Below are positions 1-64,000 of a stretch of DNA of 64,000 nucleotides, in pieces; within the stretch, counting starts at the first letter, position 1; each line of letters opens with the position of its first letter. The notes beneath the pieces are model-generated. The model had not been told where the DNA came from, ran no database searches, and saw nothing but the letters and a program-made list of their open reading frames with translations. Origin of the DNA: Sebaldella termitidis ATCC 33386 (GTDB lineage Bacteria > Fusobacteriota > Fusobacteriia > Fusobacteriales > Leptotrichiaceae); the NCBI RefSeq assembly GCF_000024405.1, contig NC_013517.1, positions 2,542,001 to 2,606,000 on the forward strand. The letters run 5' to 3'. The translations under genes were made by a program, and so were the position numbers.

Positions 1-12
1 GTAACTCTGCAT
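1..12 (-). CDS. 5' end of a gene cut by the window edge
   Basis: Only the first four codons (Met-Gln-Ser-Tyr) are inside the window. The start at base 12 is supported by a perfect GGAGG on the minus strand (bases 21-25), eight bases upstream. An in-frame ATG at base 27 is possible but would place GGAGG inside the coding sequence. It follows the epimerase gene in the same direction with a short gap, so it is probably the next gene of the same operon. Function cannot be read. Confidence 0.5.
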
Positions 13-68
13 AACCACAACCTCCATTTTATTTTCCCTTTTATGTAATTTATTATTATTACTTATAT

Positions 69-983
69 TTATTTATCAAGATATTCTTTTAGACCCTGAT
101 CCAGTGTATATTCAGGTTTCCAGCTGGTATTTTTCAGTAACTTATTATTATCCAGCCTTGAATTTCTAATATCCCCTTTTCTTGCTTCCTTATGAAAAGC
201 ATCTTTTTCATAGCCTGAATATTTTTTCATAGTATTAAAAAGTTTTAAAATAGAAATATCAGTATTGGTAGAGACATTGAAAGTTTCATTTTTTATATCT
301 TCTGTAGCACATATATAATTAGCTCCGGAAACATCCTTTACATAAACAAAATCTCTTGTCTGAAGTCCGTCACCCTCTATAAAAATATCCCCGTTTGCCT
401 TTATCTTATCGTTAAATATAGAAACTACCCCTGCTTCTCCATGTGCACTCTGTCTTGGTCCATACACATTGGCATATCTTAATATCACATAATTAACACC
501 AAAAAGTCTGGAATACATTTTTATATATTCTTCTCCTGTAAGCTTCGACAATCCGTAAGGTGACAGCGGAGCTGTTTTATTAGCCTCTCTTGAAGGCACT
601 TCCTCCGGAATGCCGTATACTGCTGCAGTACTTGAAAATACAATTTTTTCAGTATTATATTTTTTACATAATTCCAGAATATTTATTAATGCTGTTATAT
701 TTTCCTCAGCATCATATAATACATCTTCCACAGATGAAGAAACACTGACCTGTGCTGCAAGATGAATCACATAATCAGGTTTTTCATTTTTAAAAAGCTC
801 TTCCAGTTTTTCCCTGTCTCTTATATCTATATTAAAAAATTTTATATTTTTTCCGTTGATATTATCAATATTTCCTGTTACCAAATTATCCGCTGCTATC
901 ACCTCATAGTTATTCAAAAGAAATCTGTCTGCTACATGGGATCCTATAAAACCTGCCCCGCCTGTTATCAGTACTTTTTTCAT
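69..983 (-). CDS. NAD-dependent nucleotide-sugar epimerase/dehydratase (GalE-like SDR)
   Basis: A 304-residue extended short-chain dehydrogenase of the UDP-glucose 4-epimerase type, probably cytoplasmic, interconverting a nucleotide sugar used by the neighbouring glycosyltransferases. Visible are the NAD-binding GGAGFIG (residues 8-14), the SST segment near 117-119 and the catalytic YxxxK pair Tyr143/Lys147, followed by the ANVYGPRQ segment typical of the family. Length is near the usual 310-330 residues. Starts at ATG three bases after the stop of the initiating transferase gene, so cotranscription is likely. The exact substrate (UDP-Glc, UDP-GlcNAc or UDP-uronate) cannot be told from sequence alone. 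Confidence 0.88.
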   Translation of the reverse strand: MKKVLITGGAGFIGSHVADRFLLNNYEVIAADNLVTGNIDNINGKNIKFFNIDIRDREKLEELFKNEKPDYVIHLAAQVSVSSSVEDVLYDAEENITALINILELCKKYNTEKIVFSSTAAVYGIPEEVPSREANKTAPLSPYGLSKLTGEEYIKMYSRLFGVNYVILRYANVYGPRQSAHGEAGVVSIFNDKIKANGDIFIEGDGLQTRDFVYVKDVSGANYICATEDIKNETFNVSTNTDISILKLFNTMKKYSGYEKDAFHKEARKGDIRNSRLDNNKLLKNTSWKPEYTLDQGLKEYLDK

Positions 984-986
984 TTT

Positions 987-2267
987 CTATCTTCCTTTCC
1001 CTAAAATAACCGTAGTTATTGTATTTAGTATTATCATAAAATCAAATATTATATTATGATGCTTTATATAGTAAAGGTCATATTGCAGCTTAATATATGA
1101 ATCATCTATGGTAGAACCATACTGATACATTATCTGCGCCCATCCTGTCAATCCCGGCTTTACTGTATGTCTAAGATTATAGTAAGGAATTTCTTTTTCC
1201 AGCTGCTTTATAAAAAACTCTCTTTCAGGTCTTGGACCTACAAAGCTCATATCTCCCCTTATTACATTCCACAGCTGAGGAAGCTCGTCTATTCTCGTAA
1301 GCCTCATAAATTTACCAAATCTTGTTATTCTTGCATCATTTTTCTGTGCCCACTGAGGACCGTCTTTTTCTGCATCCTGTGCCATTGATCTGAATTTATA
1401 CATATCAAACGGTCTGTTCAGTTCTCCGATACGTTCCTGTACGAATAAAACAGGCCCTTTTGAACCAAGCTTTACTATTACTGCCGCTATGAGCATTAAC
1501 GGCAGGCATATTGTTCCTATTACCACAGCCATTAATATATCCAAAAGTCTTTTTACCCTCATATTGAAATTATTATAGTAAATTTCAAAACCGTCATTTT
1601 CAAGGAACCATTTTTGATCAAGATCACTGATGGGAAGCTTCATTTCCAGATTTTCATAAAAATTCAGATAGTTATAAAACTGAAGACCTTCAAGCTTGTA
1701 ATTAAGTAAAATTTCCACAAGCTTTGTATCATTCAAAAGAGTATCCGTAAAATCAACGATTATGTCAGGCTTTAGTCTTCCATACTCGGATTTCAGCGCT
1801 TCTATAAAGTTCTCTTGTTTATTGTCAAGAACTCCCAGAAAACGATACTGCTCACCCTTCTTCAAAGTTTTTATAAGCTCTTCCTGATAATCATTTACCC
1901 CTATAAAAAGTACCTTTAATTTATCCACAAAAACACTTAAAACCAAATATTTAAATAACATCTGAAAGAATAAGATAAGACCGAATACTATTATTCCCTG
2001 ATTAAAAGTAAACAGCTTTGCAAATAAAGAAAGTACAAATAAAAAAGCATTCAGAAATACAGCCATTAACATATCCGAATTTCTGTATCTGCTGCTGCTC
2101 ATATCGTATATATTGAATATATAATATAAACACGCTGAAAATATAAAAATGGCGATATTTCTGCCGCCCAGACTATCCCCTATCAACATGAGGCAAAAGA
2201 AATAAACCACTATGTTTAGTATAAAGAATAAATATGCAAAATTTTTTCTGACTCCGCTTATACTCAT
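987..2267 (-). CDS. Undecaprenyl-phosphate sugar phosphotransferase (initiating, WbaP/WcaJ-type)
   Basis: A 426-residue polyprenyl glycosylphosphotransferase that loads the first sugar phosphate onto undecaprenyl phosphate at the inner membrane. The N-terminal third holds four to five hydrophobic helices (about 10-115), then a Rossmann-like cytoplasmic domain (118-220). The catalytic bacterial sugar transferase domain starts at a membrane-embedded segment near 240-265 and carries KFRSM (291-295), DELPQ (327-331), VGPRPE (343-348) and PGLTGWAQ (371-378). It is a clear paralogue of the gene at 30359-31642, with the same architecture and near-identical motifs but divergent N-terminal halves. Sugar specificity is unknown. 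Confidence 0.92.
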   Translation of the reverse strand: MSISGVRKNFAYLFFILNIVVYFFCLMLIGDSLGGRNIAIFIFSACLYYIFNIYDMSSSRYRNSDMLMAVFLNAFLFVLSLFAKLFTFNQGIIVFGLILFFQMLFKYLVLSVFVDKLKVLFIGVNDYQEELIKTLKKGEQYRFLGVLDNKQENFIEALKSEYGRLKPDIIVDFTDTLLNDTKLVEILLNYKLEGLQFYNYLNFYENLEMKLPISDLDQKWFLENDGFEIYYNNFNMRVKRLLDILMAVVIGTICLPLMLIAAVIVKLGSKGPVLFVQERIGELNRPFDMYKFRSMAQDAEKDGPQWAQKNDARITRFGKFMRLTRIDELPQLWNVIRGDMSFVGPRPEREFFIKQLEKEIPYYNLRHTVKPGLTGWAQIMYQYGSTIDDSYIKLQYDLYYIKHHNIIFDFMIILNTITTVILGKGR

Positions 2268-2311
2268 TTTTTCTCCTATTAATTAATATTTTATAATTTT
2301 TTTCTTATAAA

Positions 2312-3046
2312 TCAGAGGTTTTTTCTTGTTCCTTCCAAAATATAAAAAATAAAACAGTACATTGTTTTAAAAAGTGACAGTTTCTCATATTTTCTGTATA
2401 TTTTCCACTGAAATTTTACTACTTTCAGCTTGTTGCTTGATCTCGAATTATCTAAGACTCTGTAATAAGCAAGCATTTCATCCAGACCGTAGGCTTTTTT
2501 TATATCTCTTACCATTGAAAGCCATAATATATAGTCCTCACTTTTTTCTGCTTCGGCAAAATATCTTTTTCCGGTTTTTTCAGTATCGTATATTACTGTC
2601 AGACACCCCATCATATTGGTTTTCAAAAGCATATTATAAGTTATTTCTTCTTTCACATGTATTATTTTCTTTTCATTACCTTCACGGTCAACCCTTGCAT
2701 ATGCAGTACAGGAAATTGCAGCATCATGTGCTTTCATAAAATTTATCTGTCTTTCCAGCTTTTCTTTCTGCCACATATCATCACTGTCTAAAAATGCTAT
2801 ATATCTTCCTTCCGAGCTTTCTATACCTTTGTTTCTTGTTTTGGTTACACCGGAATTTTTTTCATTTTTCAAAAGCTTTATCCGTTTATCTTTATCGGAA
2901 TATTCTTTTACTATATTATAGCCGTTATCCGCCGAGCCGTCATCTATTACAAGCAGCTCCCAGTTTTCATATGTCTGTGCCAAAACAGACTCCACAGCAT
3001 CTTTTATGAATTCTTCCCCGTTATACAGCGGGGTTATTATTGACAC
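2312..3046 (-). CDS. Family 2 glycosyltransferase
   Basis: A 244-residue GT-A glycosyltransferase with the typical N-terminus SIITPLYNG, nucleotide-binding Asp35/Asp36 in IDDGS and the metal-binding DSDD motif (87-90). It is cytoplasmic and transfers a sugar to a lipid-linked acceptor. The start is GTG one base after the upstream stop. No good Shine-Dalgarno lies at the normal distance, so translation probably depends on coupling to the upstream gene. A short in-frame extension upstream (reading ...SEIDKV) has no start codon. Donor and linkage cannot be predicted. Confidence 0.88.
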   Translation of the reverse strand: MSIITPLYNGEEFIKDAVESVLAQTYENWELLVIDDGSADNGYNIVKEYSDKDKRIKLLKNEKNSGVTKTRNKGIESSEGRYIAFLDSDDMWQKEKLERQINFMKAHDAAISCTAYARVDREGNEKKIIHVKEEITYNMLLKTNMMGCLTVIYDTEKTGKRYFAEAEKSEDYILWLSMVRDIKKAYGLDEMLAYYRVLDNSRSSNKLKVVKFQWKIYRKYEKLSLFKTMYCFIFYILEGTRKNL

Positions 3047-3047
3047 C

Positions 3048-4223
3048 TTATCTATTTCTGACCACTTCCTCTTTTATAATCTTATACAGTCTTTCCCTGT
3101 TATTCTTGTCTGTATATTTAAAATACCTGCTTCTTAACTGTCTGTACTTATCAGAAATTTGAAAATTATCAGAATACATCTCTTTTATTTTCGCTACACA
3201 ATCTTCTATAGTGAAAACCGCTTCTCCGAATAAATCCTTTTCAAGACTGATATAAGAACCCAGTAGCTTCTCGTATTTTTCCCTGTCAAACTGAAAGAAT
3301 AACACAGGCTTATTCAGATAGTAAAAATCAAATGCCATACTTGAATAATCCGTTATCAGCATACTTCCTGCAGTTATTTCATTCTGTATATCAGCTTCTT
3401 TTGGCAGAAGTACGATATTTTCCCCGCTTATCCCGCTGCTAAAACTTCCTAAATGCTCATGCAGCAGCTGATGTATGTATATATTCATAACAATATTATT
3501 TTCTTTCAAAAAATCCTGCAGTTCTTTATTTTTTATTAATCCTGTTATATTTTGAAAATAATCTGTTTCTTCTATCGAAGCTTTGTCATTTTTTACCCAG
3601 GGTCTCCATGTAGGCATAAAAAATATTTTATTGCCTTCACTTTTATTATCAAGTGTGTCATATCTTGGACTGCCTATAATAAAAATTTTACTGTTATCTA
3701 TTTTCCAGCCTTCATGTTTTATATTTTTTTCATATTCAGCATCTGCTGTATTAATATCATATGATGTGATAAGACGTTCCACCATTTTTTCCAGTTTGGG
3801 ATTCATCGGCTGTCTTTTTTTCAGAGCCACTGTTCCGTGATTCAAAAATACTTTTACTGTTTTATAGTGAAATCTGTTTATCAAAGGTACTGCAAATAAG
3901 TACGGTACTATATCGGCAGATATTGAATGTGAAAATAATACTGCTTTTGAATTCATAAAATAAAGATATGATTTTATACTGCCCCTGTCCAGCATTTTTC
4001 CGTTTACCTGCTTTCGCGCAGAAGAATTTTTGTTAATAACCCAGTATGTCTCGATATCCTTCTTTTCATTCAGATATTCAAACATTGCCTTTCCGTTGTC
4101 CACATAAAGCTCTCCGGCACTTCCCCCGGTAAGCCATATATTTCGTCCTTTAAATCTGTATTTTAAAATAGGATAGAGAAAAAAAGCTATTATCATATTC
4201 AGCAAAAATATCATTTTCTTCAT
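3048..4223 (-). CDS. CDP-glycerol glycerophosphotransferase family protein (TagB/TagF-like)
   Basis: A 391-residue membrane-associated enzyme of the CDP-glycerol:poly(glycerophosphate) glycerophosphotransferase family, which moves glycerol phosphate (or a ribitol-type analogue) from a CDP-activated donor onto a lipid-linked glycan. Visible signatures are a hydrophobic N-terminus (3-20), FLNHGT with His129, GSPRYD (184-189), PTWR (204-207), and DYSS with the following FDF and DREKYE segment (292-317), all conserved in TagB/TagF. It overlaps the upstream GT2 by four bases (ATGA). The presence of this enzyme argues for a polyol-phosphate substituent in the surface glycan. No CDP-glycerol synthesis gene is in the window. 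Confidence 0.85.
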   Translation of the reverse strand: MKKMIFLLNMIIAFFLYPILKYRFKGRNIWLTGGSAGELYVDNGKAMFEYLNEKKDIETYWVINKNSSARKQVNGKMLDRGSIKSYLYFMNSKAVLFSHSISADIVPYLFAVPLINRFHYKTVKVFLNHGTVALKKRQPMNPKLEKMVERLITSYDINTADAEYEKNIKHEGWKIDNSKIFIIGSPRYDTLDNKSEGNKIFFMPTWRPWVKNDKASIEETDYFQNITGLIKNKELQDFLKENNIVMNIYIHQLLHEHLGSFSSGISGENIVLLPKEADIQNEITAGSMLITDYSSMAFDFYYLNKPVLFFQFDREKYEKLLGSYISLEKDLFGEAVFTIEDCVAKIKEMYSDNFQISDKYRQLRSRYFKYTDKNNRERLYKIIKEEVVRNR

Positions 4224-5065
4224 TTTCTCTCTCCGATCTTATATTCCTTATACCCTCTCATTCTACCCTTAAATACATGATAATAATATCTTCTCTCTTT
4301 TGAGATAATCATACCCCCGATACTTCTTATCATTTTTTTCAAATATTTTGAGAAATATTTCTTATTTTTTCTGAGCTTTACTTCTTTTTTTACAAGGGCT
4401 CCGTAACCCAAAGCATATCTGTATGCTCTCTCTACATCATCATAGTTCCCTTTTTTAGCAGGGTGGTATATTATTTCATCAGGAAAATATCTTCCCCGAA
4501 AACCTTTATGAAGCAGCTCCAATACATAGTCTGTTTCCTCGCCGCTGCCGAAATATGCCCCTACTCCGAGATCTGCATCAAATAATATCAGATCTTCCAG
4601 CTTATAGTTTACAAAAAAAGTTATGGATTTTACAGTTTCTTCTACGTTACTGTAAGTTATTTCCGCTTCTTCTGTTGCCATTACTCCTGTTCCGTAATCT
4701 TTTCCCCGCTCCAAAGTTCTGCAGGAAAAAATTTTGTATTCTTTATTCTCCTCAAAAAACTTAACTACCTTTTCCAGAATATCTTCCGGATATTCACAAT
4801 CATCATCCGGAAAAGCTATAATATCACCGTCTGCTATTATAAGTCCTTCGTTTCTGTTCAGACTAAGCCCCCATTCGCTGCTCTTTATGTACTTTATATC
4901 CAGATGCTTCTGAAATCCTTCTATTATCTCGGTTATAAAATCTCCTGCATTCTGATCCAGTACAATTAACTCAAAATTCTTGTAAGTCTGGCTTTCAAGG
5001 CTTTGTAAAAATATTATCAGCTCATTACGTCTGTTGATTGTAGGCATTATTAAAGATATCTTCAA
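4220..5065 (-). CDS. Family 2 glycosyltransferase
   Basis: A 281-residue GT-A glycosyltransferase: MKISLIMPTINR start, LDQNAGD nucleotide-binding loop near 36-42 and the metal-binding DDDC (87-90), followed by SGEETDY as the acceptor/catalytic segment. The start is TTG, chosen because AGGAGG sits eight bases upstream and the protein begins exactly at the first beta strand. The C-terminus is rich in Lys and Arg, suggesting peripheral membrane contact. It overlaps the downstream glycerophosphotransferase gene by four bases, so the two are translationally coupled. The sugar is unknown. Confidence 0.88.
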   Translation of the reverse strand: MKISLIMPTINRRNELIIFLQSLESQTYKNFELIVLDQNAGDFITEIIEGFQKHLDIKYIKSSEWGLSLNRNEGLIIADGDIIAFPDDDCEYPEDILEKVVKFFEENKEYKIFSCRTLERGKDYGTGVMATEEAEITYSNVEETVKSITFFVNYKLEDLILFDADLGVGAYFGSGEETDYVLELLHKGFRGRYFPDEIIYHPAKKGNYDDVERAYRYALGYGALVKKEVKLRKNKKYFSKYLKKMIRSIGGMIISKERRYYYHVFKGRMRGYKEYKIGERK

Positions 5066-5077
5066 ATTAAAAACCTC

Positions 5078-5809
5078 CTATTTTATGTCTACATTTATCA
5101 TATATGGAAAATGATCGCTTAAAGTGCTCCAGTCCAGATATTCATCCTTTATGAACTTACTGCTTCTCAGATTCCAGTTATTTGTCTTATCTCCAAAAAT
5201 ATAATCTATTCTTGGTTCATCAAATAAATATGTATCATTCCATTCTTTTATTATCTGCTGGTAATATTCCGTCGTAGGCAGCAGATTAAAGTCGCCTGTC
5301 AAAAACTTTACATCACCGGGAAATTCTGCCGTGATATTTAGTAATGCTTCCATTTCTTTAGGCTTTATATTAGGATTATAATCTAGATGTGTATCTATTA
5401 TAAGTACTTTTTTAGAAAAAATCTTCTCATCTATCTGTGCAGCAATTACCTGACGTTTTTCCGCTCCTATTGAAGGAAGCTCATATTCAAAAATCTTCTC
5501 TATGGGATATCTTGACACGAAACCTATTCCAAACTCGCCGGAATCATAATCTCTTGATTTTTTAAAGTAATAATAGCTGTAATTCAGTTCTTGTGCTATA
5601 TCCTTTACAATATCATTAAAGTTACTTCTTTTGGTGTAATAGTCCACTTCCTGCAAAGAAATAAAATCCGGATCAAACTTTTTTATGTTTCTTCCTATGG
5701 TAGTTCCGTTGGCCAGTCTGCCGCCATATATATTATATGTCATTATTTTCAAATTTTTTGCCTCCAGGATGTATGTTAAGAAAAACAATACTGTAATTAT
5801 TTTTTTCAT
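5078..5809 (-). CDS. Secreted endonuclease/exonuclease/phosphatase (EEP) family phosphoesterase
   Basis: A 243-residue EEP-fold enzyme with an N-terminal signal peptide (about 1-17), therefore periplasmic or outside the cell. All metal and catalytic motifs are present in order: Asn26 in TYNIYGG, QEVD with Glu54, DTHLD (139-143), GDFN with Asp173 and Asn175, IDYIF with Asp202, and SDH (231-233). The EEP family cuts phosphodiester or phosphomonoester bonds in DNA, lipids or inositides; sequence alone does not choose. It sits between the GT32 and GT2 genes, next but one to a glycerophosphotransferase, so a role on a phosphate-linked surface polymer is a reasonable inference. A secreted nuclease is the main alternative. 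Confidence 0.85.
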   Translation of the reverse strand: MKKIITVLFFLTYILEAKNLKIMTYNIYGGRLANGTTIGRNIKKFDPDFISLQEVDYYTKRSNFNDIVKDIAQELNYSYYYFKKSRDYDSGEFGIGFVSRYPIEKIFEYELPSIGAEKRQVIAAQIDEKIFSKKVLIIDTHLDYNPNIKPKEMEALLNITAEFPGDVKFLTGDFNLLPTTEYYQQIIKEWNDTYLFDEPRIDYIFGDKTNNWNLRSSKFIKDEYLDWSTLSDHFPYMINVDIK

Positions 5810-5814
5810 TAAAG

Positions 5815-6546
5815 TTACCTCTTTTTCAAAGTATATCTAAGAAAGATTTTTATTAGCTTAACCCCTTTTTTTATGCCGTGCAGATGCTTTGTTTCCATGA
5901 ACATACTAACCTTCATGCTGTTCCAGCTGTCATTCCACCAGTGTATTCCATATGTATTTTCAGTTATACATTCATCTGTATATGTTTCGCTGAAATGATA
6001 AGGATAAAAATATTCTTTCGGGTATAATTTCATATCTTCGTTTTCAATATATCTGCCTCCGGCTTTCAGTCCGAAATCTCTTTCAAGGATATAAGTAAAT
6101 ATCTTTGGTATTGTCCACAAAGGCTTTTCCCATATTTCATTATCATAAAACTCTATTACCTTCTTCAGAAAAATATGTCCTTTTACAGTACCAAATATCC
6201 CCACACTTACATTTTTTTCATCTTCATATCCTATAAAAAATTTATTTTTCAGTAACCCGTCTATGTTTTTTATTATTTCCATGTCTATATCCATATATAT
6301 TCCGCCATGCTCATACAGGTGAAGTACTCTCACATAATCAGATATATATGCCCAGAGCTTTTTTTCATAACAGGTTCTGAAAAATCTGTTTTCATTTATA
6401 TATTTACTTAAATTAAAATTAGATTCATTTATCTCTATTATATCATATTCCGGTAAGTTTTTCTTCCACGAATTGTAACATTTATGAAAAATCTCAGGCT
6501 TTTCTTTATCACCCATCCAAATGTAATAGATCTTCTTTTCTATCAT
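5815..6546 (-). CDS. GT32-type glycosyltransferase (DXD sugar-binding family)
   Basis: A 243-residue cytoplasmic glycosyltransferase. KIPKIIHYIW-type start is seen as KKIYYIWMGD; SDYVR (69-73) and GGIYMDID with the DXD at Asp86/Asp88 are hallmarks of the Gly_transf_sug/GT32 family, as is the final IHWWNDSW segment. The start ATG lies 38 bases inside the 3' end of the upstream polymerase gene but has AAAGGAG at proper spacing, so the overlap is real. It probably adds one sugar of the repeat unit. The donor is unknown. Confidence 0.87.
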   Translation of the reverse strand: MIEKKIYYIWMGDKEKPEIFHKCYNSWKKNLPEYDIIEINESNFNLSKYINENRFFRTCYEKKLWAYISDYVRVLHLYEHGGIYMDIDMEIIKNIDGLLKNKFFIGYEDEKNVSVGIFGTVKGHIFLKKVIEFYDNEIWEKPLWTIPKIFTYILERDFGLKAGGRYIENEDMKLYPKEYFYPYHFSETYTDECITENTYGIHWWNDSWNSMKVSMFMETKHLHGIKKGVKLIKIFLRYTLKKR

Positions 6547-7924
6547 TATAAGCTCCTTTTATTCTAAAATACATATTTTCCAATATCTGAACTGTTATAT
6601 AGAGTACTGTATAAAATGTCATTCCCTTTATCAATCCGCTTCCAAAAAATGATCCTCTTGGTATATAAAAAAGATTTGGTATAAAATATGCGGATACTAA
6701 GAGCATACATCGGCTTTTAGTAACATACTTTTCATATTTTATAATTATATATCCTAATAATATTGATCCTATTATCAGCCATACATATCCCAGATCATAA
6801 AATTCCGCTATATAATTGGAACCTATCCCTTCACCCCTGAGGTATGCTCCGGGATTCAGATAGTAAGTAAGTCTGTCTGCAAGAGAATTCGTCGTATTCA
6901 AAGTTTCCGCAGACTGCGGTGCAAATCCAAAAAGTCCCTGTAAAATATACGGATATGTTTTACTTTCGTGAATATAGTCCTTAAATTGTATAAGATAACC
7001 CAAAACCAGATAGCTTACACCCTGAGAATGTAAAAAATCAAATATTCCATTTATCAAATCAAGTGAAAATACCTTTTTACTTCTTACAGACACCAAAATC
7101 TGGGAAAATACCATGGTAAAAACCCCGAGCTTTATTACAGTTCCGAATTTTATTTTTGTACCGTATACTTTGTAATAATACCACATTATGAATAAAAGCT
7201 GGGTCAGGAATACAGATCTGGCACCTTTCATTGAATCTATAAGCTTTACCAGAAGGTATAAAGAACCTATTGAAATAAACTTCTTTTTTGACGGTATTGA
7301 TATCAGAAAAATCAGGAAACCTATTGTCATAATAGTTCCCGACCCTTTGGTGAATGCAGGATAATCTATATTTTTCAGTACTCCGGTATAATATGCCTCA
7401 TACCCTACCCGAAGAATCAGTCTCAGCTGTATCAGCATTTTAGCTAATATACCGGGCAGACTTATCAAAAATAAAATAATTCCTGTTTGTGTAAAAAATG
7501 GTCTTGTTTCCAATTTTACCCCTAAATGCAGTTCTTTTTCATTTAATATTGATACGGCAAATCCTAAATGAGTAAAAAGAAGTATCAGTATGAAGACCTC
7601 CAGAATCTCATTTCTTATACTGTAATAAAAATAATAGTTTGCAAATTTAGTCGCCCATCCAAAAGTTCTATATCCGATTATATCAAGAAACACTCTGGTA
7701 AAATTAAATAAAAAGAGTGTGTACAAAAAAATCATATACGAATTCAGCCAGTCTAAATACATTTTTGCTGTTAATATTGTATATATGTATAATACAAGCA
7801 ATACTGCCTCCAAAAATTTCATGCTGTCCGAATTTTCGCCGGCTGTAAAAATATTTGTCAGTATCAGGACAAACATTATTACAAACACATGAAATATCAG
7901 AAATAATACTTTATTGTGTTTCAT
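6509..7924 (-). CDS. Polytopic O-antigen/capsule repeat-unit polymerase (Wzy-like)
   Basis: A 471-residue inner-membrane protein with about eleven hydrophobic segments along its whole length. The central MKGARSVFLTQLL segment and the late GEGIGSNYIAEFYDLG segment match the pattern of Wzy-type O-antigen polymerases, which join lipid-linked repeat units on the periplasmic face. Wzy proteins have little sequence conservation, so this rests on topology, these two segments and location among glycosyltransferases. No Wzx flippase gene is visible in the window. The 3' end overlaps the GT32 gene by 38 bases. Confidence 0.75.
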   Translation of the reverse strand: MKHNKVLFLIFHVFVIMFVLILTNIFTAGENSDSMKFLEAVLLVLYIYTILTAKMYLDWLNSYMIFLYTLFLFNFTRVFLDIIGYRTFGWATKFANYYFYYSIRNEILEVFILILLFTHLGFAVSILNEKELHLGVKLETRPFFTQTGIILFLISLPGILAKMLIQLRLILRVGYEAYYTGVLKNIDYPAFTKGSGTIMTIGFLIFLISIPSKKKFISIGSLYLLVKLIDSMKGARSVFLTQLLFIMWYYYKVYGTKIKFGTVIKLGVFTMVFSQILVSVRSKKVFSLDLINGIFDFLHSQGVSYLVLGYLIQFKDYIHESKTYPYILQGLFGFAPQSAETLNTTNSLADRLTYYLNPGAYLRGEGIGSNYIAEFYDLGYVWLIIGSILLGYIIIKYEKYVTKSRCMLLVSAYFIPNLFYIPRGSFFGSGLIKGMTFYTVLYITVQILENMYFRIKGAYNDRKEDLLHLDG

Positions 7925-7943
7925 TTGGGCTCCTTTTTTATCA

Positions 7944-8906
7944 TTAATCTGATAATAATATATCCATTATTTCTAAAGTATTTCTTTGACCATATTTTTT
8001 CAAATATTCTGGAATCTTTTCCATCTTTCTGCTTTGCTCCAGTTTATTCAAATATTCAAAATCTTCTTCTTTCAATATCCTTACACCGTAAAAGTAATAT
8101 TCGTCATACTTAAAATCAGATTTTTCTATAAAGTCTGTGTAAGCTTTTCCATGCAGTTTATTTTCTTTATAATTCCCATAAATTATCATATCGTCATATA
8201 TGAGCTTTAACTCTCCGTTACCATTATCGAATGTATTTTCATATATTACATTCCCGTTTTTATCCCAGTTAATAACAGAGCCGTGTCGCTTTCCTTCTTC
8301 ATAATTTAACTCAAAATGTTTTAAATCACTATTTTCATAATATGAAAGATATTTCCCATGTAGCTTTCCTTCTTTTAGTTCAAAGGAACATTTTTTTCCC
8401 TTAACTTTACCATTTAACTTCTTATTTTCAAATTTATAGGTAAAATCAGGATAAATAAAAACTATACAGTCAAATTCATTTTCAAGTATCATAGCATCTT
8501 TTGATCTAAGTATCTTCAATTCTTTTTCTTTTTTTATTTCTACTACTATACCATTTTCATAATTTCTTGTAATAATCCAGTTATCCATAAAAGTTTTTAT
8601 ATATTTACCAGTTAATTTTCCATCTTTCATCTCACCATTTTCAATTCTGTTATAAAATCTCCCTGTATACGGATTTTCATCTTTTCCATAAGAAAAAATA
8701 TAAACATCATCCGAATCAATATTATATCCATTAAAAGTTTCTATTCCACCTTCAGTAAGTTTCCCAAAAATATAGTTATTTATAAACTTTTGTTCTTTAT
8801 AGTGTTCCAAAATGCGGTCTTTTATAATCTCAAAGCTGCTCTTTTCTCTATTATTTCCAAATACAAATACTCCAAATAATATCATAACTAAAAATACTTT
8901 TTTCAT
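7944..8906 (-). CDS. Secreted MORN-repeat / YwqK-like protein
   Basis: A 320-residue protein with an N-terminal signal peptide (about 1-17, MKKVFLVMILFGVFVFG). From about residue 60 onward it is made of degenerate MORN-like units: 'NGEMKDGKLTGKYI', 'ELKEGKLHGKYLSYYE', 'EGKRHGSVINWDKNG', 'YKENKLHGKAY'. Such proteins are often labelled YwqK-family antitoxins, but no toxin gene is adjacent and this one is exported, so that label is not supported here. It lies between miaA and the wzy-like gene with gaps of 8 and 19 bases, in one operon. A cell-envelope role is inferred; function unknown. Confidence 0.72.
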   Translation of the reverse strand: MKKVFLVMILFGVFVFGNNREKSSFEIIKDRILEHYKEQKFINNYIFGKLTEGGIETFNGYNIDSDDVYIFSYGKDENPYTGRFYNRIENGEMKDGKLTGKYIKTFMDNWIITRNYENGIVVEIKKEKELKILRSKDAMILENEFDCIVFIYPDFTYKFENKKLNGKVKGKKCSFELKEGKLHGKYLSYYENSDLKHFELNYEEGKRHGSVINWDKNGNVIYENTFDNGNGELKLIYDDMIIYGNYKENKLHGKAYTDFIEKSDFKYDEYYFYGVRILKEEDFEYLNKLEQSRKMEKIPEYLKKYGQRNTLEIMDILLSD

Positions 8907-8914
8907 AATACCTC

Positions 8915-9823
8915 TTATTTTCTATGACTCTCCCACTTTTCCAAAATATCTTCAAATATTTCCGTCTCACTCTGGAGACTCAGATTATAAATACAGTAGT
9001 CCTTCTCTTTGCGAAACCATGTCATCTGTCTCTTGGCATATCTCCTTGACTCCATTTTTATTTTGTCCACAGCTTCATCAAGCGACAGCTCCCCGTCAAA
9101 ATAAGAAAATAATTCCTTGTATCCTATTGCACTTATTTTATGAAGAGAGCTGCTGTATTTGCCGTATATCTCTTCTGCTTCCTCTAAAAGCCCCTCCTGC
9201 ATCATAAAATCAACTCTTCTGTCAATTCTGTCATATAATTCCTGTCTGTCCCTTAAAAGCAGAACTTTCAGAAAATTGAAATTATTTCTCTTTATATTTT
9301 TATTTTTCAAAACGCTAAACTTTTTTCCGCTCAAAATACAAACTTCTAAAGCACGCACAACCCTGACTTTATTTTTTATGTCAATCTCATTATAAGACTC
9401 AGGATCCAAAGCATAAAGCTCTTTCTGCAATTCTTCCAGAGTTTTTTCCGAAAAGATTTTCCGCAGGTTTTCATCTTTTTCAGGAAGCTCTGATATACCG
9501 TCTGTCACTGCATTTATATAAAGTCCTGTCCCGCCTGCAATAATTATATTTTCACTATTTTTTTCTTTTTCTGACAATATTTTATTTACATCTCTTTCAA
9601 AATTTCCCAGGGAATAATCTTCGTCAGGAAACACTATATCTATAATATAGTGCTTTATACCATTTGTTTCTTCCGGTTTTATTTTTGCCGTCCCTATATC
9701 CATACCCTTATATATCTGCATTGAATCTGCAGATATAATTTCTGTTTTTAGCTTTTCGGCAAGCCTTAGGGAAAGATCGGTTTTCCCCACACCTGTTGGT
9801 CCAGCTATTACTAATCCTTTCAT
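8915..9823 (-). CDS. miaA: tRNA dimethylallyltransferase MiaA
   Basis: A 302-residue enzyme that transfers dimethylallyl from DMAPP to N6 of A37 in tRNAs reading UNN codons. The P-loop GPTGVGKT (8-15), the ISADSMQIYKGMDIGTAK segment (32 onward), the AGGTGLY motif near 95-101 and the RYAKRQMTWFR motif near the C-terminus are all present and diagnostic. Length is normal for bacteria. It starts 11 bases after the obgE stop, so the two housekeeping genes share a transcript that continues into the glycan genes. Confidence 0.97.
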   Translation of the reverse strand: MKGLVIAGPTGVGKTDLSLRLAEKLKTEIISADSMQIYKGMDIGTAKIKPEETNGIKHYIIDIVFPDEDYSLGNFERDVNKILSEKEKNSENIIIAGGTGLYINAVTDGISELPEKDENLRKIFSEKTLEELQKELYALDPESYNEIDIKNKVRVVRALEVCILSGKKFSVLKNKNIKRNNFNFLKVLLLRDRQELYDRIDRRVDFMMQEGLLEEAEEIYGKYSSSLHKISAIGYKELFSYFDGELSLDEAVDKIKMESRRYAKRQMTWFRKEKDYCIYNLSLQSETEIFEDILEKWESHRK

Positions 9824-9834
9824 TCTTCTCCCTT

Positions 9835-11121
9835 TTATACAATGTATTCAAATTCATGTGTTGCAATTACAATAGTGTCCCCATTTTTAGCTCCTGCTTT
9901 TTCAAGCTTCTCTTCCATTCCCAGAGATCTCATCATATGAAGGAAATTTACTACACCTTCATCACCATTAAATACATATTTTTTCAGAACATTATCCACT
10001 ATCTGCCCCTCTACTTCAAATATACCCTCGTCTATTTCTGTTATAATCCAGTCAGATTTTCTGTTTATTATTTCAGGCAGTATTTCTTCAAGTGAATGTT
10101 CTTCCTCAAGCTCTTCCCTCGGAATTTGCTGGATCAGCTTCCAGGCCTCATTAATTACATCCTTAATTCCTTCACCTGCCAGAACAGATACCGGAAAAAC
10201 TTTCTCGTAACCCATAGACTTCACAAATTCTTCAAACTCATTATATTTTTCATCATCAAAAAGCATATCTATTTTATTGGCTATAACTATCTGCTTTTTT
10301 TTCGAAAGCTTCTCACTGTAATTTTCAAGCTCTTTATTTATTTTTACGAAATCATCCTTAGGATCACGCCCGTCCATACCAGAAATATCTACTATATGCA
10401 AAATAACCTTACATCTCTCTATATGTCTCAAAAATCTGTCGCCAAGACCTGTTCCAGTATGTGCTCCTTCTATCAATCCGGGAATATCCGCTACCACAAA
10501 GCTTTTTTCATCTCCAAGCCGAACCACGCCAAGCTTCGGTTTTAATGTGGTAAAATGATAACTCGCTACTTTTGACCCTGCTGAAGATACTTTATTTATA
10601 AAGCTTGATTTTCCTACACTCGGATATCCCACCAGTGCTGCATCTGCAAGAAGCTTCAATTCCAGCTTTACTTTAAGCTCCAGTCCCTCTCTTCCGCTTT
10701 CTGCCAGCTTAGGCGCCTTTCTTATAGAGGATTTAAAATGCACATTTCCTCTTCCCCCGTCTCCTCCTTTTAAGAAAACTGCCTTCATATTTTCTTCATT
10801 TAAGTCTAGAAGAAGCTTATTAGTTTCTATATCTCTTATCATAGTTCCCACGGGTACTTTTATTATAAGATCTTCCCCGGATTTACCGGCAGCTCTGTTT
10901 TTTCTGCCGTTTTCACCATTTGAAGCAACAAATTTTTTGCTGTATTTGAAGTCTACGAGTGTATTTATATTTGAATCTGTTTCAAAAACTATATTTCCGC
11001 CTTTTCCTCCGTCGCCGCCGTTCGGTCCGCCAAACTGAACGAATTTTTCCCGCCTGAATGTGGCAGCTCCGTCTCCTCCGTCACCGGATTTCAGGTATAT
11101 TATACTTTCATCTATAAACAT
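9835..11121 (-). CDS. obgE: Obg/CgtA GTPase
   Basis: A 428-residue ribosome-associated GTPase of the essential Obg family, acting in 50S subunit maturation and stress signalling. The glycine-rich Obg domain (1-158) has the repeated GGDGG pattern. The G domain carries G1 GYPSVGKS (165-172), G3 DIPG (212-215) and G4 NKID (282-285). A C-terminal OCT domain (about 350-428) is present, as in Gram-positive and fusobacterial forms. ATG with AAGGAG six bases upstream. A convincing promoter lies at 11178-11206, so it heads the transcription unit. Confidence 0.97.
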   Translation of the reverse strand: MFIDESIIYLKSGDGGDGAATFRREKFVQFGGPNGGDGGKGGNIVFETDSNINTLVDFKYSKKFVASNGENGRKNRAAGKSGEDLIIKVPVGTMIRDIETNKLLLDLNEENMKAVFLKGGDGGRGNVHFKSSIRKAPKLAESGREGLELKVKLELKLLADAALVGYPSVGKSSFINKVSSAGSKVASYHFTTLKPKLGVVRLGDEKSFVVADIPGLIEGAHTGTGLGDRFLRHIERCKVILHIVDISGMDGRDPKDDFVKINKELENYSEKLSKKKQIVIANKIDMLFDDEKYNEFEEFVKSMGYEKVFPVSVLAGEGIKDVINEAWKLIQQIPREELEEEHSLEEILPEIINRKSDWIITEIDEGIFEVEGQIVDNVLKKYVFNGDEGVVNFLHMMRSLGMEEKLEKAGAKNGDTIVIATHEFEYIV

Positions 11122-11177
11122 GTGTTCTCCTTTATTTCATTATTTATGAATTTTCTTTGTTTTTATAAATATTGTTT

Positions 11178-11206
11178 ATTATATCACATATTGCCATTAG
11201 TGTATA
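11178..11206 (-). promoter_or_regulatory. Probable sigma-70 promoter of the obgE-miaA operon
   Basis: Minus-strand -35 TATACA (11201-11206), a 17-base spacer and a perfect -10 TATAAT (11178-11183), preceded by TGTGA. The start of transcription would fall about 50 bases before the obgE ATG. A 12-base perfect palindrome, AGTGTATACACT (11199-11210), overlaps the -35 and could be an operator. The promoter at 51350-51378 shares the same TGTGATATAATAAA context. Confidence 0.6.
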
Positions 11207-11609
11207 CACTTCATATTCTCTGTATTTTATATTATTTTTTAAACAGTAAATAACAAAAAAACAATATAATATTTTTTGTTTTATTTATGTTATAAGTTTA
11301 TTTTAAAGCTTTGTTTTTTCATATAACCAGATAGTTATTTTTCCTTTCTTTTTTTAGTCAAATATTACTTGATTTTCATATAAGTATTAAGTAATATCTT
11401 TCTGTTTAGCTCTGCTTACAGTTGTTAAACAGACTCATCATTTGAATATATGCAAATATTTAAACCACATCTAAATATGTCCCAATACATATTCTTTAAT
11501 TTTATTTCAATTAATTTGAAAGATTAAAAAAAGATAATTGAAAGATTTCTATAAGTTTTAGATTATATAATGTGGTTGCTAGAGAAAATAATAATAGTTT
11601 TTTATTCAG

Positions 11610-11632
11610 ACTAGACACTTAAAGTGTCTAGT
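11610..11632 (+). terminator. Palindromic hairpin, terminator-like on the plus strand
   Basis: ACTAGACACTT and AAGTGTCTAGT form an 11-base perfect inverted repeat around a single A, which would fold as a nine-pair stem with a five-base loop. A T-rich run (TTTAATTTTA) follows on the plus strand, but there is no plus-strand gene upstream. On the minus strand no T-run follows. It may end a small RNA or be a protein-binding site. Confidence 0.4.
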
Positions 11633-11644
11633 TTAATTTTATAG

Positions 11645-11696
11645 AAAAAAATCATTCTTAATAAATATTATAATATATTTATTTTGAATGATTTTT
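11645..11696 (-). terminator. Intrinsic terminator of galU
   Basis: Directly after the galU stop the minus strand reads AAAAATCATTC (11686-11696), a long AT-only loop, then GAATGATTTTTTT (11645-11657): an 11-pair stem ending in a T-run. Position and direction fit termination of galU. Confidence 0.7.
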
Positions 11697-11698
11697 CT

Positions 11699-12589
11699 TT
11701 ATTTTATTTCGTCAATATTAATTTTTTTAAGATAATCAGAAACCATTTCTTTTAATTCATCATGTCTTAAAGCCATTTCTACAGTTGCTTTAAACATACC
11801 GAATTTATCTCCGGTATCATATCTTATCCCCTCATAATCATACGCATATAATTTATGACCGTCGTTTTTCATTTTAAAAATAGCATCAGTTAATTGAATT
11901 TCCCCGCCTTTTCCCGGCTTTGTTTCTTTCAGGTACTTGAATATTTCAGGTTCCAAAACATATCTTCCCAAAGCTGCAAGTCTGCTTGGCGCTTCATTTA
12001 TATCAGGTTTTTCTATAAATCCTTTTACTTCCACAGTTCTGTCATCTATCTTTTTCAAAGGATCAACAATACCATATTTATTTACTTCTGTTTCAGGCAC
12101 TTCCTGAACCCCTAATATATTACCTTTTCCCAGTTCCTTATGCTTATCCACCAGCTGTTTAGTAGCTGGATAAATAGGATTGTGAATAATATCATCTCCT
12201 AATACCACCACAAACGGCTCATCTCCAATGAAGCTCTCTGCACAGCCTATTGCATGTCCCAGACCTAAAGGCTGTTTTTGTCTAACGTAATAGATGTTGG
12301 CCATGTTTGATATTCTTTGAACCATTTTTAAAAAATCCTGTTTTCCCGTCTCTTCCAGTGTTTTTTCCAGTTCATATGAATAATCAAAATGATTTTCTAT
12401 TGAAGTCTTATTTCTGCCAGTCACTATTAATATTTCTTCTATTCCGGAATCAACAAGTTCTTCCACTAAATACTGAAGAGCAGGTTTATCCACAATTACC
12501 AGCATTTCCTTAGGCTGGGCTTTTGTCGCCGGCAATACTCTTGTTCCTAATCCTGCTGCCGGAATTACTGCTTTTCTTATTTTTTTCAT
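11699..12589 (-). CDS. galU: UTP--glucose-1-phosphate uridylyltransferase
   Basis: A 296-residue enzyme making UDP-glucose from UTP and glucose 1-phosphate, feeding the surface glycan and the GalE-like epimerase. The N-terminal RKAVIPAAGLGTRVLPATKAQPKEML signature (seen around 4-30) is the GalU/RmlA nucleotide-binding loop, followed by VDKPALQYLVEE, GLGHAIGCA and VLGDDI. FIEKP near 190 and GGEIQLTDAI near 230 are GalU-specific. AGGAGG precedes the ATG. It has its own promoter and terminator, so it is a single-gene unit. Confidence 0.96.
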   Translation of the reverse strand: MKKIRKAVIPAAGLGTRVLPATKAQPKEMLVIVDKPALQYLVEELVDSGIEEILIVTGRNKTSIENHFDYSYELEKTLEETGKQDFLKMVQRISNMANIYYVRQKQPLGLGHAIGCAESFIGDEPFVVVLGDDIIHNPIYPATKQLVDKHKELGKGNILGVQEVPETEVNKYGIVDPLKKIDDRTVEVKGFIEKPDINEAPSRLAALGRYVLEPEIFKYLKETKPGKGGEIQLTDAIFKMKNDGHKLYAYDYEGIRYDTGDKFGMFKATVEMALRHDELKEMVSDYLKKINIDEIK

Positions 12590-12656
12590 TTGTTCCTCCT
12601 AGATTATTTTTCTATATATGTTTAACTCTTTATTCATATAAAAGATATCTGTAAGC

Positions 12657-12685
12657 ATTATAGCATAAATATTTCTTTTTATCAT
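12657..12685 (-). promoter_or_regulatory. Probable promoter of galU
   Basis: Minus-strand -10 TATAAT (12657-12662) with a 17-base spacer to a weak -35 ATGATA (12680-12685). It lies about 70 bases before the galU ATG and just after the rmlB terminator, the expected place for a separate promoter. Confidence 0.5.
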
Positions 12686-12696
12686 AATTTTATACT

Positions 12697-12720
12697 AAAA
12701 AAGAGAATTTCCATTCTCTT
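12697..12720 (-). terminator. Intrinsic terminator of the rml/glycan operon
   Basis: On the minus strand, three bases after the rmlB stop: AAGAGAAT, a four-base loop GGAA, ATTCTCTT, then TTTT. This eight-pair stem with T-run closes the long minus-strand unit that ends with rmlB. Confidence 0.75.
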
Positions 12721-12723
12721 TTA

Positions 12724-13920
12724 TTATTTATTTTCATACATTTTCTCATAATATTTTTGATAATCTCCTGATATTACTTCCTCTACCCATTTTTGATTAT
12801 CAAGATACCAGATTATTGTCTTTCTTATGCCATCTTCAAATTTTGTTTCAGGATACCATCCAAGTTCATTCACTATTTTAGTTGGATCAATGGCATATCT
12901 TCTGTCATGACCTAGTCTATCCTGAACATAAGTGATTAAATTATAATTTATATTTTCCCATTTTGTTTTCAATATATTTTTATATTCTGCATTCTTCCCA
13001 GTAAGCTCTTTTATGATATCAATAACTAATTTCACTATTCTTATATTCTGTTCTTCATTAAAACCGCCTACATTATAAATTTCTCCTGCTTTCCCATTTC
13101 TAAGGACAATGTCTATGGCTTTACAATGATCTTCTACATACAGCCAGTCTCTTACATTTTTTCCGTCCCCATATACTGGTAAGGCTTTTCCTTCAAGAAC
13201 ATTTTTTATCATCAGGGGAATTAATTTTTCCGGAAAATGAAAAGGACCGTAATTATTTGAGCATCTTGTTATATTTACAGGCATTTTATATGTTTCAGCA
13301 TAAGCTAATACTATAAAATCAGCTCCTGCTTTAGATGCAGAATACGGGCTTCTCGGATCTAAAGAAGTTTTCTCTGTAAAAAACTCTTTTCCATATGTTT
13401 GCAATTTTCTGTCAGAAGCTATTTTTCCTGCAATTTCAGATGGTATTTCCAGATTTTGCGGTTCTTCAAAATCTTTTGCCAGTGAACCATAAACTTCATC
13501 AGTAGATATCTGTAAAAACTTTACTCCTTCTTTATATATCGGATAGCCGTTTTTATCTTCTCCTGTTCTCCATGCTGCCTTAGCACATTCCATCAAATTC
13601 TGGGTTCCAAGAATATTAGTTTCCAAAAATATCTGTGGATTCTCTATTGATCTGTCCACATGTGATTCAGCTGCAAAATTCACTATATAATCAATATTAT
13701 ATTTACTTATTAGCTCTTTCACCAGAACCGGATCTTTAATATTTCCTTTTTCAAAATTTACTCTTTTATCTTGAATATTTTCTTTTATAGTACCTAAATT
13801 TCCTGCATATGTCAGTTCATCCAGAACTATTACTTTTATATTCTTATATAGTCTAAGCACATATTTTAAATAGTTTGAACCTATAAAACCTGCTGCTCCC
13901 GTTATTAGATAAGTTTTCAT
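12724..13920 (-). CDS. rfbB: dTDP-glucose 4,6-dehydratase (RmlB)
   Basis: A 398-residue NAD-dependent SDR enzyme, the second step of dTDP-L-rhamnose synthesis. TGAAGFIGSN (7-16), HVDRSI, STDEVYGSL and the catalytic YSASK are present, and DRLGHDRRYAID near residue 335 is the RmlB-specific tail motif. It is longer than the E. coli enzyme because of an insertion after VYGSL (about 170-200) and extra residues before the tail motif; similar insertions occur in clostridial RmlB. Its ATG overlaps the rmlD stop by one base. Last gene of the locus, followed by a terminator. Confidence 0.95.
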   Translation of the reverse strand: MKTYLITGAAGFIGSNYLKYVLRLYKNIKVIVLDELTYAGNLGTIKENIQDKRVNFEKGNIKDPVLVKELISKYNIDYIVNFAAESHVDRSIENPQIFLETNILGTQNLMECAKAAWRTGEDKNGYPIYKEGVKFLQISTDEVYGSLAKDFEEPQNLEIPSEIAGKIASDRKLQTYGKEFFTEKTSLDPRSPYSASKAGADFIVLAYAETYKMPVNITRCSNNYGPFHFPEKLIPLMIKNVLEGKALPVYGDGKNVRDWLYVEDHCKAIDIVLRNGKAGEIYNVGGFNEEQNIRIVKLVIDIIKELTGKNAEYKNILKTKWENINYNLITYVQDRLGHDRRYAIDPTKIVNELGWYPETKFEDGIRKTIIWYLDNQKWVEEVISGDYQKYYEKMYENK

Positions 13921-14780
13921 TATAATTCTCCCTTTTCTTTCATCTCTTGTAAAAATCTATCTATTGCATCTTTCCAATCTGGAATTTTTTTCCCTAGCAA
14001 TTTTTCGGTTTTTTCAGATGAGAGTTTTGTATATTCTGCTCTTGCAGCCGGTAGCTTAAAATCCTTTGTTTTAGCAGTCTCCAATTTACCATTCCACCCT
14101 ATTTTTTCCAAAACATACTTAGCTTGCTCAAATTTACTGCATTCACCAGAATTACTTATATGATATAATCCAAATTTACCAGTTTTAATTAGCTCCCAAG
14201 AAAATTCTGCTAAATCTTTTGAGTAAGTAGGAACAGAAACTTGATCATCTACAATATTTAATTTGTTTTTAGCTTTGCTCCAGTTTATAACCTGTTTGTT
14301 AAAATTGTTATTTGCTATCCCAAAAACCCATGAAGTTCTGATTACATATGATTTTTCATATGCATTTAAAACATCTGACTCACCCTTGTATTTAGACTTT
14401 CCATACACTGACAGCGGATTTGGAGTATCTTTTTCTGTATAAGGACTTTTTCTTTCTCCATCAAAGACAAAATCTGTGGAGTATGTCATAAATACTGCTC
14501 CTGTTTTTTTACATATTTCTGCTAATTTAGTCGGAGCTTCAGAATTAAGTAGGTAACATTTTTCTTTATCAGTTTCTGCTTTATCTACATCATTATAGGC
14601 AGCACAGTTTATTATAATATCAAAGTTTTTATTTTCATTAAAAAATTTTTCCAGCTTATTATCATTTGTAATATCCAGTTCATTATAATCAGTTGCATAG
14701 TATTCCACTTCCAGTTTATCAAACAGATTCTGAAAATCATAGCCTAATTGTCCATTTGATCCTGTTAATAATATTTTCAT
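13920..14780 (-). CDS. rfbD: dTDP-4-dehydrorhamnose reductase (RmlD)
   Basis: A 286-residue NAD(P)H-dependent reductase, the last step to dTDP-L-rhamnose. The start ILLTGSNGQLGYDF, NCAAYNDVDKAE, STDFVFDG, and YGKSKYKGE with the catalytic Tyr and Lys are typical RmlD motifs. It lies between rmlC (14-base gap) and rmlB (one-base overlap), consistent with one coupled transcript. Length matches the family. Confidence 0.95.
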   Translation of the reverse strand: MKILLTGSNGQLGYDFQNLFDKLEVEYYATDYNELDITNDNKLEKFFNENKNFDIIINCAAYNDVDKAETDKEKCYLLNSEAPTKLAEICKKTGAVFMTYSTDFVFDGERKSPYTEKDTPNPLSVYGKSKYKGESDVLNAYEKSYVIRTSWVFGIANNNFNKQVINWSKAKNKLNIVDDQVSVPTYSKDLAEFSWELIKTGKFGLYHISNSGECSKFEQAKYVLEKIGWNGKLETAKTKDFKLPAARAEYTKLSSEKTEKLLGKKIPDWKDAIDRFLQEMKEKGEL

Positions 14781-14794
14781 AATCAGTCTCCTTT

Positions 14795-15364
14795 TTAAAA
14801 ATAGTACTTTTCATAATCAAATTTTTCTAAATTTTTATCTTTATCCGAAATAACTAATTCATTGATCAATATTCCATAATCACTAATTGGCCACTCTATT
14901 TTTAAAATATCATCATTCCAAAAAATTCCAGAATCATATTCAGGATAGTAAAAATCAGTACATTTATATTGAAATTCTGTTTCATCTTCTAATGTCAAAA
15001 AACCATGTGCAAATCCTTCAGGAACATAAAACATTTTTTTGTTTTTTTCGTTCAATTCAAGACCATACCATTTGCCAAAAGTAGGACTTTCTGTTCTTAA
15101 ATCTACTGCGACATCCCAAACCGCCCCCTTTGTTACTCTTACCAATTTTCCCTGAGAATGTTTACTCTGATAATGTAATCCTCTTAAAACTCCTTTTTTA
15201 GATTTTGAATGATTATCCTGAATAAATTCCATTTTTAAACCTAACTTTTCAAAATGGTTCTTATTATAACTTTCTAAAAAAAAGCCTCTCTCATCTTCAA
15301 AAACTAGTGGTTCTATTATTACTAAATCTGCTATCCCTGTTTCTATAATTTTAAAATTTGACAA
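14795..15364 (-). CDS. rfbC: dTDP-4-dehydrorhamnose 3,5-epimerase (RmlC)
   Basis: A 189-residue cupin-fold epimerase, third step of dTDP-L-rhamnose synthesis. DERGFFLESYN (23-33), QDNHSKSKKGVLRGLHYQ with the catalytic His in LRGLHYQ, VRVTKGAVWDVAVDLR, and YVPEGFAHGF are all present. Starts with TTG, chosen because AAGGTGA lies just upstream and no ATG fits. It follows the arylsulfotransferase gene with a 73-base gap. Confidence 0.95.
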   Translation of the reverse strand: MSNFKIIETGIADLVIIEPLVFEDERGFFLESYNKNHFEKLGLKMEFIQDNHSKSKKGVLRGLHYQSKHSQGKLVRVTKGAVWDVAVDLRTESPTFGKWYGLELNEKNKKMFYVPEGFAHGFLTLEDETEFQYKCTDFYYPEYDSGIFWNDDILKIEWPISDYGILINELVISDKDKNLEKFDYEKYYF

Positions 15365-15437
15365 AACTATTCACCTTCTTTAATTCAAAAATATTCCTTA
15401 TTTTATCATACTAATATATTTTCTCATAATTTTATTT

Positions 15438-18400
15438 TCAAAAATTCCATATTAAATTTTTAGGATTTAATTCAAAATGATTTACTCTATATGAGTTAGA
15501 TATATATGCCTTATCATATAACTTTACGATTAGCACTTCTTCTCCATTCCTAATTTCTGATATAACTGTTTCACTTTTTGAAGTTGGTGAAAAAACCTTA
15601 GATACATCACCTGTAATTTTACCATTCGAATCTATTACTATCCCACCGAAATTTATTAAATAGTAATCATTATCAAGCACCTCTATATTTCCTATATAAG
15701 GAGTAAAAGTACTATTCCCGTTTTCTTTTCCATATTCCCAGACTTTACTTACTTTCATGTCAGATTCATCAATTCTGAAGATAACCCCTCTTGAATAGTT
15801 CGTTTCTTCTGAAATACCATGTCTAAAATTTCCATTATCATATACATATAATAATCCATCTATCAATTTTACTCCATGTTGTCCGTATGCATAATCAAAA
15901 TCTGAAGAATTAGGTTTTAATATCTTATTTGTCAGATCCCTTTTTTCGTTCCATTCATATTTTTCTCCGCCAAATATCCATTTTACTTCTGAACTATTAT
16001 AATCTATTGCTATTACTGCATTTTGGTGTCTGCTTGATATGATTAAATAGTTTGTATCCTTATCATACCAGACTGCATTCTGATGAAACCAGTCTTCTTT
16101 ATATTTACTTACTATTTTTTCTTCCAGAACTTTATTTTCTTTTTCTTTATTTGTCATTAAGTCATAATTGATATATTCGGGTCTTGCAATTTTTTCTTTA
16201 ATATTAAAAATTTCTTTCATATTCCATCTTTTTACTACTCTGCCAGTTTCTCTGTTAATTTCTACCATATAATCTTCTAAATCTCCATCTGGATTATTTA
16301 TTAAAGCAATATAGTTTTTGTTTGGTAATTCAACAATATCATGATGTACTCCGTCTACATCGTATTCTTTATGAACTTTTCCCATTATATTTAATTCATA
16401 AAAACCGCTTTTATAATAAGGTGGTCTCGTCATCTCATTATTTATTGCCAGAAAGCGGTCATTTTCCAGCTGAGTAATAGGACTTGTTCCTCCGATACCA
16501 TCCTTAATATACCATCTCACATCTCCATTTAAATCGATCGCATACATCCCTGAAAATGATGAAATAAATAAAAATCCTTTTTTTAATTTTTCTTGATCTT
16601 TCTTCAAAATTTTTACTTTGGGCATATCTATTTCCACTTTATCTGTTTTTATCTTTATTTTTTTTCTTATTTTTTTCCCGTGTTCATCATAAGCTGAAAT
16701 AAATACAATATTTTTTTTATCAGGATATAAGCCATATACTGGTATTATATGAAGATTATTATAACCCTCTAATTTATATTTCAAAGTTCCCTCTTTATTT
16801 TTACCTGGAATCTCTATTTCAATATTCATTTTTGAATCTGTTTTAAATAATATTAACGCTGTTAAAGGGGATAATCCGTATGGATCCTTTACTATCATAG
16901 GATCGTCAAGAGTGTATACTTTCTTTTCAAAGTCTTTTTTTATATTTTCTTCTATTTTTTTTTGCTTTTTTATTAATTTAGTATTGTCTATACTGTTTAA
17001 AGCTAAATAATAATCTGTTTTATATTCTTTTTCTATATCTCCATATACCACTTTTACAGCTACTTTATATTTTCCTGGTGGTAGATTTGTCAAAGATATC
17101 CAGTCATTAAAACCTGACTTGCTATAATTTTTATTATTCCCCAATACTTTATTAAAAACTTCTGTTACATCTCCTCTTATAGTATTATTTAATTGTACAC
17201 TGTAACTTCTATCTTCATTATATAAAACCAAATATTTTTTAACAGTATCTGAATTATATTCTTCTAAAAAGGCCCATCCATCTATGGACAATGACTTACT
17301 TTCAATATCCAAAGATATTTTATCTATGCAGGCATGTTCTGTCTCAGGTAAAATTCTTTTATTTTTATCCTCTTCTAAAATTTCCTCTTTATTTAAATAT
17401 ACTTTTGCCTCAGCTTGTAAGTTTTCAGTTTCATAATTTTCCGGATATATGAACATTCTGTCTATTCTATAAACACTTGTCATATCGCTAAATTTAAGTT
17501 CTACTTCATATGCTACTTCAGAATCAGGATAAGTTACTTCTACAATTCTTGGTGAATTTAACCCTTTAGCAAAATTAACATCATTTACCAAACTACCAAA
17601 TGATATAAGTCTGTTCCCAGTTTTAGGAAGATAGTTTGCATCTCCTACAGAAGCTGAAAATAAATCTTTTCCTCTTACTTTTCCATATTCCCAAATTTGT
17701 GTTACAGTCATTTCTTTTTCATTTATTCTATACTGCACAGCTCGACTGTAATTTTTTATATTTGGTACACCACGTCCATTTCCGTTATCGAACAGTAAAA
17801 TATCAATAGTGTCTACATTATTATCAAAATCTGGAAGTTCTTCTTGTGAATGCTGTCCATATTGCCACTCAAAAAATCCTTCAGTCTCTATTGGTGTTAA
17901 TAAATAATTTCTATAACTGTCATTCCATTGGTCATGTATCCCCAAAATCCATTTTAATTCTAATTCTGGATAACTCATTTTAATAACTGCACTTTGATGC
18001 CTTCCCGAAAGAGTTATACCATCTTTATGCTCATATATTGCATTTAAGTGAAACCAATCATCAAAACTTGCACCAAAAAAATCTTGTTTAAAAAGTTTTT
18101 TATTTATATATCTATTCTGATCTAATACAGTTTTTAAATCTATCTTTTTTATAATTTTTCCACTATTTCGTGATAATTCTATTAACGAGTCTTCAGATCC
18201 ATTTTCATCCAGAGTTGTTATAAGGAAATTTCCATTTTCCATTTCCAAAATATCATGATGGATATTTTCTGATGCGATTGAATAAATGTTATATATCTTT
18301 CCTAATAAATCTAATTCTAAAAATTTATTTTTCACTTCTGAATTCATAATTATATTTCCATTTCTAAGTCTTTTAAATATCAAATTTGATTTATAATTAG

Positions 18401-19388
18401 TATACCATCTTATATCTCCATTACTATCTATAATTGAATTATTATGTTTTCCCACTGTAGATAGAAATGTAAATCCCGGCTCCATTTTTTCAGGTTTTGA
18501 CTGAACTAAATTTATAGTATAAAAATTTTCTGGTAATTCTTCTGTTTGAATGTAAATCTCTTTTGTTAACTTTTTTCCGGATTTATCTTCTAAATACAAA
18601 ATCACCTTATTATTTTTCCCAGCGTAAAGACCATAAACAGGAATCTCATGGTGTTTTTTATATTTTTTAAAATCATATCTTACTGATGTTGGTCCATCTT
18701 TCCCTTCAATGAATATCTCTATTTTAGTATCTTCTCCTGTATCAAACATTACCAGTGCTGTTAACGGCGCAAAATTATACGGATCCAATAGTATTAAAGG
18801 ACTTTCAATGTCATAATGTTTATTTCTATATTCTTTTATTTTTGTTTCATTTGTAAAACTTTCTTCGTATTCTATATTTGTATTAGCTAAATCAAAGAAA
18901 TTATCTTCATAGATTACTTCCTTTATCTCCTCAAAAGTTTGGGCATGACCTTTATAAACAAGCTGTGTACTTTGAGGATCTAGCTTTATATCTTTATCAA
19001 TTTCAAAAATAAGCGTTCCGTCACCTAAACCATTTTCTGAACCAAAAAAAGGTTTATACCCATATACTGAAAGAAATGCTATATTTTCTAGTGCCAAAAA
19101 TTCCTTTTCGTTTGTTCTTAATTTAAAATCCTTAATTTTTATTTTTTCTTTACTGCCTGTATTTACTGATATATCTACTAAAACAAACTTATTATTTTGT
19201 TTTGGTAGTTTTATATTATACTCTTCTTTTGATTCACCGCCATAAATTGTAATAATATTAGTTTTCTCTAGTTTCTCCTCTTCTTTATAACTTAAAATAT
19301 TTAATTCTGCTGCTGTTGATAATTCTCTACTTAAATCACAAGAAACCAATAAAACAATTGAACATAGTAATATGATAATTTTCTTCAT
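15438..19388 (-). CDS. assT: Lipoprotein with two tandem arylsulfate sulfotransferase (AssT) domains
   Basis: A 1316-residue secreted lipoprotein: signal peptide with lipobox LVSC (lipid Cys17). It holds two full AssT units, each an Ig-like DPY...PLTAL...IPVYGLY segment (from 202 and 835) then a beta-propeller. All four catalytic positions known from E. coli AssT occur in both: HHD (377-378; 1015-1016), DWFH (447; 1102), SxRHQ (Arg463; Arg1120) and GQH, the nucleophile (513; 1171). The family moves sulfate from a phenolic sulfate to another phenol, without PAPS. Between them lies a spacer with a separate beta-rich segment (about 690-800). I see only one other Cys (687), so the DsbL-type disulfide of the E. 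coli enzyme is absent. Start chosen at base 19388 because an upstream in-frame ATG (19487) has no signal peptide and spans the likely promoter. Substrate unknown. Confidence 0.88.
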   Translation of the reverse strand: MKKIIILLCSIVLLVSCDLSRELSTAAELNILSYKEEEKLEKTNIITIYGGESKEEYNIKLPKQNNKFVLVDISVNTGSKEKIKIKDFKLRTNEKEFLALENIAFLSVYGYKPFFGSENGLGDGTLIFEIDKDIKLDPQSTQLVYKGHAQTFEEIKEVIYEDNFFDLANTNIEYEESFTNETKIKEYRNKHYDIESPLILLDPYNFAPLTALVMFDTGEDTKIEIFIEGKDGPTSVRYDFKKYKKHHEIPVYGLYAGKNNKVILYLEDKSGKKLTKEIYIQTEELPENFYTINLVQSKPEKMEPGFTFLSTVGKHNNSIIDSNGDIRWYTNYKSNLIFKRLRNGNIIMNSEVKNKFLELDLLGKIYNIYSIASENIHHDILEMENGNFLITTLDENGSEDSLIELSRNSGKIIKKIDLKTVLDQNRYINKKLFKQDFFGASFDDWFHLNAIYEHKDGITLSGRHQSAVIKMSYPELELKWILGIHDQWNDSYRNYLLTPIETEGFFEWQYGQHSQEELPDFDNNVDTIDILLFDNGNGRGVPNIKNYSRAVQYRINEKEMTVTQIWEYGKVRGKDLFSASVGDANYLPKTGNRLISFGSLVNDVNFAKGLNSPRIVEVTYPDSEVAYEVELKFSDMTSVYRIDRMFIYPENYETENLQAEAKVYLNKEEILEEDKNKRILPETEHACIDKISLDIESKSLSIDGWAFLEEYNSDTVKKYLVLYNEDRSYSVQLNNTIRGDVTEVFNKVLGNNKNYSKSGFNDWISLTNLPPGKYKVAVKVVYGDIEKEYKTDYYLALNSIDNTKLIKKQKKIEENIKKDFEKKVYTLDDPMIVKDPYGLSPLTALILFKTDSKMNIEIEIPGKNKEGTLKYKLEGYNNLHIIPVYGLYPDKKNIVFISAYDEHGKKIRKKIKIKTDKVEIDMPKVKILKKDQEKLKKGFLFISSFSGMYAIDLNGDVRWYIKDGIGGTSPITQLENDRFLAINNEMTRPPYYKSGFYELNIMGKVHKEYDVDGVHHDIVELPNKNYIALINNPDGDLEDYMVEINRETGRVVKRWNMKEIFNIKEKIARPEYINYDLMTNKEKENKVLEEKIVSKYKEDWFHQNAVWYDKDTNYLIISSRHQNAVIAIDYNSSEVKWIFGGEKYEWNEKRDLTNKILKPNSSDFDYAYGQHGVKLIDGLLYVYDNGNFRHGISEETNYSRGVIFRIDESDMKVSKVWEYGKENGNSTFTPYIGNIEVLDNDYYLINFGGIVIDSNGKITGDVSKVFSPTSKSETVISEIRNGEEVLIVKLYDKAYISNSYRVNHFELNPKNLIWNF

Positions 19389-19443
19389 TCCATCACCTTT
19401 CTTAAAGTTTTCAAATAATATTATTACAACTTCATAATATATA

Positions 19444-19472
19444 TTTATAATGTAATAAAAAAATAAAGCCAA
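19444..19472 (-). promoter_or_regulatory. Probable promoter of assT
   Basis: Minus-strand -35 TTGGCT (19467-19472), 17-base spacer, -10 TATAAA (19444-19449), about 55 bases before the lipoprotein start. A second candidate (TTGGTA, 16 bases, TATAAA) lies some 80 bases farther upstream. An independent promoter here would let assT-rmlCDB be expressed apart from the upstream glycan genes. Confidence 0.45.
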
Positions 19473-19621
19473 AAAATGATCATGCATAAATTTATTAAGT
19501 CTATTTGAGTTTAATATTTTAATTTTATAATCTAATTTTTGTCTTTACCAAATTATTGAATATTTATAAAAATATCCTAATTTATTTTTTAAAATTCCTT
19601 TATCAATTTTTATTTTGACAT

Positions 19622-20518
19622 TTATCCTTTAAACATTAAAAAAATCTGTTTTTTTATATTCATATATATATTATTCTTATGTAACAAATAAAATCTGATA
19701 AACCTGCTTTTTTTAGTATTTGTAATAAGAAAATATGTTTCTAATAATTTCTTTTTTTCTTTTTCAATCTCATCTCCATATTTTAAATATAGTTTATACA
19801 ATAAATTTCTATCCCGTATTTCAAAATATCTTTTGTTTAATATTTTTTTTATTATATTTGATTTAGTACCTATTTGATTATTATTATGCTGGCGATAATA
19901 CATTAAGGATTCATCCAAAAAATATCTTTTTCCTAATAGCTCTGCTAACAGATGTAAATATCTGTCATGCAGATAAACCTCATCCAAAAATGGGATACAT
20001 ATTTCCTTCATTTTGTTATTTATAATTATAGAAGCTCCTTGTACAATAAAAGAAAATAAAAACGTATTAGCTTTATTTTCTATAGATTTAATGAATTTTT
20101 TTTTAATTATTTTCAATCTATAATTGCATACACTTGAATTGCAATGTACTAATAGTGGAATTTCTTTATTTTCTTTAATAATTACATTATAAAGTTTTTC
20201 AATTTTTGTTTTATCCCAAAAATCATCTTGATCAGCAAACATTATATAATCAGCCTTAGAATGTTTTAATAACTGTTCAAAATTTTTGACAAACCCTAAA
20301 TTTTTTTTATTATCTTCTATCAATCTAATTCTATTATCCAATTTCAAGTACTCATCTATTATCGTTCTCGTCTGATCGTTTGAACAGTCATCTCTTATTA
20401 TAAGTTGCCAATTTTGATAAGTCTGACCGATTATTGAATCAATTTGTTCCTTTATATATTTTTCTCCATTATATGTTGCCATTAATATATCTATTTTTTT
20501 ATCATCTGTATTTAGCAT
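19622..20518 (-). CDS. Family 2 glycosyltransferase, rhamnosyltransferase-like
   Basis: A 298-residue GT-A enzyme: ILMATYNGEKYIKEQIDSI start, DDCS (43-46) and DQDD (96-99). The phrase FADQDDFWD with a following HCNSSVCNY-type segment is common in bacterial rhamnosyltransferases of GT2. The C-terminus is Lys-rich. A dTDP-rhamnose donor is plausible because the rml genes are in the locus, but it is not proven. GAAGGT precedes the ATG. Local base composition is even more AT-rich than the flanking genes, a sign of possible transfer. Confidence 0.87.
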   Translation of the reverse strand: MLNTDDKKIDILMATYNGEKYIKEQIDSIIGQTYQNWQLIIRDDCSNDQTRTIIDEYLKLDNRIRLIEDNKKNLGFVKNFEQLLKHSKADYIMFADQDDFWDKTKIEKLYNVIIKENKEIPLLVHCNSSVCNYRLKIIKKKFIKSIENKANTFLFSFIVQGASIIINNKMKEICIPFLDEVYLHDRYLHLLAELLGKRYFLDESLMYYRQHNNNQIGTKSNIIKKILNKRYFEIRDRNLLYKLYLKYGDEIEKEKKKLLETYFLITNTKKSRFIRFYLLHKNNIYMNIKKQIFLMFKG

Positions 20519-20787
20519 TTTAGACCTTCTATATTTTTATAATTAAAATTTTACAACATTAAAATCAATATTTTTTTATATTTTAAAAAAATGAAATAAA
20601 ATTATAATTCAGAGTAATTCTATTTTGATGCTTTATTGCCTGAATTCTTATCTTCAAATAAAAAAAATGTTACAGTAATTTATGTACAAATTCCAAAATA
20701 TAAAATATTTTTACTTGTTAATTATATTATTTCCCAGTCCCCCCTTTAGTTTTTGAGAAATGTCATTCTATTACTTTTTTTTATTTT

Positions 20788-21369
20788 TTAATAATTTTCA
20801 GGAAATAAAACTCTCTCTACACCTTCAATTATAATATGTAAAATAATCATATGTACTTCCTGAATTCTGTCAGAAGTTTCACCAGGAATTATAAATTCAT
20901 AATCGCACATCCCTTTTAGTTCCCCGCCATCTTTACCTAATAAAGCAACTGTTTTCAACTGTTTATTTTTAGCAACTTTAACTGCCTCAATTATATTTTT
21001 AGAATTTCCAGAAGTTGAAATACCAAAGAAAAAATCACCACTTTCACCAAAAGCTTCTATCCCTTTAGAAAATATAAAGTCAAAACCATAATCATTAGCA
21101 ACACATGTTATATGTGATGAATCACTTATACTTAATGAAGGCAGCGCTTTTCTCTCTTTTCTAAATCTTCCGGTAAATTCCTCGGCAAAATGCATTGCAT
21201 CACAATTACTTCCTCCATTACCTGCTATAAGTGATTTCTTTCCTTTATTGTACGCCTCTGCAAGCTCTTTTGATATCTGAGCAGTTTTTAAAATGTTTTC
21301 CTCATTTTCAACAAAGTTTTTTATTGTTTCATACGCAGTAAGAAACGAGTTTTTTATCTCTCTTTCCAT
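20788..21369 (-). CDS. gmhA: Sedoheptulose-7-phosphate isomerase (GmhA)
   Basis: A 193-residue SIS-domain enzyme converting sedoheptulose 7-phosphate to D-glycero-D-manno-heptose 7-phosphate, the first step of nucleotide-heptose synthesis. GNGGSNCDAMHFAEEF (around residues 49-64) and GISTSGNSKNI are diagnostic; His in the IQEVHM helix is the conserved catalytic His. The start at 21369 is preferred over an in-frame ATG 36 bases upstream, because AAAGGTG lies about seven bases before it and the length then equals E. coli GmhA. The next step is encoded by the adjacent kinase gene. Confidence 0.93.
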   Translation of the reverse strand: MEREIKNSFLTAYETIKNFVENEENILKTAQISKELAEAYNKGKKSLIAGNGGSNCDAMHFAEEFTGRFRKERKALPSLSISDSSHITCVANDYGFDFIFSKGIEAFGESGDFFFGISTSGNSKNIIEAVKVAKNKQLKTVALLGKDGGELKGMCDYEFIIPGETSDRIQEVHMIILHIIIEGVERVLFPENY

Positions 21370-21391
21370 ATTCCACACCTTTCTATAATTT

Positions 21392-22372
21392 TTACATATC
21401 TTCATAAAATTTAATTATTTCTTCTTTTGTAGTAGTTGCCGTTCCTATTTTCCCTACAACTATCCCAGCTGCTATATTTCCAATTTTAGCTGCTTCAAGA
21501 CTTGTTGCTCCAGCTGCAAGTGCAAGTGTGAATACTGAAATTAATGTATCTCCGGCTCCTGTTACATCATAGACTTCCTTTGCCATTGTCGATACTTTAT
21601 TATAATTTTCACTGCAAATAGAGACTCCTTCTTCGCTTCTTGTTAATAATAAATATTTCAAATCCAAGTCTTCTTTTATTTTCATTGCTTTATTTTCTAT
21701 ATCAGATTCGTCAGTAAAACTGTTTAATCCCAGATATTCTAGTATTTCTTTTTTATTAGGAGTGATTGCAGTTGCACCAACATAATTAATAAAATTTTTA
21801 GGCTTCGGATCTACAGTAATAATTTTATTATTTTTTCTGGCTATCTCTATGATCTTTTTTGATACATATTCTGATAGTACTCCCTTGTTATAATCTGACA
21901 GTATAATAGCCTCTATGTTTTTTATGTTTTTTTCCAGTCTATCAATTATGTCTTTCTGTATTCTTTCATTAATAACTTCATTTTTCTCCCAGTCTATTCT
22001 GAGTAATTGATTATTATGGGCTAAAATTCTGGTTTTTATTATTGTTGGTCTTTCACTGTCTATCACAAGACCCGAAACTTCTATTCCTGTCTCTTCCAAT
22101 TTTTTTATTAATTTCTGTCCATTCTCATCATCACCTATAACACCATATGTGATAACCTGACTATTTAAATTTCTCAGGTTATTTGAAACATTGGCTGCTC
22201 CTCCTAGAACAAACCTTTCTTTATTGACATTTACCACTGGTACAGGTGCCTCTGGTGATATTCTTGTTACATCTCCCAATAAATATGAATCAATCATCAT
22301 ATCACCAACAACTGCTATTTTTAAATTTTTAAATTTTTCTATAAGCTCTACGACTCTTTCTACTTTTAACAT
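21392..22372 (-). CDS. rfaE1: D-glycero-D-manno-heptose-7-phosphate kinase (HldE N-domain type, RfaE1)
   Basis: A 326-residue PfkB/ribokinase-fold kinase that phosphorylates heptose 7-phosphate at C1. VVGDMMIDSYLLGDV (21 onward), RISPEAPVPVV (38-47), GGAANVSNN (57-65) and the anion-hole/catalytic DVTGAGDT (269-276, Asp275 as base) match the HldE kinase domain. The C-terminal nucleotidyltransferase domain of E. coli HldE is missing, so a separate gene must supply it, as must GmhB; neither is in the window. Whether the product becomes ADP- or GDP-heptose cannot be told, because the two routes use different anomers. Confidence 0.93.
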   Translation of the reverse strand: MLKVERVVELIEKFKNLKIAVVGDMMIDSYLLGDVTRISPEAPVPVVNVNKERFVLGGAANVSNNLRNLNSQVITYGVIGDDENGQKLIKKLEETGIEVSGLVIDSERPTIIKTRILAHNNQLLRIDWEKNEVINERIQKDIIDRLEKNIKNIEAIILSDYNKGVLSEYVSKKIIEIARKNNKIITVDPKPKNFINYVGATAITPNKKEILEYLGLNSFTDESDIENKAMKIKEDLDLKYLLLTRSEEGVSICSENYNKVSTMAKEVYDVTGAGDTLISVFTLALAAGATSLEAAKIGNIAAGIVVGKIGTATTTKEEIIKFYEDM

Positions 22373-22399
22373 TTCACTCCTTAATGATCATTAATATAC

Positions 22400-25300
22400 C
22401 TAACCAATTACTCCTTTTATTTTTTGTTCATTAAGCTCATAACCAATACAAGATTTATGACTATACTTGCATTTTAATGAATGGCAGGGTGAACAATCTA
22501 CTATTGTATCTAAAATTATATTTTTTTCATTTTGATTAGTTAAAAATTTCTTTATATTAACATCTCTGGCTCTTGTTGACCCATATAAGGTAATCTGTTT
22601 TATTCCAAGAATAGCACCTAAATGCGACGTCCATGAATCTATGCCTATTAATGCTTCCGATTGTTCAAATATAGATCTCCATTGACTCAGGGAATAATTT
22701 TCCAATATCCATCCATCTAATTTTTCTACTTTTTTATCATTTTTTCCACCGATTTGGATTAACTTTACATTCTCTTTCTTACATATCTCAATCAGTTTAT
22801 GTATCATTTTACTAGGAATACTCTTTAAATTCCAGCCACCAAACGGATGTAACAATACTATCTTCCCATCTCCAAACTTTTCTAGTATCTCCTTTGCTTT
22901 TCTGACCACTTCATCATCTACAGATGGCTTCAATGGTTCTATCTTTGTATCAATAGATATTTCTAATTCATTTAACATATGTTCTACTATGTTTAACCCC
23001 ATAAAATCAAAATCCATTTTTGGATGACTTCTTGCTATTTTCCCAGAAAAATCTTTTCTTTTTTCTACAAAGTTTACTGCTTTTTCAAAATAATTCATTG
23101 TTTCATGAGCTTGTGGTATACCTATCGGTATTTCCAATACTTCAAAATTTGGTGAAAAATCTCTTACCCAGTCTACAAGTTTTTCAGATACATGAAATCT
23201 TACTTTTTTTCCAATTGAAACACAATAATTAGCAACTTGTATACCTATTAGTACATCACCTCTATGAAATGGACATACAAATTCTATATAATCTCTCCAT
23301 GGCTTAGTTTTTCTTGGTGAGAAAGAATACGTTACATCCTCATTTTCCAATGATAAATTAACACTGTAATACGGATCATATTTTAATTTTTCCCCATATC
23401 GGCTTATCATTTCTCTTCTTTCGTTCCTGTTCAATTCTTTCTTATACTTACTTTCGTCCTTACCGCGACTTATAGATTCTAAGTGATATAACTCAACTTC
23501 CGGATTAAATATTATTTTATAACCTTTATCTCTAACTTTTAAACAAAGATCCACATCATTATAACTTACTTTCAATTTTTCCTCGTCAAAACCATTTACT
23601 TCTTCAAATATCTTTTTTGATATCGCAAGACATGCTCCTGTTACCGCAGAGACATTATGTATTAGACCTAATCTTCCAAAATATCCAGGTGAGTTTTTAG
23701 GTAAATGTTTATGAATATGTCCAGCAACACCATAAACTCCTGTAACACATCCAGCATGTTGTATTGTATTATTGCTATAATATAATTTAGCACCCACTAT
23801 TCCGACATTTTCTTCTGAAAAAGTGGAAATCATTTCTTTAAGCCAGTCATTCTTTATAATCTCTAAATCATTATTCATAAAGACTAAATACTCACCTTTA
23901 GCCTCTTTTACTGCCAAATTATTTAATTTAGAATAGTTAAATTCTCCTTCTACCTTTAATATTTTTATTCTGGAATCTGCTGATATTTTATCAAAATACT
24001 CTAAAGTTTTCTTTTCTTTACTATCATTATCTACAATAATAACTTCAAAGTCATCATAATCTGTATTTTTTTGTAATCCGTCCACACAATTTTTTAGTAT
24101 TTCTACTCTGTCTCTTGTTGGAATTATCAGTGATACTTTAGGTAAAATAGTTTTTTGTTGTCTTTTTATTTTCCAGCAACCCGGAAAATTATCTACCGGA
24201 AGAATACGAACATCTTCTTTTAATATTTCATAATGTTCTTTCAGTGCTTTATATGCTGAATCATCTGAAATATTATGATTATCTGTAGAAAAAGTATGAT
24301 TTCCTTTAAAAATTCTCCAATGGTATAAGACATGAGGTATATGTGAAATTCTGTCAGAAGAAATTTCTCTTAAAAACCTAAGTAATATATCATAATCCTG
24401 ACTACCCTCAAAACCTTTTCTAAATCCGCCAATTTTTTTCAAAATTGAAGTTCTGTAGATTCCCAGGTGAGCAACAAAATTTTGTGAATTTATTAAGGTT
24501 TCATTCCATTCCATCTTGAAGTAAGGATCATATCTTATATTTTCTCCATCTATTTTATCTTCATCAGTATAAATTAGATCTACCAATCCCTTTTTTCTAT
24601 TTATTTCCCACACAACCATATATAATGCATGTTTAGGAATTAAATCATCATGGTCCATTAACGCTGTAAATTCTCCAGTTACTAATTCCAGTGCCGAATT
24701 ACTTGCAAGAGAAATATGACCATTTTCTTTCCTATATATAACTTTTATTCTGCTGTCTTTATTTTCATATTCTTTAAGTATTTCTCTTACTTCTTCGTTA
24801 GGCGAATTATCATCTGCTATACATAATTCCCAATTGTCATAAGTTTGTTCAATTACTGAATCTAGTGCTTGTTTCAAAAAATGTATATCTGTATTATATA
24901 CCGGCATTAACACAGAAATTAAAGGTTTATACTGAAAATTTTCTATACTCTCTTTCATTTCAAATATATCTTCAATAGATAATTCATCATAAAGCTCAAC
25001 CCATTTCTGATACATATCTTCATTATTAGTAATTTTAGGATTAATTGAAAAAACTATTTTTTCCTTTACTCCTGATATTCCATAATATTTATAAGTTTCA
25101 AAACCTTTTTTTATAATATAACTAAATTTTATGTCTTTGCTTTTAGCTGTTTTATATGCTGTTTTTACTATACGAAGTCTTCTATAATTTCTCACTAAAA
25201 AAGTATCAGGAGCTCCAAGTCTCCCTTCATGTTTTCCATGACTCATGTAATGCTCATAAGGATCCCCACCACTTTCAAAAACATCCGGATTATTTTTCAA

Positions 25301-26404
25301 ATACCAGTTCTTTTTAAATCTTTCTTTATTTCCTCTGATACCTTTACCGTGTATTATATTTTCAAGAGCTCTGACTCCCCGGCTGAACTTCCATGATCTT
25401 GATAAGTATACCCTATTTAGTTGATTCCTCAGTTCTTCATTTTCTCTGTTAATTTTTTTGAAATCATCTTTTATAATTTCTAAATCATTTAATTTTTTAG
25501 TTAAAATCTTTAATTTTTTAGTTAAAATCTTTAATTCTTTTTTTATAAGATTTTTTTCTTCACTTTGTGAATTAACATCAGATTCCAGTCTTTGTCTAAG
25601 ACTTTGTAATTCTTCTAAAGTTCTTTCGTCTCCTCTTATTCTTTTTTCCAAACTTTTTGCATATTCTACTTCCTGCTTTAGATTTTCTTCAAGTATCTCC
25701 CTTTCTGCTACTATTCTTAAATCATTCGCAAGTTTTTCAAAAAAAGAATTAAATAATTTAAATTTTTCATTTTCTCCGTTATTTTCACAAAGTTCAAGCA
25801 AATATTCATTTCTATTTTCACCAACTAATAAAACTCCTAAACCATGCCAAAATTTAAATTCAAATCCCGGATATTTTTTTAATATTTCTTCCCAAAATTT
25901 ATAAACTCCAAAATCTTTTTTTTTCTCAAATGTGTCATGGAAAATAACAACTCCCCTATCTGACAGCTTTGGAAACCACACTTCAAAATCATGTTTTACA
26001 GCTTCATATGTATGAAGTCCGTCTATATGTAATAAATCTACTGAACCATTTTCAAAGCTTTCAGCAGCTTCATCAAATGTCATTTTTTTTAAAAAAGTAA
26101 ACTCTGGATAATTTTCATCAATATAATCTTTTAATTCAATATATATCTCATCGCCATAATAACCGGCCTGATGGTCACCACTCCAAGTATCCACCGCATA
26201 CGCTTTCGTCTGCAAATTATTCTCCAGAATAGATTGACTAAAAGTTAAAAATGACATTCCTTTATGAGTCCCCAATTCAACAAATACTTTTGGATTTAAT
26301 TCTGTTATTAACCAAGAACCAAAGGGCACATGACCTATCCATGAACTTCCTCTAAAATCTAATTTTTTAGGCTTTATAAAAGCTGAAGTATTTTTTATTT
26401 CCAT
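22400..26404 (-). CDS. Four-module glycosyltransferase: methyltransferase-like + coiled coil + GT2 + GT2 + GT9
   Basis: A 1334-residue cytoplasmic protein. Module 1 (about 20-195) is a class I SAM-methyltransferase-like domain (FVELGTHKGMSF at 41-52, HIDGLHTY at 126-133). Then a heptad-rich coiled coil (about 230-335) and a WYLKNNPDV...YEHYMSHGKHEGR segment (367-395) common in polysaccharide enzymes. Module 2 is a GT2 domain (495-745; ADDNS, DHDD 584-587). Module 3 is a second GT2 (755-1005; VDNDS, NND 844-846). Module 4 (1040-1330) resembles GT9 heptosyltransferases (HPFGGW...IPSKM, IGIDSW, TLYGSTRARD). Three transferases on one chain could add successive sugars, perhaps including heptose given the adjacent gmhA and heptose kinase genes. 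RBS is weak; 3-base gap from wzt. Confidence 0.87.
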   Translation of the reverse strand: MEIKNTSAFIKPKKLDFRGSSWIGHVPFGSWLITELNPKVFVELGTHKGMSFLTFSQSILENNLQTKAYAVDTWSGDHQAGYYGDEIYIELKDYIDENYPEFTFLKKMTFDEAAESFENGSVDLLHIDGLHTYEAVKHDFEVWFPKLSDRGVVIFHDTFEKKKDFGVYKFWEEILKKYPGFEFKFWHGLGVLLVGENRNEYLLELCENNGENEKFKLFNSFFEKLANDLRIVAEREILEENLKQEVEYAKSLEKRIRGDERTLEELQSLRQRLESDVNSQSEEKNLIKKELKILTKKLKILTKKLNDLEIIKDDFKKINRENEELRNQLNRVYLSRSWKFSRGVRALENIIHGKGIRGNKERFKKNWYLKNNPDVFESGGDPYEHYMSHGKHEGRLGAPDTFLVRNYRRLRIVKTAYKTAKSKDIKFSYIIKKGFETYKYYGISGVKEKIVFSINPKITNNEDMYQKWVELYDELSIEDIFEMKESIENFQYKPLISVLMPVYNTDIHFLKQALDSVIEQTYDNWELCIADDNSPNEEVREILKEYENKDSRIKVIYRKENGHISLASNSALELVTGEFTALMDHDDLIPKHALYMVVWEINRKKGLVDLIYTDEDKIDGENIRYDPYFKMEWNETLINSQNFVAHLGIYRTSILKKIGGFRKGFEGSQDYDILLRFLREISSDRISHIPHVLYHWRIFKGNHTFSTDNHNISDDSAYKALKEHYEILKEDVRILPVDNFPGCWKIKRQQKTILPKVSLIIPTRDRVEILKNCVDGLQKNTDYDDFEVIIVDNDSKEKKTLEYFDKISADSRIKILKVEGEFNYSKLNNLAVKEAKGEYLVFMNNDLEIIKNDWLKEMISTFSEENVGIVGAKLYYSNNTIQHAGCVTGVYGVAGHIHKHLPKNSPGYFGRLGLIHNVSAVTGACLAISKKIFEEVNGFDEEKLKVSYNDVDLCLKVRDKGYKIIFNPEVELYHLESISRGKDESKYKKELNRNERREMISRYGEKLKYDPYYSVNLSLENEDVTYSFSPRKTKPWRDYIEFVCPFHRGDVLIGIQVANYCVSIGKKVRFHVSEKLVDWVRDFSPNFEVLEIPIGIPQAHETMNYFEKAVNFVEKRKDFSGKIARSHPKMDFDFMGLNIVEHMLNELEISIDTKIEPLKPSVDDEVVRKAKEILEKFGDGKIVLLHPFGGWNLKSIPSKMIHKLIEICKKENVKLIQIGGKNDKKVEKLDGWILENYSLSQWRSIFEQSEALIGIDSWTSHLGAILGIKQITLYGSTRARDVNIKKFLTNQNEKNIILDTIVDCSPCHSLKCKYSHKSCIGYELNEQKIKGVIG
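25488..25537. repeat. 21-base tandem repeat inside the coiled coil
   Basis: Two exact copies of a 21-base unit (25488-25508 and 25509-25529) and eight bases of a third. On the coding strand each copy encodes KILTKKL, one heptad, in the coiled coil of the multi-module glycosyltransferase. The unit length keeps both reading frame and heptad register. Confidence 0.85.
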
Positions 26405-26407
26405 TTA

Positions 26408-27655
26408 TTAATCTCCTAACGAATTTCCTAGTCTACTATCTTCAGACCATTTATGCGGTATCATAAATGTTCCTTCACCATCATAGTTACTCTCTATCAT
26501 AAATTCCTTCACTTTTGAGATATATTGAATTGGAACTGTTGCTGTTGATTCAAACAATGCACAATCAAAATAGTACATCCCTCCAAATACTAATACTCCC
26601 ATCTCATATGTTAAATAATATTTATTTTCCCCTTTTTTCCAAGGAATTTCTTTTTTATCCAACAATGTATTTAAACCACATATATATTTATTATCTATGC
26701 TCTTTATTGCGACTCCTAAAACCGGATCTTCTATATCTTCATCGTATACTTCATATGTGACTTCTACTTTTAGAACATCGTATTTTCTAAATTTTTCTTT
26801 TTCAATTCCATCAATGCTAAGCATTTTAAAACTTTTTATCTCCGCTATATTTCTGACATTAATTTCCTCTATATTTTTTTCAATTTCTTCTTGAGTTTCC
26901 ATTCCTTGAGTAGCCTCTTCAAATTTCAAAAAGTCTAAATATCTGTCTGTTACATAGTTAATATCTCCGTCCAACTCTACCTTTCCATCTTTTAGCCATA
27001 CTGCCCTAGTACAAAAACGTTTTATCGTATTTATATCATGCGAAACAAACAGTATAGTTACCCCTTTTTTCATCATTTCTTTCATTTTAGTTATACATTT
27101 CATTTGAAATCTCATATCACCAACAGCTAGTATTTCATCAACTATCAATATATCCGGATTAACATTAATCGAACACGAGAAAGCCAGACGAGCAAACATT
27201 CCGCTTGAATACACTTTTACAGGCTGTTCAATAAAATCCCCTATATCTGCAAATTTTATAATATCCGATATTTTATTATTCATTTCTTCTTTAGAGTATC
27301 CCATTAATGTTCCATATAAATATATATTTTCACGTCCTGTATATTCCGGATTAAAACCTGCTCCAAGCTCTATCAAAGCTGATATTTTCCCTTCTATATC
27401 CAAAGTTCCTGAACTTTGAGTCAATACTCCAGTTATCACTTTTAGTAATGTAGATTTCCCAGCGCCGTTTTTACCCAATAATCCGACAATTTCTCCTTTT
27501 CTAACAGATAAATTTATATTATTTAATGCATAAAAATCTTTATGATATTTCTTTTTTTTTAAAAAAAAATTAAGTGCTTCCTTTAATCTATCCTTTTTAT
27601 TATCATATAATTTATAAATTTTATTGAGCTCTTTCACTTCTATAATATTACTCAT
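26408..27655 (-). CDS. wzt: Polysaccharide ABC exporter, ATP-binding subunit (Wzt)
   Basis: A 415-residue ATPase of the O-antigen/teichoic-acid export class. Walker A GKNGAGKST (61-69), the signature YSSGM (149-153), Walker B ILIVDE (169-174) and the switch His206 are present. The C-terminal extension (about 250-415) is a Wzt_C-type beta-sandwich that in known systems binds the end-modified glycan and so sets export specificity. It partners the permease just upstream (gap 79 bases). A run of nine A next to nine T (27552-27569) lies in codons 29-36. Confidence 0.93.
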   Translation of the reverse strand: MSNIIEVKELNKIYKLYDNKKDRLKEALNFFLKKKKYHKDFYALNNINLSVRKGEIVGLLGKNGAGKSTLLKVITGVLTQSSGTLDIEGKISALIELGAGFNPEYTGRENIYLYGTLMGYSKEEMNNKISDIIKFADIGDFIEQPVKVYSSGMFARLAFSCSINVNPDILIVDEILAVGDMRFQMKCITKMKEMMKKGVTILFVSHDINTIKRFCTRAVWLKDGKVELDGDINYVTDRYLDFLKFEEATQGMETQEEIEKNIEEINVRNIAEIKSFKMLSIDGIEKEKFRKYDVLKVEVTYEVYDEDIEDPVLGVAIKSIDNKYICGLNTLLDKKEIPWKKGENKYYLTYEMGVLVFGGMYYFDCALFESTATVPIQYISKVKEFMIESNYDGEGTFMIPHKWSEDSRLGNSLGD

Positions 27656-27734
27656 TTTTAGTTATGGTGTTCTAAAATTACCACCACAGTCTCCTTCCCT
27701 AATTTATCCTTCTATCCTATAGTATTTTTCAAAA

Positions 27735-28553
27735 CTACAACACGTCATTAAAATGTGGTTTTAACTTTCTAAATATTATAGCTCCTGATATAAAGATTAT
27801 TGAACTTATAAAAAAGAAGACTAATGTCCAATTAGGTTTTTCCCAAAACCATATTTTATAAATAAAACTATCCCTATATCCTTGTATTATATAAAAAATT
27901 GGATTAATTTTAAAAATCCACACCATTTTTTCAGGTATCATTTTAAAAGACCAAAATATTGGAGTTATCCAAAATCCAAGCTGTAATATAACTGCTATAA
28001 TTTCGCCAACATCTGGAAGAAAAACTTTTATTCCACCAAATAGCCATGAAAGCCCTATTAATAAATAGCATGTACAAAACAAATAATAAATTATCTGCAA
28101 GACATGAAAATCTATATTAAAACCACTGACTAATGACACTATAAAAATTATAAAAATGAAAAATATATGTGTGAAAATACCTGATATTATTTTTATAAAA
28201 GGAAGTATTTCTGCTTTAAAAGTCATCTGTCTCAGCATATAACTATACTCAAATAATACATTTGTTCCAGTTGGAAAAACCTCTGAAAAAAAATACCACG
28301 GAACCAGTCCACATATAAGCCAAAGAATAAAAGGAATTCCAGGTTCTGTATCACCTGTTCTAAAACCAACAGAAAATACAAACCACATTACACCTATATT
28401 TATCATTGGTTGGATATAGGACCAAAATAATCCTAAATAAGATTTAGAATATCTTTGTTTAAAATCATTTATTCCTAATAGTAATATCAATTTTTTTTGA
28501 ACCCAAATATATTTAAAAAATTCATATATAGTAGCCTTTTGTTTATTTATCAT
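27735..28553 (-). CDS. wzm: Polysaccharide ABC exporter, permease subunit (Wzm/TagG-like)
   Basis: A 272-residue ABC-2-type permease with six hydrophobic segments. The start FKYIWVQKKLILLLGINDFKQRYSKSYLGLFWSYIQP, with the amphipathic helix before the first membrane span and RYSKSYLG, is typical of Wzm/TagG/RfbD exporters. It forms the channel for the lipid-linked glycan with Wzt. The start at base 28553 is chosen because AGGA lies 11 bases before it; the ATG four codons upstream (28565) has AGG directly touching it, which cannot serve as a ribosome binding site. Confidence 0.92.
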   Translation of the reverse strand: MINKQKATIYEFFKYIWVQKKLILLLGINDFKQRYSKSYLGLFWSYIQPMINIGVMWFVFSVGFRTGDTEPGIPFILWLICGLVPWYFFSEVFPTGTNVLFEYSYMLRQMTFKAEILPFIKIISGIFTHIFFIFIIFIVSLVSGFNIDFHVLQIIYYLFCTCYLLIGLSWLFGGIKVFLPDVGEIIAVILQLGFWITPIFWSFKMIPEKMVWIFKINPIFYIIQGYRDSFIYKIWFWEKPNWTLVFFFISSIIFISGAIIFRKLKPHFNDVL

Positions 28554-28577
28554 TTTAAATTCCATCCTAATTTTAGT

Positions 28578-29450
28578 TTATTTATAATTCTGTGAAAGAT
28601 TTTTTAGATATTTCCCATAATTTGTTTTTAACAAAGGTTTAGCTAATTCCAAAACTTCTTTTTTAGTTATCCATTTATTTGTAAATGCTATTTCTTCAAT
28701 ACATGCTATATAAAATCCCTGTCTTTTTTGGATTGTTTCTATAAATGTCGCTGCTTCCAGCAATGATTCATGTGTACCAGTATCCAGCCATGCTGTCCCT
28801 CTCCCTAAATTTGTTACTGTTAATTTATTTTCATATAAATACATTTCGTTAATACTCGTTATTTCCAATTCACCTCTTTCAGAAGGCTTTACTTTTTTAG
28901 CTTTCTCTATTACTGTATTATCATAAAAATATAGACCCGGTATAGCAAAATTAGATTTTGGATTTTTTGGTTTTTCCTCTAAAGAAATAGCATTTCCTGC
29001 TTCATCAAATTCTACTACTCCAAAAGCTTCAGGGTTTTTTACCGGATATCCAAAAATTTTAGCTCCTGATTTCAATTTTGCTGCTTTTTTTACCATTTCT
29101 GACAGACCATGTCCATAAAATATATTATCCCCTAATATTAATGCTACATTATCATCTCCAATAAATTTCTCTCCTATTAAAAATGCTTCTGCTAATCCAT
29201 TAGGACTCTCTTGAACTTGGTAAGAGAACCTCATACCAAACTGGCCCCCATCACCTAACAAAGCTTCAAAAAAAGGTAAATCTCTTTTTGTTGATATAAT
29301 CAAAATATCTTTTATTTCAGCTAGCATTAACACTGATAACGGATAATATATCATTGGTTTGTCATAAATTGGCATTATTTGTTTTGATATTACTTTAGTT
29401 AATGGATACAGTCTTGTTCCTGAACCACCTGCTAATATTATTCCTTTCAT
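28578..29450 (-). CDS. rfbA: Glucose-1-phosphate thymidylyltransferase (RmlA)
   Basis: A 290-residue enzyme making dTDP-glucose, first step of dTDP-L-rhamnose synthesis. [18 protein letters not shown] (1-18) is the nucleotide-binding signature; [27 protein letters not shown] and LEEKP follow, as does [15 protein letters not shown] near 225. Length matches RmlA of E. coli. It is separated from rmlC, rmlD and rmlB by about 13 kb of other glycan genes, so the rhamnose set is split but within one co-directional locus. Confidence 0.96.
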
Positions 29451-29453
29451 AAA

Positions 29454-30278
29454 TTATACATTCCCTTTCTTATAACTTTTTATAATTTTTTTATTAATTT
29501 CTTTTCTCTCTTTATCTGAAAACCAGTTCCATTTATTAAAATATTTTATTGCAGATAATATGTGAATAAAGACCATTTTTAAACTTCTGTATGATTCTTT
29601 ATTATGTTTGTGTATAACGCTAATTTCCGGATAAAAATAATTCCCGTGTTTGTACATACGTCTGCTTAAATCTACATCTTCCATATACATGAAAAAAATA
29701 GAGTCAAAGCCGTTTTCTTTAATCAATTTCCCATAGTCACAAAGCATAAAACTTCCTGATAAAACAGGAACTATCATCTCTTTTTCATAATTTGTAAATC
29801 TTAGTTCGTACTCATAATCCATTTTTTGAGCTAAAGGGGTATTCCCTAAAAACCTTCTTACAAATAAATTAAAAGGATTTGGAAATAATTTACATACATA
29901 TTGTAATTCTCCATCTGGAAAAATTATTTTAGGCATAATTATACCAAATTCTGATATTTTATCCGCATAGTTTAATAATTTTACTAAATCTTCAAATTTG
30001 ATAAAAATATCTGGATTCATTATTAAAAAATACTTTGCTTGCCCTTCATACTTCTTTATTACTAAGTTATTTCCATGACCATACCCTTTATTTTCAGATA
30101 TTATGTATTCAATCTCATTATTTATTAATAGTAAGTTATCTTTCAAATACCCAGTATTTGAATTATCTACTATAACTAATTTTTGGTTAATATTTTCTTT
30201 ATAGAACTCCTTCACCATATCTTTTATTTCTTCAAAAGAATTATTATAAACCACGATACATGCAATTATTTTAAACAT
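29454..30278 (-). CDS. Family 2 glycosyltransferase, WbbL-like rhamnosyltransferase
   Basis: A 274-residue GT-A enzyme beginning IIACIVVYNN, with VDNS (37-40), the NPD metal-binding motif (88-90), a late FFMYMEDVDLSRR segment (catalytic Asp/Glu) and an HxHNKESYRS tail. This pattern is typical of GT2 rhamnosyltransferases such as WbbL and RfbF. It starts three bases upstream of rmlA, the enzyme that starts dTDP-rhamnose synthesis, which supports the donor guess. It is the first glycosyltransferase after the initiating enzyme in transcription order. Confidence 0.88.
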   Translation of the reverse strand: MFKIIACIVVYNNSFEEIKDMVKEFYKENINQKLVIVDNSNTGYLKDNLLLINNEIEYIISENKGYGHGNNLVIKKYEGQAKYFLIMNPDIFIKFEDLVKLLNYADKISEFGIIMPKIIFPDGELQYVCKLFPNPFNLFVRRFLGNTPLAQKMDYEYELRFTNYEKEMIVPVLSGSFMLCDYGKLIKENGFDSIFFMYMEDVDLSRRMYKHGNYFYPEISVIHKHNKESYRSLKMVFIHILSAIKYFNKWNWFSDKERKEINKKIIKSYKKGNV

Positions 30279-30358
30279 TTATTATCTCCCAACAAATATC
30301 ATTTATTATATCATTATAGAAAAATAATTTCAATATTTAAAGAAAAAGTAAGCATATT

Positions 30359-31642
30359 TTACATTCCTTTCGCAAATATTACGATTTTTATCGTCCTAAA
30401 AATTATCTTTAAATCCATCATTACATCCTGATGCTTCATATAATACAAATCATACTCCAGCTTTCTATATGCATCCTCTGTAGAAATTCCATAAGGGTAC
30501 ATTACCTGAGCCCATCCGGTAACTCCTGGTTTAATTAAATGACGTAAATTATAATAAGGAATGTTTTTCATATATCCATAACATAATTCATTCCATTCAG
30601 GTCTCGGACCAACAAAGCTCATATCTCCCTTTAATATACATATTAATTGTGGAAGCTCATCAATTCTTGTTTTTCTTATAAATTTTCCAAATCTAGTTAC
30701 ACGAGGATCATTCTCATCCGCATATTTCGAGAATTCATTTTGATCATGAATTTTCATTGACCTGAATTTAATAATTTCAAATTCCATATTTTTTAAACCC
30801 AAACGTTTTTGCCTAAAAAAAACAGGCCCCTTTGATGACATTTTAATTATAATTCCTGTTATGAGTATTATAGGAAAAGTGACAATTAACAAAACAACTG
30901 AAAATATTATATCCGATAATCTCTTTATTTTTTGCTGAGTTGTATTATGAAGAATTTCAAATCCCATTGATTCTAAAAGCCATTTTTTATCTATATATGT
31001 GATGTCAATTTTTTGCTCGATCTGCTCATTAAACTCTTTATAAGTAATCATATCAATTCCGTTGACTTTAAAATTAATTAGTGTGTCTAATTCATACTCA
31101 TCTAATTCATCAATTGTAATAATAATTTTATCAATATTATTTTCTTTAATGATTCTTTCTAAGTCTTCTATAGTACCTAAATACTGACTTTCTTCTATCT
31201 TAGCATTTGAAATAAACCCAACATATTCATATTGAATATTAGCTATTAGCGAGCGAATTATCTGCGAATTATTTTTTGTTTGTCCGTATATTACAACTTT
31301 GTATCTTTTTACGACAAACTGCTGAATTATCCATTTCAAGGAAATCTGTGCAAGAAATAAAATTCCGAACGTTATAAACATTCCTACTGTTCTTACCAAT
31401 GAGTAAAACATTCCGGCAAAAAAGGCATCTATCACAAAAAAATATATAATATGTCTTATTCTGAATTTTTGTTCCGTAAAATCTAATAAATCAAATATGT
31501 ATGCTACAATGAACATTGATATAAATATTAACTTCGCTGTAAAACTTGTTCCAAATACAAAGGTATCCAGACAATATTTATAAACTATATATAATATCCA
31601 TATATACACTACTCTAATCATTACATTTGAATAACTTTTCAT
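30359..31642 (-). CDS. Second undecaprenyl-phosphate sugar phosphotransferase
   Basis: A 427-residue polyprenyl glycosylphosphotransferase. Membrane segments at about 8-110, a Rossmann-like domain (114-225), then a catalytic domain with KFRSM (292-296), DELPQ (328-332), VGPRPE (344-349), and PGVTGWAQ (372-379). Architecture and motifs equal the gene at 987-2267; both end in ILGKGR- or IFAKGM-type tails. Being the first gene after a strong promoter, it likely starts glycan synthesis for the Wzm/Wzt pathway. First-sugar identity unknown. Confidence 0.92.
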   Translation of the reverse strand: MKSYSNVMIRVVYIWILYIVYKYCLDTFVFGTSFTAKLIFISMFIVAYIFDLLDFTEQKFRIRHIIYFFVIDAFFAGMFYSLVRTVGMFITFGILFLAQISLKWIIQQFVVKRYKVVIYGQTKNNSQIIRSLIANIQYEYVGFISNAKIEESQYLGTIEDLERIIKENNIDKIIITIDELDEYELDTLINFKVNGIDMITYKEFNEQIEQKIDITYIDKKWLLESMGFEILHNTTQQKIKRLSDIIFSVVLLIVTFPIILITGIIIKMSSKGPVFFRQKRLGLKNMEFEIIKFRSMKIHDQNEFSKYADENDPRVTRFGKFIRKTRIDELPQLICILKGDMSFVGPRPEWNELCYGYMKNIPYYNLRHLIKPGVTGWAQVMYPYGISTEDAYRKLEYDLYYMKHQDVMMDLKIIFRTIKIVIFAKGM

Positions 31643-31680
31643 TTATATATGCTCCCTAATTTCAAAAAATTTTCTCATAT

Positions 31681-31709
31681 ATTGTAACATTAAAAATATA
31701 TATTTTCAA
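31681..31709 (-). promoter_or_regulatory. Promoter of the second glycan locus
   Basis: Minus-strand -35 TTGAAA (31704-31709), 17-base spacer, -10 TACAAT (31681-31686), about 40 bases before the initiating transferase ATG. No other strong promoter is seen for the genes immediately downstream, so this probably drives much of the 19-kb unit. Confidence 0.62.
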
Positions 31710-31737
31710 TTTTATTGATAATAATTTTATTCTAAAA

Positions 31738-31762
31738 CAGAGTTTATCTGTTAAAAACTCTG
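31738..31762. promoter_or_regulatory. Inverted repeat between divergent promoters
   Basis: CAGAGTTT (31738-31745) and AAACTCTG (31755-31762) form a perfect eight-base inverted repeat with a nine-base spacer. It lies between the minus-strand promoter of the glycan locus and the plus-strand promoter of the wzz-like gene, where a shared operator would be expected. No T-run follows on either strand, so it is not a terminator. Confidence 0.45.
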
Positions 31763-31780
31763 AATATCTCATATTATTAC

Positions 31781-31809
31781 TTGTATTCCTGCCTTTTTTT
31801 TGCTAAAAT
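31781..31809 (+). promoter_or_regulatory. Candidate promoter of the wzz-like gene
   Basis: -35 TTGTAT (31781-31786), 17-base spacer, -10 TAAAAT (31804-31809). A perfect TATAAT at 31819-31824 is an alternative -10 but its -35 is only a T-run. AAAAGGAGTG at 31831-31840 is the ribosome binding site. Confidence 0.45.
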
Positions 31810-31847
31810 ACCTTATCATATAATTTTTCCAAAAGGAGTGACAAAAC

Positions 31848-32585
31848 ATGAATGACAGTTTGGATTTTTTGACGGTCATCAAAATATTATATAGAAATAA
31901 GCTACTTATCCTTATCATTGCTGTTGCTGCAGTTATTTGTACCTTAGCTTACCTCATGATGAAAAAGGATTTTAAAACTACACTGAATTTATACAGTAAT
32001 GACAGAGTTCTGAAAGAAATAAACGAACCGCCTGTTTTTTCACTAAATTCTTTTGAATTTTATAAATACCTGAAAGATAATTCAAAAAAATTATCAGTAT
32101 TAAATATAGATGACGATAATTTTTATTCAAGTATCTCAAAAAAAATTACTCTTGAAAGCGATAATAACAGTCCGAATGTAAAAATTCAGTTTAATACTGA
32201 AGTTAAAAATGATGGTAAAGAATTCGCAAGAGAATTTACAGATCTGGCAAATAAATATCTTTATGATAAAAAAAATATATATCTTTCAAGCCAGATCAAG
32301 GCACTTGACGAACAGTTTTTATATTTGAAGCAAAATATTGATCTTTCTCAAACAAAGGATCCACTTATTGATTCTACAATATCAAAACTGTCATATTACA
32401 GACTTCTTGACAAGGACAAGACTCCTCTGCTAAAATTGATTGATTACCAGACAAAAGCTTCAAAAAATAAAAAGTTAATTTTAGTTTTGTCATTATTTTT
32501 AGGTTTTGCTATAGGTATTTTAGCTGCCTTTATCAAAGAATTCCTGAAAACAATAAACTGGAAAGACATTAAAGAAAATCAATAA
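31848..32585 (+). CDS. Wzz-type polysaccharide chain-length regulator
   Basis: A 245-residue inner-membrane protein with one N-terminal (about 17-36) and one C-terminal (about 215-236) membrane span and a periplasmic middle, the plan of Wzz/polysaccharide copolymerases. The N-terminus NDSLDFLTVIKILYRNKLLILI is typical. Wzz works with Wzy to set polymer length. It is transcribed away from the Wzm/Wzt glycan locus. It is shorter than E. coli Wzz (about 325), so it may belong to a minimal subgroup. No kinase domain. Confidence 0.82.
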   Translation: MNDSLDFLTVIKILYRNKLLILIIAVAAVICTLAYLMMKKDFKTTLNLYSNDRVLKEINEPPVFSLNSFEFYKYLKDNSKKLSVLNIDDDNFYSSISKKITLESDNNSPNVKIQFNTEVKNDGKEFAREFTDLANKYLYDKKNIYLSSQIKALDEQFLYLKQNIDLSQTKDPLIDSTISKLSYYRLLDKDKTPLLKLIDYQTKASKNKKLILVLSLFLGFAIGILAAFIKEFLKTINWKDIKENQ

Positions 32586-32606
32586 TTAAAATTAAATAAT
32601 TAATAA

Positions 32607-32642
32607 AGATGTTTGGGATACCCCATCTATAAAAAAAACCTA
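32607..32642 (+). promoter_or_regulatory. PreQ1-I riboswitch aptamer
   Basis: AGATG (32607-32611) pairs with CATCT (32624-32628); the 12-base loop between holds UUUGGGAUACCC, and the A-rich tail AUAAAAAAAACCUA (32629-32642) follows. This is the preQ1-I layout: short P1, UU..G.UAC loop, poly-A tail whose final CC/CU pairs back to the loop G residues to form the pseudoknot. It lies directly before a queuosine-precursor transporter gene, the classic target of this riboswitch. Confidence 0.85.
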
Positions 32643-32643
32643 G

Positions 32644-32673
32644 GCATAAGGTTTTTCTTATGCTTTTTATTTT
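32644..32673 (+). terminator. Riboswitch expression platform: terminator with competing antiterminator
   Basis: GCATAAG (32644-32650) and CTTATGC (32657-32663) form a seven-pair hairpin followed by TTTTTATTTT. An alternative helix pairs AAAAACCT (32634-32641) with AGGTTTTT (32649-32656). The alternative uses the aptamer tail and disrupts the terminator. Ligand-bound aptamer would hold the tail and allow termination, so the switch should turn the genes off when preQ1 is present. Confidence 0.8.
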
Positions 32674-32675
32674 AC

Positions 32676-32681
32676 AGGAGG
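32676..32681 (+). promoter_or_regulatory. Ribosome binding site that fixes the yhhQ start
   Basis: AGGAGG five bases before the ATG at 32687. An earlier in-frame ATG (32660) lies inside the riboswitch terminator stem, has no binding site and cannot be the start. Confidence 0.85.
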
Positions 32682-32686
32682 AAAAA

Positions 32687-33391
32687 ATGCACATTTTATT
32701 TTACAATGAAACACTTTGGCTTTTATCAATGCTTATTAATTTTTTACTAATTCTGCTTGCATACAGATTATGGGGGAAAACAGGATTATTCATTTTCATT
32801 CCTATATCTACTATACTGGCAAATGTACAGGTAATAAAACAGGTCGATTTATTTGGATTTCACGGAACAATGGGTGATATATTATATTGCGGAATCTTTC
32901 TTGTTTCTGATATTCTTTCAGAAAATTATGGAAAAAAAATGGCTCGAAATACTATATATATAGGATTTTTTTCATTGATTTCCACTACGGTAATAATGTT
33001 ATTATCCTTAAAAATACACCCAAATTCTTATGATACATCACAGTCAAGCCTTGAATTTATATTTGGCTTCCTGCCGCGAATCACTGTAGCCAGCCTTACA
33101 GCTTTCCTGATATCACAAACTTATGATGTCTGGGCATATCAGTTTTGGAGGGAAAAATTTCCTGAATTCAAGCATATTTGGATCAGAAATAATTTCAGTA
33201 CTCTTGCCAGTCAGTTTATTGACGGCATAATATTCACAGTTATTGCATTTTACGGAGTTTTCGAAGTTTCATATATGATAAAAATTTTTATAACCTCATA
33301 TATTCTCAAAACTATTGTTTCGATATTTGATACTCCGTTTGTATATGCTGCAGCCTTATTAAAAACTAAAAATAAAGTCAAAGAAATTTAG
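32687..33391 (+). CDS. yhhQ: Queuosine precursor transporter (YhhQ/VUT family)
   Basis: A 234-residue inner-membrane protein with six hydrophobic spans of the VUT_1 family, which imports preQ0/preQ1 (or queuine in some species) for tRNA queuosine. Family marks are the early FIFIPISTILANVQVIKQ segment, GDILYCGIFLVSDILSENYGKK and ISQTYDVWAYQFWRE with ...WIRNNFSTLASQFID. Control by the preQ1-I riboswitch directly upstream supports a queuosine role. It is followed eight bases later by a radical-SAM-like gene. Confidence 0.93.
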   Translation: MHILFYNETLWLLSMLINFLLILLAYRLWGKTGLFIFIPISTILANVQVIKQVDLFGFHGTMGDILYCGIFLVSDILSENYGKKMARNTIYIGFFSLISTTVIMLLSLKIHPNSYDTSQSSLEFIFGFLPRITVASLTAFLISQTYDVWAYQFWREKFPEFKHIWIRNNFSTLASQFIDGIIFTVIAFYGVFEVSYMIKIFITSYILKTIVSIFDTPFVYAAALLKTKNKVKEI

Positions 33392-33399
33392 GTGTTATT

Positions 33400-34095
33400 A
33401 TGGAAAGATATAATAAAATAACTGATAAAAACCAAAGAGAAATATTATTACTAAAATCATTTGCATGCAGCTACGGAAAATGCGCATTTTGTAATTATAT
33501 TTTAGATAACTCATATGATGAAAATGAAATAAACCAAATAAACATTGATCTTTTAAATAAAATAACAGGTGAATTCGGATGTCTTGAAATAATAAATTCA
33601 GCTTCTGTTTTTGAACTCCCTTTAAGAACCCTTGAATATATTAGAAAAACTGCTGATGAAAAAAATATAAAAATAATATACTTTGAAGTATATTTCTCAT
33701 ATATTAAAAGACTGAATGAAATAATAAATTTCTTTCCAAATCAGGAAATTCGATTTAAAGTAGGGATTGAAACATTTGATAATAACTACCGTACTAAAAT
33801 TCTAAAGAAAAATTTTCTTTTAAACGATTACACTCAATTATCAAATTTTTACAGCTGCTGTCTCTTAATTTGTACTGAAGGCCAGACAAAAGAACAGATT
33901 TCCAATGATATTGAAACAGCTTTAAAATACTTTAAAGAAATTACTATTAACGTATTTATCAATAATAATACTGAAATAACAAGGAACGAGGAACTTGTGA
34001 AGTGGTTTTTAACTGAAAAATATCCTCTGCTTCTCAACAAAAAAAATATTGAAATTTTAATTGACAATAAGGATTTAGGAGTATATGTACAGTAA
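33400..34095 (+). CDS. Radical-SAM-like protein linked to queuosine salvage (QueL candidate)
   Basis: A 231-residue protein with an N-terminal Cys cluster Cys23-X4-Cys28-X2-Cys31 (CSYGKCAFC), the pattern of an iron-sulfur site close to the radical-SAM CX3CX2C. A later EVYF...FKVGIETFD segment looks like a central strand of a radical-SAM partial barrel. It is shorter than most radical-SAM enzymes. Its position in a riboswitch-controlled pair with YhhQ suggests a queuosine or queuine salvage enzyme; a radical-SAM queuine lyase (QueL) has been described in clostridia. Family membership is my inference, not proven by motif alone. A terminator follows. Confidence 0.65.
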   Translation: MERYNKITDKNQREILLLKSFACSYGKCAFCNYILDNSYDENEINQINIDLLNKITGEFGCLEIINSASVFELPLRTLEYIRKTADEKNIKIIYFEVYFSYIKRLNEIINFFPNQEIRFKVGIETFDNNYRTKILKKNFLLNDYTQLSNFYSCCLLICTEGQTKEQISNDIETALKYFKEITINVFINNNTEITRNEELVKWFLTEKYPLLLNKKNIEILIDNKDLGVYVQ

Positions 34096-34114
34096 AGTGC
34101 TCTTCATAAGAAAT

Positions 34115-34153
34115 AAAAGGCTTTTTATGATATTAATCAATAAAAAGCCTTTT
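34115..34153. terminator. Bidirectional terminator between convergent genes
   Basis: A perfect 14-base inverted repeat (34115-34128 with 34140-34153) with core AAAGGCTTTTT / AAAAAGCCTTT and an 11-base loop. T-runs occur on both strands, so it can end both the plus-strand queuosine unit and the minus-strand autotransporter gene. Confidence 0.85.
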
Positions 34154-34169
34154 TAATATTTACTATATT

Positions 34170-37100
34170 TTAAAATACTGCTTTTAATGTCACACCAGCT
34201 CTGTATTCATCCTGATTATGTTCTCCGAAAGTATATTCTCCGTTTATGAATATTCCGTATCTCTCATTTACTTCTAATCCCAAAGCTGCTCTTGTCTTAA
34301 ACTGACCATTTTCTTCTTCCGGCTTTGCCAAATCATGATACCCGTCTTCAATAGCAATTAATCTTGCTTTCTCTTTTTCATTCAAATTCGCAAGCTCATA
34401 TTCATATGCAAAATCAAGCTTTCCTTTTAACTGCCATCCGTTTTTACTACCTAAAGGAATAGCTGTCTGCAGCTCCAAACCGGCTCTTGGTTTAACGCTC
34501 CATGCATCATTTCCTTCTACCTCTAGTCCTTCAAGCCCGCTCTCACTGAACGTCGGTCTTGTTACATACATAGCTCTTAATCCGCCATAAGGAGTTAAGC
34601 TGCTGTTTTTCCCCAGACTTATTTCTTTACCTAATATATTATCACTGGTTATACTGTAAGTTTCATAAGTGCCGTTCATTTCAGATCTGCTGTTAGGTGA
34701 AGGCCAGTCCAGATTTCTGTCTATATTATGAAAACTTATTCTTCCTGTCAGATCATTACGTAATTTCCAATTATTCGATTTATATTTATTATGTATTCCT
34801 ACTTGTATTGTATCTACCCATTCTTCACTTTCATTATTATCTTTAAATTCAAACCCTGTGTGTAAATATCCAAGTGAATAGCCGAATGTCTGTTTATATG
34901 TTCTTTCTACCTCTCTCAAACCTAAAACCCCTGCTGTTGTATAGTCATATCCTGCTACTCCGTCAGTATCTTCATTTGTTCTTCCTTTTCCGCCTATAAT
35001 ATTTACCTTCACATTTTCTTTTGTATTATTTTCTGAACTTTCCAATAAATCAAGTGAATTTTCAAATACACCTGCTATATCATTCTCTCTTTGATTTATA
35101 TTAGCATAAATATTCCCCGCAAGACTTGACATAATATGTTTAAAATCTTTTTCATTTTCCAGTCTGTCAATTTTGTTAAAAATTTTAAGTGCATCTCCAC
35201 TCGCATTTTCATACTTTTCATCCAGAGCTTTTCCAAAATCTTCATTCCAATAACCATCAAGTAAATCAGCATATTCTATTTTCTGCATCCATATATCAAC
35301 ATTTCCGTTAGAATTGGTTACAGGAGTTGCATCCCAAGTATACGACTGACTCAGAATAGTAGCAATTCCTGAATTAATTCCTCCGCCAGGAGTTGATGGA
35401 ATAAATACATCAGCCAGTTTATAATTCTTGGAACTTGTTCCTTGTGTGAAATCAGATGTAACAGTTACATCATTCACGTTAAATTCCGGAGCAATAAATT
35501 TTACTGAACTTGATACTAAAAATTTAGCTGCCAGATCACTTGTTGATACTTCACTTGATGTTGGTGTTCTTAATGTATCAGGATCAACTTTAACCTGTAC
35601 TACACCATCATAAGGTACTTCAAATTTTTCTCCCACCTGTATTATACCTGCATTTACTATTGTAGGCGGTTTATAAGTAGGTACATTTGCAATACTTGGA
35701 ATTTGCACAGATGTACTTTCCAAAGGCGTAACTGCATATCCGCTGACGCTGCTGTCATTATCTGCCACGACTCCGAGTGTCCCGCTTCCAAGGTTTATTA
35801 TACCGGTATTTACAAGTTTTGAATTACTTCTTAACAGCACTGCTATAGACTCGTTTCCAGAGGCATTTATTACTCCGGAATTATAAATTTCGGAATCTTT
35901 AGTAGCCATAATACCTATACTTTTATCTCCGCTTACTTGTATTTTACCTGTGTTCTCCAAAATTACCCCATTATTCAAAGCTATTCCTATTGATTCTTTT
36001 CCGCTTAAATTTATTTCACCTTTATTTATTACCTTTTTTCCGTTACCCACTTCTGCTAATATTCCAATTGCCTTATCTTTATTTGAAGTTATCAAGGCAT
36101 TACTGTCATTAATCAGATCATCACTCTGTCTGTATGAATAAATCCCAATCCCGCTTTCACCGAGACTGATATTTCCGTCATTATAAATTTTTGAACTATC
36201 CCCGTAAATCCCCACTGAGTATCTGTTATTGGAATCAGAAGGGTTCGAAGCATTTACTATTTTTGAATCTCCAAGAGTTATGTTATTTGTGTTTATTATC
36301 TCACTTGCTTTCCCATAAATTCCAACACCATAACCATTTCCTGATCCGTTTATCACACCGGAATTTGTAATTTTCCCGGAATTTCCATAGAAAAATATTA
36401 CTCCGTCTCCTGTTGATGTCAAAGTTCCGCTGTTCTCTATCTCACCGCTGCTGGAATAAAATGCCACCGATTCTGTACCTACTGATAAATTCCCTGTATT
36501 TTTCAGTAATGTTCCGCTATCTTTTGAATAACCTATTATGCTTTCATTTCCTACAGTGATATTAGATGAATTATTAGTCAATACACCGCCATCATTTACG
36601 TAAAGAGCTACTGCCCCGTTATTCCCTACTTTTATAGCAGAATTATTATCAATATTTGCAGTACCTCCCGAAGCATATACACCTACTGAATTATCCTGAA
36701 CATCTATTAATCCCTTATGGTCAATTATCCCGTTATCAGAATAAATCCCTACTACATTGCTTCCCCCGAATATTGTACTTACTGCATTAGTATTAATCTC
36801 AGTACCTTCTGTTCCATAAATACCAATTATAGCATTATTTATATTTGAGGCATTTCCTAATTTTATTGAATTGTTATTCCATATTTCTATTGTTCCCAGG
36901 CTAGCTCCTGCACTGTTTAATGTATTTCCATATATTCCAATTGATTTATCCCCTGATACATTGATTTCACCATTATTAATTACACTTTTTAACGGCAGAG
37001 CATTTTTTAATACAGAATATATGCCAACAGAATTAGAATCATTAGTTTTAATAGTTTTTAATGCATTATTTGTTGCATCACTGTCTTCTGCTATGATACC

Positions 37101-40100
37101 GACACTGTTTTTTTCTGTCAATTCTATATCCCCGACATTGAAAAGATTTGTCTGGTAACCGTATATACCAGCTCCGTTTTCTTTTACGTATAATTTTTTA
37201 TAACCTAATGTCGATGATGCACCATCCTGATACACCCCAAGTCCATTTTTACCAACTGTTATCTCAGCATTATTAAAATCTACATTGCTGTTAATAAGGT
37301 ACACAAAAGTATTTTCACTTGTAGTTTTATTTCCCAGATTATAATCAATAAAGGTATTATTTATACCATATGCTAAAACACCGTCATTTCCAATATCTAC
37401 ACTTGCAGCATTTAGATTTAGGGTACTATTATCCCCATAATATGCTATACCTGAATTTCCTACTTTTACATTTCCGATATCGTTTAGTATAGAATCTTTA
37501 GCATAAATACCAAGAGAATTTTTATTTACTTTATCACCGACAATTATATTACCTGTATTTGTAATAACAGAATTTTCTGCATAAATACCTACCCCATCAT
37601 TTCCTAATTCTATCAATCCGTTATTATTTATTGCTGTAGCTCCTGATGTTGTTTTTATATTGTAAATACCTGTATTAGACGTTCCCTTATCTTTTATTAC
37701 TGCTCCTGATAAATTTTCTATAATATCTATATCATTTCCATAAAGCCCTACAGAGTTATTTCCAATTTCTACTGCTCCGTTATTATATATTTCGGAACCG
37801 TTACCCTGACCGTAAAACGCTATTGAGCTGTCATTTACTTTTACTGTTCCTTTGTTTTCTCCTCTTGCATTATTCAAATATATTGCAGTAGCTTTATTAG
37901 AAGATGAAAAATCTATTGTCCCCAGATTGTTTGCTTCATAAGCCTGTGTCCATGTTCCTGCTCCTTTTAATCCATCACCGAATATTCCTATCACATCATC
38001 TCCCGATGCTGTGACAATAGCTCCCGGCAGTACACTAATCTCACCGTTAACTGCATGCCCGAGTATGCTTCCTCCGGAAACATTGATATTAGAATTAATA
38101 TTTATAATTCCGCCCTGTATTCTTGTTCTTTCCACTGCATAGCCATTTGAATTTATTACTCCGCCATTATCATTTATTATTGCTCCCTGTACCCCGTAAA
38201 TCCCTACACCGTCACCGGAAAAATTCATTACGCTGTTAGCCTGAAATGTTAAAGTGGAAAGATTATCAACATATGCTCCGATTCCGCCTGCTCCGTTTAA
38301 ATTAATTACGGCATTATCTAAAGTAATACTTGAACCTATACCTGAATTAGTCCCTATATATACTCCGGTTCCTGCTACTGTATTATTTCCTACATTTATA
38401 GTTCCGGAATATTTTATATTACTTCCATTCTGTGCATATATTCCAACTCCATTTGCTCCTGCAGTAAGATTATTAGCAATTCCGGAAGATAAATTCTGAT
38501 TGTCAGTATATAACGCTACTGCATAATGATTACTTACAGAATCCCCAGTTTTAATGTCTTTGGTATAATTAAATATTGAGGCTCCTTTTAGTGCAAGAAC
38601 TATTTTCCCATTTCCTAAATCACTTGAGGTTGTCAAGTCTAGCGTAGGAATAGTATCATCTATTTCTGCATCTTCAAGAAAAACAACCACTCCATGTCCT
38701 GTTATGTCCCCAAGCGAGTTCGTAAGTTTAGTGCCGGAATCTTTAAGATAATAAGCCACCTGTGATTGACTAGCAGTATTTAGATCAATATTTCCACCAC
38801 CTGATATGTTTGATCCATTTGAACCATAAATCGCTACTGTACCTGTACCTACCAAATCAATATTTCCATTTTGTAAAACGATTGAAAATGGTGCGTATAT
38901 ACCAATAGAATTATCTCCTTTTACATTAATGGTATTTTTCTCTGTTGACCCAAAACTTGAAGTTGTACCTGTTGCATTATTTGAGATTATAGCATCAGTA
39001 ACAACTGCTCCGTTTTTATTATTATTAATATATATTCCTACAGAATTTGCATTGTTAAGCTCTATTATTCCATTATTAACAATATTCACAGTATCAGTTG
39101 AAGTACCTAACAGAGTTCCTGAATTTCCTTTTCCAAATAACCCTATTGTTCCTGTATTATTAAGAGTTATTTTTCCAGAATTTTTAATGTCTGCTTCTTC
39201 TTCCGAATACATTCCTATTCCATCAGTACCTATTATGTTTATAAGTCCTGTAGAATTATTTAGTGAAGTTCCATATTTTGTATACATTCCAACTGCACTT
39301 GCGGAAGTCATTATAATAGTTCCCCTGTTTTCAGCCCCTGTCTTATTTTTATTTATATTAACAACAGTTCCATCACTGAAAGTTTTTCCATTTACTGACT
39401 GTGCAGTAAGCCCTACAGCAGTATTTGTTGTATAAATTCTTCCGGTATCTAAAGAAATTTTACTATTTTCAGAAATAAATCCTGCTGTTGTTCCTGGAAA
39501 TACTCCCCCAGTTGTTAATGTAAAATCACTATCAACATTTACATCTGAATTATTAGCCATATAAAATAATATTGAATTCGCACCGACATTCTGAAAATTT
39601 ATTTTATTTATATTCTTTAAGTCACCATTAGCTTTGTCGAAATAACCGAATACTGAGTCAGTTCCTATTTGGCTAATAACATTATTTATATTTAAGTTTA
39701 TTTTATCTTGTATGAGTAGTGATACAGAATTAGTTCCCATAATAATATCTGGTGAATTAACAGCGTTTCCTAATGTTATTTCTGCATTTTTTTTACCTAA
39801 AACACCAATACTTGTAGCTGTAGTCGGAGACAGTATGCTGTTCCCGCCGATTATTTTTCCTGAAATGATATTTACTCTAGTTTCTGCGGAAAGTCCAGTT
39901 CCTACTGCATACACGCCAATTGCTCCATCTCCAGAAATAATCTGGGCATTGTTATATGTCCCTGTAGTAATTCCATCTAGCCCGCCATTTGAAGATTGTA
40001 CATAACCTCGATTTTCCTGTTTAACTTCTGCGCCTTCTGAGACATAGACACCAATAGTATTTACATGTTGATTATTAATTAACCCTTGATTGTAAAAATT

Positions 40101-42137
40101 GGTAGAAAGGGTAGAGTTTTCCCTTGTAAGTATTACTGCGTGTGTATTTTCAGCATTAGTAATCACTTTTCCATAATCACTTTCTGTATCCCAAAACGAT
40201 ATATCTAAAATAGAGATATTTCCATTCTTAGCATATATTCCTGCTGAATCTTTAATTATATTATTATTAAAATCATTAATTTTAGTACCATTTTCATCTA
40301 TACCTACCACTACTTTTCCACCCTGTATAGTTATATTACCACTATCTTGAACGTATGTCCCCACTGATCTACTACTTTGGATAAAAATCCCTATATATTT
40401 ATCATCTAATCCGACATTTATATTTCCATTTTTATCACGTAAATTTATGACATTCCCATTTCCAGTAGCAACCATACCATAATTACCAGTACCAATTACT
40501 TTAATTATCCCTCTATTTTGTATAGAACCTGTACCTTCTACACGTATGCCACTACTCTCTACGGCATTTTTACCAATTGTAATAACAGCACCAGCAGCAT
40601 TTAAAACCTGACCGTCACCTATATATTTATAATATCCTGTACAAATAGAAGGATCACAGCCATATTCTAAAGGAGCTTTCGAAGCATATAATGCAGATGC
40701 CCCTTCAACCATACTAATGTTATTTCCGCTTAAATTGCCATCACTCGATTGAGAAACAAAAGTTCCATTAATAGTTGTAAATGATTTAATTGTAGTATCA
40801 TAACCAATAGCATTATCTGAAGAAGAAACACCTACTAAAATACTTCCAAAATTATACACCTGATGAATCCCTTTTAAAATAGTGAAACCTGTCGCTTCGT
40901 CACCATTAACATGAATTGTTCCAGTATTAGTATTACTTACATATGCGGAATTGCCATTGTTTGTGATACCAAAGTTGTAACTCCAGTCCAGACTACCAGT
41001 TCCGTCATAATATGGAGAAGTTAAGAATGCATAACTTCTTGATCCATTTATTGTGATGGAACCATTATTTATTGCTTTTTGAACAACATTGTTTGTATCT
41101 CCCGGTGTTGAAGCACCTGTTAATATATCAGCTAAAGCTCCATTAACCCCAGGATCGGTATCAATGTCTGGTATTAAAATCATACCTGCACTGTTTTTGG
41201 AATTCATTGTTATAGAACCATTATTAGTTAGTGTCGAGAAAGTACTTTGAAACGCACCGGAAACATTCCCAGGAATATATCCAAAGCCTACTTGACCCTG
41301 TTGATTCGCTGCTCCTATAATACTACTATTATTTATAATTTCATTAGAAGAATTACTAACAGCAGTAATTCCAAGTGCTGCTGAACTACTGGTGCTAAGA
41401 GTGATCGGGATATTATTGTTATAAATACCTGCACTAGAATAAATTATATTCACATTTGAACTGTTAATTCTAAGATTTTGAGTAGTAACAGAAGTTAAAT
41501 TAACAGACGGAATATTAACTGAACTCAAAACATCAATATCAGGAGCGGTAACTGTAGATATTGCTGTCGATGGAACTGTTGGTGCTGTAATAACAGGAAT
41601 ACTCACATTTGGAATCACAATTGTAGGTATAGTTTTCGGAATTACTGATGGTGCCTGTATACTATCAACTGTTATTTCTTTTTTATTTATACTGATTTCT
41701 GGTTCCAATGCAAAGTCATTAACTGTTTTTATAGGAATAGTAGCACCTATCTGTATTTGCTTTGCTGTTCTCAGATCTGTCCCGTCAACCTGCATTGAGT
41801 TTTTTTGGCTGCTTCCGTCGCCATATTTATCACTGTCATATCCTCTGTCTTTTTCAGCATAAAATCCCGAAGCAAATATCTGCCATTCCAGATACTCCGG
41901 TTTTACGATATAATCACTTTGTGCATACAAATCTTTTAATTCTTTATTTCTTTTCTTTAATATTGACTCTATAAGTTTATTATTGCTTTCATTTGATTTT
42001 CCAGTCTGGATATTTTTTACCATATTATTGTATAATTTTTCATATTTTGCATCTGAAATACTCTCACTATATGCTCCTGCAGACAGTATAGAATTAGCTG
42101 CTAATAAAAAAAGCACTCTCTTTTTATTTTTTAACAT
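34170..42137 (-). CDS. Giant type V autotransporter (AIDA-like repeats, C-terminal beta-barrel)
   Basis: A 2655-residue surface protein. Signal peptide at 1-23. An N-terminal region (25-150) is rich in charged residues. A Pro/Ile/Val-rich low-complexity stretch lies at about 165-215. The huge passenger (about 220-2380) is built of many short units of the type NSVGIYG / NNGTIN, giving a beta-solenoid, with dozens of copies. The C-terminal 265 residues form a 12-strand autotransporter barrel ending in Phe (GVTLKAVF). The only Cys pair I see is CDPSIC (494, 499). Such proteins are abundant in Leptotrichia and Sebaldella and usually act in adhesion. GGGAGG precedes the ATG. Confidence 0.92.
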   Translation of the reverse strand: MLKNKKRVLFLLAANSILSAGAYSESISDAKYEKLYNNMVKNIQTGKSNESNNKLIESILKKRNKELKDLYAQSDYIVKPEYLEWQIFASGFYAEKDRGYDSDKYGDGSSQKNSMQVDGTDLRTAKQIQIGATIPIKTVNDFALEPEISINKKEITVDSIQAPSVIPKTIPTIVIPNVSIPVITAPTVPSTAISTVTAPDIDVLSSVNIPSVNLTSVTTQNLRINSSNVNIIYSSAGIYNNNIPITLSTSSSAALGITAVSNSSNEIINNSSIIGAANQQGQVGFGYIPGNVSGAFQSTFSTLTNNGSITMNSKNSAGMILIPDIDTDPGVNGALADILTGASTPGDTNNVVQKAINNGSITINGSRSYAFLTSPYYDGTGSLDWSYNFGITNNGNSAYVSNTNTGTIHVNGDEATGFTILKGIHQVYNFGSILVGVSSSDNAIGYDTTIKSFTTINGTFVSQSSDGNLSGNNISMVEGASALYASKAPLEYGCDPSICTGYYKYIGDGQVLNAAGAVITIGKNAVESSGIRVEGTGSIQNRGIIKVIGTGNYGMVATGNGNVINLRDKNGNINVGLDDKYIGIFIQSSRSVGTYVQDSGNITIQGGKVVVGIDENGTKINDFNNNIIKDSAGIYAKNGNISILDISFWDTESDYGKVITNAENTHAVILTRENSTLSTNFYNQGLINNQHVNTIGVYVSEGAEVKQENRGYVQSSNGGLDGITTGTYNNAQIISGDGAIGVYAVGTGLSAETRVNIISGKIIGGNSILSPTTATSIGVLGKKNAEITLGNAVNSPDIIMGTNSVSLLIQDKINLNINNVISQIGTDSVFGYFDKANGDLKNINKINFQNVGANSILFYMANNSDVNVDSDFTLTTGGVFPGTTAGFISENSKISLDTGRIYTTNTAVGLTAQSVNGKTFSDGTVVNINKNKTGAENRGTIIMTSASAVGMYTKYGTSLNNSTGLINIIGTDGIGMYSEEEADIKNSGKITLNNTGTIGLFGKGNSGTLLGTSTDTVNIVNNGIIELNNANSVGIYINNNKNGAVVTDAIISNNATGTTSSFGSTEKNTINVKGDNSIGIYAPFSIVLQNGNIDLVGTGTVAIYGSNGSNISGGGNIDLNTASQSQVAYYLKDSGTKLTNSLGDITGHGVVVFLEDAEIDDTIPTLDLTTSSDLGNGKIVLALKGASIFNYTKDIKTGDSVSNHYAVALYTDNQNLSSGIANNLTAGANGVGIYAQNGSNIKYSGTINVGNNTVAGTGVYIGTNSGIGSSITLDNAVINLNGAGGIGAYVDNLSTLTFQANSVMNFSGDGVGIYGVQGAIINDNGGVINSNGYAVERTRIQGGIININSNINVSGGSILGHAVNGEISVLPGAIVTASGDDVIGIFGDGLKGAGTWTQAYEANNLGTIDFSSSNKATAIYLNNARGENKGTVKVNDSSIAFYGQGNGSEIYNNGAVEIGNNSVGLYGNDIDIIENLSGAVIKDKGTSNTGIYNIKTTSGATAINNNGLIELGNDGVGIYAENSVITNTGNIIVGDKVNKNSLGIYAKDSILNDIGNVKVGNSGIAYYGDNSTLNLNAASVDIGNDGVLAYGINNTFIDYNLGNKTTSENTFVYLINSNVDFNNAEITVGKNGLGVYQDGASSTLGYKKLYVKENGAGIYGYQTNLFNVGDIELTEKNSVGIIAEDSDATNNALKTIKTNDSNSVGIYSVLKNALPLKSVINNGEINVSGDKSIGIYGNTLNSAGASLGTIEIWNNNSIKLGNASNINNAIIGIYGTEGTEINTNAVSTIFGGSNVVGIYSDNGIIDHKGLIDVQDNSVGVYASGGTANIDNNSAIKVGNNGAVALYVNDGGVLTNNSSNITVGNESIIGYSKDSGTLLKNTGNLSVGTESVAFYSSSGEIENSGTLTSTGDGVIFFYGNSGKITNSGVINGSGNGYGVGIYGKASEIINTNNITLGDSKIVNASNPSDSNNRYSVGIYGDSSKIYNDGNISLGESGIGIYSYRQSDDLINDSNALITSNKDKAIGILAEVGNGKKVINKGEINLSGKESIGIALNNGVILENTGKIQVSGDKSIGIMATKDSEIYNSGVINASGNESIAVLLRSNSKLVNTGIINLGSGTLGVVADNDSSVSGYAVTPLESTSVQIPSIANVPTYKPPTIVNAGIIQVGEKFEVPYDGVVQVKVDPDTLRTPTSSEVSTSDLAAKFLVSSSVKFIAPEFNVNDVTVTSDFTQGTSSKNYKLADVFIPSTPGGGINSGIATILSQSYTWDATPVTNSNGNVDIWMQKIEYADLLDGYWNEDFGKALDEKYENASGDALKIFNKIDRLENEKDFKHIMSSLAGNIYANINQRENDIAGVFENSLDLLESSENNTKENVKVNIIGGKGRTNEDTDGVAGYDYTTAGVLGLREVERTYKQTFGYSLGYLHTGFEFKDNNESEEWVDTIQVGIHNKYKSNNWKLRNDLTGRISFHNIDRNLDWPSPNSRSEMNGTYETYSITSDNILGKEISLGKNSSLTPYGGLRAMYVTRPTFSESGLEGLEVEGNDAWSVKPRAGLELQTAIPLGSKNGWQLKGKLDFAYEYELANLNEKEKARLIAIEDGYHDLAKPEEENGQFKTRAALGLEVNERYGIFINGEYTFGEHNQDEYRAGVTLKAVF

Positions 42138-42788
42138 AATACCTCCCTATTTTTTTGGTACCTTCCCTCCTTTTTATCTGACAAAATCAATTCTATCTTT
42201 TAATGAGTAAAAGCACCTGTTTTCTCCTAAATAATTTTGTTTAATTAATTTTATCAAACTATATTTATAAAATTATTATAATTAAACATGGGTAAATTTA
42301 TATAAATACAGCTTAACATTAAAACTGTATATTGATTTTATCAAAAAAATTCATAATTTTCAACATATTTTATCAATTTATTTTAAATTTTTATATCGAG
42401 GTTTTTTTAGTGTATTTTCTACATTATTTTTAAAATAATAATTATATATTAACTTACAAAAAATCACAAAAACATTTAAAATACTTATATAAAGTAATAT
42501 AATTATAAAAAATAATTTTGTTTTTTTATTTATTTTTTAATTTCAAAAATTGTATAACATTATTGATTTTAATATTTTTAAAAAAAATAATTTCAAAAAA
42601 TCATATTTTTTTTCTTTTAAAATAATTTTGTATCTTTCAAAATATATAATATGTTATTATATTTATAAATTATTATATTATTTTTAAAAAATTACACAAC
42701 TAAACAATTAATGTCTTACAATTATTATATGACAAAAAATAGCCTGCACAGCAAATTGCTATACAGACTATCTTATTTAAAAATTTAG
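42138..42788. other. 650-base AT-rich intergenic region upstream of the autotransporter
   Basis: No gene is seen. The part next to the autotransporter holds its ribosome binding site and a GC-poor leader with several weak promoter-like hexamers, none convincing. A 12-base sequence AAATAATTTTGT occurs three times (42229, 42510, 42620). The end next to the PTS gene holds its terminator (42734-42770). The middle 400 bases are almost pure A+T. Confidence 0.7.
42734..42770 (-). terminator. Intrinsic terminator of the treB-like gene
   Basis: On the minus strand TAGTCTGTATAGCA pairs with TGCTGTGCAGGCTA (14 pairs, three of them G-U) around a three-base loop and is followed by TTTTTT. It lies 18 bases after the stop codon. 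Confidence 0.85.
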
Positions 42789-44258
42789 TTATTTTAAACC
42801 ATGTTTTTTGTCATATATTTTCTTGAAAGCAAAAGTAAGAAAAAATGATCCAAAAAGTGCTACAGCCATAGCTAAAATATACCCAGGCCAATACTGTGCT
42901 TTTATTGCCAGAATAGCTGGCAATCCTCCTATTCCCACTCCGCCTGCCAGTACCCCGAAAGCTGCCGAAATCAATCCTGCCACTGCCGAAGCTGTAATTG
43001 CCGCTACGAAAGGATACATATATTTCAGATTCGCCCCGAACATTGCCGGCTCTGTTACGCCGAGCCATGCTGATATTGTTGCTGAAGCCGAAAGTGATTC
43101 CTGTTTTTTATCTTTTTTATATATAAAATATGTTGCCGCTACTGCTCCTGATTGTGCTATATTACTCAATGCAATCATGGGCCATATCATAGTTCCCTGC
43201 AAAGCCGGGTCTGCTATCAGCTGGAAGTCTACAGCCAGAAATGTATGATGCAGTCCTGTTACTACCAGTGGTGCATACAGAAGTCCGAATGCAAAGCCAC
43301 CCAGATATTTTAATCCTGGTGTAAGCATTAATGTTTTGAATATCAATGCAATATAGTTTCCTATTTCTCTTGCTGCCGGTCCTATAATTGTAACTGTAAG
43401 TATCCCTGTAATAAAGAGTGCCATAAACGGTACCACCACAAGTTTCAGTATTTCAGGTACACGTTTTGTAAACCATTTTTCAATATAACAAAGTGTTATT
43501 CCGGAAAATATTGCGGGAAGTACCTGTGCCTGATAGCCTACTTTAGCTATATTCAGACCAAAAATGTGCCAGATATAGTTTCCTTTTTCCAGAGCTTCAG
43601 CCAATGCTGCATGATCAGCTGCAAGACTTCCGTACTGGTATGCATTCATAAAAAATTCCGGTGAGACAAGCATAATTCCCAAAACTACCCCTAATACTTC
43701 TGTTCCGCCAAACTTCTTTACCGTAGACCACGCTACCAATGCCGGTAAAAACGGGAAAATAGCATTACCAAACCACCATAGAAAATCATTTAATGTTGCT
43801 GCCCAGGTGTGCAGTTCTGTGAGACTCTGTGTTCCGTTTCCGAATACTTTCATATCTCCCAGAATATTTCTGAATCCAAGTATAAGACCTCCGGCTATTA
43901 TAGCTGGTAATAGAGGTACGAATATTTCTGCAAGATGTGCTATCATTTTTTGAATAAATGACTGCTTTTTCAAAGCCTCTTTTTTTACTTCTGCCTTTGA
44001 AGCAGTCTCAAGTCCTGCTGTGCTTATAAATGTTTTATAAAAATCTGCTACGTCATTTCCGATTATTACCTGAAACTGTCCTGCATTAACAAATGTTCCT
44101 TTTACAGTGTCCAGTTCTCCTATTTTTTTTATGTCTGCCTTTTTGTCATCTACAAGTGCAAACCTCAGTCTTGTTGCACAATGTGTCACACTTATAATAT
44201 TTTCTTTTCCGCCGATATATTCCAATAATCTCTTTGATTCTTCATTATATTTACTCAT
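42789..44258 (-). CDS. treB: PTS EIIBC component, trehalose type (TreB-like)
   Basis: A 489-residue inner-membrane phosphotransferase permease. The EIIB domain (1-90) carries the phosphorylation site Cys27 in THCATRLRF, then VKGTFVNAGQFQVIIG. The EIIC domain (about 105-485) has about ten membrane spans with FVPLLPAIIAGGLILGFRN, GYQAQVLPA, VVTGLHHT and SAWLGVTEPAMFG, all closely matching E. coli TreB. It lacks EIIA, as TreB does. It would import trehalose as trehalose 6-phosphate. No trehalose-6-phosphate hydrolase gene is in the window. Controlled by the TreR-like repressor upstream. Confidence 0.88.
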   Translation of the reverse strand: MSKYNEESKRLLEYIGGKENIISVTHCATRLRFALVDDKKADIKKIGELDTVKGTFVNAGQFQVIIGNDVADFYKTFISTAGLETASKAEVKKEALKKQSFIQKMIAHLAEIFVPLLPAIIAGGLILGFRNILGDMKVFGNGTQSLTELHTWAATLNDFLWWFGNAIFPFLPALVAWSTVKKFGGTEVLGVVLGIMLVSPEFFMNAYQYGSLAADHAALAEALEKGNYIWHIFGLNIAKVGYQAQVLPAIFSGITLCYIEKWFTKRVPEILKLVVVPFMALFITGILTVTIIGPAAREIGNYIALIFKTLMLTPGLKYLGGFAFGLLYAPLVVTGLHHTFLAVDFQLIADPALQGTMIWPMIALSNIAQSGAVAATYFIYKKDKKQESLSASATISAWLGVTEPAMFGANLKYMYPFVAAITASAVAGLISAAFGVLAGGVGIGGLPAILAIKAQYWPGYILAMAVALFGSFFLTFAFKKIYDKKHGLK

Positions 44259-44280
44259 TTTTCATCCTCCTTATTTTTTC

Positions 44281-44292
44281 GGGAACGTTCTC
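44281..44292. promoter_or_regulatory. TreR-type operator
   Basis: GGGAACGTTCTC contains the perfect palindrome GAACGTTC (44283-44290) with the central CG typical of LacI-family operators. It lies 5-20 bases after the predicted start of transcription of treB, where a bound repressor would block the polymerase. Confidence 0.65.
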
Positions 44293-44305
44293 ATTAAGCA
44301 ATAAT

Positions 44306-44334
44306 AATGTACCCTGATTTTCAGGATTTGTCAA
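44306..44334 (-). promoter_or_regulatory. Promoter of treB overlapping the end of treR
   Basis: Minus-strand -35 TTGACA (44329-44334), 17-base spacer, -10 TACATT (44306-44311). The -35 is part of the last codons of the regulator gene (…Leu-Asp-Lys). The spacer contains CCTGA/TCAGG, a small inverted repeat. Confidence 0.72.
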
Positions 44335-45283
44335 GTACATTATTTAAAATTAATTCAGCATTATACATATAAGTATTCACTTTGGTTGTTTTCATATCTG
44401 TTACCGTCTGAACTGCTTTTTCTCCGGATTTTTCATATGAAAAACTTATGCTTATGTGGTTTGAATCAAGAAATCTAAGCAGACTGTTATTTCCAATTCC
44501 TGTAACCACTATGTTGTCTATATTTTTTCTTCTCAGATACTCTTTTACTCCCAGTGCCAGATTGTCTGTTCCGCAGACTATTGCATCTATATCATGTTTA
44601 ATAATATCTTTGGCTACTTCATATCCGGAATAATATTCAAAATTTCCAAACCCTGAAATATTTTTCATTTTTTTCAGATTTATAAAATCTTCATATGCTT
44701 TGTATCTTTTTTCACCTGTTGTAGGATCACTTCTATTTACACCTACATAGGCTATTTTTTTCTTTCCGTTTTTCCACAAATATTCCAGTACCATTTTTAC
44801 GGCATTATAATCATCATATACGATACAGTTAAAGCCTTCTACATCCTGTCCGATTAATACTACCTTTTTACCAGTATTTCTTAAAAAATCATATTTTTCA
44901 TTAGCAATTGCAAATACTATAAAACCATCAACATCCCTTTTCACAAGGGTGTCAACAAAATGTTTAGTTTTTTCCACGGAAAACTGATTCTCCAAAATCA
45001 GGTAATCACAGTTATTTTTATAAAGCTCTTTTGTAATTCCTCTTACTACCTGGCTTTCAGAATTGGAATCCAGTCTAGTTACAAGAATTCCGTAAGTTTT
45101 TACTTTTATTCCCCTTAATTCTCTTGCACTTTTGGAAGGTGAAAAATTATTTTCCTTAATTACTTTCAAAACCTTTATCTTAGTTTCCTCTTTTACACCT
45201 GATTCATTGTTAATAACTCTGGAAACCGTTGACTTACTGACCCCCGCCAGTCTGGCTATATCCAATATGGTATTTTTTTTCAT
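44321..45283 (-). CDS. treR: LacI-family trehalose repressor (TreR-like)
   Basis: A 320-residue DNA-binding regulator. HTH at 5-25 (TILDIARLAGVSKSTVSRVINNESGV), hinge NFSPSKSARELRG (51-63), then a periplasmic-binding-like effector domain. The LVTRLDSNSES, VDGFIVFA, VYDDYNAV, KKIAYVGVNRSDPTTGEKR and GTDNLALGVKEYL segments correspond to E. coli TreR, a LacI-type repressor induced by trehalose 6-phosphate, unlike the GntR-type TreR of Firmicutes. It is followed by its target operator and treB. Confidence 0.85.
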   Translation of the reverse strand: MKKNTILDIARLAGVSKSTVSRVINNESGVKEETKIKVLKVIKENNFSPSKSARELRGIKVKTYGILVTRLDSNSESQVVRGITKELYKNNCDYLILENQFSVEKTKHFVDTLVKRDVDGFIVFAIANEKYDFLRNTGKKVVLIGQDVEGFNCIVYDDYNAVKMVLEYLWKNGKKKIAYVGVNRSDPTTGEKRYKAYEDFINLKKMKNISGFGNFEYYSGYEVAKDIIKHDIDAIVCGTDNLALGVKEYLRRKNIDNIVVTGIGNNSLLRFLDSNHISISFSYEKSGEKAVQTVTDMKTTKVNTYMYNAELILNNVLDKS

Positions 45284-45326
45284 TTTTTACCCCTTCAAAA
45301 AATAGATTTCCAGTGCTAAATTCATA

Positions 45327-45409
45327 GATAATCGGCAGATAATAATGAATATTTCTTTGCTCTAATCTGGAAGAGCAAAGAAATGCAGTGATGTTTTAAG
45401 CTGATTATC
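45327..45409. repeat. Nested inverted repeat (two-arm hairpin) between treR and aroC
   Basis: An inner perfect 13-base stem ATTTCTTTGCTCT (45351-45363) / AGAGCAAAGAAAT (45372-45384) with an eight-base loop sits inside an outer 10-base stem GATAATCGGC (45327-45336) / GCTGATTATC (45400-45409) with one G-U pair. No T-run follows on either strand. It could be a structured RNA, a processing site or a remnant of a small repeat element. Confidence 0.6.
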
Positions 45410-45504
45410 CAAAGAAATACAACACCAATACAGTGACCATTTACAATTAAATCATCTTAAATAAATATTCCCCAATCGTTATTATACATTAAAAAACTAA
45501 ATTA

Positions 45505-46605
45505 TTATAATCCCTTATTCTTCTCAGCTTCAAGCAGACAGTCCAGCATTACTATTGCCGTAGCACACTCCAGAACTACTACAGCTCTGGGAACTATTAC
45601 CGGATCGTGTCTTCCTGTTACCTCCAGAACAGTGTTTTCTTTAGTTACTATATTTACTGTTTTCTGTTTTTTGCTGATTGAGGCAGGAGGCTTTATTGCC
45701 ACCTTAAAGTTAACAGGCTCGCCGTTTGTTATTCCCCCTATTATTCCGCCGTTATTATTTGTATATGTTTTAATGTTTTCATCCTCATCAAAGTACATTT
45801 CATCATTTGCTTCAGAGCCCAGCATTCCAGCTATCGCAAATCCTGCTCCAAATTCCAGTCCTTTAACTGCCGGTATAGAGTACATCATAGAAGCCAGCTC
45901 GCTTTCCACAGAATTGAAGAACGGATCTCCCACTCCTGCCGGCATACCTATTACAGAAATCTCTACCACTCCGCCTACAGAATCCCCTTCATCTTTTACT
46001 GCTCTTATTTTATTTTCCAGAGGAACTCTTATTTCTTTATTCAGGAAAGGAAGAAATTCCTGTCTCAGACTTTCAAAAACTTCTGGATTTCTGTCTTTAT
46101 TTTCAAATCCCCTGTCTTCTGTATCAAAAATACTTTTTATATGTGCTCCTATATGAATTCCTTTTTCTTTAAGAATCAGCTTTGCGATTGCTCCTGCGAA
46201 TACAATCGATGCTGTTATTCTTCCGGAAAAATGACCGCTTCCTCTTATGTCGTTAAAGCCCTTATATCTCATCAAACCGCTGTAATCAGCATGTCCGGGT
46301 CTCATTTTCTGAGCCAGTTCAGAATAATCCTTTGATCTCTGATCTGTATTTCTTACTATCATACATAAAGGAGTTCCTGTAGTAAGTTCATTAATATATC
46401 CGCTTAGTATCTCAAATTCGTCCTTTTCCATCCTCGGTGTAGAAAATTCTGATTTTCCCGGTGCCCTTCTTTGCATTTCCTCTTTGATAAAGTCTAAATC
46501 CAGCTTAGTTCCCGCCGGTATTCCGTCTATATTAACACCTAAGGCTTTCCCGTGTGATTCTCCGAAAATAGAAATTCTGTAATTTCTACCCCAGTTTGTA
46601 CTCAT
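45505..46605 (-). CDS. aroC: Chorismate synthase
   Basis: A 366-residue FMN-dependent enzyme, last step of the shikimate pathway (EPSP to chorismate). GESHGKALGVNIDGIPAG (15 onward), the RRAPGKSEFSTPR segment, RPGHADYSG near 100, GSGHFSGRITA and the C-terminal GRHDPVIVPRAVVVLE are the family signatures. Length is normal. It is the last gene of the aro operon. Confidence 0.97.
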   Translation of the reverse strand: MSTNWGRNYRISIFGESHGKALGVNIDGIPAGTKLDLDFIKEEMQRRAPGKSEFSTPRMEKDEFEILSGYINELTTGTPLCMIVRNTDQRSKDYSELAQKMRPGHADYSGLMRYKGFNDIRGSGHFSGRITASIVFAGAIAKLILKEKGIHIGAHIKSIFDTEDRGFENKDRNPEVFESLRQEFLPFLNKEIRVPLENKIRAVKDEGDSVGGVVEISVIGMPAGVGDPFFNSVESELASMMYSIPAVKGLEFGAGFAIAGMLGSEANDEMYFDEDENIKTYTNNNGGIIGGITNGEPVNFKVAIKPPASISKKQKTVNIVTKENTVLEVTGRHDPVIVPRAVVVLECATAIVMLDCLLEAEKNKGL

Positions 46606-46631
46606 CTATTACCTCCTGTTTATTTTTCTTA

Positions 46632-47477
46632 TCAGAATAGTCCCTGATTACTGCCTGTTTTTTTCTGTTTCCCAAAATATATTATACTGTTTTCATCAAG
46701 AAATTTTGGTGCAGGATAAAATACATTTCCATTTCCCCTTGCTTCCTGATATACAAAGTAACTTGGATGATTATACTTCAAATAATTCCCCTTGTTTATC
46801 ATACCTTCTATTTCCAAAGCAGACTCTACTATATCCTGCAGTGTCAGGATTCCTCTTGTTTCCTTTGCGCATAAAAAGCTGTTTTTCTCTTCTGAAACAT
46901 CCAGTTTAAAATTATCCATTAAAAATTTTTTATTTATATTCCCTTTGGTACATGAATTTATATATAAGTCCGGTGAATACTGCTCTATTCTCCCTAAAAA
47001 GTCTGCCTTACAGTTTTTTATCCAGTTTGCCACAAAAAGCAAATCTCTGTAATTATCAGTTTTTTCTCCGAGCGAACATTGATACTGTATTGAATTTACT
47101 ATAAGAAACAAATATATTTCCCCCTCTTTTATCCTGTCAGAAAAAAAACTTTTCAAAGGCCCCTCTACCATTTTTTTCAGATATTTTTTCGTACTGGGAT
47201 TATTAAGCGGCCGTGCATTGTATCTTCCCTCAGGATAAAGATTTATATCTATTTTAAATTCGTATATATGAGGACTTTCTATTATAAAGGCTATCACTCC
47301 GTTATAATTTTTCCCGCCCAAAAATTCATTATATAACGGGGCAGGAACAAAAAGATTCTCATAATCCTTTCTAAAACGAAACTTTATTTCACCGTCTTTT
47401 TTATATACTGCTCCAATAAATTCATCAAGTGCTTTCTTTTCTCTGCTTTTTTCCACAAGTGTTTTTAAATTATTCAT
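46632..47477 (-). CDS. Unknown protein with uracil-DNA-glycosylase-like motifs
   Basis: A 281-residue soluble protein with no signal peptide and no membrane span. I do not recognise its family firmly. A hydrophobic strand VIAFIIESPHIYEF (about 60-73) followed later by LFLIVNSIQYQC and a C-terminal NHPSYFVYQEARGNG recall motif positions of the uracil-DNA-glycosylase fold (E(S/D)P near the start, HPS near the end), but key residues are not all there, so this is weak. It sits between a TPR protein and aroC in the aro operon with short gaps (26 and 29 bases). Confidence 0.55.
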   Translation of the reverse strand: MNNLKTLVEKSREKKALDEFIGAVYKKDGEIKFRFRKDYENLFVPAPLYNEFLGGKNYNGVIAFIIESPHIYEFKIDINLYPEGRYNARPLNNPSTKKYLKKMVEGPLKSFFSDRIKEGEIYLFLIVNSIQYQCSLGEKTDNYRDLLFVANWIKNCKADFLGRIEQYSPDLYINSCTKGNINKKFLMDNFKLDVSEEKNSFLCAKETRGILTLQDIVESALEIEGMINKGNYLKYNHPSYFVYQEARGNGNVFYPAPKFLDENSIIYFGKQKKTGSNQGLF

Positions 47478-47506
47478 GTTTTATCCCCTTAAACTAAATA
47501 ATTTTG

Positions 47507-48343
47507 TTAATTATTAATTTTATAAATCAGATCAAAACCGTCTTTTATTTCATTTAGTGCTTCATCATCTAATAAGTACAGTTCATATCCGGATTTTTTT
47601 AATTTATTATAAAATTCCTGAGCTTTTTTTGGCTTTTCTTTATTTAAATTTGTGTATGAATATGAATAAAGTGCCATAGAACCGTCATCCTTAAGATAAT
47701 CAGTAATTTCCGTCAGTTTATAAAATTCACTTAGTGATTTTTCATAATCTTCTTTTTGCAGATAAGCCATACTTTTCCCTGAATATGCCATAAAAAGATA
47801 GAAGTTTTTTAATTCCGGAATCGGATATCCGGTTTCCATTTGTGTGTATAATCTCAAAGCTTCATCAAGATTTTTTTCATAAATAGTGTATATATTAGGT
47901 TTAACCAGAGAATAATTTATCAAAAACGGATATTCTTTATAAAATGCTTCCATATATGAAGCCATCCACTTATAATATTTCATATCTCCGCCCGCTGCAC
48001 CCAGTAATCCGTCATAAACAAAAAGCTCATAAGCAGTTTCTTCGTACTTCCCGTCCTTATCTTCTGCTATTGCCAGATTTCTGTATTTTTTTACAGAGTC
48101 AGGATTAACATTCATTTTCTCTTCATCCAGATCTTCAAGAAGAAATGAATAATAATAATTTTTCAGGATTCTCTTTTCTTTTTCCGAGAATGTAGCATTT
48201 CTTACCACGTCAAATAAACCTGCTTTCCCGAAATCTTCAATTACTTTGTTATTTATTATTTCCTTAACTTCGGAACTTTCTCTCACAGCAGAAAAGCTTA
48301 TAACAGAAATTATTAACCATAACACGGCCAATACTTTTTTCAT
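47507..48343 (-). CDS. Secreted TPR-like protein of unknown function
   Basis: A 278-residue protein with a signal peptide (about 1-18, MKKVLAVLWLIISVISFSA). The body is helical: residues about 150-260 contain TPR-like pairs (LDEALRLYTQM, AYSGKSMAYLQKEDYEKSLSEFYKL, KKAQEFYNKLKKSGYELYLL). It is probably periplasmic and acts as a protein-protein scaffold. It is embedded in the aro operon between aroA and the unknown gene; no link to aromatic synthesis is evident. Confidence 0.65.
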   Translation of the reverse strand: MKKVLAVLWLIISVISFSAVRESSEVKEIINNKVIEDFGKAGLFDVVRNATFSEKEKRILKNYYYSFLLEDLDEEKMNVNPDSVKKYRNLAIAEDKDGKYEETAYELFVYDGLLGAAGGDMKYYKWMASYMEAFYKEYPFLINYSLVKPNIYTIYEKNLDEALRLYTQMETGYPIPELKNFYLFMAYSGKSMAYLQKEDYEKSLSEFYKLTEITDYLKDDGSMALYSYSYTNLNKEKPKKAQEFYNKLKKSGYELYLLDDEALNEIKDGFDLIYKINN

Positions 48344-48367
48344 ATAAATTACCCCTTATATTTTTTA

Positions 48368-49642
48368 TTAAATTTCTCCGACTTTTCCGCCCATACTTAC
48401 AAAATCATTCCAAAAGTTCGGATAAGACTTTCTCACAGCACCTGCATCTGTGATAAGAATAGGGTTCTTACATTTTATAGAAGCTATTGCCAGTGCCATT
48501 GCTACTCTGTGATCATTCCATGAATCTACAGTTACTCCGCCTTCTAATTCATCTACGCCGTTTATTACCAGAGTATCTCCTTCCTCTCTTATATCAGCCC
48601 CGAGTTTATTCAGTTCGGTTCTCATGGAAGTTATTCTGTCCGATTCTTTTATTCTCAAACGTTCGGCATTTATGATTCTTGTCTCTCCTTCGCTTAGTGC
48701 TGCAAGTACTGTAAGCACCGGAGCTATATCGGGACATTGGGATACATCTATTACAGTTCCTTTAGTTTTCCCGGGAAAAACCTTTATATTTTTATCATTT
48801 ATCTCAAGATTTGCACCCATTCTCTGTACTATCTCCACTATTGCCCGGTCACCCTGAAGGGAATCCTTATATACATTTTTGCAGTTTATCTCCTCACTTA
48901 ATATACCGGCCACTATCCAGAAGGCAACCTGAGAATAATCCCCCTCTACTGTATAGTCGAATCCTTTATAAGTCTGGTTTCCTTTTATAAGAAAACTTTT
49001 ATAATCATTGTTTTTTACCTCTATATCTGCCATTTCCAGTATTTTCAGCGTCAGATCAACGTACCCTTTGGACTCCAGAGGCCCTTTTATCACAATTTCC
49101 GAATCTCCGTCCAATAGCGGCAAGGTATATAAAAGACCTGTTATAAACTGCGAGCTTATATTCCCCTCTACCTCGAATGTATCAGCTTTAAGACTGCCTT
49201 CTATATATAAAGGAAGCTTTCCGTTAGTAGTTTTATAGCTTATTCCCTGTTTGTCGAATATCTTATAATATGTATCAAAAGGTCTTTCTATGAGCTTTCC
49301 TTTTCCGTCAATTGTAAGCTGACCGTTATTCCGGCTTAAAGCTATCGGTATTATGAATCTTATCGTAGACCCTGATTCATTACACTGGATATAATTATTT
49401 TCTATTGTTACATTTCCTTGATTCCCGGTTATTTTCAGGTAATCCTCCCCCTGCTCTATTACTGCCCCGAAATTTTTCATTATATCTGTTGTTGTCTGAA
49501 TATCTACAGAAAAATTCAGATTCCCTATACGGCTTTCACCATCTGTAAGTGATGCTGCTATTACTGCTCTGTGAGAATAGCTTTTTGACGGCGGTATATT
49601 AATCTCTCCTTTTAATTTTGTGGGTATAATCTTTATTTCCAA
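48368..49642 (-). CDS. aroA: 3-phosphoshikimate 1-carboxyvinyltransferase (EPSP synthase)
   Basis: A 424-residue enzyme adding enolpyruvate from PEP to shikimate 3-phosphate. PPSKSYSHRAVIAASL (17 onward), ESGSTIRFI near 90, GDYSQVAFW, DCPDIAPVLT-type segment seen as QCPDIAPVLTVLAA, RIKESDRI and DHRVAMALA near 383 are diagnostic. The start is TTG with GGAGG seven bases upstream. Gap from aroB 15 bases. It lacks fused domains. Confidence 0.96.
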   Translation of the reverse strand: MEIKIIPTKLKGEINIPPSKSYSHRAVIAASLTDGESRIGNLNFSVDIQTTTDIMKNFGAVIEQGEDYLKITGNQGNVTIENNYIQCNESGSTIRFIIPIALSRNNGQLTIDGKGKLIERPFDTYYKIFDKQGISYKTTNGKLPLYIEGSLKADTFEVEGNISSQFITGLLYTLPLLDGDSEIVIKGPLESKGYVDLTLKILEMADIEVKNNDYKSFLIKGNQTYKGFDYTVEGDYSQVAFWIVAGILSEEINCKNVYKDSLQGDRAIVEIVQRMGANLEINDKNIKVFPGKTKGTVIDVSQCPDIAPVLTVLAALSEGETRIINAERLRIKESDRITSMRTELNKLGADIREEGDTLVINGVDELEGGVTVDSWNDHRVAMALAIASIKCKNPILITDAGAVRKSYPNFWNDFVSMGGKVGEI

Positions 49643-49657
49643 GCTTTTTCCTCCGTT

Positions 49658-50722
49658 TTATCTGTTTTTATAAAGAAAATCATACATTTTTTCTTCTTTT
49701 ATTTTTACTATTTTATGTTTCCCGATTTTTTCTATCATTACAAAATTTACTTCGCCTTTTTTATTCTTTTTATCTCTTTTCATTATTTTGATGACATCTT
49801 CTCTGTTATATTTATCTTCCACCGGCAGATTCAGCTGCATAAGAAGTTTTTTTGTTCTTTCAAGAGTACCCTTTTCTGTTATCCCTTCCCTCTCGCCTGT
49901 TTCCAGTATTTCTATCATCCCCAGAGAAACTGCCTCCCCGTGTGTATATTTTTCATAATTATAGTACTGTTCCAGTCCGTGTCCGACAGTATGTCCGAAA
50001 TTCAATATCATTCTGAGACCATGCTCTTTTTCATCTTCCTCTACTACTTCCCTTTTTATATCACATGATCTGAACAGGATATCTTCAATGTGTTCCATTA
50101 CCTCTTCCCTGTTTTTCAGCCCTTCCAAAAGTGAAAACAGATTTTCGTCATGTATACAGCCGTACTTTACCACTTCCGCAAGACCGTCAAAAAAATATCT
50201 GTCTGTGAGTGTTTTAAGTACAGATGTATCAATCAGCACTATTTTAGGCTGATTAAAAGCACCTACAAGATTTTTCCCTTCTACCAGATCCACACCTACT
50301 TTTCCTCCGACACTGCTGTCTACCTGTGACAGTAATGTAGTGGGAATCTGAATAAACGGAACCCCTCTCATATAAGTAGCTGCTGCAAATCCTGCTATAT
50401 CCCCCGTTACTCCCCCGCCAAATGCGACCACAAGATCATCTCTGGAAAGAGAGCTGTTTATCATTGCCTTATAGATTTTAGCTACATTATCCAAAGTTTT
50501 GGATTTTTCACCGGCTTCCAGAATATAAAAAGTGAAATCATAGTCTTTCAGTATGGTCTCCAGCTGTTCTCTATAATATTTCTCTACATTATTATCTGTT
50601 ATTATAAATAATTTTTTTCCTTTATAAACTCTCTTTATATATTCCGGAAGGTTCTTCAGCAGTCCACTGCCAAAAAGAATATCATAAGAATTTTCTCCCA
50701 GATTAACATGCAATTCTCTCAT
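49658..50722 (-). CDS. aroB: 3-dehydroquinate synthase
   Basis: A 354-residue NAD- and Zn-dependent enzyme making 3-dehydroquinate from DAHP. GEKSKTL, VAFGGGVTGDIAGFAAATYMRG (95 onward), QIPTTLLSQVDSSVGGKVGVD, EVVKYG, and the metal-binding NFGHTVGHGLE plus HGEAV are all present. ATG overlaps the upstream acetyltransferase gene by four bases (ATGA), so the two are coupled. Confidence 0.97.
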   Translation of the reverse strand: MRELHVNLGENSYDILFGSGLLKNLPEYIKRVYKGKKLFIITDNNVEKYYREQLETILKDYDFTFYILEAGEKSKTLDNVAKIYKAMINSSLSRDDLVVAFGGGVTGDIAGFAAATYMRGVPFIQIPTTLLSQVDSSVGGKVGVDLVEGKNLVGAFNQPKIVLIDTSVLKTLTDRYFFDGLAEVVKYGCIHDENLFSLLEGLKNREEVMEHIEDILFRSCDIKREVVEEDEKEHGLRMILNFGHTVGHGLEQYYNYEKYTHGEAVSLGMIEILETGEREGITEKGTLERTKKLLMQLNLPVEDKYNREDVIKIMKRDKKNKKGEVNFVMIEKIGKHKIVKIKEEKMYDFLYKNR

Positions 50723-51303
50723 TCTTTCACAACTCCAAATCTTTTTGCAAATACTTTATCCACATAAACTGATTTATATTCCTCGGCTAATATATCCATT
50801 AATATCAAATCATATCTGTTTCCGTTTATTTCCAGTGCTTTCCTCAGTCTTCCGGCAATCTTAAACCCTACTTTTTCATAAAGCTTTATTCCCGGAACAT
50901 TGAACTCATAAACTTTCAGATAAACATTTTTTATGTTTAGAATATTAAATGTAAAATCCAGTAAAAGCTCAATTGCCTCTTTACCGTACCCCTGCTTCCA
51001 ATATGTTTTGTTACCTATAATAATTCCCAGTTCCGCAGTTCTGTGCAAAAAATCCACATCATTCAGTCCTATGTTTCCTATAAGCTCATTTGTCTGATTC
51101 AGCCTTATTGCAAAGTTGTAACCCTTTTTCAGTTCTGCCAGTGCAGCACTTTCAGCTTCCACATCTACAATTCTGCTGTATAAAGTAGTAGAAACTACTA
51201 CTTCAAAATCATTCAGCCAGCTTGTATACTTAGGTACGTCCTCCATGCTTATCGGACTAAGGTAACATCTTTCCCCGATAATTTTTTTATAAAATTCAGC
51301 CAT
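50719..51303 (-). CDS. GNAT-family N-acetyltransferase (RimJ/RimL-like)
   Basis: A 194-residue acetyl-CoA-dependent acetyltransferase. ERCYLSPISMEDVPKYTSWLND start, a central ELGIIIGNKTYWKQGYGKEAIELLLDF with the acetyl-CoA loop QGYGKEA (about 116-122), then NVPGIKLYEKVGF. Similar proteins modify ribosomal N-termini, small amines or antibiotics; target unknown. It sits in the aro operon before aroB and has its own promoter upstream. Confidence 0.88.
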   Translation of the reverse strand: MAEFYKKIIGERCYLSPISMEDVPKYTSWLNDFEVVVSTTLYSRIVDVEAESAALAELKKGYNFAIRLNQTNELIGNIGLNDVDFLHRTAELGIIIGNKTYWKQGYGKEAIELLLDFTFNILNIKNVYLKVYEFNVPGIKLYEKVGFKIAGRLRKALEINGNRYDLILMDILAEEYKSVYVDKVFAKRFGVVKE

Positions 51304-51349
51304 AAAATATTAACCTCCATAATTGCCCAAGATAATGATTTACGATTTT

Positions 51350-51378
51350 ATTATATCACAAAACCCATACTGTTTAAA
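51350..51378 (-). promoter_or_regulatory. Internal promoter upstream of the acetyltransferase-aroB genes
   Basis: Minus-strand -35 TTTAAA (51373-51378), 17-base spacer, -10 TATAAT (51350-51355) with an extended TG. It shares TGTGATATAATAAA with the obgE promoter. It would give attenuation-independent expression of aroBA and later genes. Confidence 0.6.
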
Positions 51379-51428
51379 AATTTTATCCCTGATTGTTTCA
51401 AAAGTTTCTGAAATACATTTTTTAGAAA

Positions 51429-52277
51429 TCAGGTAATCTGCTCTCTTCTTCTTGATGATTCCCTAAATTCCTTTTTCAGAGTTTCTATATCTTCACTCTT
51501 GACTGCTTCTTTCAAAACATCAAGTCTTTTTTCAAATTTTTCTATCATAAAAAGCAGATTATCTTTATTTCCCAAAAATAATTCAGCCCATAAATCCTCA
51601 TTTATTTTTGCAATTCTTGTTAAATCCCTGTAACTGTCTCCTATGAATTTATTGGTATCATATTTATTGTCATCACTGTTTATTAGTGATACAGCTATAG
51701 CATGTGTAAGCTGGCTTGTAAAAGCTATTATTTCGTCGTGTTCTTCAGTATCCAGAAAGTTTATATTCTTAAATCCCAGCTTTTCTATTATTTCTTTCAT
51801 CAGATTAATATTTTTTTCTTTATTATCAGCTTTTATAAGAATATAATTGGCATTTTTGAATACACCGCTGTCAGCGTAGTCTATTCCTCTCTTCTCTCTC
51901 CCGGCCATGGGGTGTCCTAAAATAAAATCTATATCTTTCCTCAGCTTGGGCTTTACTTCACGGAGAACTTTTCCTTTTATGCCGGTTACATCTGTAATAA
52001 TGCTGTTTTCCTTAAAATATTCATTATTTTCCAGTATAAATGTCTCAAGAAGCTCCGGATATAACGAGATAATTACAAGATCAGTTTTAGGAAGAGGAAT
52101 TTTTCCATTTTCAAATGCTTCATCTACTATTCCTGATTTTTTTGCTTTTTTCAAAGTTTCCAAATTATTGTCTATTCCGTATACTTTTCCTGCACCGGCC
52201 TTTTTCAGTCCTTCAGCGAACGAACCGCCGACAACTCCTAATCCCACTACAGTTATGGCAATATCTTCCAGTCTCAT
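51429..52277 (-). CDS. tyrA: Prephenate dehydrogenase
   Basis: A 282-residue NAD(P)-dependent enzyme converting prephenate to 4-hydroxyphenylpyruvate for tyrosine. ITVVGLGVVGGSFAEGLKKAG carries the GxGxxG loop (12-17); HPMAGREKRGIDYAD around 124 and LTHAIAVSLI near 190 are TyrA marks (HPMAG contains the catalytic His). No chorismate mutase or ACT domain is fused. Second gene of the aro operon. Confidence 0.95.
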   Translation of the reverse strand: MRLEDIAITVVGLGVVGGSFAEGLKKAGAGKVYGIDNNLETLKKAKKSGIVDEAFENGKIPLPKTDLVIISLYPELLETFILENNEYFKENSIITDVTGIKGKVLREVKPKLRKDIDFILGHPMAGREKRGIDYADSGVFKNANYILIKADNKEKNINLMKEIIEKLGFKNINFLDTEEHDEIIAFTSQLTHAIAVSLINSDDNKYDTNKFIGDSYRDLTRIAKINEDLWAELFLGNKDNLLFMIEKFEKRLDVLKEAVKSEDIETLKKEFRESSRRREQIT

Positions 52278-52306
52278 TCTTTCTCCTGTCCTGTATATAT
52301 ATTTTT

Positions 52307-52339
52307 ACCTCCCTCAAAAAAATATTTAATGAGAGAGGT
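52307..52339 (-). other. Hairpin between aroF and tyrA
   Basis: On the minus strand ACCTCTCTC pairs with GAGGGAGGT (nine pairs, one G-U) around a 15-base loop. There is no T-run, so it is more likely an RNA processing or stability element than a terminator. Confidence 0.45.
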
Positions 52340-52350
52340 ATCCTAAAAAT

Positions 52351-53373
52351 CTAAAAGAATTTTTTACCAAAAATTTCTGCTACCTTCTGAACTTCTGTCA
52401 TCAGCTCTTCGAATTTTTCCGGTTTCAATGACTGCGGTCCGTCTGAAAAAGCTTCTTCGGGTTTATGGTGCACTTCTACCATCAGACCATGAGCACCTAC
52501 TGCTACCCCGGCATTTGCCAGATCTTTTACCATCCACCATTTTCCTGTTCCGTGTGCAGGATCTACTACGATAGGAAGATGCGTTTTGCTTTTCAGCATT
52601 GGAACGGCATTTAGATCAAGGACATTTCTGTATGCAGTTTCATATGTTCTTATTCCTCTTTCACATAATACGACATTTTCATTTCCGCCTGCCATTATAT
52701 ATTCTGCTGACATTAACCATTCTTCTATTGTTGCTGAAAGTCCTCTTTTAAGCAGGACAGGTATATTAGTTTTTCCTACTTCCTTCAGTAAATCAAAATT
52801 CTGCATGTTTCTTGCACCAAGCTGAATCATATCCAGATGCGGACCAAACTCATGAAGCTGTTCTATAGACATAACTTCGCATACTATAGGAAGTCCTGTT
52901 TCTTCCTTGGCTTTTTTCATAAGCTTTATACCTTCCATACCCATTCCCTGAAATGCATATGGTGATGTTCTCGGCTTTACTACTCCGCCTCTCAGCATAT
53001 TTGCTCCGGCTTTTTTTACCGCTTTTGCTATAGTCAGAAGCTGCTCTTCGCTTTCCACCGAACACGGTCCCGCCATCATTACCAGATCTTTTCCACCTAT
53101 TTTTACTTTTCCGCCTACTTCTATTATAGAATCCTCAGGCTTAAAATGTCTCCCGGCTCTCTTAAACGGATCCTGAATTCTCTGTACGTCAACTACGTAT
53201 TCAAAAGAACTTACATGTTTTATATCAATCACACTTGTGTCTCCCACTAATCCCAGTATAGTAAAATCTTTGCCTACTGTGGGATATACCTCCACATTTA
53301 AGTCCTCTTCCAGTTTTTTTATCAGTCTTTCCAGTATTTCTCTCGGAATTTTTCCGTCCACTTTTAAAATCAT
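52351..53373 (-). CDS. aroF: 3-deoxy-7-phosphoheptulonate synthase (DAHP synthase, type I-beta)
   Basis: A 340-residue enzyme, first step of the shikimate pathway (PEP plus erythrose 4-phosphate). The N-terminal ~75 residues form a ferredoxin-like regulatory domain as in Thermotoga and Bacillus-type enzymes. The catalytic barrel has MMAGPCSVES (about 99-108), GGVVKPRTSPYAFQG, RG(L)S...EEW, and VDPAHGTGK. This form is often inhibited by Tyr or Phe through the N-terminal domain. It is first in the operon, behind a leader with a terminator and short reading frame. Confidence 0.96.
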   Translation of the reverse strand: MILKVDGKIPREILERLIKKLEEDLNVEVYPTVGKDFTILGLVGDTSVIDIKHVSSFEYVVDVQRIQDPFKRAGRHFKPEDSIIEVGGKVKIGGKDLVMMAGPCSVESEEQLLTIAKAVKKAGANMLRGGVVKPRTSPYAFQGMGMEGIKLMKKAKEETGLPIVCEVMSIEQLHEFGPHLDMIQLGARNMQNFDLLKEVGKTNIPVLLKRGLSATIEEWLMSAEYIMAGGNENVVLCERGIRTYETAYRNVLDLNAVPMLKSKTHLPIVVDPAHGTGKWWMVKDLANAGVAVGAHGLMVEVHHKPEEAFSDGPQSLKPEKFEELMTEVQKVAEIFGKKFF

Positions 53374-53404
53374 AATTGCCTCCTGTTTTAGTATTTTTTG
53401 TTTT

Positions 53405-53435
53405 AAAAAAACTCTCTAATGCAGTATATAGAGAG
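53405..53435 (-). terminator. Attenuator terminator in the aroF leader
   Basis: On the minus strand CTCTCTA (53429-53435) pairs with TAGAGAG (53412-53418), then TTTTTTT (53405-53411). It lies 31 bases before the aroF ATG, so transcription would stop before the operon unless prevented. Its left arm extended (AGCTCTCT, 53430-53437) can instead pair with AGAGGGCT (53514-53521). Confidence 0.7.
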
Positions 53436-53473
53436 CTAGGATATTTATTAACTAAATTAATATTTTTGAGTAA

Positions 53474-53506
53474 TTAACATAATCTTAGGCTTATTAAAAA
53501 AAACAT
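53474..53506 (-). CDS. Ten-codon leader peptide of the aro operon (candidate)
   Basis: ATG followed by codons reading Met-Phe-Phe-Leu-Ile-Ser-Leu-Arg-Leu-Cys, then TAA. AGAGGG (53516-53521) lies nine bases upstream, a well-placed ribosome binding site. It precedes the leader terminator by about 40 bases. Two adjacent Phe codons fit an aromatic-amino-acid leader, but two are few for classical stalling. The ribosome binding site itself is part of the competing antiterminator helix. Confidence 0.45.
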   Translation of the reverse strand: MFFLISLRLC

Positions 53507-53614
53507 AAAATCAAGCCCTCTTTCTAAGTACCTACTTATAATGTGCCCAGATCTAAAAATAACTTAATCTGATGCAATCCTACATTCTTACTACTTAAAA
53601 ATTTTCTGCAATTA

Positions 53615-53636
53615 CCTACTATCCTACTATCCTACT
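53615..53636. repeat. 8-base tandem repeat
   Basis: CCTACTAT occurs twice exactly with a third partial copy (CCTACT). It overlaps the stop codon of the adjacent gene remnant. The copy number could vary by slippage. Confidence 0.7.
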
Positions 53637-53796
53637 CAATAATTAATTTTAATGTATCTCTGACTGTGTCATTTGAAATATGCAGTTCCACATTAGAATC
53701 ATAAATAAATATTAGCATATACGCTGTTACAAAGTCAACAATCTCAAAAACATATTTTATAGAATCCAAGCATAAATAAAACTTATGTTTATTTTT
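53632..53796 (-). pseudogene. Remnant of an unknown gene (3' end only)
   Basis: A minus-strand open frame of 54 codons ending in TAG, with protein-like composition: ...DSIKYVFEIVDFVTAYML... and ...NVELHISNDTVRDTLKLI... It has no plausible start or ribosome binding site; the frame is closed upstream by TAA. It looks like the C-terminus of a decayed gene. Family not recognised; chance cannot be ruled out. Confidence 0.35.
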
Positions 53797-53931
53797 TTAT
53801 ACTGATATTTTTTCTTATAAAGAAAGTATTATAATTACTCAAAATCTCTGGCTAAAATCTAATAACTGCATAATCATTTAAAAAATGAATACTAGGATAA
53901 ATATTAAATATTTTTCCTATACATAAACTAA

Positions 53932-53940
53932 TGTTATAAT
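53932..53940 (+). promoter_or_regulatory. Extended -10 promoter candidate for the liv operon
   Basis: TG-T-TATAAT with a poor -35 (TTTTCC) 17 bases upstream. Predicted transcript start near 53947 gives a leader of about 110 bases before livJ. Confidence 0.42.
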
Positions 53941-54046
53941 TACGTAACAAATTGAATTTTTATGTTAATGTTTTCAGATAAATTTAAACAGTAAAACTTT
54001 CTTTTGTTAAAATTATCAGATTATAATAAAATTATATATTCAAATG

Positions 54047-54052
54047 AGGAGG
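54047..54052 (+). promoter_or_regulatory. Ribosome binding site that fixes the livJ start
   Basis: AGGAGG six bases before the ATG at 54059. An in-frame ATG at 54044 overlaps this site and lacks one of its own, so the later start is right; it also begins the lipoprotein signal directly. Confidence 0.85.
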
Positions 54053-54058
54053 AATTAT

Positions 54059-55204
54059 ATGAAAAAGCTATTTTCATTACTGGCTATAGCTACATTGACT
54101 TTAGTCAGCTGCGGGAAAAATGCTGATACAGCCGCTGCCGGTACCGAAACAAAAACTGAGGACAAAACTGTTGTTAAGATCGGGTTCATCGGTCCGCTCA
54201 CAGGCGGTGTTGCCCAATATGGAATAGCCACTAAAGAGGGTGTCGAACTGAAAATTGAGGAAATCAATGCACAGGGTGGAATAAACGGGAAAAAACTTGA
54301 ACTTATCACTGTAGATGATAAAGGGGACGCTAAAGAAGCCGTTAATGCATATAAAAAATTAGTTTCCAATGACAAAGTGGATATGATTATAGGAGCAGTT
54401 ACTTCTGTTCCGTCGAATGCAATTGCAGAACTTGCAGAAAAGGATAAAATGCCTATGATCACTCCGACTGGTACTAATATTGATATCACAGGCGGAAAAA
54501 AATATGTATACAGAACTACTTTTACAGATCCTTTTCAGGGAGCTGTTATGGGAAGATACGCCACTGCTAAAGGTTTCAAAAAAATAGCAGTACTTACTAA
54601 TAAATCAGATGATTACTCTACAGGTCTTTCACAGTCATTTATAGAAGAAGCTAAAAAAGGCGGAGCTGAAATTATAGAGAATTCTTATACTAAAGAAGAC
54701 AAGGATTTCAAATCTATCCTTACTAACATTAAAAATGCTAATGTAGATGCTATTTATATTCCTGATTACTATGAAACTATAGGTCTTATTGCTACACAGG
54801 CAAAAGAGCTTGGAATTAATGCACAGTTTTTAGGCGGAGACGGATGGGACGGAGTACAGACTAACTTTGCTGCTGTTACTGACGGGGCATTATTTGTAAG
54901 TCAGTATGCTGCTAATGATGAAAGTCCGCTTGTTCAGAATTTCATAAAAGCTTATAATGAAAAATATAAAAAAGATCCTATTTTATTTGCTGCCTTAGGA
55001 TATGACACTGTAGAAATTATTGCCAATGCACTTAAAACTGCTAAGGATTCTTCAGCAGATTCATTAATCGAAGCATTTAAAGCTACTGATTTAGATCTTG
55101 TAACTGGTAAACTTGTTTTTGACGAAAATAATGATCCTAAAAAAATAGCAGATATTATTGAAATTAAAGATGGTAAGCTGACTCTAAAAGAAAAAGCTGA
55201 ATAA
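54059..55204 (+). CDS. livJ: Branched-chain amino acid ABC transporter, substrate-binding lipoprotein
   Basis: A 381-residue periplasmic-binding protein of the Leu/Ile/Val family, anchored by lipid at Cys in the lipobox TLVSC (residue about 18). After a Thr/Ala/Lys linker, KIGFIGPLTGGVAQYG (about 45-60) is the typical first strand and loop; EEINAQGGINGKKLELITVDDKG and MITPTGTN follow. It captures branched-chain amino acids, or related ones, for LivHMGF. A stem-loop after the gene probably lets it be made in excess over the permease. Confidence 0.95.
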   Translation: MKKLFSLLAIATLTLVSCGKNADTAAAGTETKTEDKTVVKIGFIGPLTGGVAQYGIATKEGVELKIEEINAQGGINGKKLELITVDDKGDAKEAVNAYKKLVSNDKVDMIIGAVTSVPSNAIAELAEKDKMPMITPTGTNIDITGGKKYVYRTTFTDPFQGAVMGRYATAKGFKKIAVLTNKSDDYSTGLSQSFIEEAKKGGAEIIENSYTKEDKDFKSILTNIKNANVDAIYIPDYYETIGLIATQAKELGINAQFLGGDGWDGVQTNFAAVTDGALFVSQYAANDESPLVQNFIKAYNEKYKKDPILFAALGYDTVEIIANALKTAKDSSADSLIEAFKATDLDLVTGKLVFDENNDPKKIADIIEIKDGKLTLKEKAE

Positions 55205-55243
55205 AACATTGTAATAATAAATTTAATTATTGGGTATTACTAT

Positions 55244-55270
55244 AGAAGATAGCTGTGCTATCTTCTTTTA
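55244..55270 (+). terminator. Stem-loop between livJ and livH (partial terminator)
   Basis: AGAAGATAGC (55244-55253), a three-base loop, GCTATCTTCT (55257-55266): a perfect 10-pair stem followed by TTTATACTTTTT. It is only 40 bases after livJ and inside the operon, so it likely reduces but does not stop read-through. Confidence 0.65.
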
Positions 55271-55299
55271 TACTTTTTAAAATGAGGTGAATTAATAAC

Positions 55300-56202
55300 G
55301 TGAGTATTTTAAAAACTTTCCTTGAGCAGGTGATAAACGGTTTGCAGGTTGGAAGCATATATGCCCTTATTGCTCTTGGATATACCATGGTTTACGGTAT
55401 AGTTAAACTAATAAATTTTGCACACGGCGATATACTAATGGTCGGCGCCTATACGGCTTTTACATGCGTAACTAAATATAACATGCCTTTGATTGCAGCT
55501 ATTTTAGTATCTGTAATGGTCTGCTCGCTGCTGGGAGTGCTTATTGACCGTCTTGCATACAAGCCCCTTAGGAATTCCCCGAGAATCTCCGCACTTATTA
55601 CCGCAATTGGTGTGAGCTTCTTTCTGGAAAGTGTTTTCCTTGTATTTCAGGGTGCTGATTCCAAAGTTATACCGCAGGATAAAATTCCTTTTTATCTTTC
55701 AAGTGCCACAATTAGCATCGGATCTCTGAAAGTCAGTTATCTTACACTGGTAACTATTTTCTCCACTATTATCTGTATGCTTGTATTGAATTTTTTTATC
55801 AAAAATACAAAATTAGGAAAAGCTACAAGAGCTGTTTCCGAAGATCATAATGCGGCAAGACTTATGGGGATCAATGTGAATTCCACTATAAGTATTACTT
55901 TTGCTATCGGATCTGCACTTGGAGCACTGGGCGGTGTTCTTTACAGCCTTACTTATCCTCAGATAGAACCGTATATGGGAATGATGCCGGGACTTAAAGC
56001 ATTTATCGCAGCAGTGTTCGGCGGTATAGGAAGTATTCCCGGAGCTATGATCGGCGGCTATCTTATGGGATTAATAGAAAATTTTTCCAAGGCTTATATT
56101 TCATCAACATGGGCTAATGTTATAGTTTTCGGAATTCTTATTCTGATCCTTGTATTCAAACCAAGCGGATTGTTTGGAAAAAATATAAAAGAGAAAGTAT
56201 AG
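55300..56202 (+). CDS. livH: Branched-chain amino acid ABC transporter permease LivH
   Basis: A 300-residue inner-membrane permease with about eight spans. FLEQVINGLQVGSIYALIALGYTMVYGIVKLINFAHGD is the LivH signature, and RAVSEDHNAARLMGINV is the coupling loop for the ATPases. Starts with GTG, supported by GAGGTGA nine bases upstream. It forms the channel with LivM. Confidence 0.96.
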   Translation: MSILKTFLEQVINGLQVGSIYALIALGYTMVYGIVKLINFAHGDILMVGAYTAFTCVTKYNMPLIAAILVSVMVCSLLGVLIDRLAYKPLRNSPRISALITAIGVSFFLESVFLVFQGADSKVIPQDKIPFYLSSATISIGSLKVSYLTLVTIFSTIICMLVLNFFIKNTKLGKATRAVSEDHNAARLMGINVNSTISITFAIGSALGALGGVLYSLTYPQIEPYMGMMPGLKAFIAAVFGGIGSIPGAMIGGYLMGLIENFSKAYISSTWANVIVFGILILILVFKPSGLFGKNIKEKV

Positions 56203-56211
56203 GTGAGATAA

Positions 56212-57234
56212 ATGGATAAAAAAAATATAAAAAAACTAACATATATACTCTCTGCTATACTTATTGTCATTTTATTTTTTCTCCTGCAGATTATAGTACA
56301 GATTAATTCTTACTATTCTACGATCCTGTGTAATATATTTATTTATGTATTATTTGCAGTCAGTCTTAATATCACTGTGGGACTCATGGGACAGCTGAGT
56401 CTGGGACATGCAGGATTCATAGCTGTCGGAGCATATAGCAGTGTCATGTTCACTAAATATGTCTTTACCTCTGTGCCTAATGATGCTGTGAGACTTATTC
56501 TCGGTTGTATTATAGGCGGATTATTTGCAGCTTTCTTTGGATTTCTTGTAGGTATTCCCATATTAAGACTTAAGGGAGATTACCTTGCGATAATCACACT
56601 TGCATTTGGTGAAATGATAAAGTTCACTATACAAAACCTTGATTTTCTCGGAGGAGCAGCTGGAATCAGAAGAATCCCGCAGATTACTACATTTACATCA
56701 ATATACTGGATTGTAGTTATCTGTATTATTATTATAACAATGATAATGACTTCAAGATACGGGAGACTTGTTCTTTCTATCAGAGAAGATGAAATAGCCG
56801 CAGAAAATATAGGAATTCCCATTAATAAAATAAAGCTCTTCGGCTTTACTATATCTGCAATGTTTGCAGGAGTGGGAGGTGCGCTTCTGGCACACAGCTA
56901 TCCTACTCTTGAGCCTCTGCAGTTTAACTTTGTATTTTCTATTGATATACTTGTTATGGTTGTTCTGGGCGGTCTTGGAAGTATTACAGGTGCTATTGTT
57001 TCCGCTTCGCTTCTTACGATTCTGAATGAATCATTAAGAAGTTTTGCTAACTTTTTTCCTTCAAACATCGGAATGTATGTACAGCAGGGAAGATATGCTT
57101 TTTATGCACTGGTACTGATCTTTATTATGATATTCAGACCAAGCGGACTTCTCGGTACAGGTGAATTCCGTCTTAATGGTATCATAAAAAAATTATTTCC
57201 GGGAAAAAAGAATAATGAAGCGAGAAAGGGGTAG
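56212..57234 (+). CDS. livM: Branched-chain amino acid ABC transporter permease LivM
   Basis: A 340-residue inner-membrane permease. LNITVGLMGQLSLGHAGFIAVGAYSS and RLKGDYLAIITLAFGEMI are LivM marks; IREDEIAAENIGIPINKIKL is the coupling loop. It lies nine bases after livH with AGGTGA before its ATG. The Lys-rich tail is cytoplasmic. Confidence 0.96.
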   Translation: MDKKNIKKLTYILSAILIVILFFLLQIIVQINSYYSTILCNIFIYVLFAVSLNITVGLMGQLSLGHAGFIAVGAYSSVMFTKYVFTSVPNDAVRLILGCIIGGLFAAFFGFLVGIPILRLKGDYLAIITLAFGEMIKFTIQNLDFLGGAAGIRRIPQITTFTSIYWIVVICIIIITMIMTSRYGRLVLSIREDEIAAENIGIPINKIKLFGFTISAMFAGVGGALLAHSYPTLEPLQFNFVFSIDILVMVVLGGLGSITGAIVSASLLTILNESLRSFANFFPSNIGMYVQQGRYAFYALVLIFIMIFRPSGLLGTGEFRLNGIIKKLFPGKKNNEARKG

Positions 57235-57237
57235 TAT

Positions 57238-57996
57238 ATGTCTTTATTAGAAACCAAGAACTTATGTATATCCTTTGGAGGGCTGAAAGCAGTCGACGAT
57301 GTTAATATAGAGCTAAATGACAGAGAGCTGATCGGTCTTATCGGACCAAACGGTGCCGGTAAAACTACACTTTTTAACCTTTTAACTGGTGTTTATAAAC
57401 CTACCAGCGGCAGTGTCAATGTAAACGGTATCGATACTGAAAAGCTTTCCACTCCTCAGATTATTAATCTGGGACTGGCAAGAACTTTTCAGAATATAAG
57501 ATTATTTAAGAATCTTTCAGTTCTTGATAATGTTAAGCTCGCTCTTGACAGTAACCTGAAATATTCTGTAGTCACAGCTACTTTAAGACTGCCGAAATAC
57601 TGGAGGGAAGAAAAAAGTGCCGATGAAAGAGCTCTGGATTTTTTAAAAATATTTGATCTTGATAAAGTATCAGATCTGCTTGCCGGGAATCTTCCTTACG
57701 GTCAGCAGAGAAAACTAGAGATCGCAAGAGCACTGGCTACGAATCCGAAACTTCTGCTTCTTGACGAGCCTGCTGCAGGAATGAATCCTCAGGAAACCAA
57801 AGAATTAATGGAAACAATTCAGCTGATAAGAGATAAATTTGAAATTGCTATTTTACTTATTGAACATGATATGGATCTGGTAATGGGAATATGTGAAAGG
57901 CTGTATGTACTGAATTTTGGAAAAATTATTGCACAGGGTACACCTGTGGAAATTCAGAATAATCCTGAAGTAATTACAGCTTATCTTGGGGAATAA
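57238..57996 (+). CDS. livG: Branched-chain amino acid ABC transporter ATPase LivG
   Basis: A 252-residue ATPase. Walker A GPNGAGKTT (about 37-45), a signature seen as LPYGQQRKLEIARAL, Walker B LLLLDEPAAGMNP and the switch His in LLIEHDM are present. The LPYGQQ form of the signature is typical of LivG. ATG three bases after livM. Confidence 0.97.
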   Translation: MSLLETKNLCISFGGLKAVDDVNIELNDRELIGLIGPNGAGKTTLFNLLTGVYKPTSGSVNVNGIDTEKLSTPQIINLGLARTFQNIRLFKNLSVLDNVKLALDSNLKYSVVTATLRLPKYWREEKSADERALDFLKIFDLDKVSDLLAGNLPYGQQRKLEIARALATNPKLLLLDEPAAGMNPQETKELMETIQLIRDKFEIAILLIEHDMDLVMGICERLYVLNFGKIIAQGTPVEIQNNPEVITAYLGE

Positions 57997-58105
57997 TACA
58001 ATTATTAATACCTTATCTCATTTCCATTTTGTCGCTTTTAATATTGATGAGGTGCAGGTATTTTCAGTAAAATATCTGTTAGACAAAACACTAGGAGGAA
58101 AATAA

Positions 58106-58819
58106 GTGAATATTTTAGAAGTAAATGATCTAAATGTTTATTATGGCGCAATACATGCCATAAAAAATATATCATTTGAAATAAAAAAGGGTGAAATAGT
58201 TACTCTGATAGGTGCCAATGGTGCCGGTAAGACTTCTACGCTTCATGCTATTTCAGGATTGATTACACCCAGATCCGGTGAAATATCATTAAACGGAATG
58301 AATATTACCAATAAGGAAGCTCATAAGCTTCTTGGACTTGGTATGGCACATGTCCCTGAAGGCAGAAGAATCTTTACCAATCTTACTGTTTTGGAAAATC
58401 TTGAAATGGGGGCTTTTATCAGAAATGATAAAGATAAAATAAAAAAAGATCTTAATAATATATTTGATATGTTCCCAAGACTTGCAGAAAGAAAAAAACA
58501 GCTCGCAGGTACCATGAGCGGCGGAGAACAACAGATGCTTGCAATTGCCAGAGCCTTAATGTCCCGTCCCGAGCTGCTTCTTATGGATGAGCCTTCTATG
58601 GGACTGGCTCCTATTCTGGTTCAGGAGATTTTCAAAACCATTGAAAAAATAAATAAAGAAAACAACGTTACTATACTTCTTGTTGAACAAAATGCACATA
58701 TGGCTCTTTCTATAGCTAACAGAGCATATGTTTTGGAAACTGGCAAAATAATTATGTCTGGTGATGCTAATGAACTTGCTAACAACGATGATATTAAAAA
58801 AGCTTATTTAGGCGGATAA
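58106..58819 (+). CDS. livF: Branched-chain amino acid ABC transporter ATPase LivF
   Basis: A 237-residue ATPase. Walker A GANGAGKTS (about 36-44), GMAHVPEGRRIFTNLTVLENL (LivF-specific), signature MSGGEQQMLAIARAL, Walker B LLLMDEPSMGLAP and LLVEQNA. The start is GTG with AGGAGG seven bases upstream. A 109-base gap separates it from livG, with no clear signal in it. Confidence 0.97.
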   Translation: MNILEVNDLNVYYGAIHAIKNISFEIKKGEIVTLIGANGAGKTSTLHAISGLITPRSGEISLNGMNITNKEAHKLLGLGMAHVPEGRRIFTNLTVLENLEMGAFIRNDKDKIKKDLNNIFDMFPRLAERKKQLAGTMSGGEQQMLAIARALMSRPELLLMDEPSMGLAPILVQEIFKTIEKINKENNVTILLVEQNAHMALSIANRAYVLETGKIIMSGDANELANNDDIKKAYLGG

Positions 58820-58822
58820 ATA

Positions 58823-58851
58823 AAAGAGGCTGTTTACACAAAAGCCTCTTT
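58823..58851. terminator. Bidirectional terminator between liv and rpiR genes
   Basis: AAAGAGGCT and AGCCTCTTT form a nine-pair stem with an 11-base loop, three bases after livF. T-rich sequence follows on both strands, so it can serve both convergent units. Confidence 0.75.
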
Positions 58852-58915
58852 ATTATTTGCTGTGATTTTATTATAAAACTTATAAATATCCCTGTATTTC
58901 CCCTGATTATATTAA

Positions 58916-59764
58916 TTATGTTACTGCTTTTATTGTCAGATCCTTTAGCTCCATAGCCTTATCCTTATTCTTGGAAAGTACTCCCAAATATAAGAGCTCT
59001 ATAATAAAAAGCTGTGATATTCTTTCAGAAAATGATCCTGTTTCAAGAAGCTCTTCGTTAAAGCCGTTCAGTAATACATAATCCGCATATTTGGTAATCT
59101 CAGTTTTGTCATTATTTGTAATTGCTATAGTTTTAGCTCCCCTGACTTTGGCACTCTGCAGTGAATCAATAACCTCTCTGGTTTCCCCAGTCTGCGATAT
59201 TCCTATAATGACATCTTCCCTGTCGGAAATAGAGGCAGCCATCTTAAATAAGTGCGGATCAGAATGAGAAGCTACACTTTTTCCTATTCTCAGAAATTTA
59301 TATTTTGCATCCTGTGCTGTAAGATTAGAGTGCCCTATTCCTATAAACTCTATATGTTTTGCATTATTTATAAGATTTATACATTTATCCAATATTTCAT
59401 TGTTAATAAGGCTTAAAGTATCTTTCAATACATTAAATGAATTATTATAAATACCTTCTGCAATAGAATTATAGTTTTCATCTGCAAGAATATCTATTTT
59501 ATACTTATTGCTCTGCTTCTCCTTACTGAGACTGCTTATCAATGAAATTTTAAAATCATTATATCCTTTAAAGCCTGTTTTCTTACAAAATCTGATAATT
59601 GTTGTTTCACCTGTATCGATTGCATTTGAAAGCTCCCTTATATTCATGCGTACTACACTTTCAGGATTCTTTTCAATATAATTAAATACTTTTGTTTCCG
59701 AAGCAGTAAAGCTCTTTTTTAAACTATTGATTTTATTAAATAAATTATCATCCAATGCTTTCAT
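58916..59764 (-). CDS. RpiR-family transcriptional regulator (HTH + SIS)
   Basis: A 282-residue regulator: N-terminal HTH_6 domain (about 1-77; FTASETKVFNYIEKNPESVVRMNIRELSNAI and TTIIRFCKKTGFKGYNDFK) and a C-terminal sugar-phosphate-binding SIS domain (about 105-260; FIGIGHSNLTAQDAKYKF, GISQTGETREVIDS). Such proteins often control amino-sugar or sialic acid genes, matching the nanE-PTS-porin neighbours. The start at 59764 is chosen because a longer frame begins with TTG inside the porin terminator loop (59857). AAGGAG lies 12 bases upstream, a somewhat long spacing. Confidence 0.9.
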   Translation of the reverse strand: MKALDDNLFNKINSLKKSFTASETKVFNYIEKNPESVVRMNIRELSNAIDTGETTIIRFCKKTGFKGYNDFKISLISSLSKEKQSNKYKIDILADENYNSIAEGIYNNSFNVLKDTLSLINNEILDKCINLINNAKHIEFIGIGHSNLTAQDAKYKFLRIGKSVASHSDPHLFKMAASISDREDVIIGISQTGETREVIDSLQSAKVRGAKTIAITNNDKTEITKYADYVLLNGFNEELLETGSFSERISQLFIIELLYLGVLSKNKDKAMELKDLTIKAVT

Positions 59765-59827
59765 TATTTTCTTCAACTCCTTATCATCAGTTATAAAAAT
59801 AAAATTCTGATGATTTTTAGAATTTTT

Positions 59828-59866
59828 ATAAAAATACTGCCTCAAAATAAAATTCAAGGCAGTATT
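59828..59866 (-). terminator. Terminator after the porin gene
   Basis: On the minus strand AATACTGCC (59858-59866) pairs with GGCAGTATT (59833-59841), nine perfect pairs, then TTTAT. It lies eight bases after the porin stop and before rpiR. Confidence 0.75.
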
Positions 59867-59874
59867 CTCTCTAT

Positions 59875-60864
59875 TTATTCCCGGTTCAGACTAAACTGAA
59901 TACCTCCTGTTAATTCCTTATTTCCATCATAGTCAAGAAACTTATTCTTATATTTTATCTGTCTGTCCTGTTCATCCACCACATTATAGCTCACATAAGG
60001 ATTTACCGTAAATTTCCCGATTTTTGTGTCAAAAGTATGAGTATAAAGCAGTTTAGGCGACACATAAAAACCGTTATTTCTTTCTTCATCCCCGGTAAAT
60101 TTCTCCCACTGGTTAAATACGTTAAGATCAAATCCAAAACCATAATATCTAGGTGAAGAATAAGTTAGTATTGCTATATAGTTCAAATATACCGAATTAT
60201 TTTTATCTGACCCGCTTCCTTTTGCATTAGTCGGTTTTCTCAAATGGTTATTTAACTGTACCCCGTAAGTCAAACCTCCGAATCTTCCTTCTGCCAGTGA
60301 TCCGCCTACAGCAAGGTCAAAGTCTCCTCCTATCCCTTCTGTTCCCTGATCCTTATAATCTCTTGTATATTTGTCAGAATCATTATAATATACTGCTCTT
60401 GGAGTAAATGAAGCCTGCTGGCCAAAAATTTTAAAAGCTATTGTAGGCCCGAAATAAAATTCATAGCCGTGTCCGTTTAACTGCTTCAAAGGTATCAAGC
60501 CATCCAGATATCCTATTTTCATATTATCCGAATTTCCATATTTAAATCCCAGAGTCCATTCCATATCTATATTACCTATTGCTTGAGTTTTCATAATGTT
60601 GAAATCTGTATCCCAAGTGTCTCCGCCGGCATCTTGATTTGTGTCATAAAAATTACGTTTAGACACATCAAAATTAAACATCAGACCTTTCCATTCGTCA
60701 TCAAGGGAAACTTTACCGGATACTTCATTTATAAACTGGCTGTATTGTAGTCTGGAATTGTCCAAATTTCCTCCAGCATAACCAGTATTATATTTTAATT
60801 CTTTAATATCATCTGCAAATGAAAATGCTGATAATATTGCTGTTAAAATTAATACTTTTTTCAT
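59875..60864 (-). CDS. Outer-membrane porin-like beta-barrel protein
   Basis: A 329-residue protein with a signal peptide (about 1-17, MKKVLILTAILSAFSFA) and a body of alternating aromatic and polar residues in amphipathic strands (for example FEFYFGPTIAFKIF, YYGFGFDLNVFNQW, FTVNPYVSYNVV), the look of an outer-membrane barrel. The last residue is Glu rather than Phe, but the final strand GGIQFSLNRE fits. It resembles small sugar-specific porins (OmpG, NanC or KdgM type) in size only; family not proven. Position behind a sugar PTS suggests uptake of the same amino sugar. Confidence 0.75.
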   Translation of the reverse strand: MKKVLILTAILSAFSFADDIKELKYNTGYAGGNLDNSRLQYSQFINEVSGKVSLDDEWKGLMFNFDVSKRNFYDTNQDAGGDTWDTDFNIMKTQAIGNIDMEWTLGFKYGNSDNMKIGYLDGLIPLKQLNGHGYEFYFGPTIAFKIFGQQASFTPRAVYYNDSDKYTRDYKDQGTEGIGGDFDLAVGGSLAEGRFGGLTYGVQLNNHLRKPTNAKGSGSDKNNSVYLNYIAILTYSSPRYYGFGFDLNVFNQWEKFTGDEERNNGFYVSPKLLYTHTFDTKIGKFTVNPYVSYNVVDEQDRQIKYKNKFLDYDGNKELTGGIQFSLNRE

Positions 60865-60914
60865 TGTTGTTCCTCCTGTTTTTTTATTTTCATATATTCT
60901 GATAACTCAAAATA

Positions 60915-60943
60915 ATAGTACAATAAAAGTCAGCATTTGTAAA
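60915..60943 (-). promoter_or_regulatory. Probable promoter of the porin gene
   Basis: Minus-strand -35 TTTACA (60938-60943), 17-base spacer, -10 TACTAT (60915-60920), about 45 bases before the porin ATG. It allows porin expression apart from the PTS. Confidence 0.55.
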
Positions 60944-60972
60944 GTTTTTGTTTACAGGAGAGCTTAGTAAAA

Positions 60973-61022
60973 CAGCAGAAAGCAAGTGTCTTTCCACACT
61001 TGCCCAAAATTTTATACTGCTG
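60973..61022 (-). terminator. Nested hairpin between the PTS and porin genes
   Basis: Inner stem GCAAGTGT/ACACTTGC (60982-60989 with 60996-61003) within an outer CAGCAG/CTGCTG stem (60973-60978 with 61017-61022). Only TTTT follows on the minus strand, so it is probably a partial terminator or processing site. Confidence 0.5.
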
Positions 61023-61038
61023 ATATTTATTAAATTTT

Positions 61039-62652
61039 TTATATATTATATTTTTTTCTTATTTTATTTTTATATATTTCTGCCTGTGTTCCATAAATTA
61101 CCTGTATCCCTTTACCAGAACGTATTACTCCTTTTGCGTTCAGCTCTTTCCATCTGTTATCATCCGATACTTTTGTTTCATCCTTTACGCTGACTCTCAG
61201 TCTTGTAATACATGCATCTATATTTTGTATATTATCAATTCCTCCAAGTGATTCTACTATATCAGTCAATAGCTTGTCCTCTCCGGCCTTTTCCTGATAA
61301 TCCTTTTTAGTATACAGTTTATTTTCCGCACCTTCTCTTCCAGGTGTTGCATAATTAAATTTTATAATCATGAACTTGAATACATAATAATAAACCACTG
61401 CATATATCGGTCCAAGGATGAGTATCCACTGATATGATGTTTTCGACATTCCCTGAAGCAGACCAAAGAAAGTAAAATCTATAAGTCCTCTTGAAAATGT
61501 GATCCCCACTGCTACATCAAGCATCTGCATCAGCATATATGAAAGTCCTTCAAGTATTGCATGAATCAGGTATAACGGCGGTGCCACGAACAGAAACGTA
61601 AATTCTATCGGTTCTGTAATACCTGTCAGGAATGAAGTCAATGCTGCAGAAACCAATATACCTTTTATTATTTTTTTATTCTTAAAATCTGCAGTTTTGT
61701 ACATAGCCAGTGCTGCTGCCGGAAGTCCGAACATCATCGGCAGAAAACCTCCTGTCATTGTCTTAGTTGCATTTGCACTAAAGTGTTTTACCGTAGTATC
61801 TGCAAGCTGTGCAAAGAATATGTTCTGTCCTCCCTCGACCATTTTTCCGCCCACTTCCATAACTCCTCCAAGCGGTGTATACCAGAACAGCGGATAAATT
61901 GCATGGTGCAATCCAAATACATTCAGAAGTCTCATTGAGAAGCCGTAAAGAAATGTTCCGGGATATCCCATTGCAGAAAAAGCTTCTCCTGCTTTTACTA
62001 TTGTTCTGAATACTGCCGGCCAGAAAAAAGGAAATATTGCTCCTATTGGAATAAATATAAGTATTGTAATTACTGGTACCAATCTATTTCCACTAAAGAA
62101 TGCCAGATAATCAGGCAGTGCAACATTTGAAAATTTATTTGTAACATAAGCCGAAACCATACCACAGATAATTCCGCCGAATACACCAGTCTGTAAAGTA
62201 AATATTCCCAGCTCACTTGCATACGAAGCTTTTATTCCCTGTGCTTCTGCCACACTCTTACCTGCCTGCATAAGATAATCCACTGATACTACATCAGGTG
62301 TTATTCCCATAAATTTTAATATAAGATTTATTACGGTATGAAATATTAAAAATCCCAGAACTGCAGATAATGCAGCAGTTTCCTTATTAATATTGGCAAG
62401 TCCTATTGCTATTCCTACTGCAAATAGCAAAGGAAGATTTGCAAATACCAGTGAACCTACAGTAGAACATAATATTAAGATTTTATTCATTATTGTTCCT
62501 TCTGCCAAAAAATTCAACTGATATGTTTGAATCAATGTAGGATTAGTAAAAGCACCTCCCACTCCTAACAAAATACCTGCCATTGGCAATATTGCAATCG
62601 GCAGCATAAAAGCTCTTCCTATTTTTTGTAAAACAGAAAATATACTCTTCAT
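61039..62652 (-). CDS. PTS EIICB component of the glucose/N-acetylglucosamine superfamily
   Basis: A 537-residue inner-membrane permease. EIIC domain (about 1-430) with ten or so spans: LQKIGRAFMLPIAILPMAGILLGVGGAF start, LNVFGLHHAIYPLFW, ITGFLPMMFGLPAAALA-type segment seen as TGGFLPMMFGLPAAALAMY and LTSFLTGITEPIEFTFLFVAP. The EIIB domain (about 455-537) has the phosphorylation site Cys481 in DACITRLRVSV. No EIIA. It imports and phosphorylates a hexose or amino sugar. Position next to nanE suggests N-acetylmannosamine, giving ManNAc-6-phosphate. Maltose/glucose types are the alternative. Confidence 0.88.
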   Translation of the reverse strand: MKSIFSVLQKIGRAFMLPIAILPMAGILLGVGGAFTNPTLIQTYQLNFLAEGTIMNKILILCSTVGSLVFANLPLLFAVGIAIGLANINKETAALSAVLGFLIFHTVINLILKFMGITPDVVSVDYLMQAGKSVAEAQGIKASYASELGIFTLQTGVFGGIICGMVSAYVTNKFSNVALPDYLAFFSGNRLVPVITILIFIPIGAIFPFFWPAVFRTIVKAGEAFSAMGYPGTFLYGFSMRLLNVFGLHHAIYPLFWYTPLGGVMEVGGKMVEGGQNIFFAQLADTTVKHFSANATKTMTGGFLPMMFGLPAAALAMYKTADFKNKKIIKGILVSAALTSFLTGITEPIEFTFLFVAPPLYLIHAILEGLSYMLMQMLDVAVGITFSRGLIDFTFFGLLQGMSKTSYQWILILGPIYAVVYYYVFKFMIIKFNYATPGREGAENKLYTKKDYQEKAGEDKLLTDIVESLGGIDNIQNIDACITRLRVSVKDETKVSDDNRWKELNAKGVIRSGKGIQVIYGTQAEIYKNKIRKKYNI

Positions 62653-62667
62653 GATTTTCCTCCTAAA

Positions 62668-63366
62668 TTATACTTCTTTTATTTTCTCGCTAAATGCTTT
62701 AGTTATTAACTGAGGCCTTGTTATTGCCCCGCCCACTACTACACAAAATACTCCCAGCTCCAATACTCTTTTTGCTTTTTCCGGAGTATCTATTTTTCCT
62801 TCTGCTATTACAGGAACAGTTATTGAATTTAACACATCTTTTAAAAATTTAAAGTCATTATCTGCTATATTCTGATTTTTTGTATTTTCTGTATAACCGT
62901 GAAGCGTCGTACCTATGAAATCAAATTTCAGCTTTTCAGCATTTTCTGCTTCTTCCACTGTGGAAATATCAGCCATAAACAGCTGTTTTGGATATTTCTC
63001 CTTTACAGTTTTAAAAAATTCATTTAATTCCGCTGCTTTGGGTCTCATTCTTAGGGTCGCATCCAGTGCTATTATCTCTGCACCGCTTTGAACAAGAGCA
63101 TCTATTTCATCCATAGTAGGTGTTATATATACCTCAGAATCAGGATATTCTTTTTTTATTATCCCAATTACCGGCAGATTTACAGTTTTCTTTATTTCTG
63201 TTATGTCTGCCACGGTATTTGCTCTTATTCCGATGGCACCGCCTTCCTTTGCGGCAAGAGCCATCCTTCCCATGATGAACGAACTGTGCAGCGGTTCATC
63301 TTCTAATGCCTGGCATGATACAATAAGATTTTTTCTTAAGGTCTCCATTACTTCTTTATTTTTCAT
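62668..63366 (-). CDS. nanE: N-acylglucosamine-6-phosphate 2-epimerase (NanE)
   Basis: A 232-residue TIM-barrel enzyme converting ManNAc-6-phosphate to GlcNAc-6-phosphate. [83 protein letters not shown] and [10 protein letters not shown] are NanE signatures (conserved Lys, Asp, Glu). The start at 63366 is chosen over 63426 because AAAAGGAG lies six bases upstream and length then matches the family. First gene of its operon. Confidence 0.95.
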
Positions 63367-63429
63367 ATTTTCTCCTTTTTGGAAATTTGCTCCTTTTTTT
63401 ATTGTAAAAATAAATTTTCGTTCCACTAA

Positions 63430-63457
63430 TTTATACCATATTTTTTTATTTTGTCAA
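63430..63457 (-). promoter_or_regulatory. Promoter of the nanE operon
   Basis: Minus-strand -35 TTGACA (63452-63457), 16-base spacer, -10 TATAAA (63430-63435), about 65 bases before the nanE ATG. This is among the best matches in the window. No clear RpiR operator is seen; GGAAATTT and its complement occur on either side. Confidence 0.68.
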
Positions 63458-63476
63458 ATTAAATTTCCTATATAAT

Positions 63477-63518
63477 AAAAAAACATGCCTGATATCCTGC
63501 TGTATCAGCATGTTTTTT
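63477..63518 (-). terminator. Terminator of the pgeF-like gene
   Basis: On the minus strand AAAAAACATGCTGATA pairs, with one bulged base, to TATCAGGCATGTTTTTTT. It lies nine bases after the stop codon and ends in a T-run. Confidence 0.8.
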
Positions 63519-63527
63519 ATTTATTTT

Positions 63528-64000
63528 TTATTCAAAAGCTATAAGTGCAGTTGCTCTTCCTGAATCTTTTCCTTCTCTTCTGTAAGAATGAAATTTTTCT
63601 TCCATTGTACTCTCAGAAGCTGTAATAATATTTTTATCAGGAATTCCCATTCTCAAAGCCGATATTTTATTAAATCCCACATTATCAAAATAATATTTTG
63701 ATTTATTTTTAGAATAAATAAATGAATTTTCTATAAGCTCTCTGTCAAATTTTTCTGTAAATTTTTCATAAAATTCTGTTCCTACTTCATAGTCAGAAAC
63801 ACCTATTCCTATTCCCAAAGCTAATAATATATTTTTGGGATTGCTTCCATACTCCTTTATCATAGTCTCCAAAAGATTTTTCTGTATTTCCTTATATGTC
63901 CCCGGCCATCCTGAATGTGCTACACCAATAGCATTATTTTCCATGTCATAGATAAATATAGGAAGGCAGTCTGCATAAAATGTAAACAATGCCACATCTT
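63528..64000 (-). CDS. pgeF: YfiH/PgeF-family protein (peptidoglycan editing factor), 5' end missing
   Basis: The C-terminal 157 residues of a multicopper-oxidase-like (laccase domain) protein; the frame runs off the right edge. YADCLPIFIYD and IGVAHSGWPGTYKEI contain the conserved metal-binding Cys and His, and FHSYRREGKDSGRATALI is the typical end. In E. coli, PgeF removes misincorporated serine from peptidoglycan precursors; related human and bacterial proteins act on purine nucleosides. The true start is outside the window. Confidence 0.9.
   Translation of the reverse strand, partial: DVALFTFYADCLPIFIYDMENNAIGVAHSGWPGTYKEIQKNLLETMIKEYGSNPKNILLALGIGIGVSDYEVGTEFYEKFTEKFDRELIENSFIYSKNKSKYYFDNVGFNKISALRMGIPDKNIITASESTMEEKFHSYRREGKDSGRATALIAFE

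Follow-up and report, generated by a model that had tools for sequence, protein, structure and literature searches.

What does a lipoprotein that carries two arylsulfate sulfotransferase (AssT) units do inside a polysaccharide locus? The question is raised by an open frame of 1,316 aa in the window, by which we mean the whole 64,000 nt stretch of DNA that was analysed. Sebaldella termitidis NCTC 11300 is a termite-gut bacterium with a chromosome of 4,418,842 bp and two plasmids (PMC3035275), and the S. termitidis genome that we searched, which includes the window, holds 4,486,650 bases in 3 contigs. The AssT family is already known; the two-unit lipoprotein architecture within a glycan locus appeared nowhere else in our searches and is, to that extent, new. 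Our preferred reading, to which we give a probability of about 0.42, is a lipid-anchored, PAPS-independent AssT with two sites, the units being arranged much as a covalent AssT dimer and the glycan of the locus being the leading candidate acceptor.

Architecture of the tandem protein

The gene and the parts of its product are as follows.

15438..19388, minus strand: tandem AssT lipoprotein gene; open frame of 1,316 aa with GAAAGG upstream, a lipobox, two PF05935 and two PF17425 matches
19338..19388, minus strand: signal peptide and lipobox, residues 1-17 (MKKIIILLCSIVLLVSC), then Asp, read from the translation
18804..19340, minus strand: N-terminal region, residues 17-195, weakly DUF4352-like (PF11611 E 0.011, 16.4 bits against a cut-off of 25.9)
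18543..18794, minus strand: Ig-like domain of unit 1, residues 199-282 (PF17425)
17466..18512, minus strand: six-bladed propeller of unit 1, residues 293-641 (PF05935, 297 bits; model pTM 0.76, Z 37.0 to 3elq)
17850..17852, minus strand: codon of His513, predicted nucleophile of unit 1 from alignments (His436 of E. coli AssT)
16884..17423, minus strand: inter-unit region, residues 656-835, beta-sandwich-like, containing Cys687 (PF07495 Y_Y_Y, E 6e-5, under the cut-off)
16617..16889, minus strand: Ig-like domain of unit 2, residues about 834-920, with approximate limits taken from the second PF17425 stretch and the alignment to unit 1
15576..16616, minus strand: six-bladed propeller of unit 2, residues 925-1271 (PF05935, 263 bits; model pTM 0.79, Z 33 to 3elq/3ets)
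15876..15878, minus strand: codon of His1171, predicted nucleophile of unit 2 from alignments (His436 of E. coli AssT)

An alternative upstream start at 19487 would lengthen the frame by 33 residues; we consider the ATG at 19388 the better start, because GAAAGGTGATGGAATG and the lipoprotein signal follow. The lipid anchor that had been proposed is supported, as a sequence-based prediction, by a signal peptide ending in an LVSC lipobox (LLVSC at residues 13-17), which makes Cys17 the predicted lipid Cys. In E. coli an Asp directly after the lipid Cys retains lipoproteins in the inner membrane, a rule that may not apply to Fusobacteria. Given this Asp the tandem AssT might sit in the inner membrane, and a placement at the cell surface is for the same reason unproven.

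The Pfam search gave two PF05935 stretches (whole-protein E 1.4e-163) and two PF17425 stretches of the Ig-like type, one ahead of each propeller (E 2.7e-38 and 130 bits combined). When the whole genome was searched, the propeller of unit 1 scored 297 bits over profile positions 3-374 and that of unit 2 263 bits over positions 2-355, against a curated PF05935 cut-off of 24.2 bits. The profile count thus agrees with the original prediction of two complete AssT units in one lipoprotein. The limits predicted for them, 202-620 and 835-1316, were right in outline and need adjustment, as Pfam places the units at 199-641 and about 834-1271. The two units align over their full length with 32-33% identity (209 bits, E 2e-66). 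A recent internal duplication or an assembly artefact was considered and is ruled out by this low identity and by the finished state of the genome. For the inter-unit region, similarity to the C-terminal domain of Bacillota AssTs was not detectable.

AlphaFold2 models of the units, built from only 4 sequences each time, reached pTM values of 0.76 (unit 1) and 0.79 (unit 2). Compared with E. coli AssT, the model of unit 1 gave Z 37.0 and rmsd 2.8 over 435 residues, and that of unit 2 Z 33.2 and rmsd 2.8 over 436 residues. The Streptomyces enzyme Cpz4 came next (Z 33 and 30 for the two units), and unrelated propellers and folds scored only about Z 20. Foldseek likewise returned the AssT fold for both (E 2.5e-26 and 2.5e-29; VIA Z 37 and 33). 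The structural comparison that had been called for thus shows a close fit of both unit models to the E. coli enzyme, and at the level of predicted models the AssT fold is confirmed in both units.

Active sites and relatives

The nucleophile of E. coli AssT (EcAssT) is His436, surrounded by His252, His356, Asn358, Arg374 and Thr501 (PMC13426309). In our alignments the equivalents of H252/H356/N358/R374/H436 are H378/H447/N449/R463/H513 in unit 1 and H1016/H1102/N1104/R1120/H1171 in unit 2, and the motifs HHD, DWFH, SxRHQ and GQH were found in each unit as had been noted before. It should be mentioned that Thr501, which we do not count as defining the family, is the one mapped catalytic residue that both units lack, its position being taken by Val in the first and by Ile in the second; Ile at this position also occurs in relatives such as the Bacillota AssT L018. 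Judged from these residues, both units look catalytically complete in the five core positions, and we infer that both are active.

The whole protein contains cysteines only at residues 9 (signal peptide), 17 (lipobox) and 687, hence Cys687 is, as predicted, the single one besides the lipid Cys in the mature chain. With no cysteine pair inside either unit, no partner of the DsbL/DsbI type should be required, again as proposed earlier. No dsb genes were found among the neighbouring translations.

The nearest sequences found came from Bacillota and relatives; they are AssTs with one unit each, membrane proteins or lipoproteins, and share 34-39% identity with either of the two units. When 29 relatives were aligned, several from Bacillota had lost the nucleophile (Thr in L065, Asn in L069, Ser in L071) or the Arg374 equivalent. 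One could ask if a single unit of the tandem protein is catalytic and the other a scaffold, an acceptor-binding site or a regulator. Paired AssTs with damaged sites do exist, as in genome G302, where Asn or Pro stands at Arg374. Both units of the tandem protein, however, retain the equivalents of H252, H356, N358, R374 and H436 despite 67% divergence, and we regard a single catalytic unit as improbable.

Further, we searched for other tandem forms. No other tandem AssT frame was found in about 620 genomes (98 of Fusobacteriota plus the Bacillota-type groups around L018 and L019), and none in the plasmids or phages searched. Viral contig scans were empty, and one contig scan used poor patterns and returned 3 loci only. 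A 793-aa frame in G617 was rejected as a tandem, because it holds one unit and is merely too long. AssT genes do, however, lie side by side as pairs in G357, G419 and G302. The pairs of G357 and G419 are cytoplasmic by sequence and adjoin thioredoxin or thioredoxin-reductase-like genes and a sulfate-symporter-like gene; the two genes of G302 lie near genes for a sugar transferase, an Alg14-like protein and a pyruvyl transferase. In one tree unit 1 grouped with Enterococcus and G302 sequences (96/90), and a sister grouping of units 1 and 2 was not rejected by the AU test (p 0.087 and 0.389).

As to mechanism, we propose that the tandem AssT would face the periplasm as a lipid-anchored protein with two working active sites. 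A phenolic sulfate ester would charge the histidine of each unit (H513 or H1171) with sulfate, the phenol being released, and the sulfo-histidine would then give the sulfate to an acceptor hydroxyl in a ping-pong manner. EcAssT is a homodimer that uses sulfo-His436 (PMC13426309), hence a covalent, membrane-anchored version of the AssT dimer would be the simplest arrangement and a simpler reason for the tandem. This bears on the idea of a sulfate relay, in which unit 1 charges a bound phenol intermediate and unit 2 uses a different acceptor. The one point in its favour is that the chain has two complete active sites that differ from each other. Against it, ping-pong transfer can be done at one site alone and the EcAssT dimer accounts for two units more simply, and we consider a relay very improbable.

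Glycan locus and sulfate supply

The neighbours of the tandem gene, with which it is co-oriented, are the following.

11699..15364, minus strand: rmlC, rmlD, rmlB and galU, downstream; rmlC matches TIGR01221 and PF00908, the others are named from sequence; orthologues of the congener are 67-94% identical
19622..20518, minus strand: GT2 glycosyltransferase gene directly upstream, AT-rich (22% GC); PF00535 E 1.8e-29, 50% amino acid identity to the GT2 of the congener
20788..31642, minus strand: upstream part of the glycan locus, with genes for a gmhA-like protein, a heptose-7-P kinase, a multidomain GT, Wzt, Wzm, rmlA, a GT2 and a sugar transferase

In this upstream part the gmhA-like protein, the kinase, the multidomain GT and Wzt have Pfam or NCBIfam matches, and rmlA, Wzm, the second GT2 and the sugar transferase were named from their translations. 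The original prediction had placed the gene between a rhamnosyltransferase and rmlC: rmlC indeed lies directly downstream (14795-15364), and the GT2 reaches no curated model cut-off that would carry the label of rhamnosyltransferase. No same-strand terminator-like sites were found by a scan of the gaps flanking the tandem gene, and a promoter scan did no better than chance (75 sites against 73 expected).

In the congener G001, identity drops toward the interior of the locus, from 94% for galU through 89% for rmlB, 80% for rmlD and 67% for rmlC to 50% for GT2 and 40% for Wzm, as is typical for surface-polysaccharide loci of the variable kind. G001 lacks the tandem AssT gene in its matching locus and in its whole genome, and the gene was also absent from the genomes of G002 and G003, which are 86-87% complete. 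The gene thus lies inside a surface-polysaccharide locus of the O-antigen type that varies between relatives. This polymorphic interior position and the absence from the matching locus of the congener strengthen the link between the AssT and the glycan.

The position in the locus makes its glycan the leading candidate acceptor. Published AssTs sulfate GlcNAc, oligosaccharides and the caprazamycin sugar (PMC13426309), so that a glycan acceptor is chemically reasonable, and the acceptor would be the glycan that the neighbouring polysaccharide genes make and export. With this acceptor, the tandem AssT gene would be an optional gene for decorating a surface polysaccharide that varies. ABC-transporter-type O-antigens are completed in the cytoplasm, hence the tandem AssT would have to act after export. 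Counted against the glycan reading are this requirement, the Asp after the lipid Cys, the replaced Thr501 and the setting of most Bacillota AssT genes examined, which do not adjoin glycan genes.

Sulfate activation was looked for in the whole genome. ATP sulfurylase (PF01747) and APS/PAPS reductase of the CysD type (PF01507) had no match, and for APS kinase the only match, of 22 bits over 45 residues in a 447-aa frame, is not convincing. The PAPS route looks absent in S. termitidis, and since none was detected, any sulfation would most likely depend on ready-made sulfate esters; the donors of the tandem AssT are probably sulfate esters from outside. Sulfatase-family genes are present. In its most specific form, our proposal would be a dedicated PAPS-independent polysaccharide sulfotransferase, covalent and two-site, that decorates the glycan with sulfate from phenolic sulfates of the termite gut; so narrow a version we hold to be unlikely.

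Alternatively, the protein may be a two-site periplasmic AssT for small phenols that scavenges sulfate from the aryl sulfates of the termite gut or trades it among them, for detoxification or sulfur supply, its place in the locus being incidental. A variant is that it could load a carrier phenol which an importer delivers to a cytoplasmic AssT-thioredoxin fusion. Phenols are the substrates of most AssTs that have been studied (PMC13426309), and the same genome has such a fusion beside an NMT1-type importer and sulfite reductase. The undetected sulfate activation route, the sulfatase-family genes and the distance of most relatives from glycan genes also suit this explanation. It is opposed by the location of the gene in the variable part of the glycan locus, between GT2 and rmlC and in the same direction, and we see this phenol chemistry, the main rival of the glycan reading, as possible rather than probable.

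The fusion deserves mention in its own right. This second AssT-like gene of the S. termitidis genome has counterparts in other Fusobacteriota and in one genome of the Bacillota group (55-61% conserved), and G174 has the AssT part at similar identity without thioredoxin. Two gene settings recur around these proteins, in which the motifs of the AssT active site are retained; a reaction that frees sulfite from sulfate esters by reduction would fit. No paper on the fusion was found in the literature searched, and it may matter more than the tandem AssT.

A recent review gives the natural acceptor and physiological role as unknown for most AssTs (PMC13426309), and for the tandem AssT there is a specific candidate that can be tested, the glycan of the locus in which its gene lies. 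As no route for making PAPS was found, sulfate on this glycan would implicate the AssT. No paper on a tandem AssT, or on an AssT acting on a bacterial polysaccharide, was found in the literature searched; within it, the polysaccharide reading would, if true, give the first natural glycan acceptor of an AssT. Further, a chain with two different complete sites lends itself to studies of the importance of the AssT dimer, and the protein is perhaps useful for making sulfated sugars.

Comparison with known systems

The tandem protein resembles the AssT of E. coli CFT073 (PDB 3ELQ, 3ETS, 4P04) in being exported and in having an Ig-like domain, a six-bladed propeller and the five core residues. The E. 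coli enzyme differs as a single unit of 571 residues that forms a homodimer, has an essential disulfide and a DsbL/DsbI partner, and is neither lipid-anchored nor encoded in a glycan locus. The tandem protein, on the other hand, has two units per chain, a lipobox, extra N-terminal and inter-unit domains and a replaced Thr501. DsbL/DsbI-dependent AssTs (such as L116) have a cysteine pair and adjacent dsbL/dsbI genes, whereas the tandem protein has neither.

The Cluster II AssTs of Desulfitobacterium hafniense and Hungatella effluvii belong to the same family, are single-unit by description and are reported to accept sugars in addition to phenols (PMC13426309). The closest relatives found are the Bacillota AssTs L018, L056 and L093 (Enterococcus raffinosus), with the same motifs and, in L093, a lipoprotein by sequence. 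They have one unit each, however, and many Bacillota AssTs carry an unrelated C-terminal domain.

In the G302 cluster (L086), two AssT genes flank a gene for a small DUF4352-like lipoprotein near polysaccharide genes. The genes are separate, though, and the Arg374 position is changed in both; the small lipoprotein is weakly similar to the start of the tandem protein, and 76 of 2000 shuffles scored equally well. Finally, Cpz4 of Streptomyces (PDB 9KF4/9KF6) shares the propeller fold and sulfates a sugar hydroxyl of caprazamycin, but its sequence identity is low (19-20%) and it has a role in antibiotic tailoring.

Genes and composition around the tandem AssT gene

The GT2 glycosyltransferase gene directly upstream of the tandem arylsulfate sulfotransferase (AssT) gene, along with the 269-base gap upstream of GT2 (19622-20787), is unusually AT-rich, with 21-23% GC against about 30% nearby, which suggests a recent exchange at that spot of the polysaccharide locus. 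Two further genes were noted in the window:

22400-26404, minus strand: multidomain protein of 1,334 aa, whose single chain combines one methyltransferase, two GT2 and one GT9-like domain
34170-42137, minus strand: autotransporter of 2,655 aa with a BigA beta-sandwich domain

AssT relatives in other settings

Adjacent AssT genes were detected in three other genomes:

L084 and L085 (genomes G357 and G419): two AssT genes each, side by side
L086:7438-10843 (genome G302): AssT, DUF4352-like lipoprotein (162 aa), AssT

The L084 and L085 pairs are without signal peptides, and adjoin thioredoxin or thioredoxin-reductase-like genes as well as a Na:sulfate-symporter or citrate-carrier-like gene. The L086 cluster has polysaccharide genes nearby, and the Arg374 position is changed in both of its AssTs. 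Three AssT-like sequences, L065, L069 and L071, are probably non-catalytic, as the nucleophile His is replaced by Thr, Asn and Ser, respectively.

An AssT-thioredoxin fusion in S. termitidis

L092:5046-6848 (S. termitidis C1:535045-536847): AssT-thioredoxin fusion, about 600 aa

This AssT-like protein carries a thioredoxin with CxxC at its C-terminal end, and no signal peptide was seen. Its relatives (L124-L130; 55-61% conservation) occur in other Fusobacteriota and one Bacillota-group genome. A second setting, seen elsewhere, has a flavoprotein resembling thioredoxin reductase and a carrier resembling sulfate symporters as neighbours; the G174 relative is without the thioredoxin part. In the S. 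termitidis genome neither ATP sulfurylase nor APS/PAPS reductase gave a match, and APS kinase gave no convincing one, yet a sulfite reductase is present, as are six matches to the sulfatase family. In this genome the fusion gene adjoins genes for a sulfite reductase (NIR_SIR) and an ABC importer of the NMT1 type, and the fusion together with its gene setting suggests that sulfite may be released from sulfate esters without PAPS.
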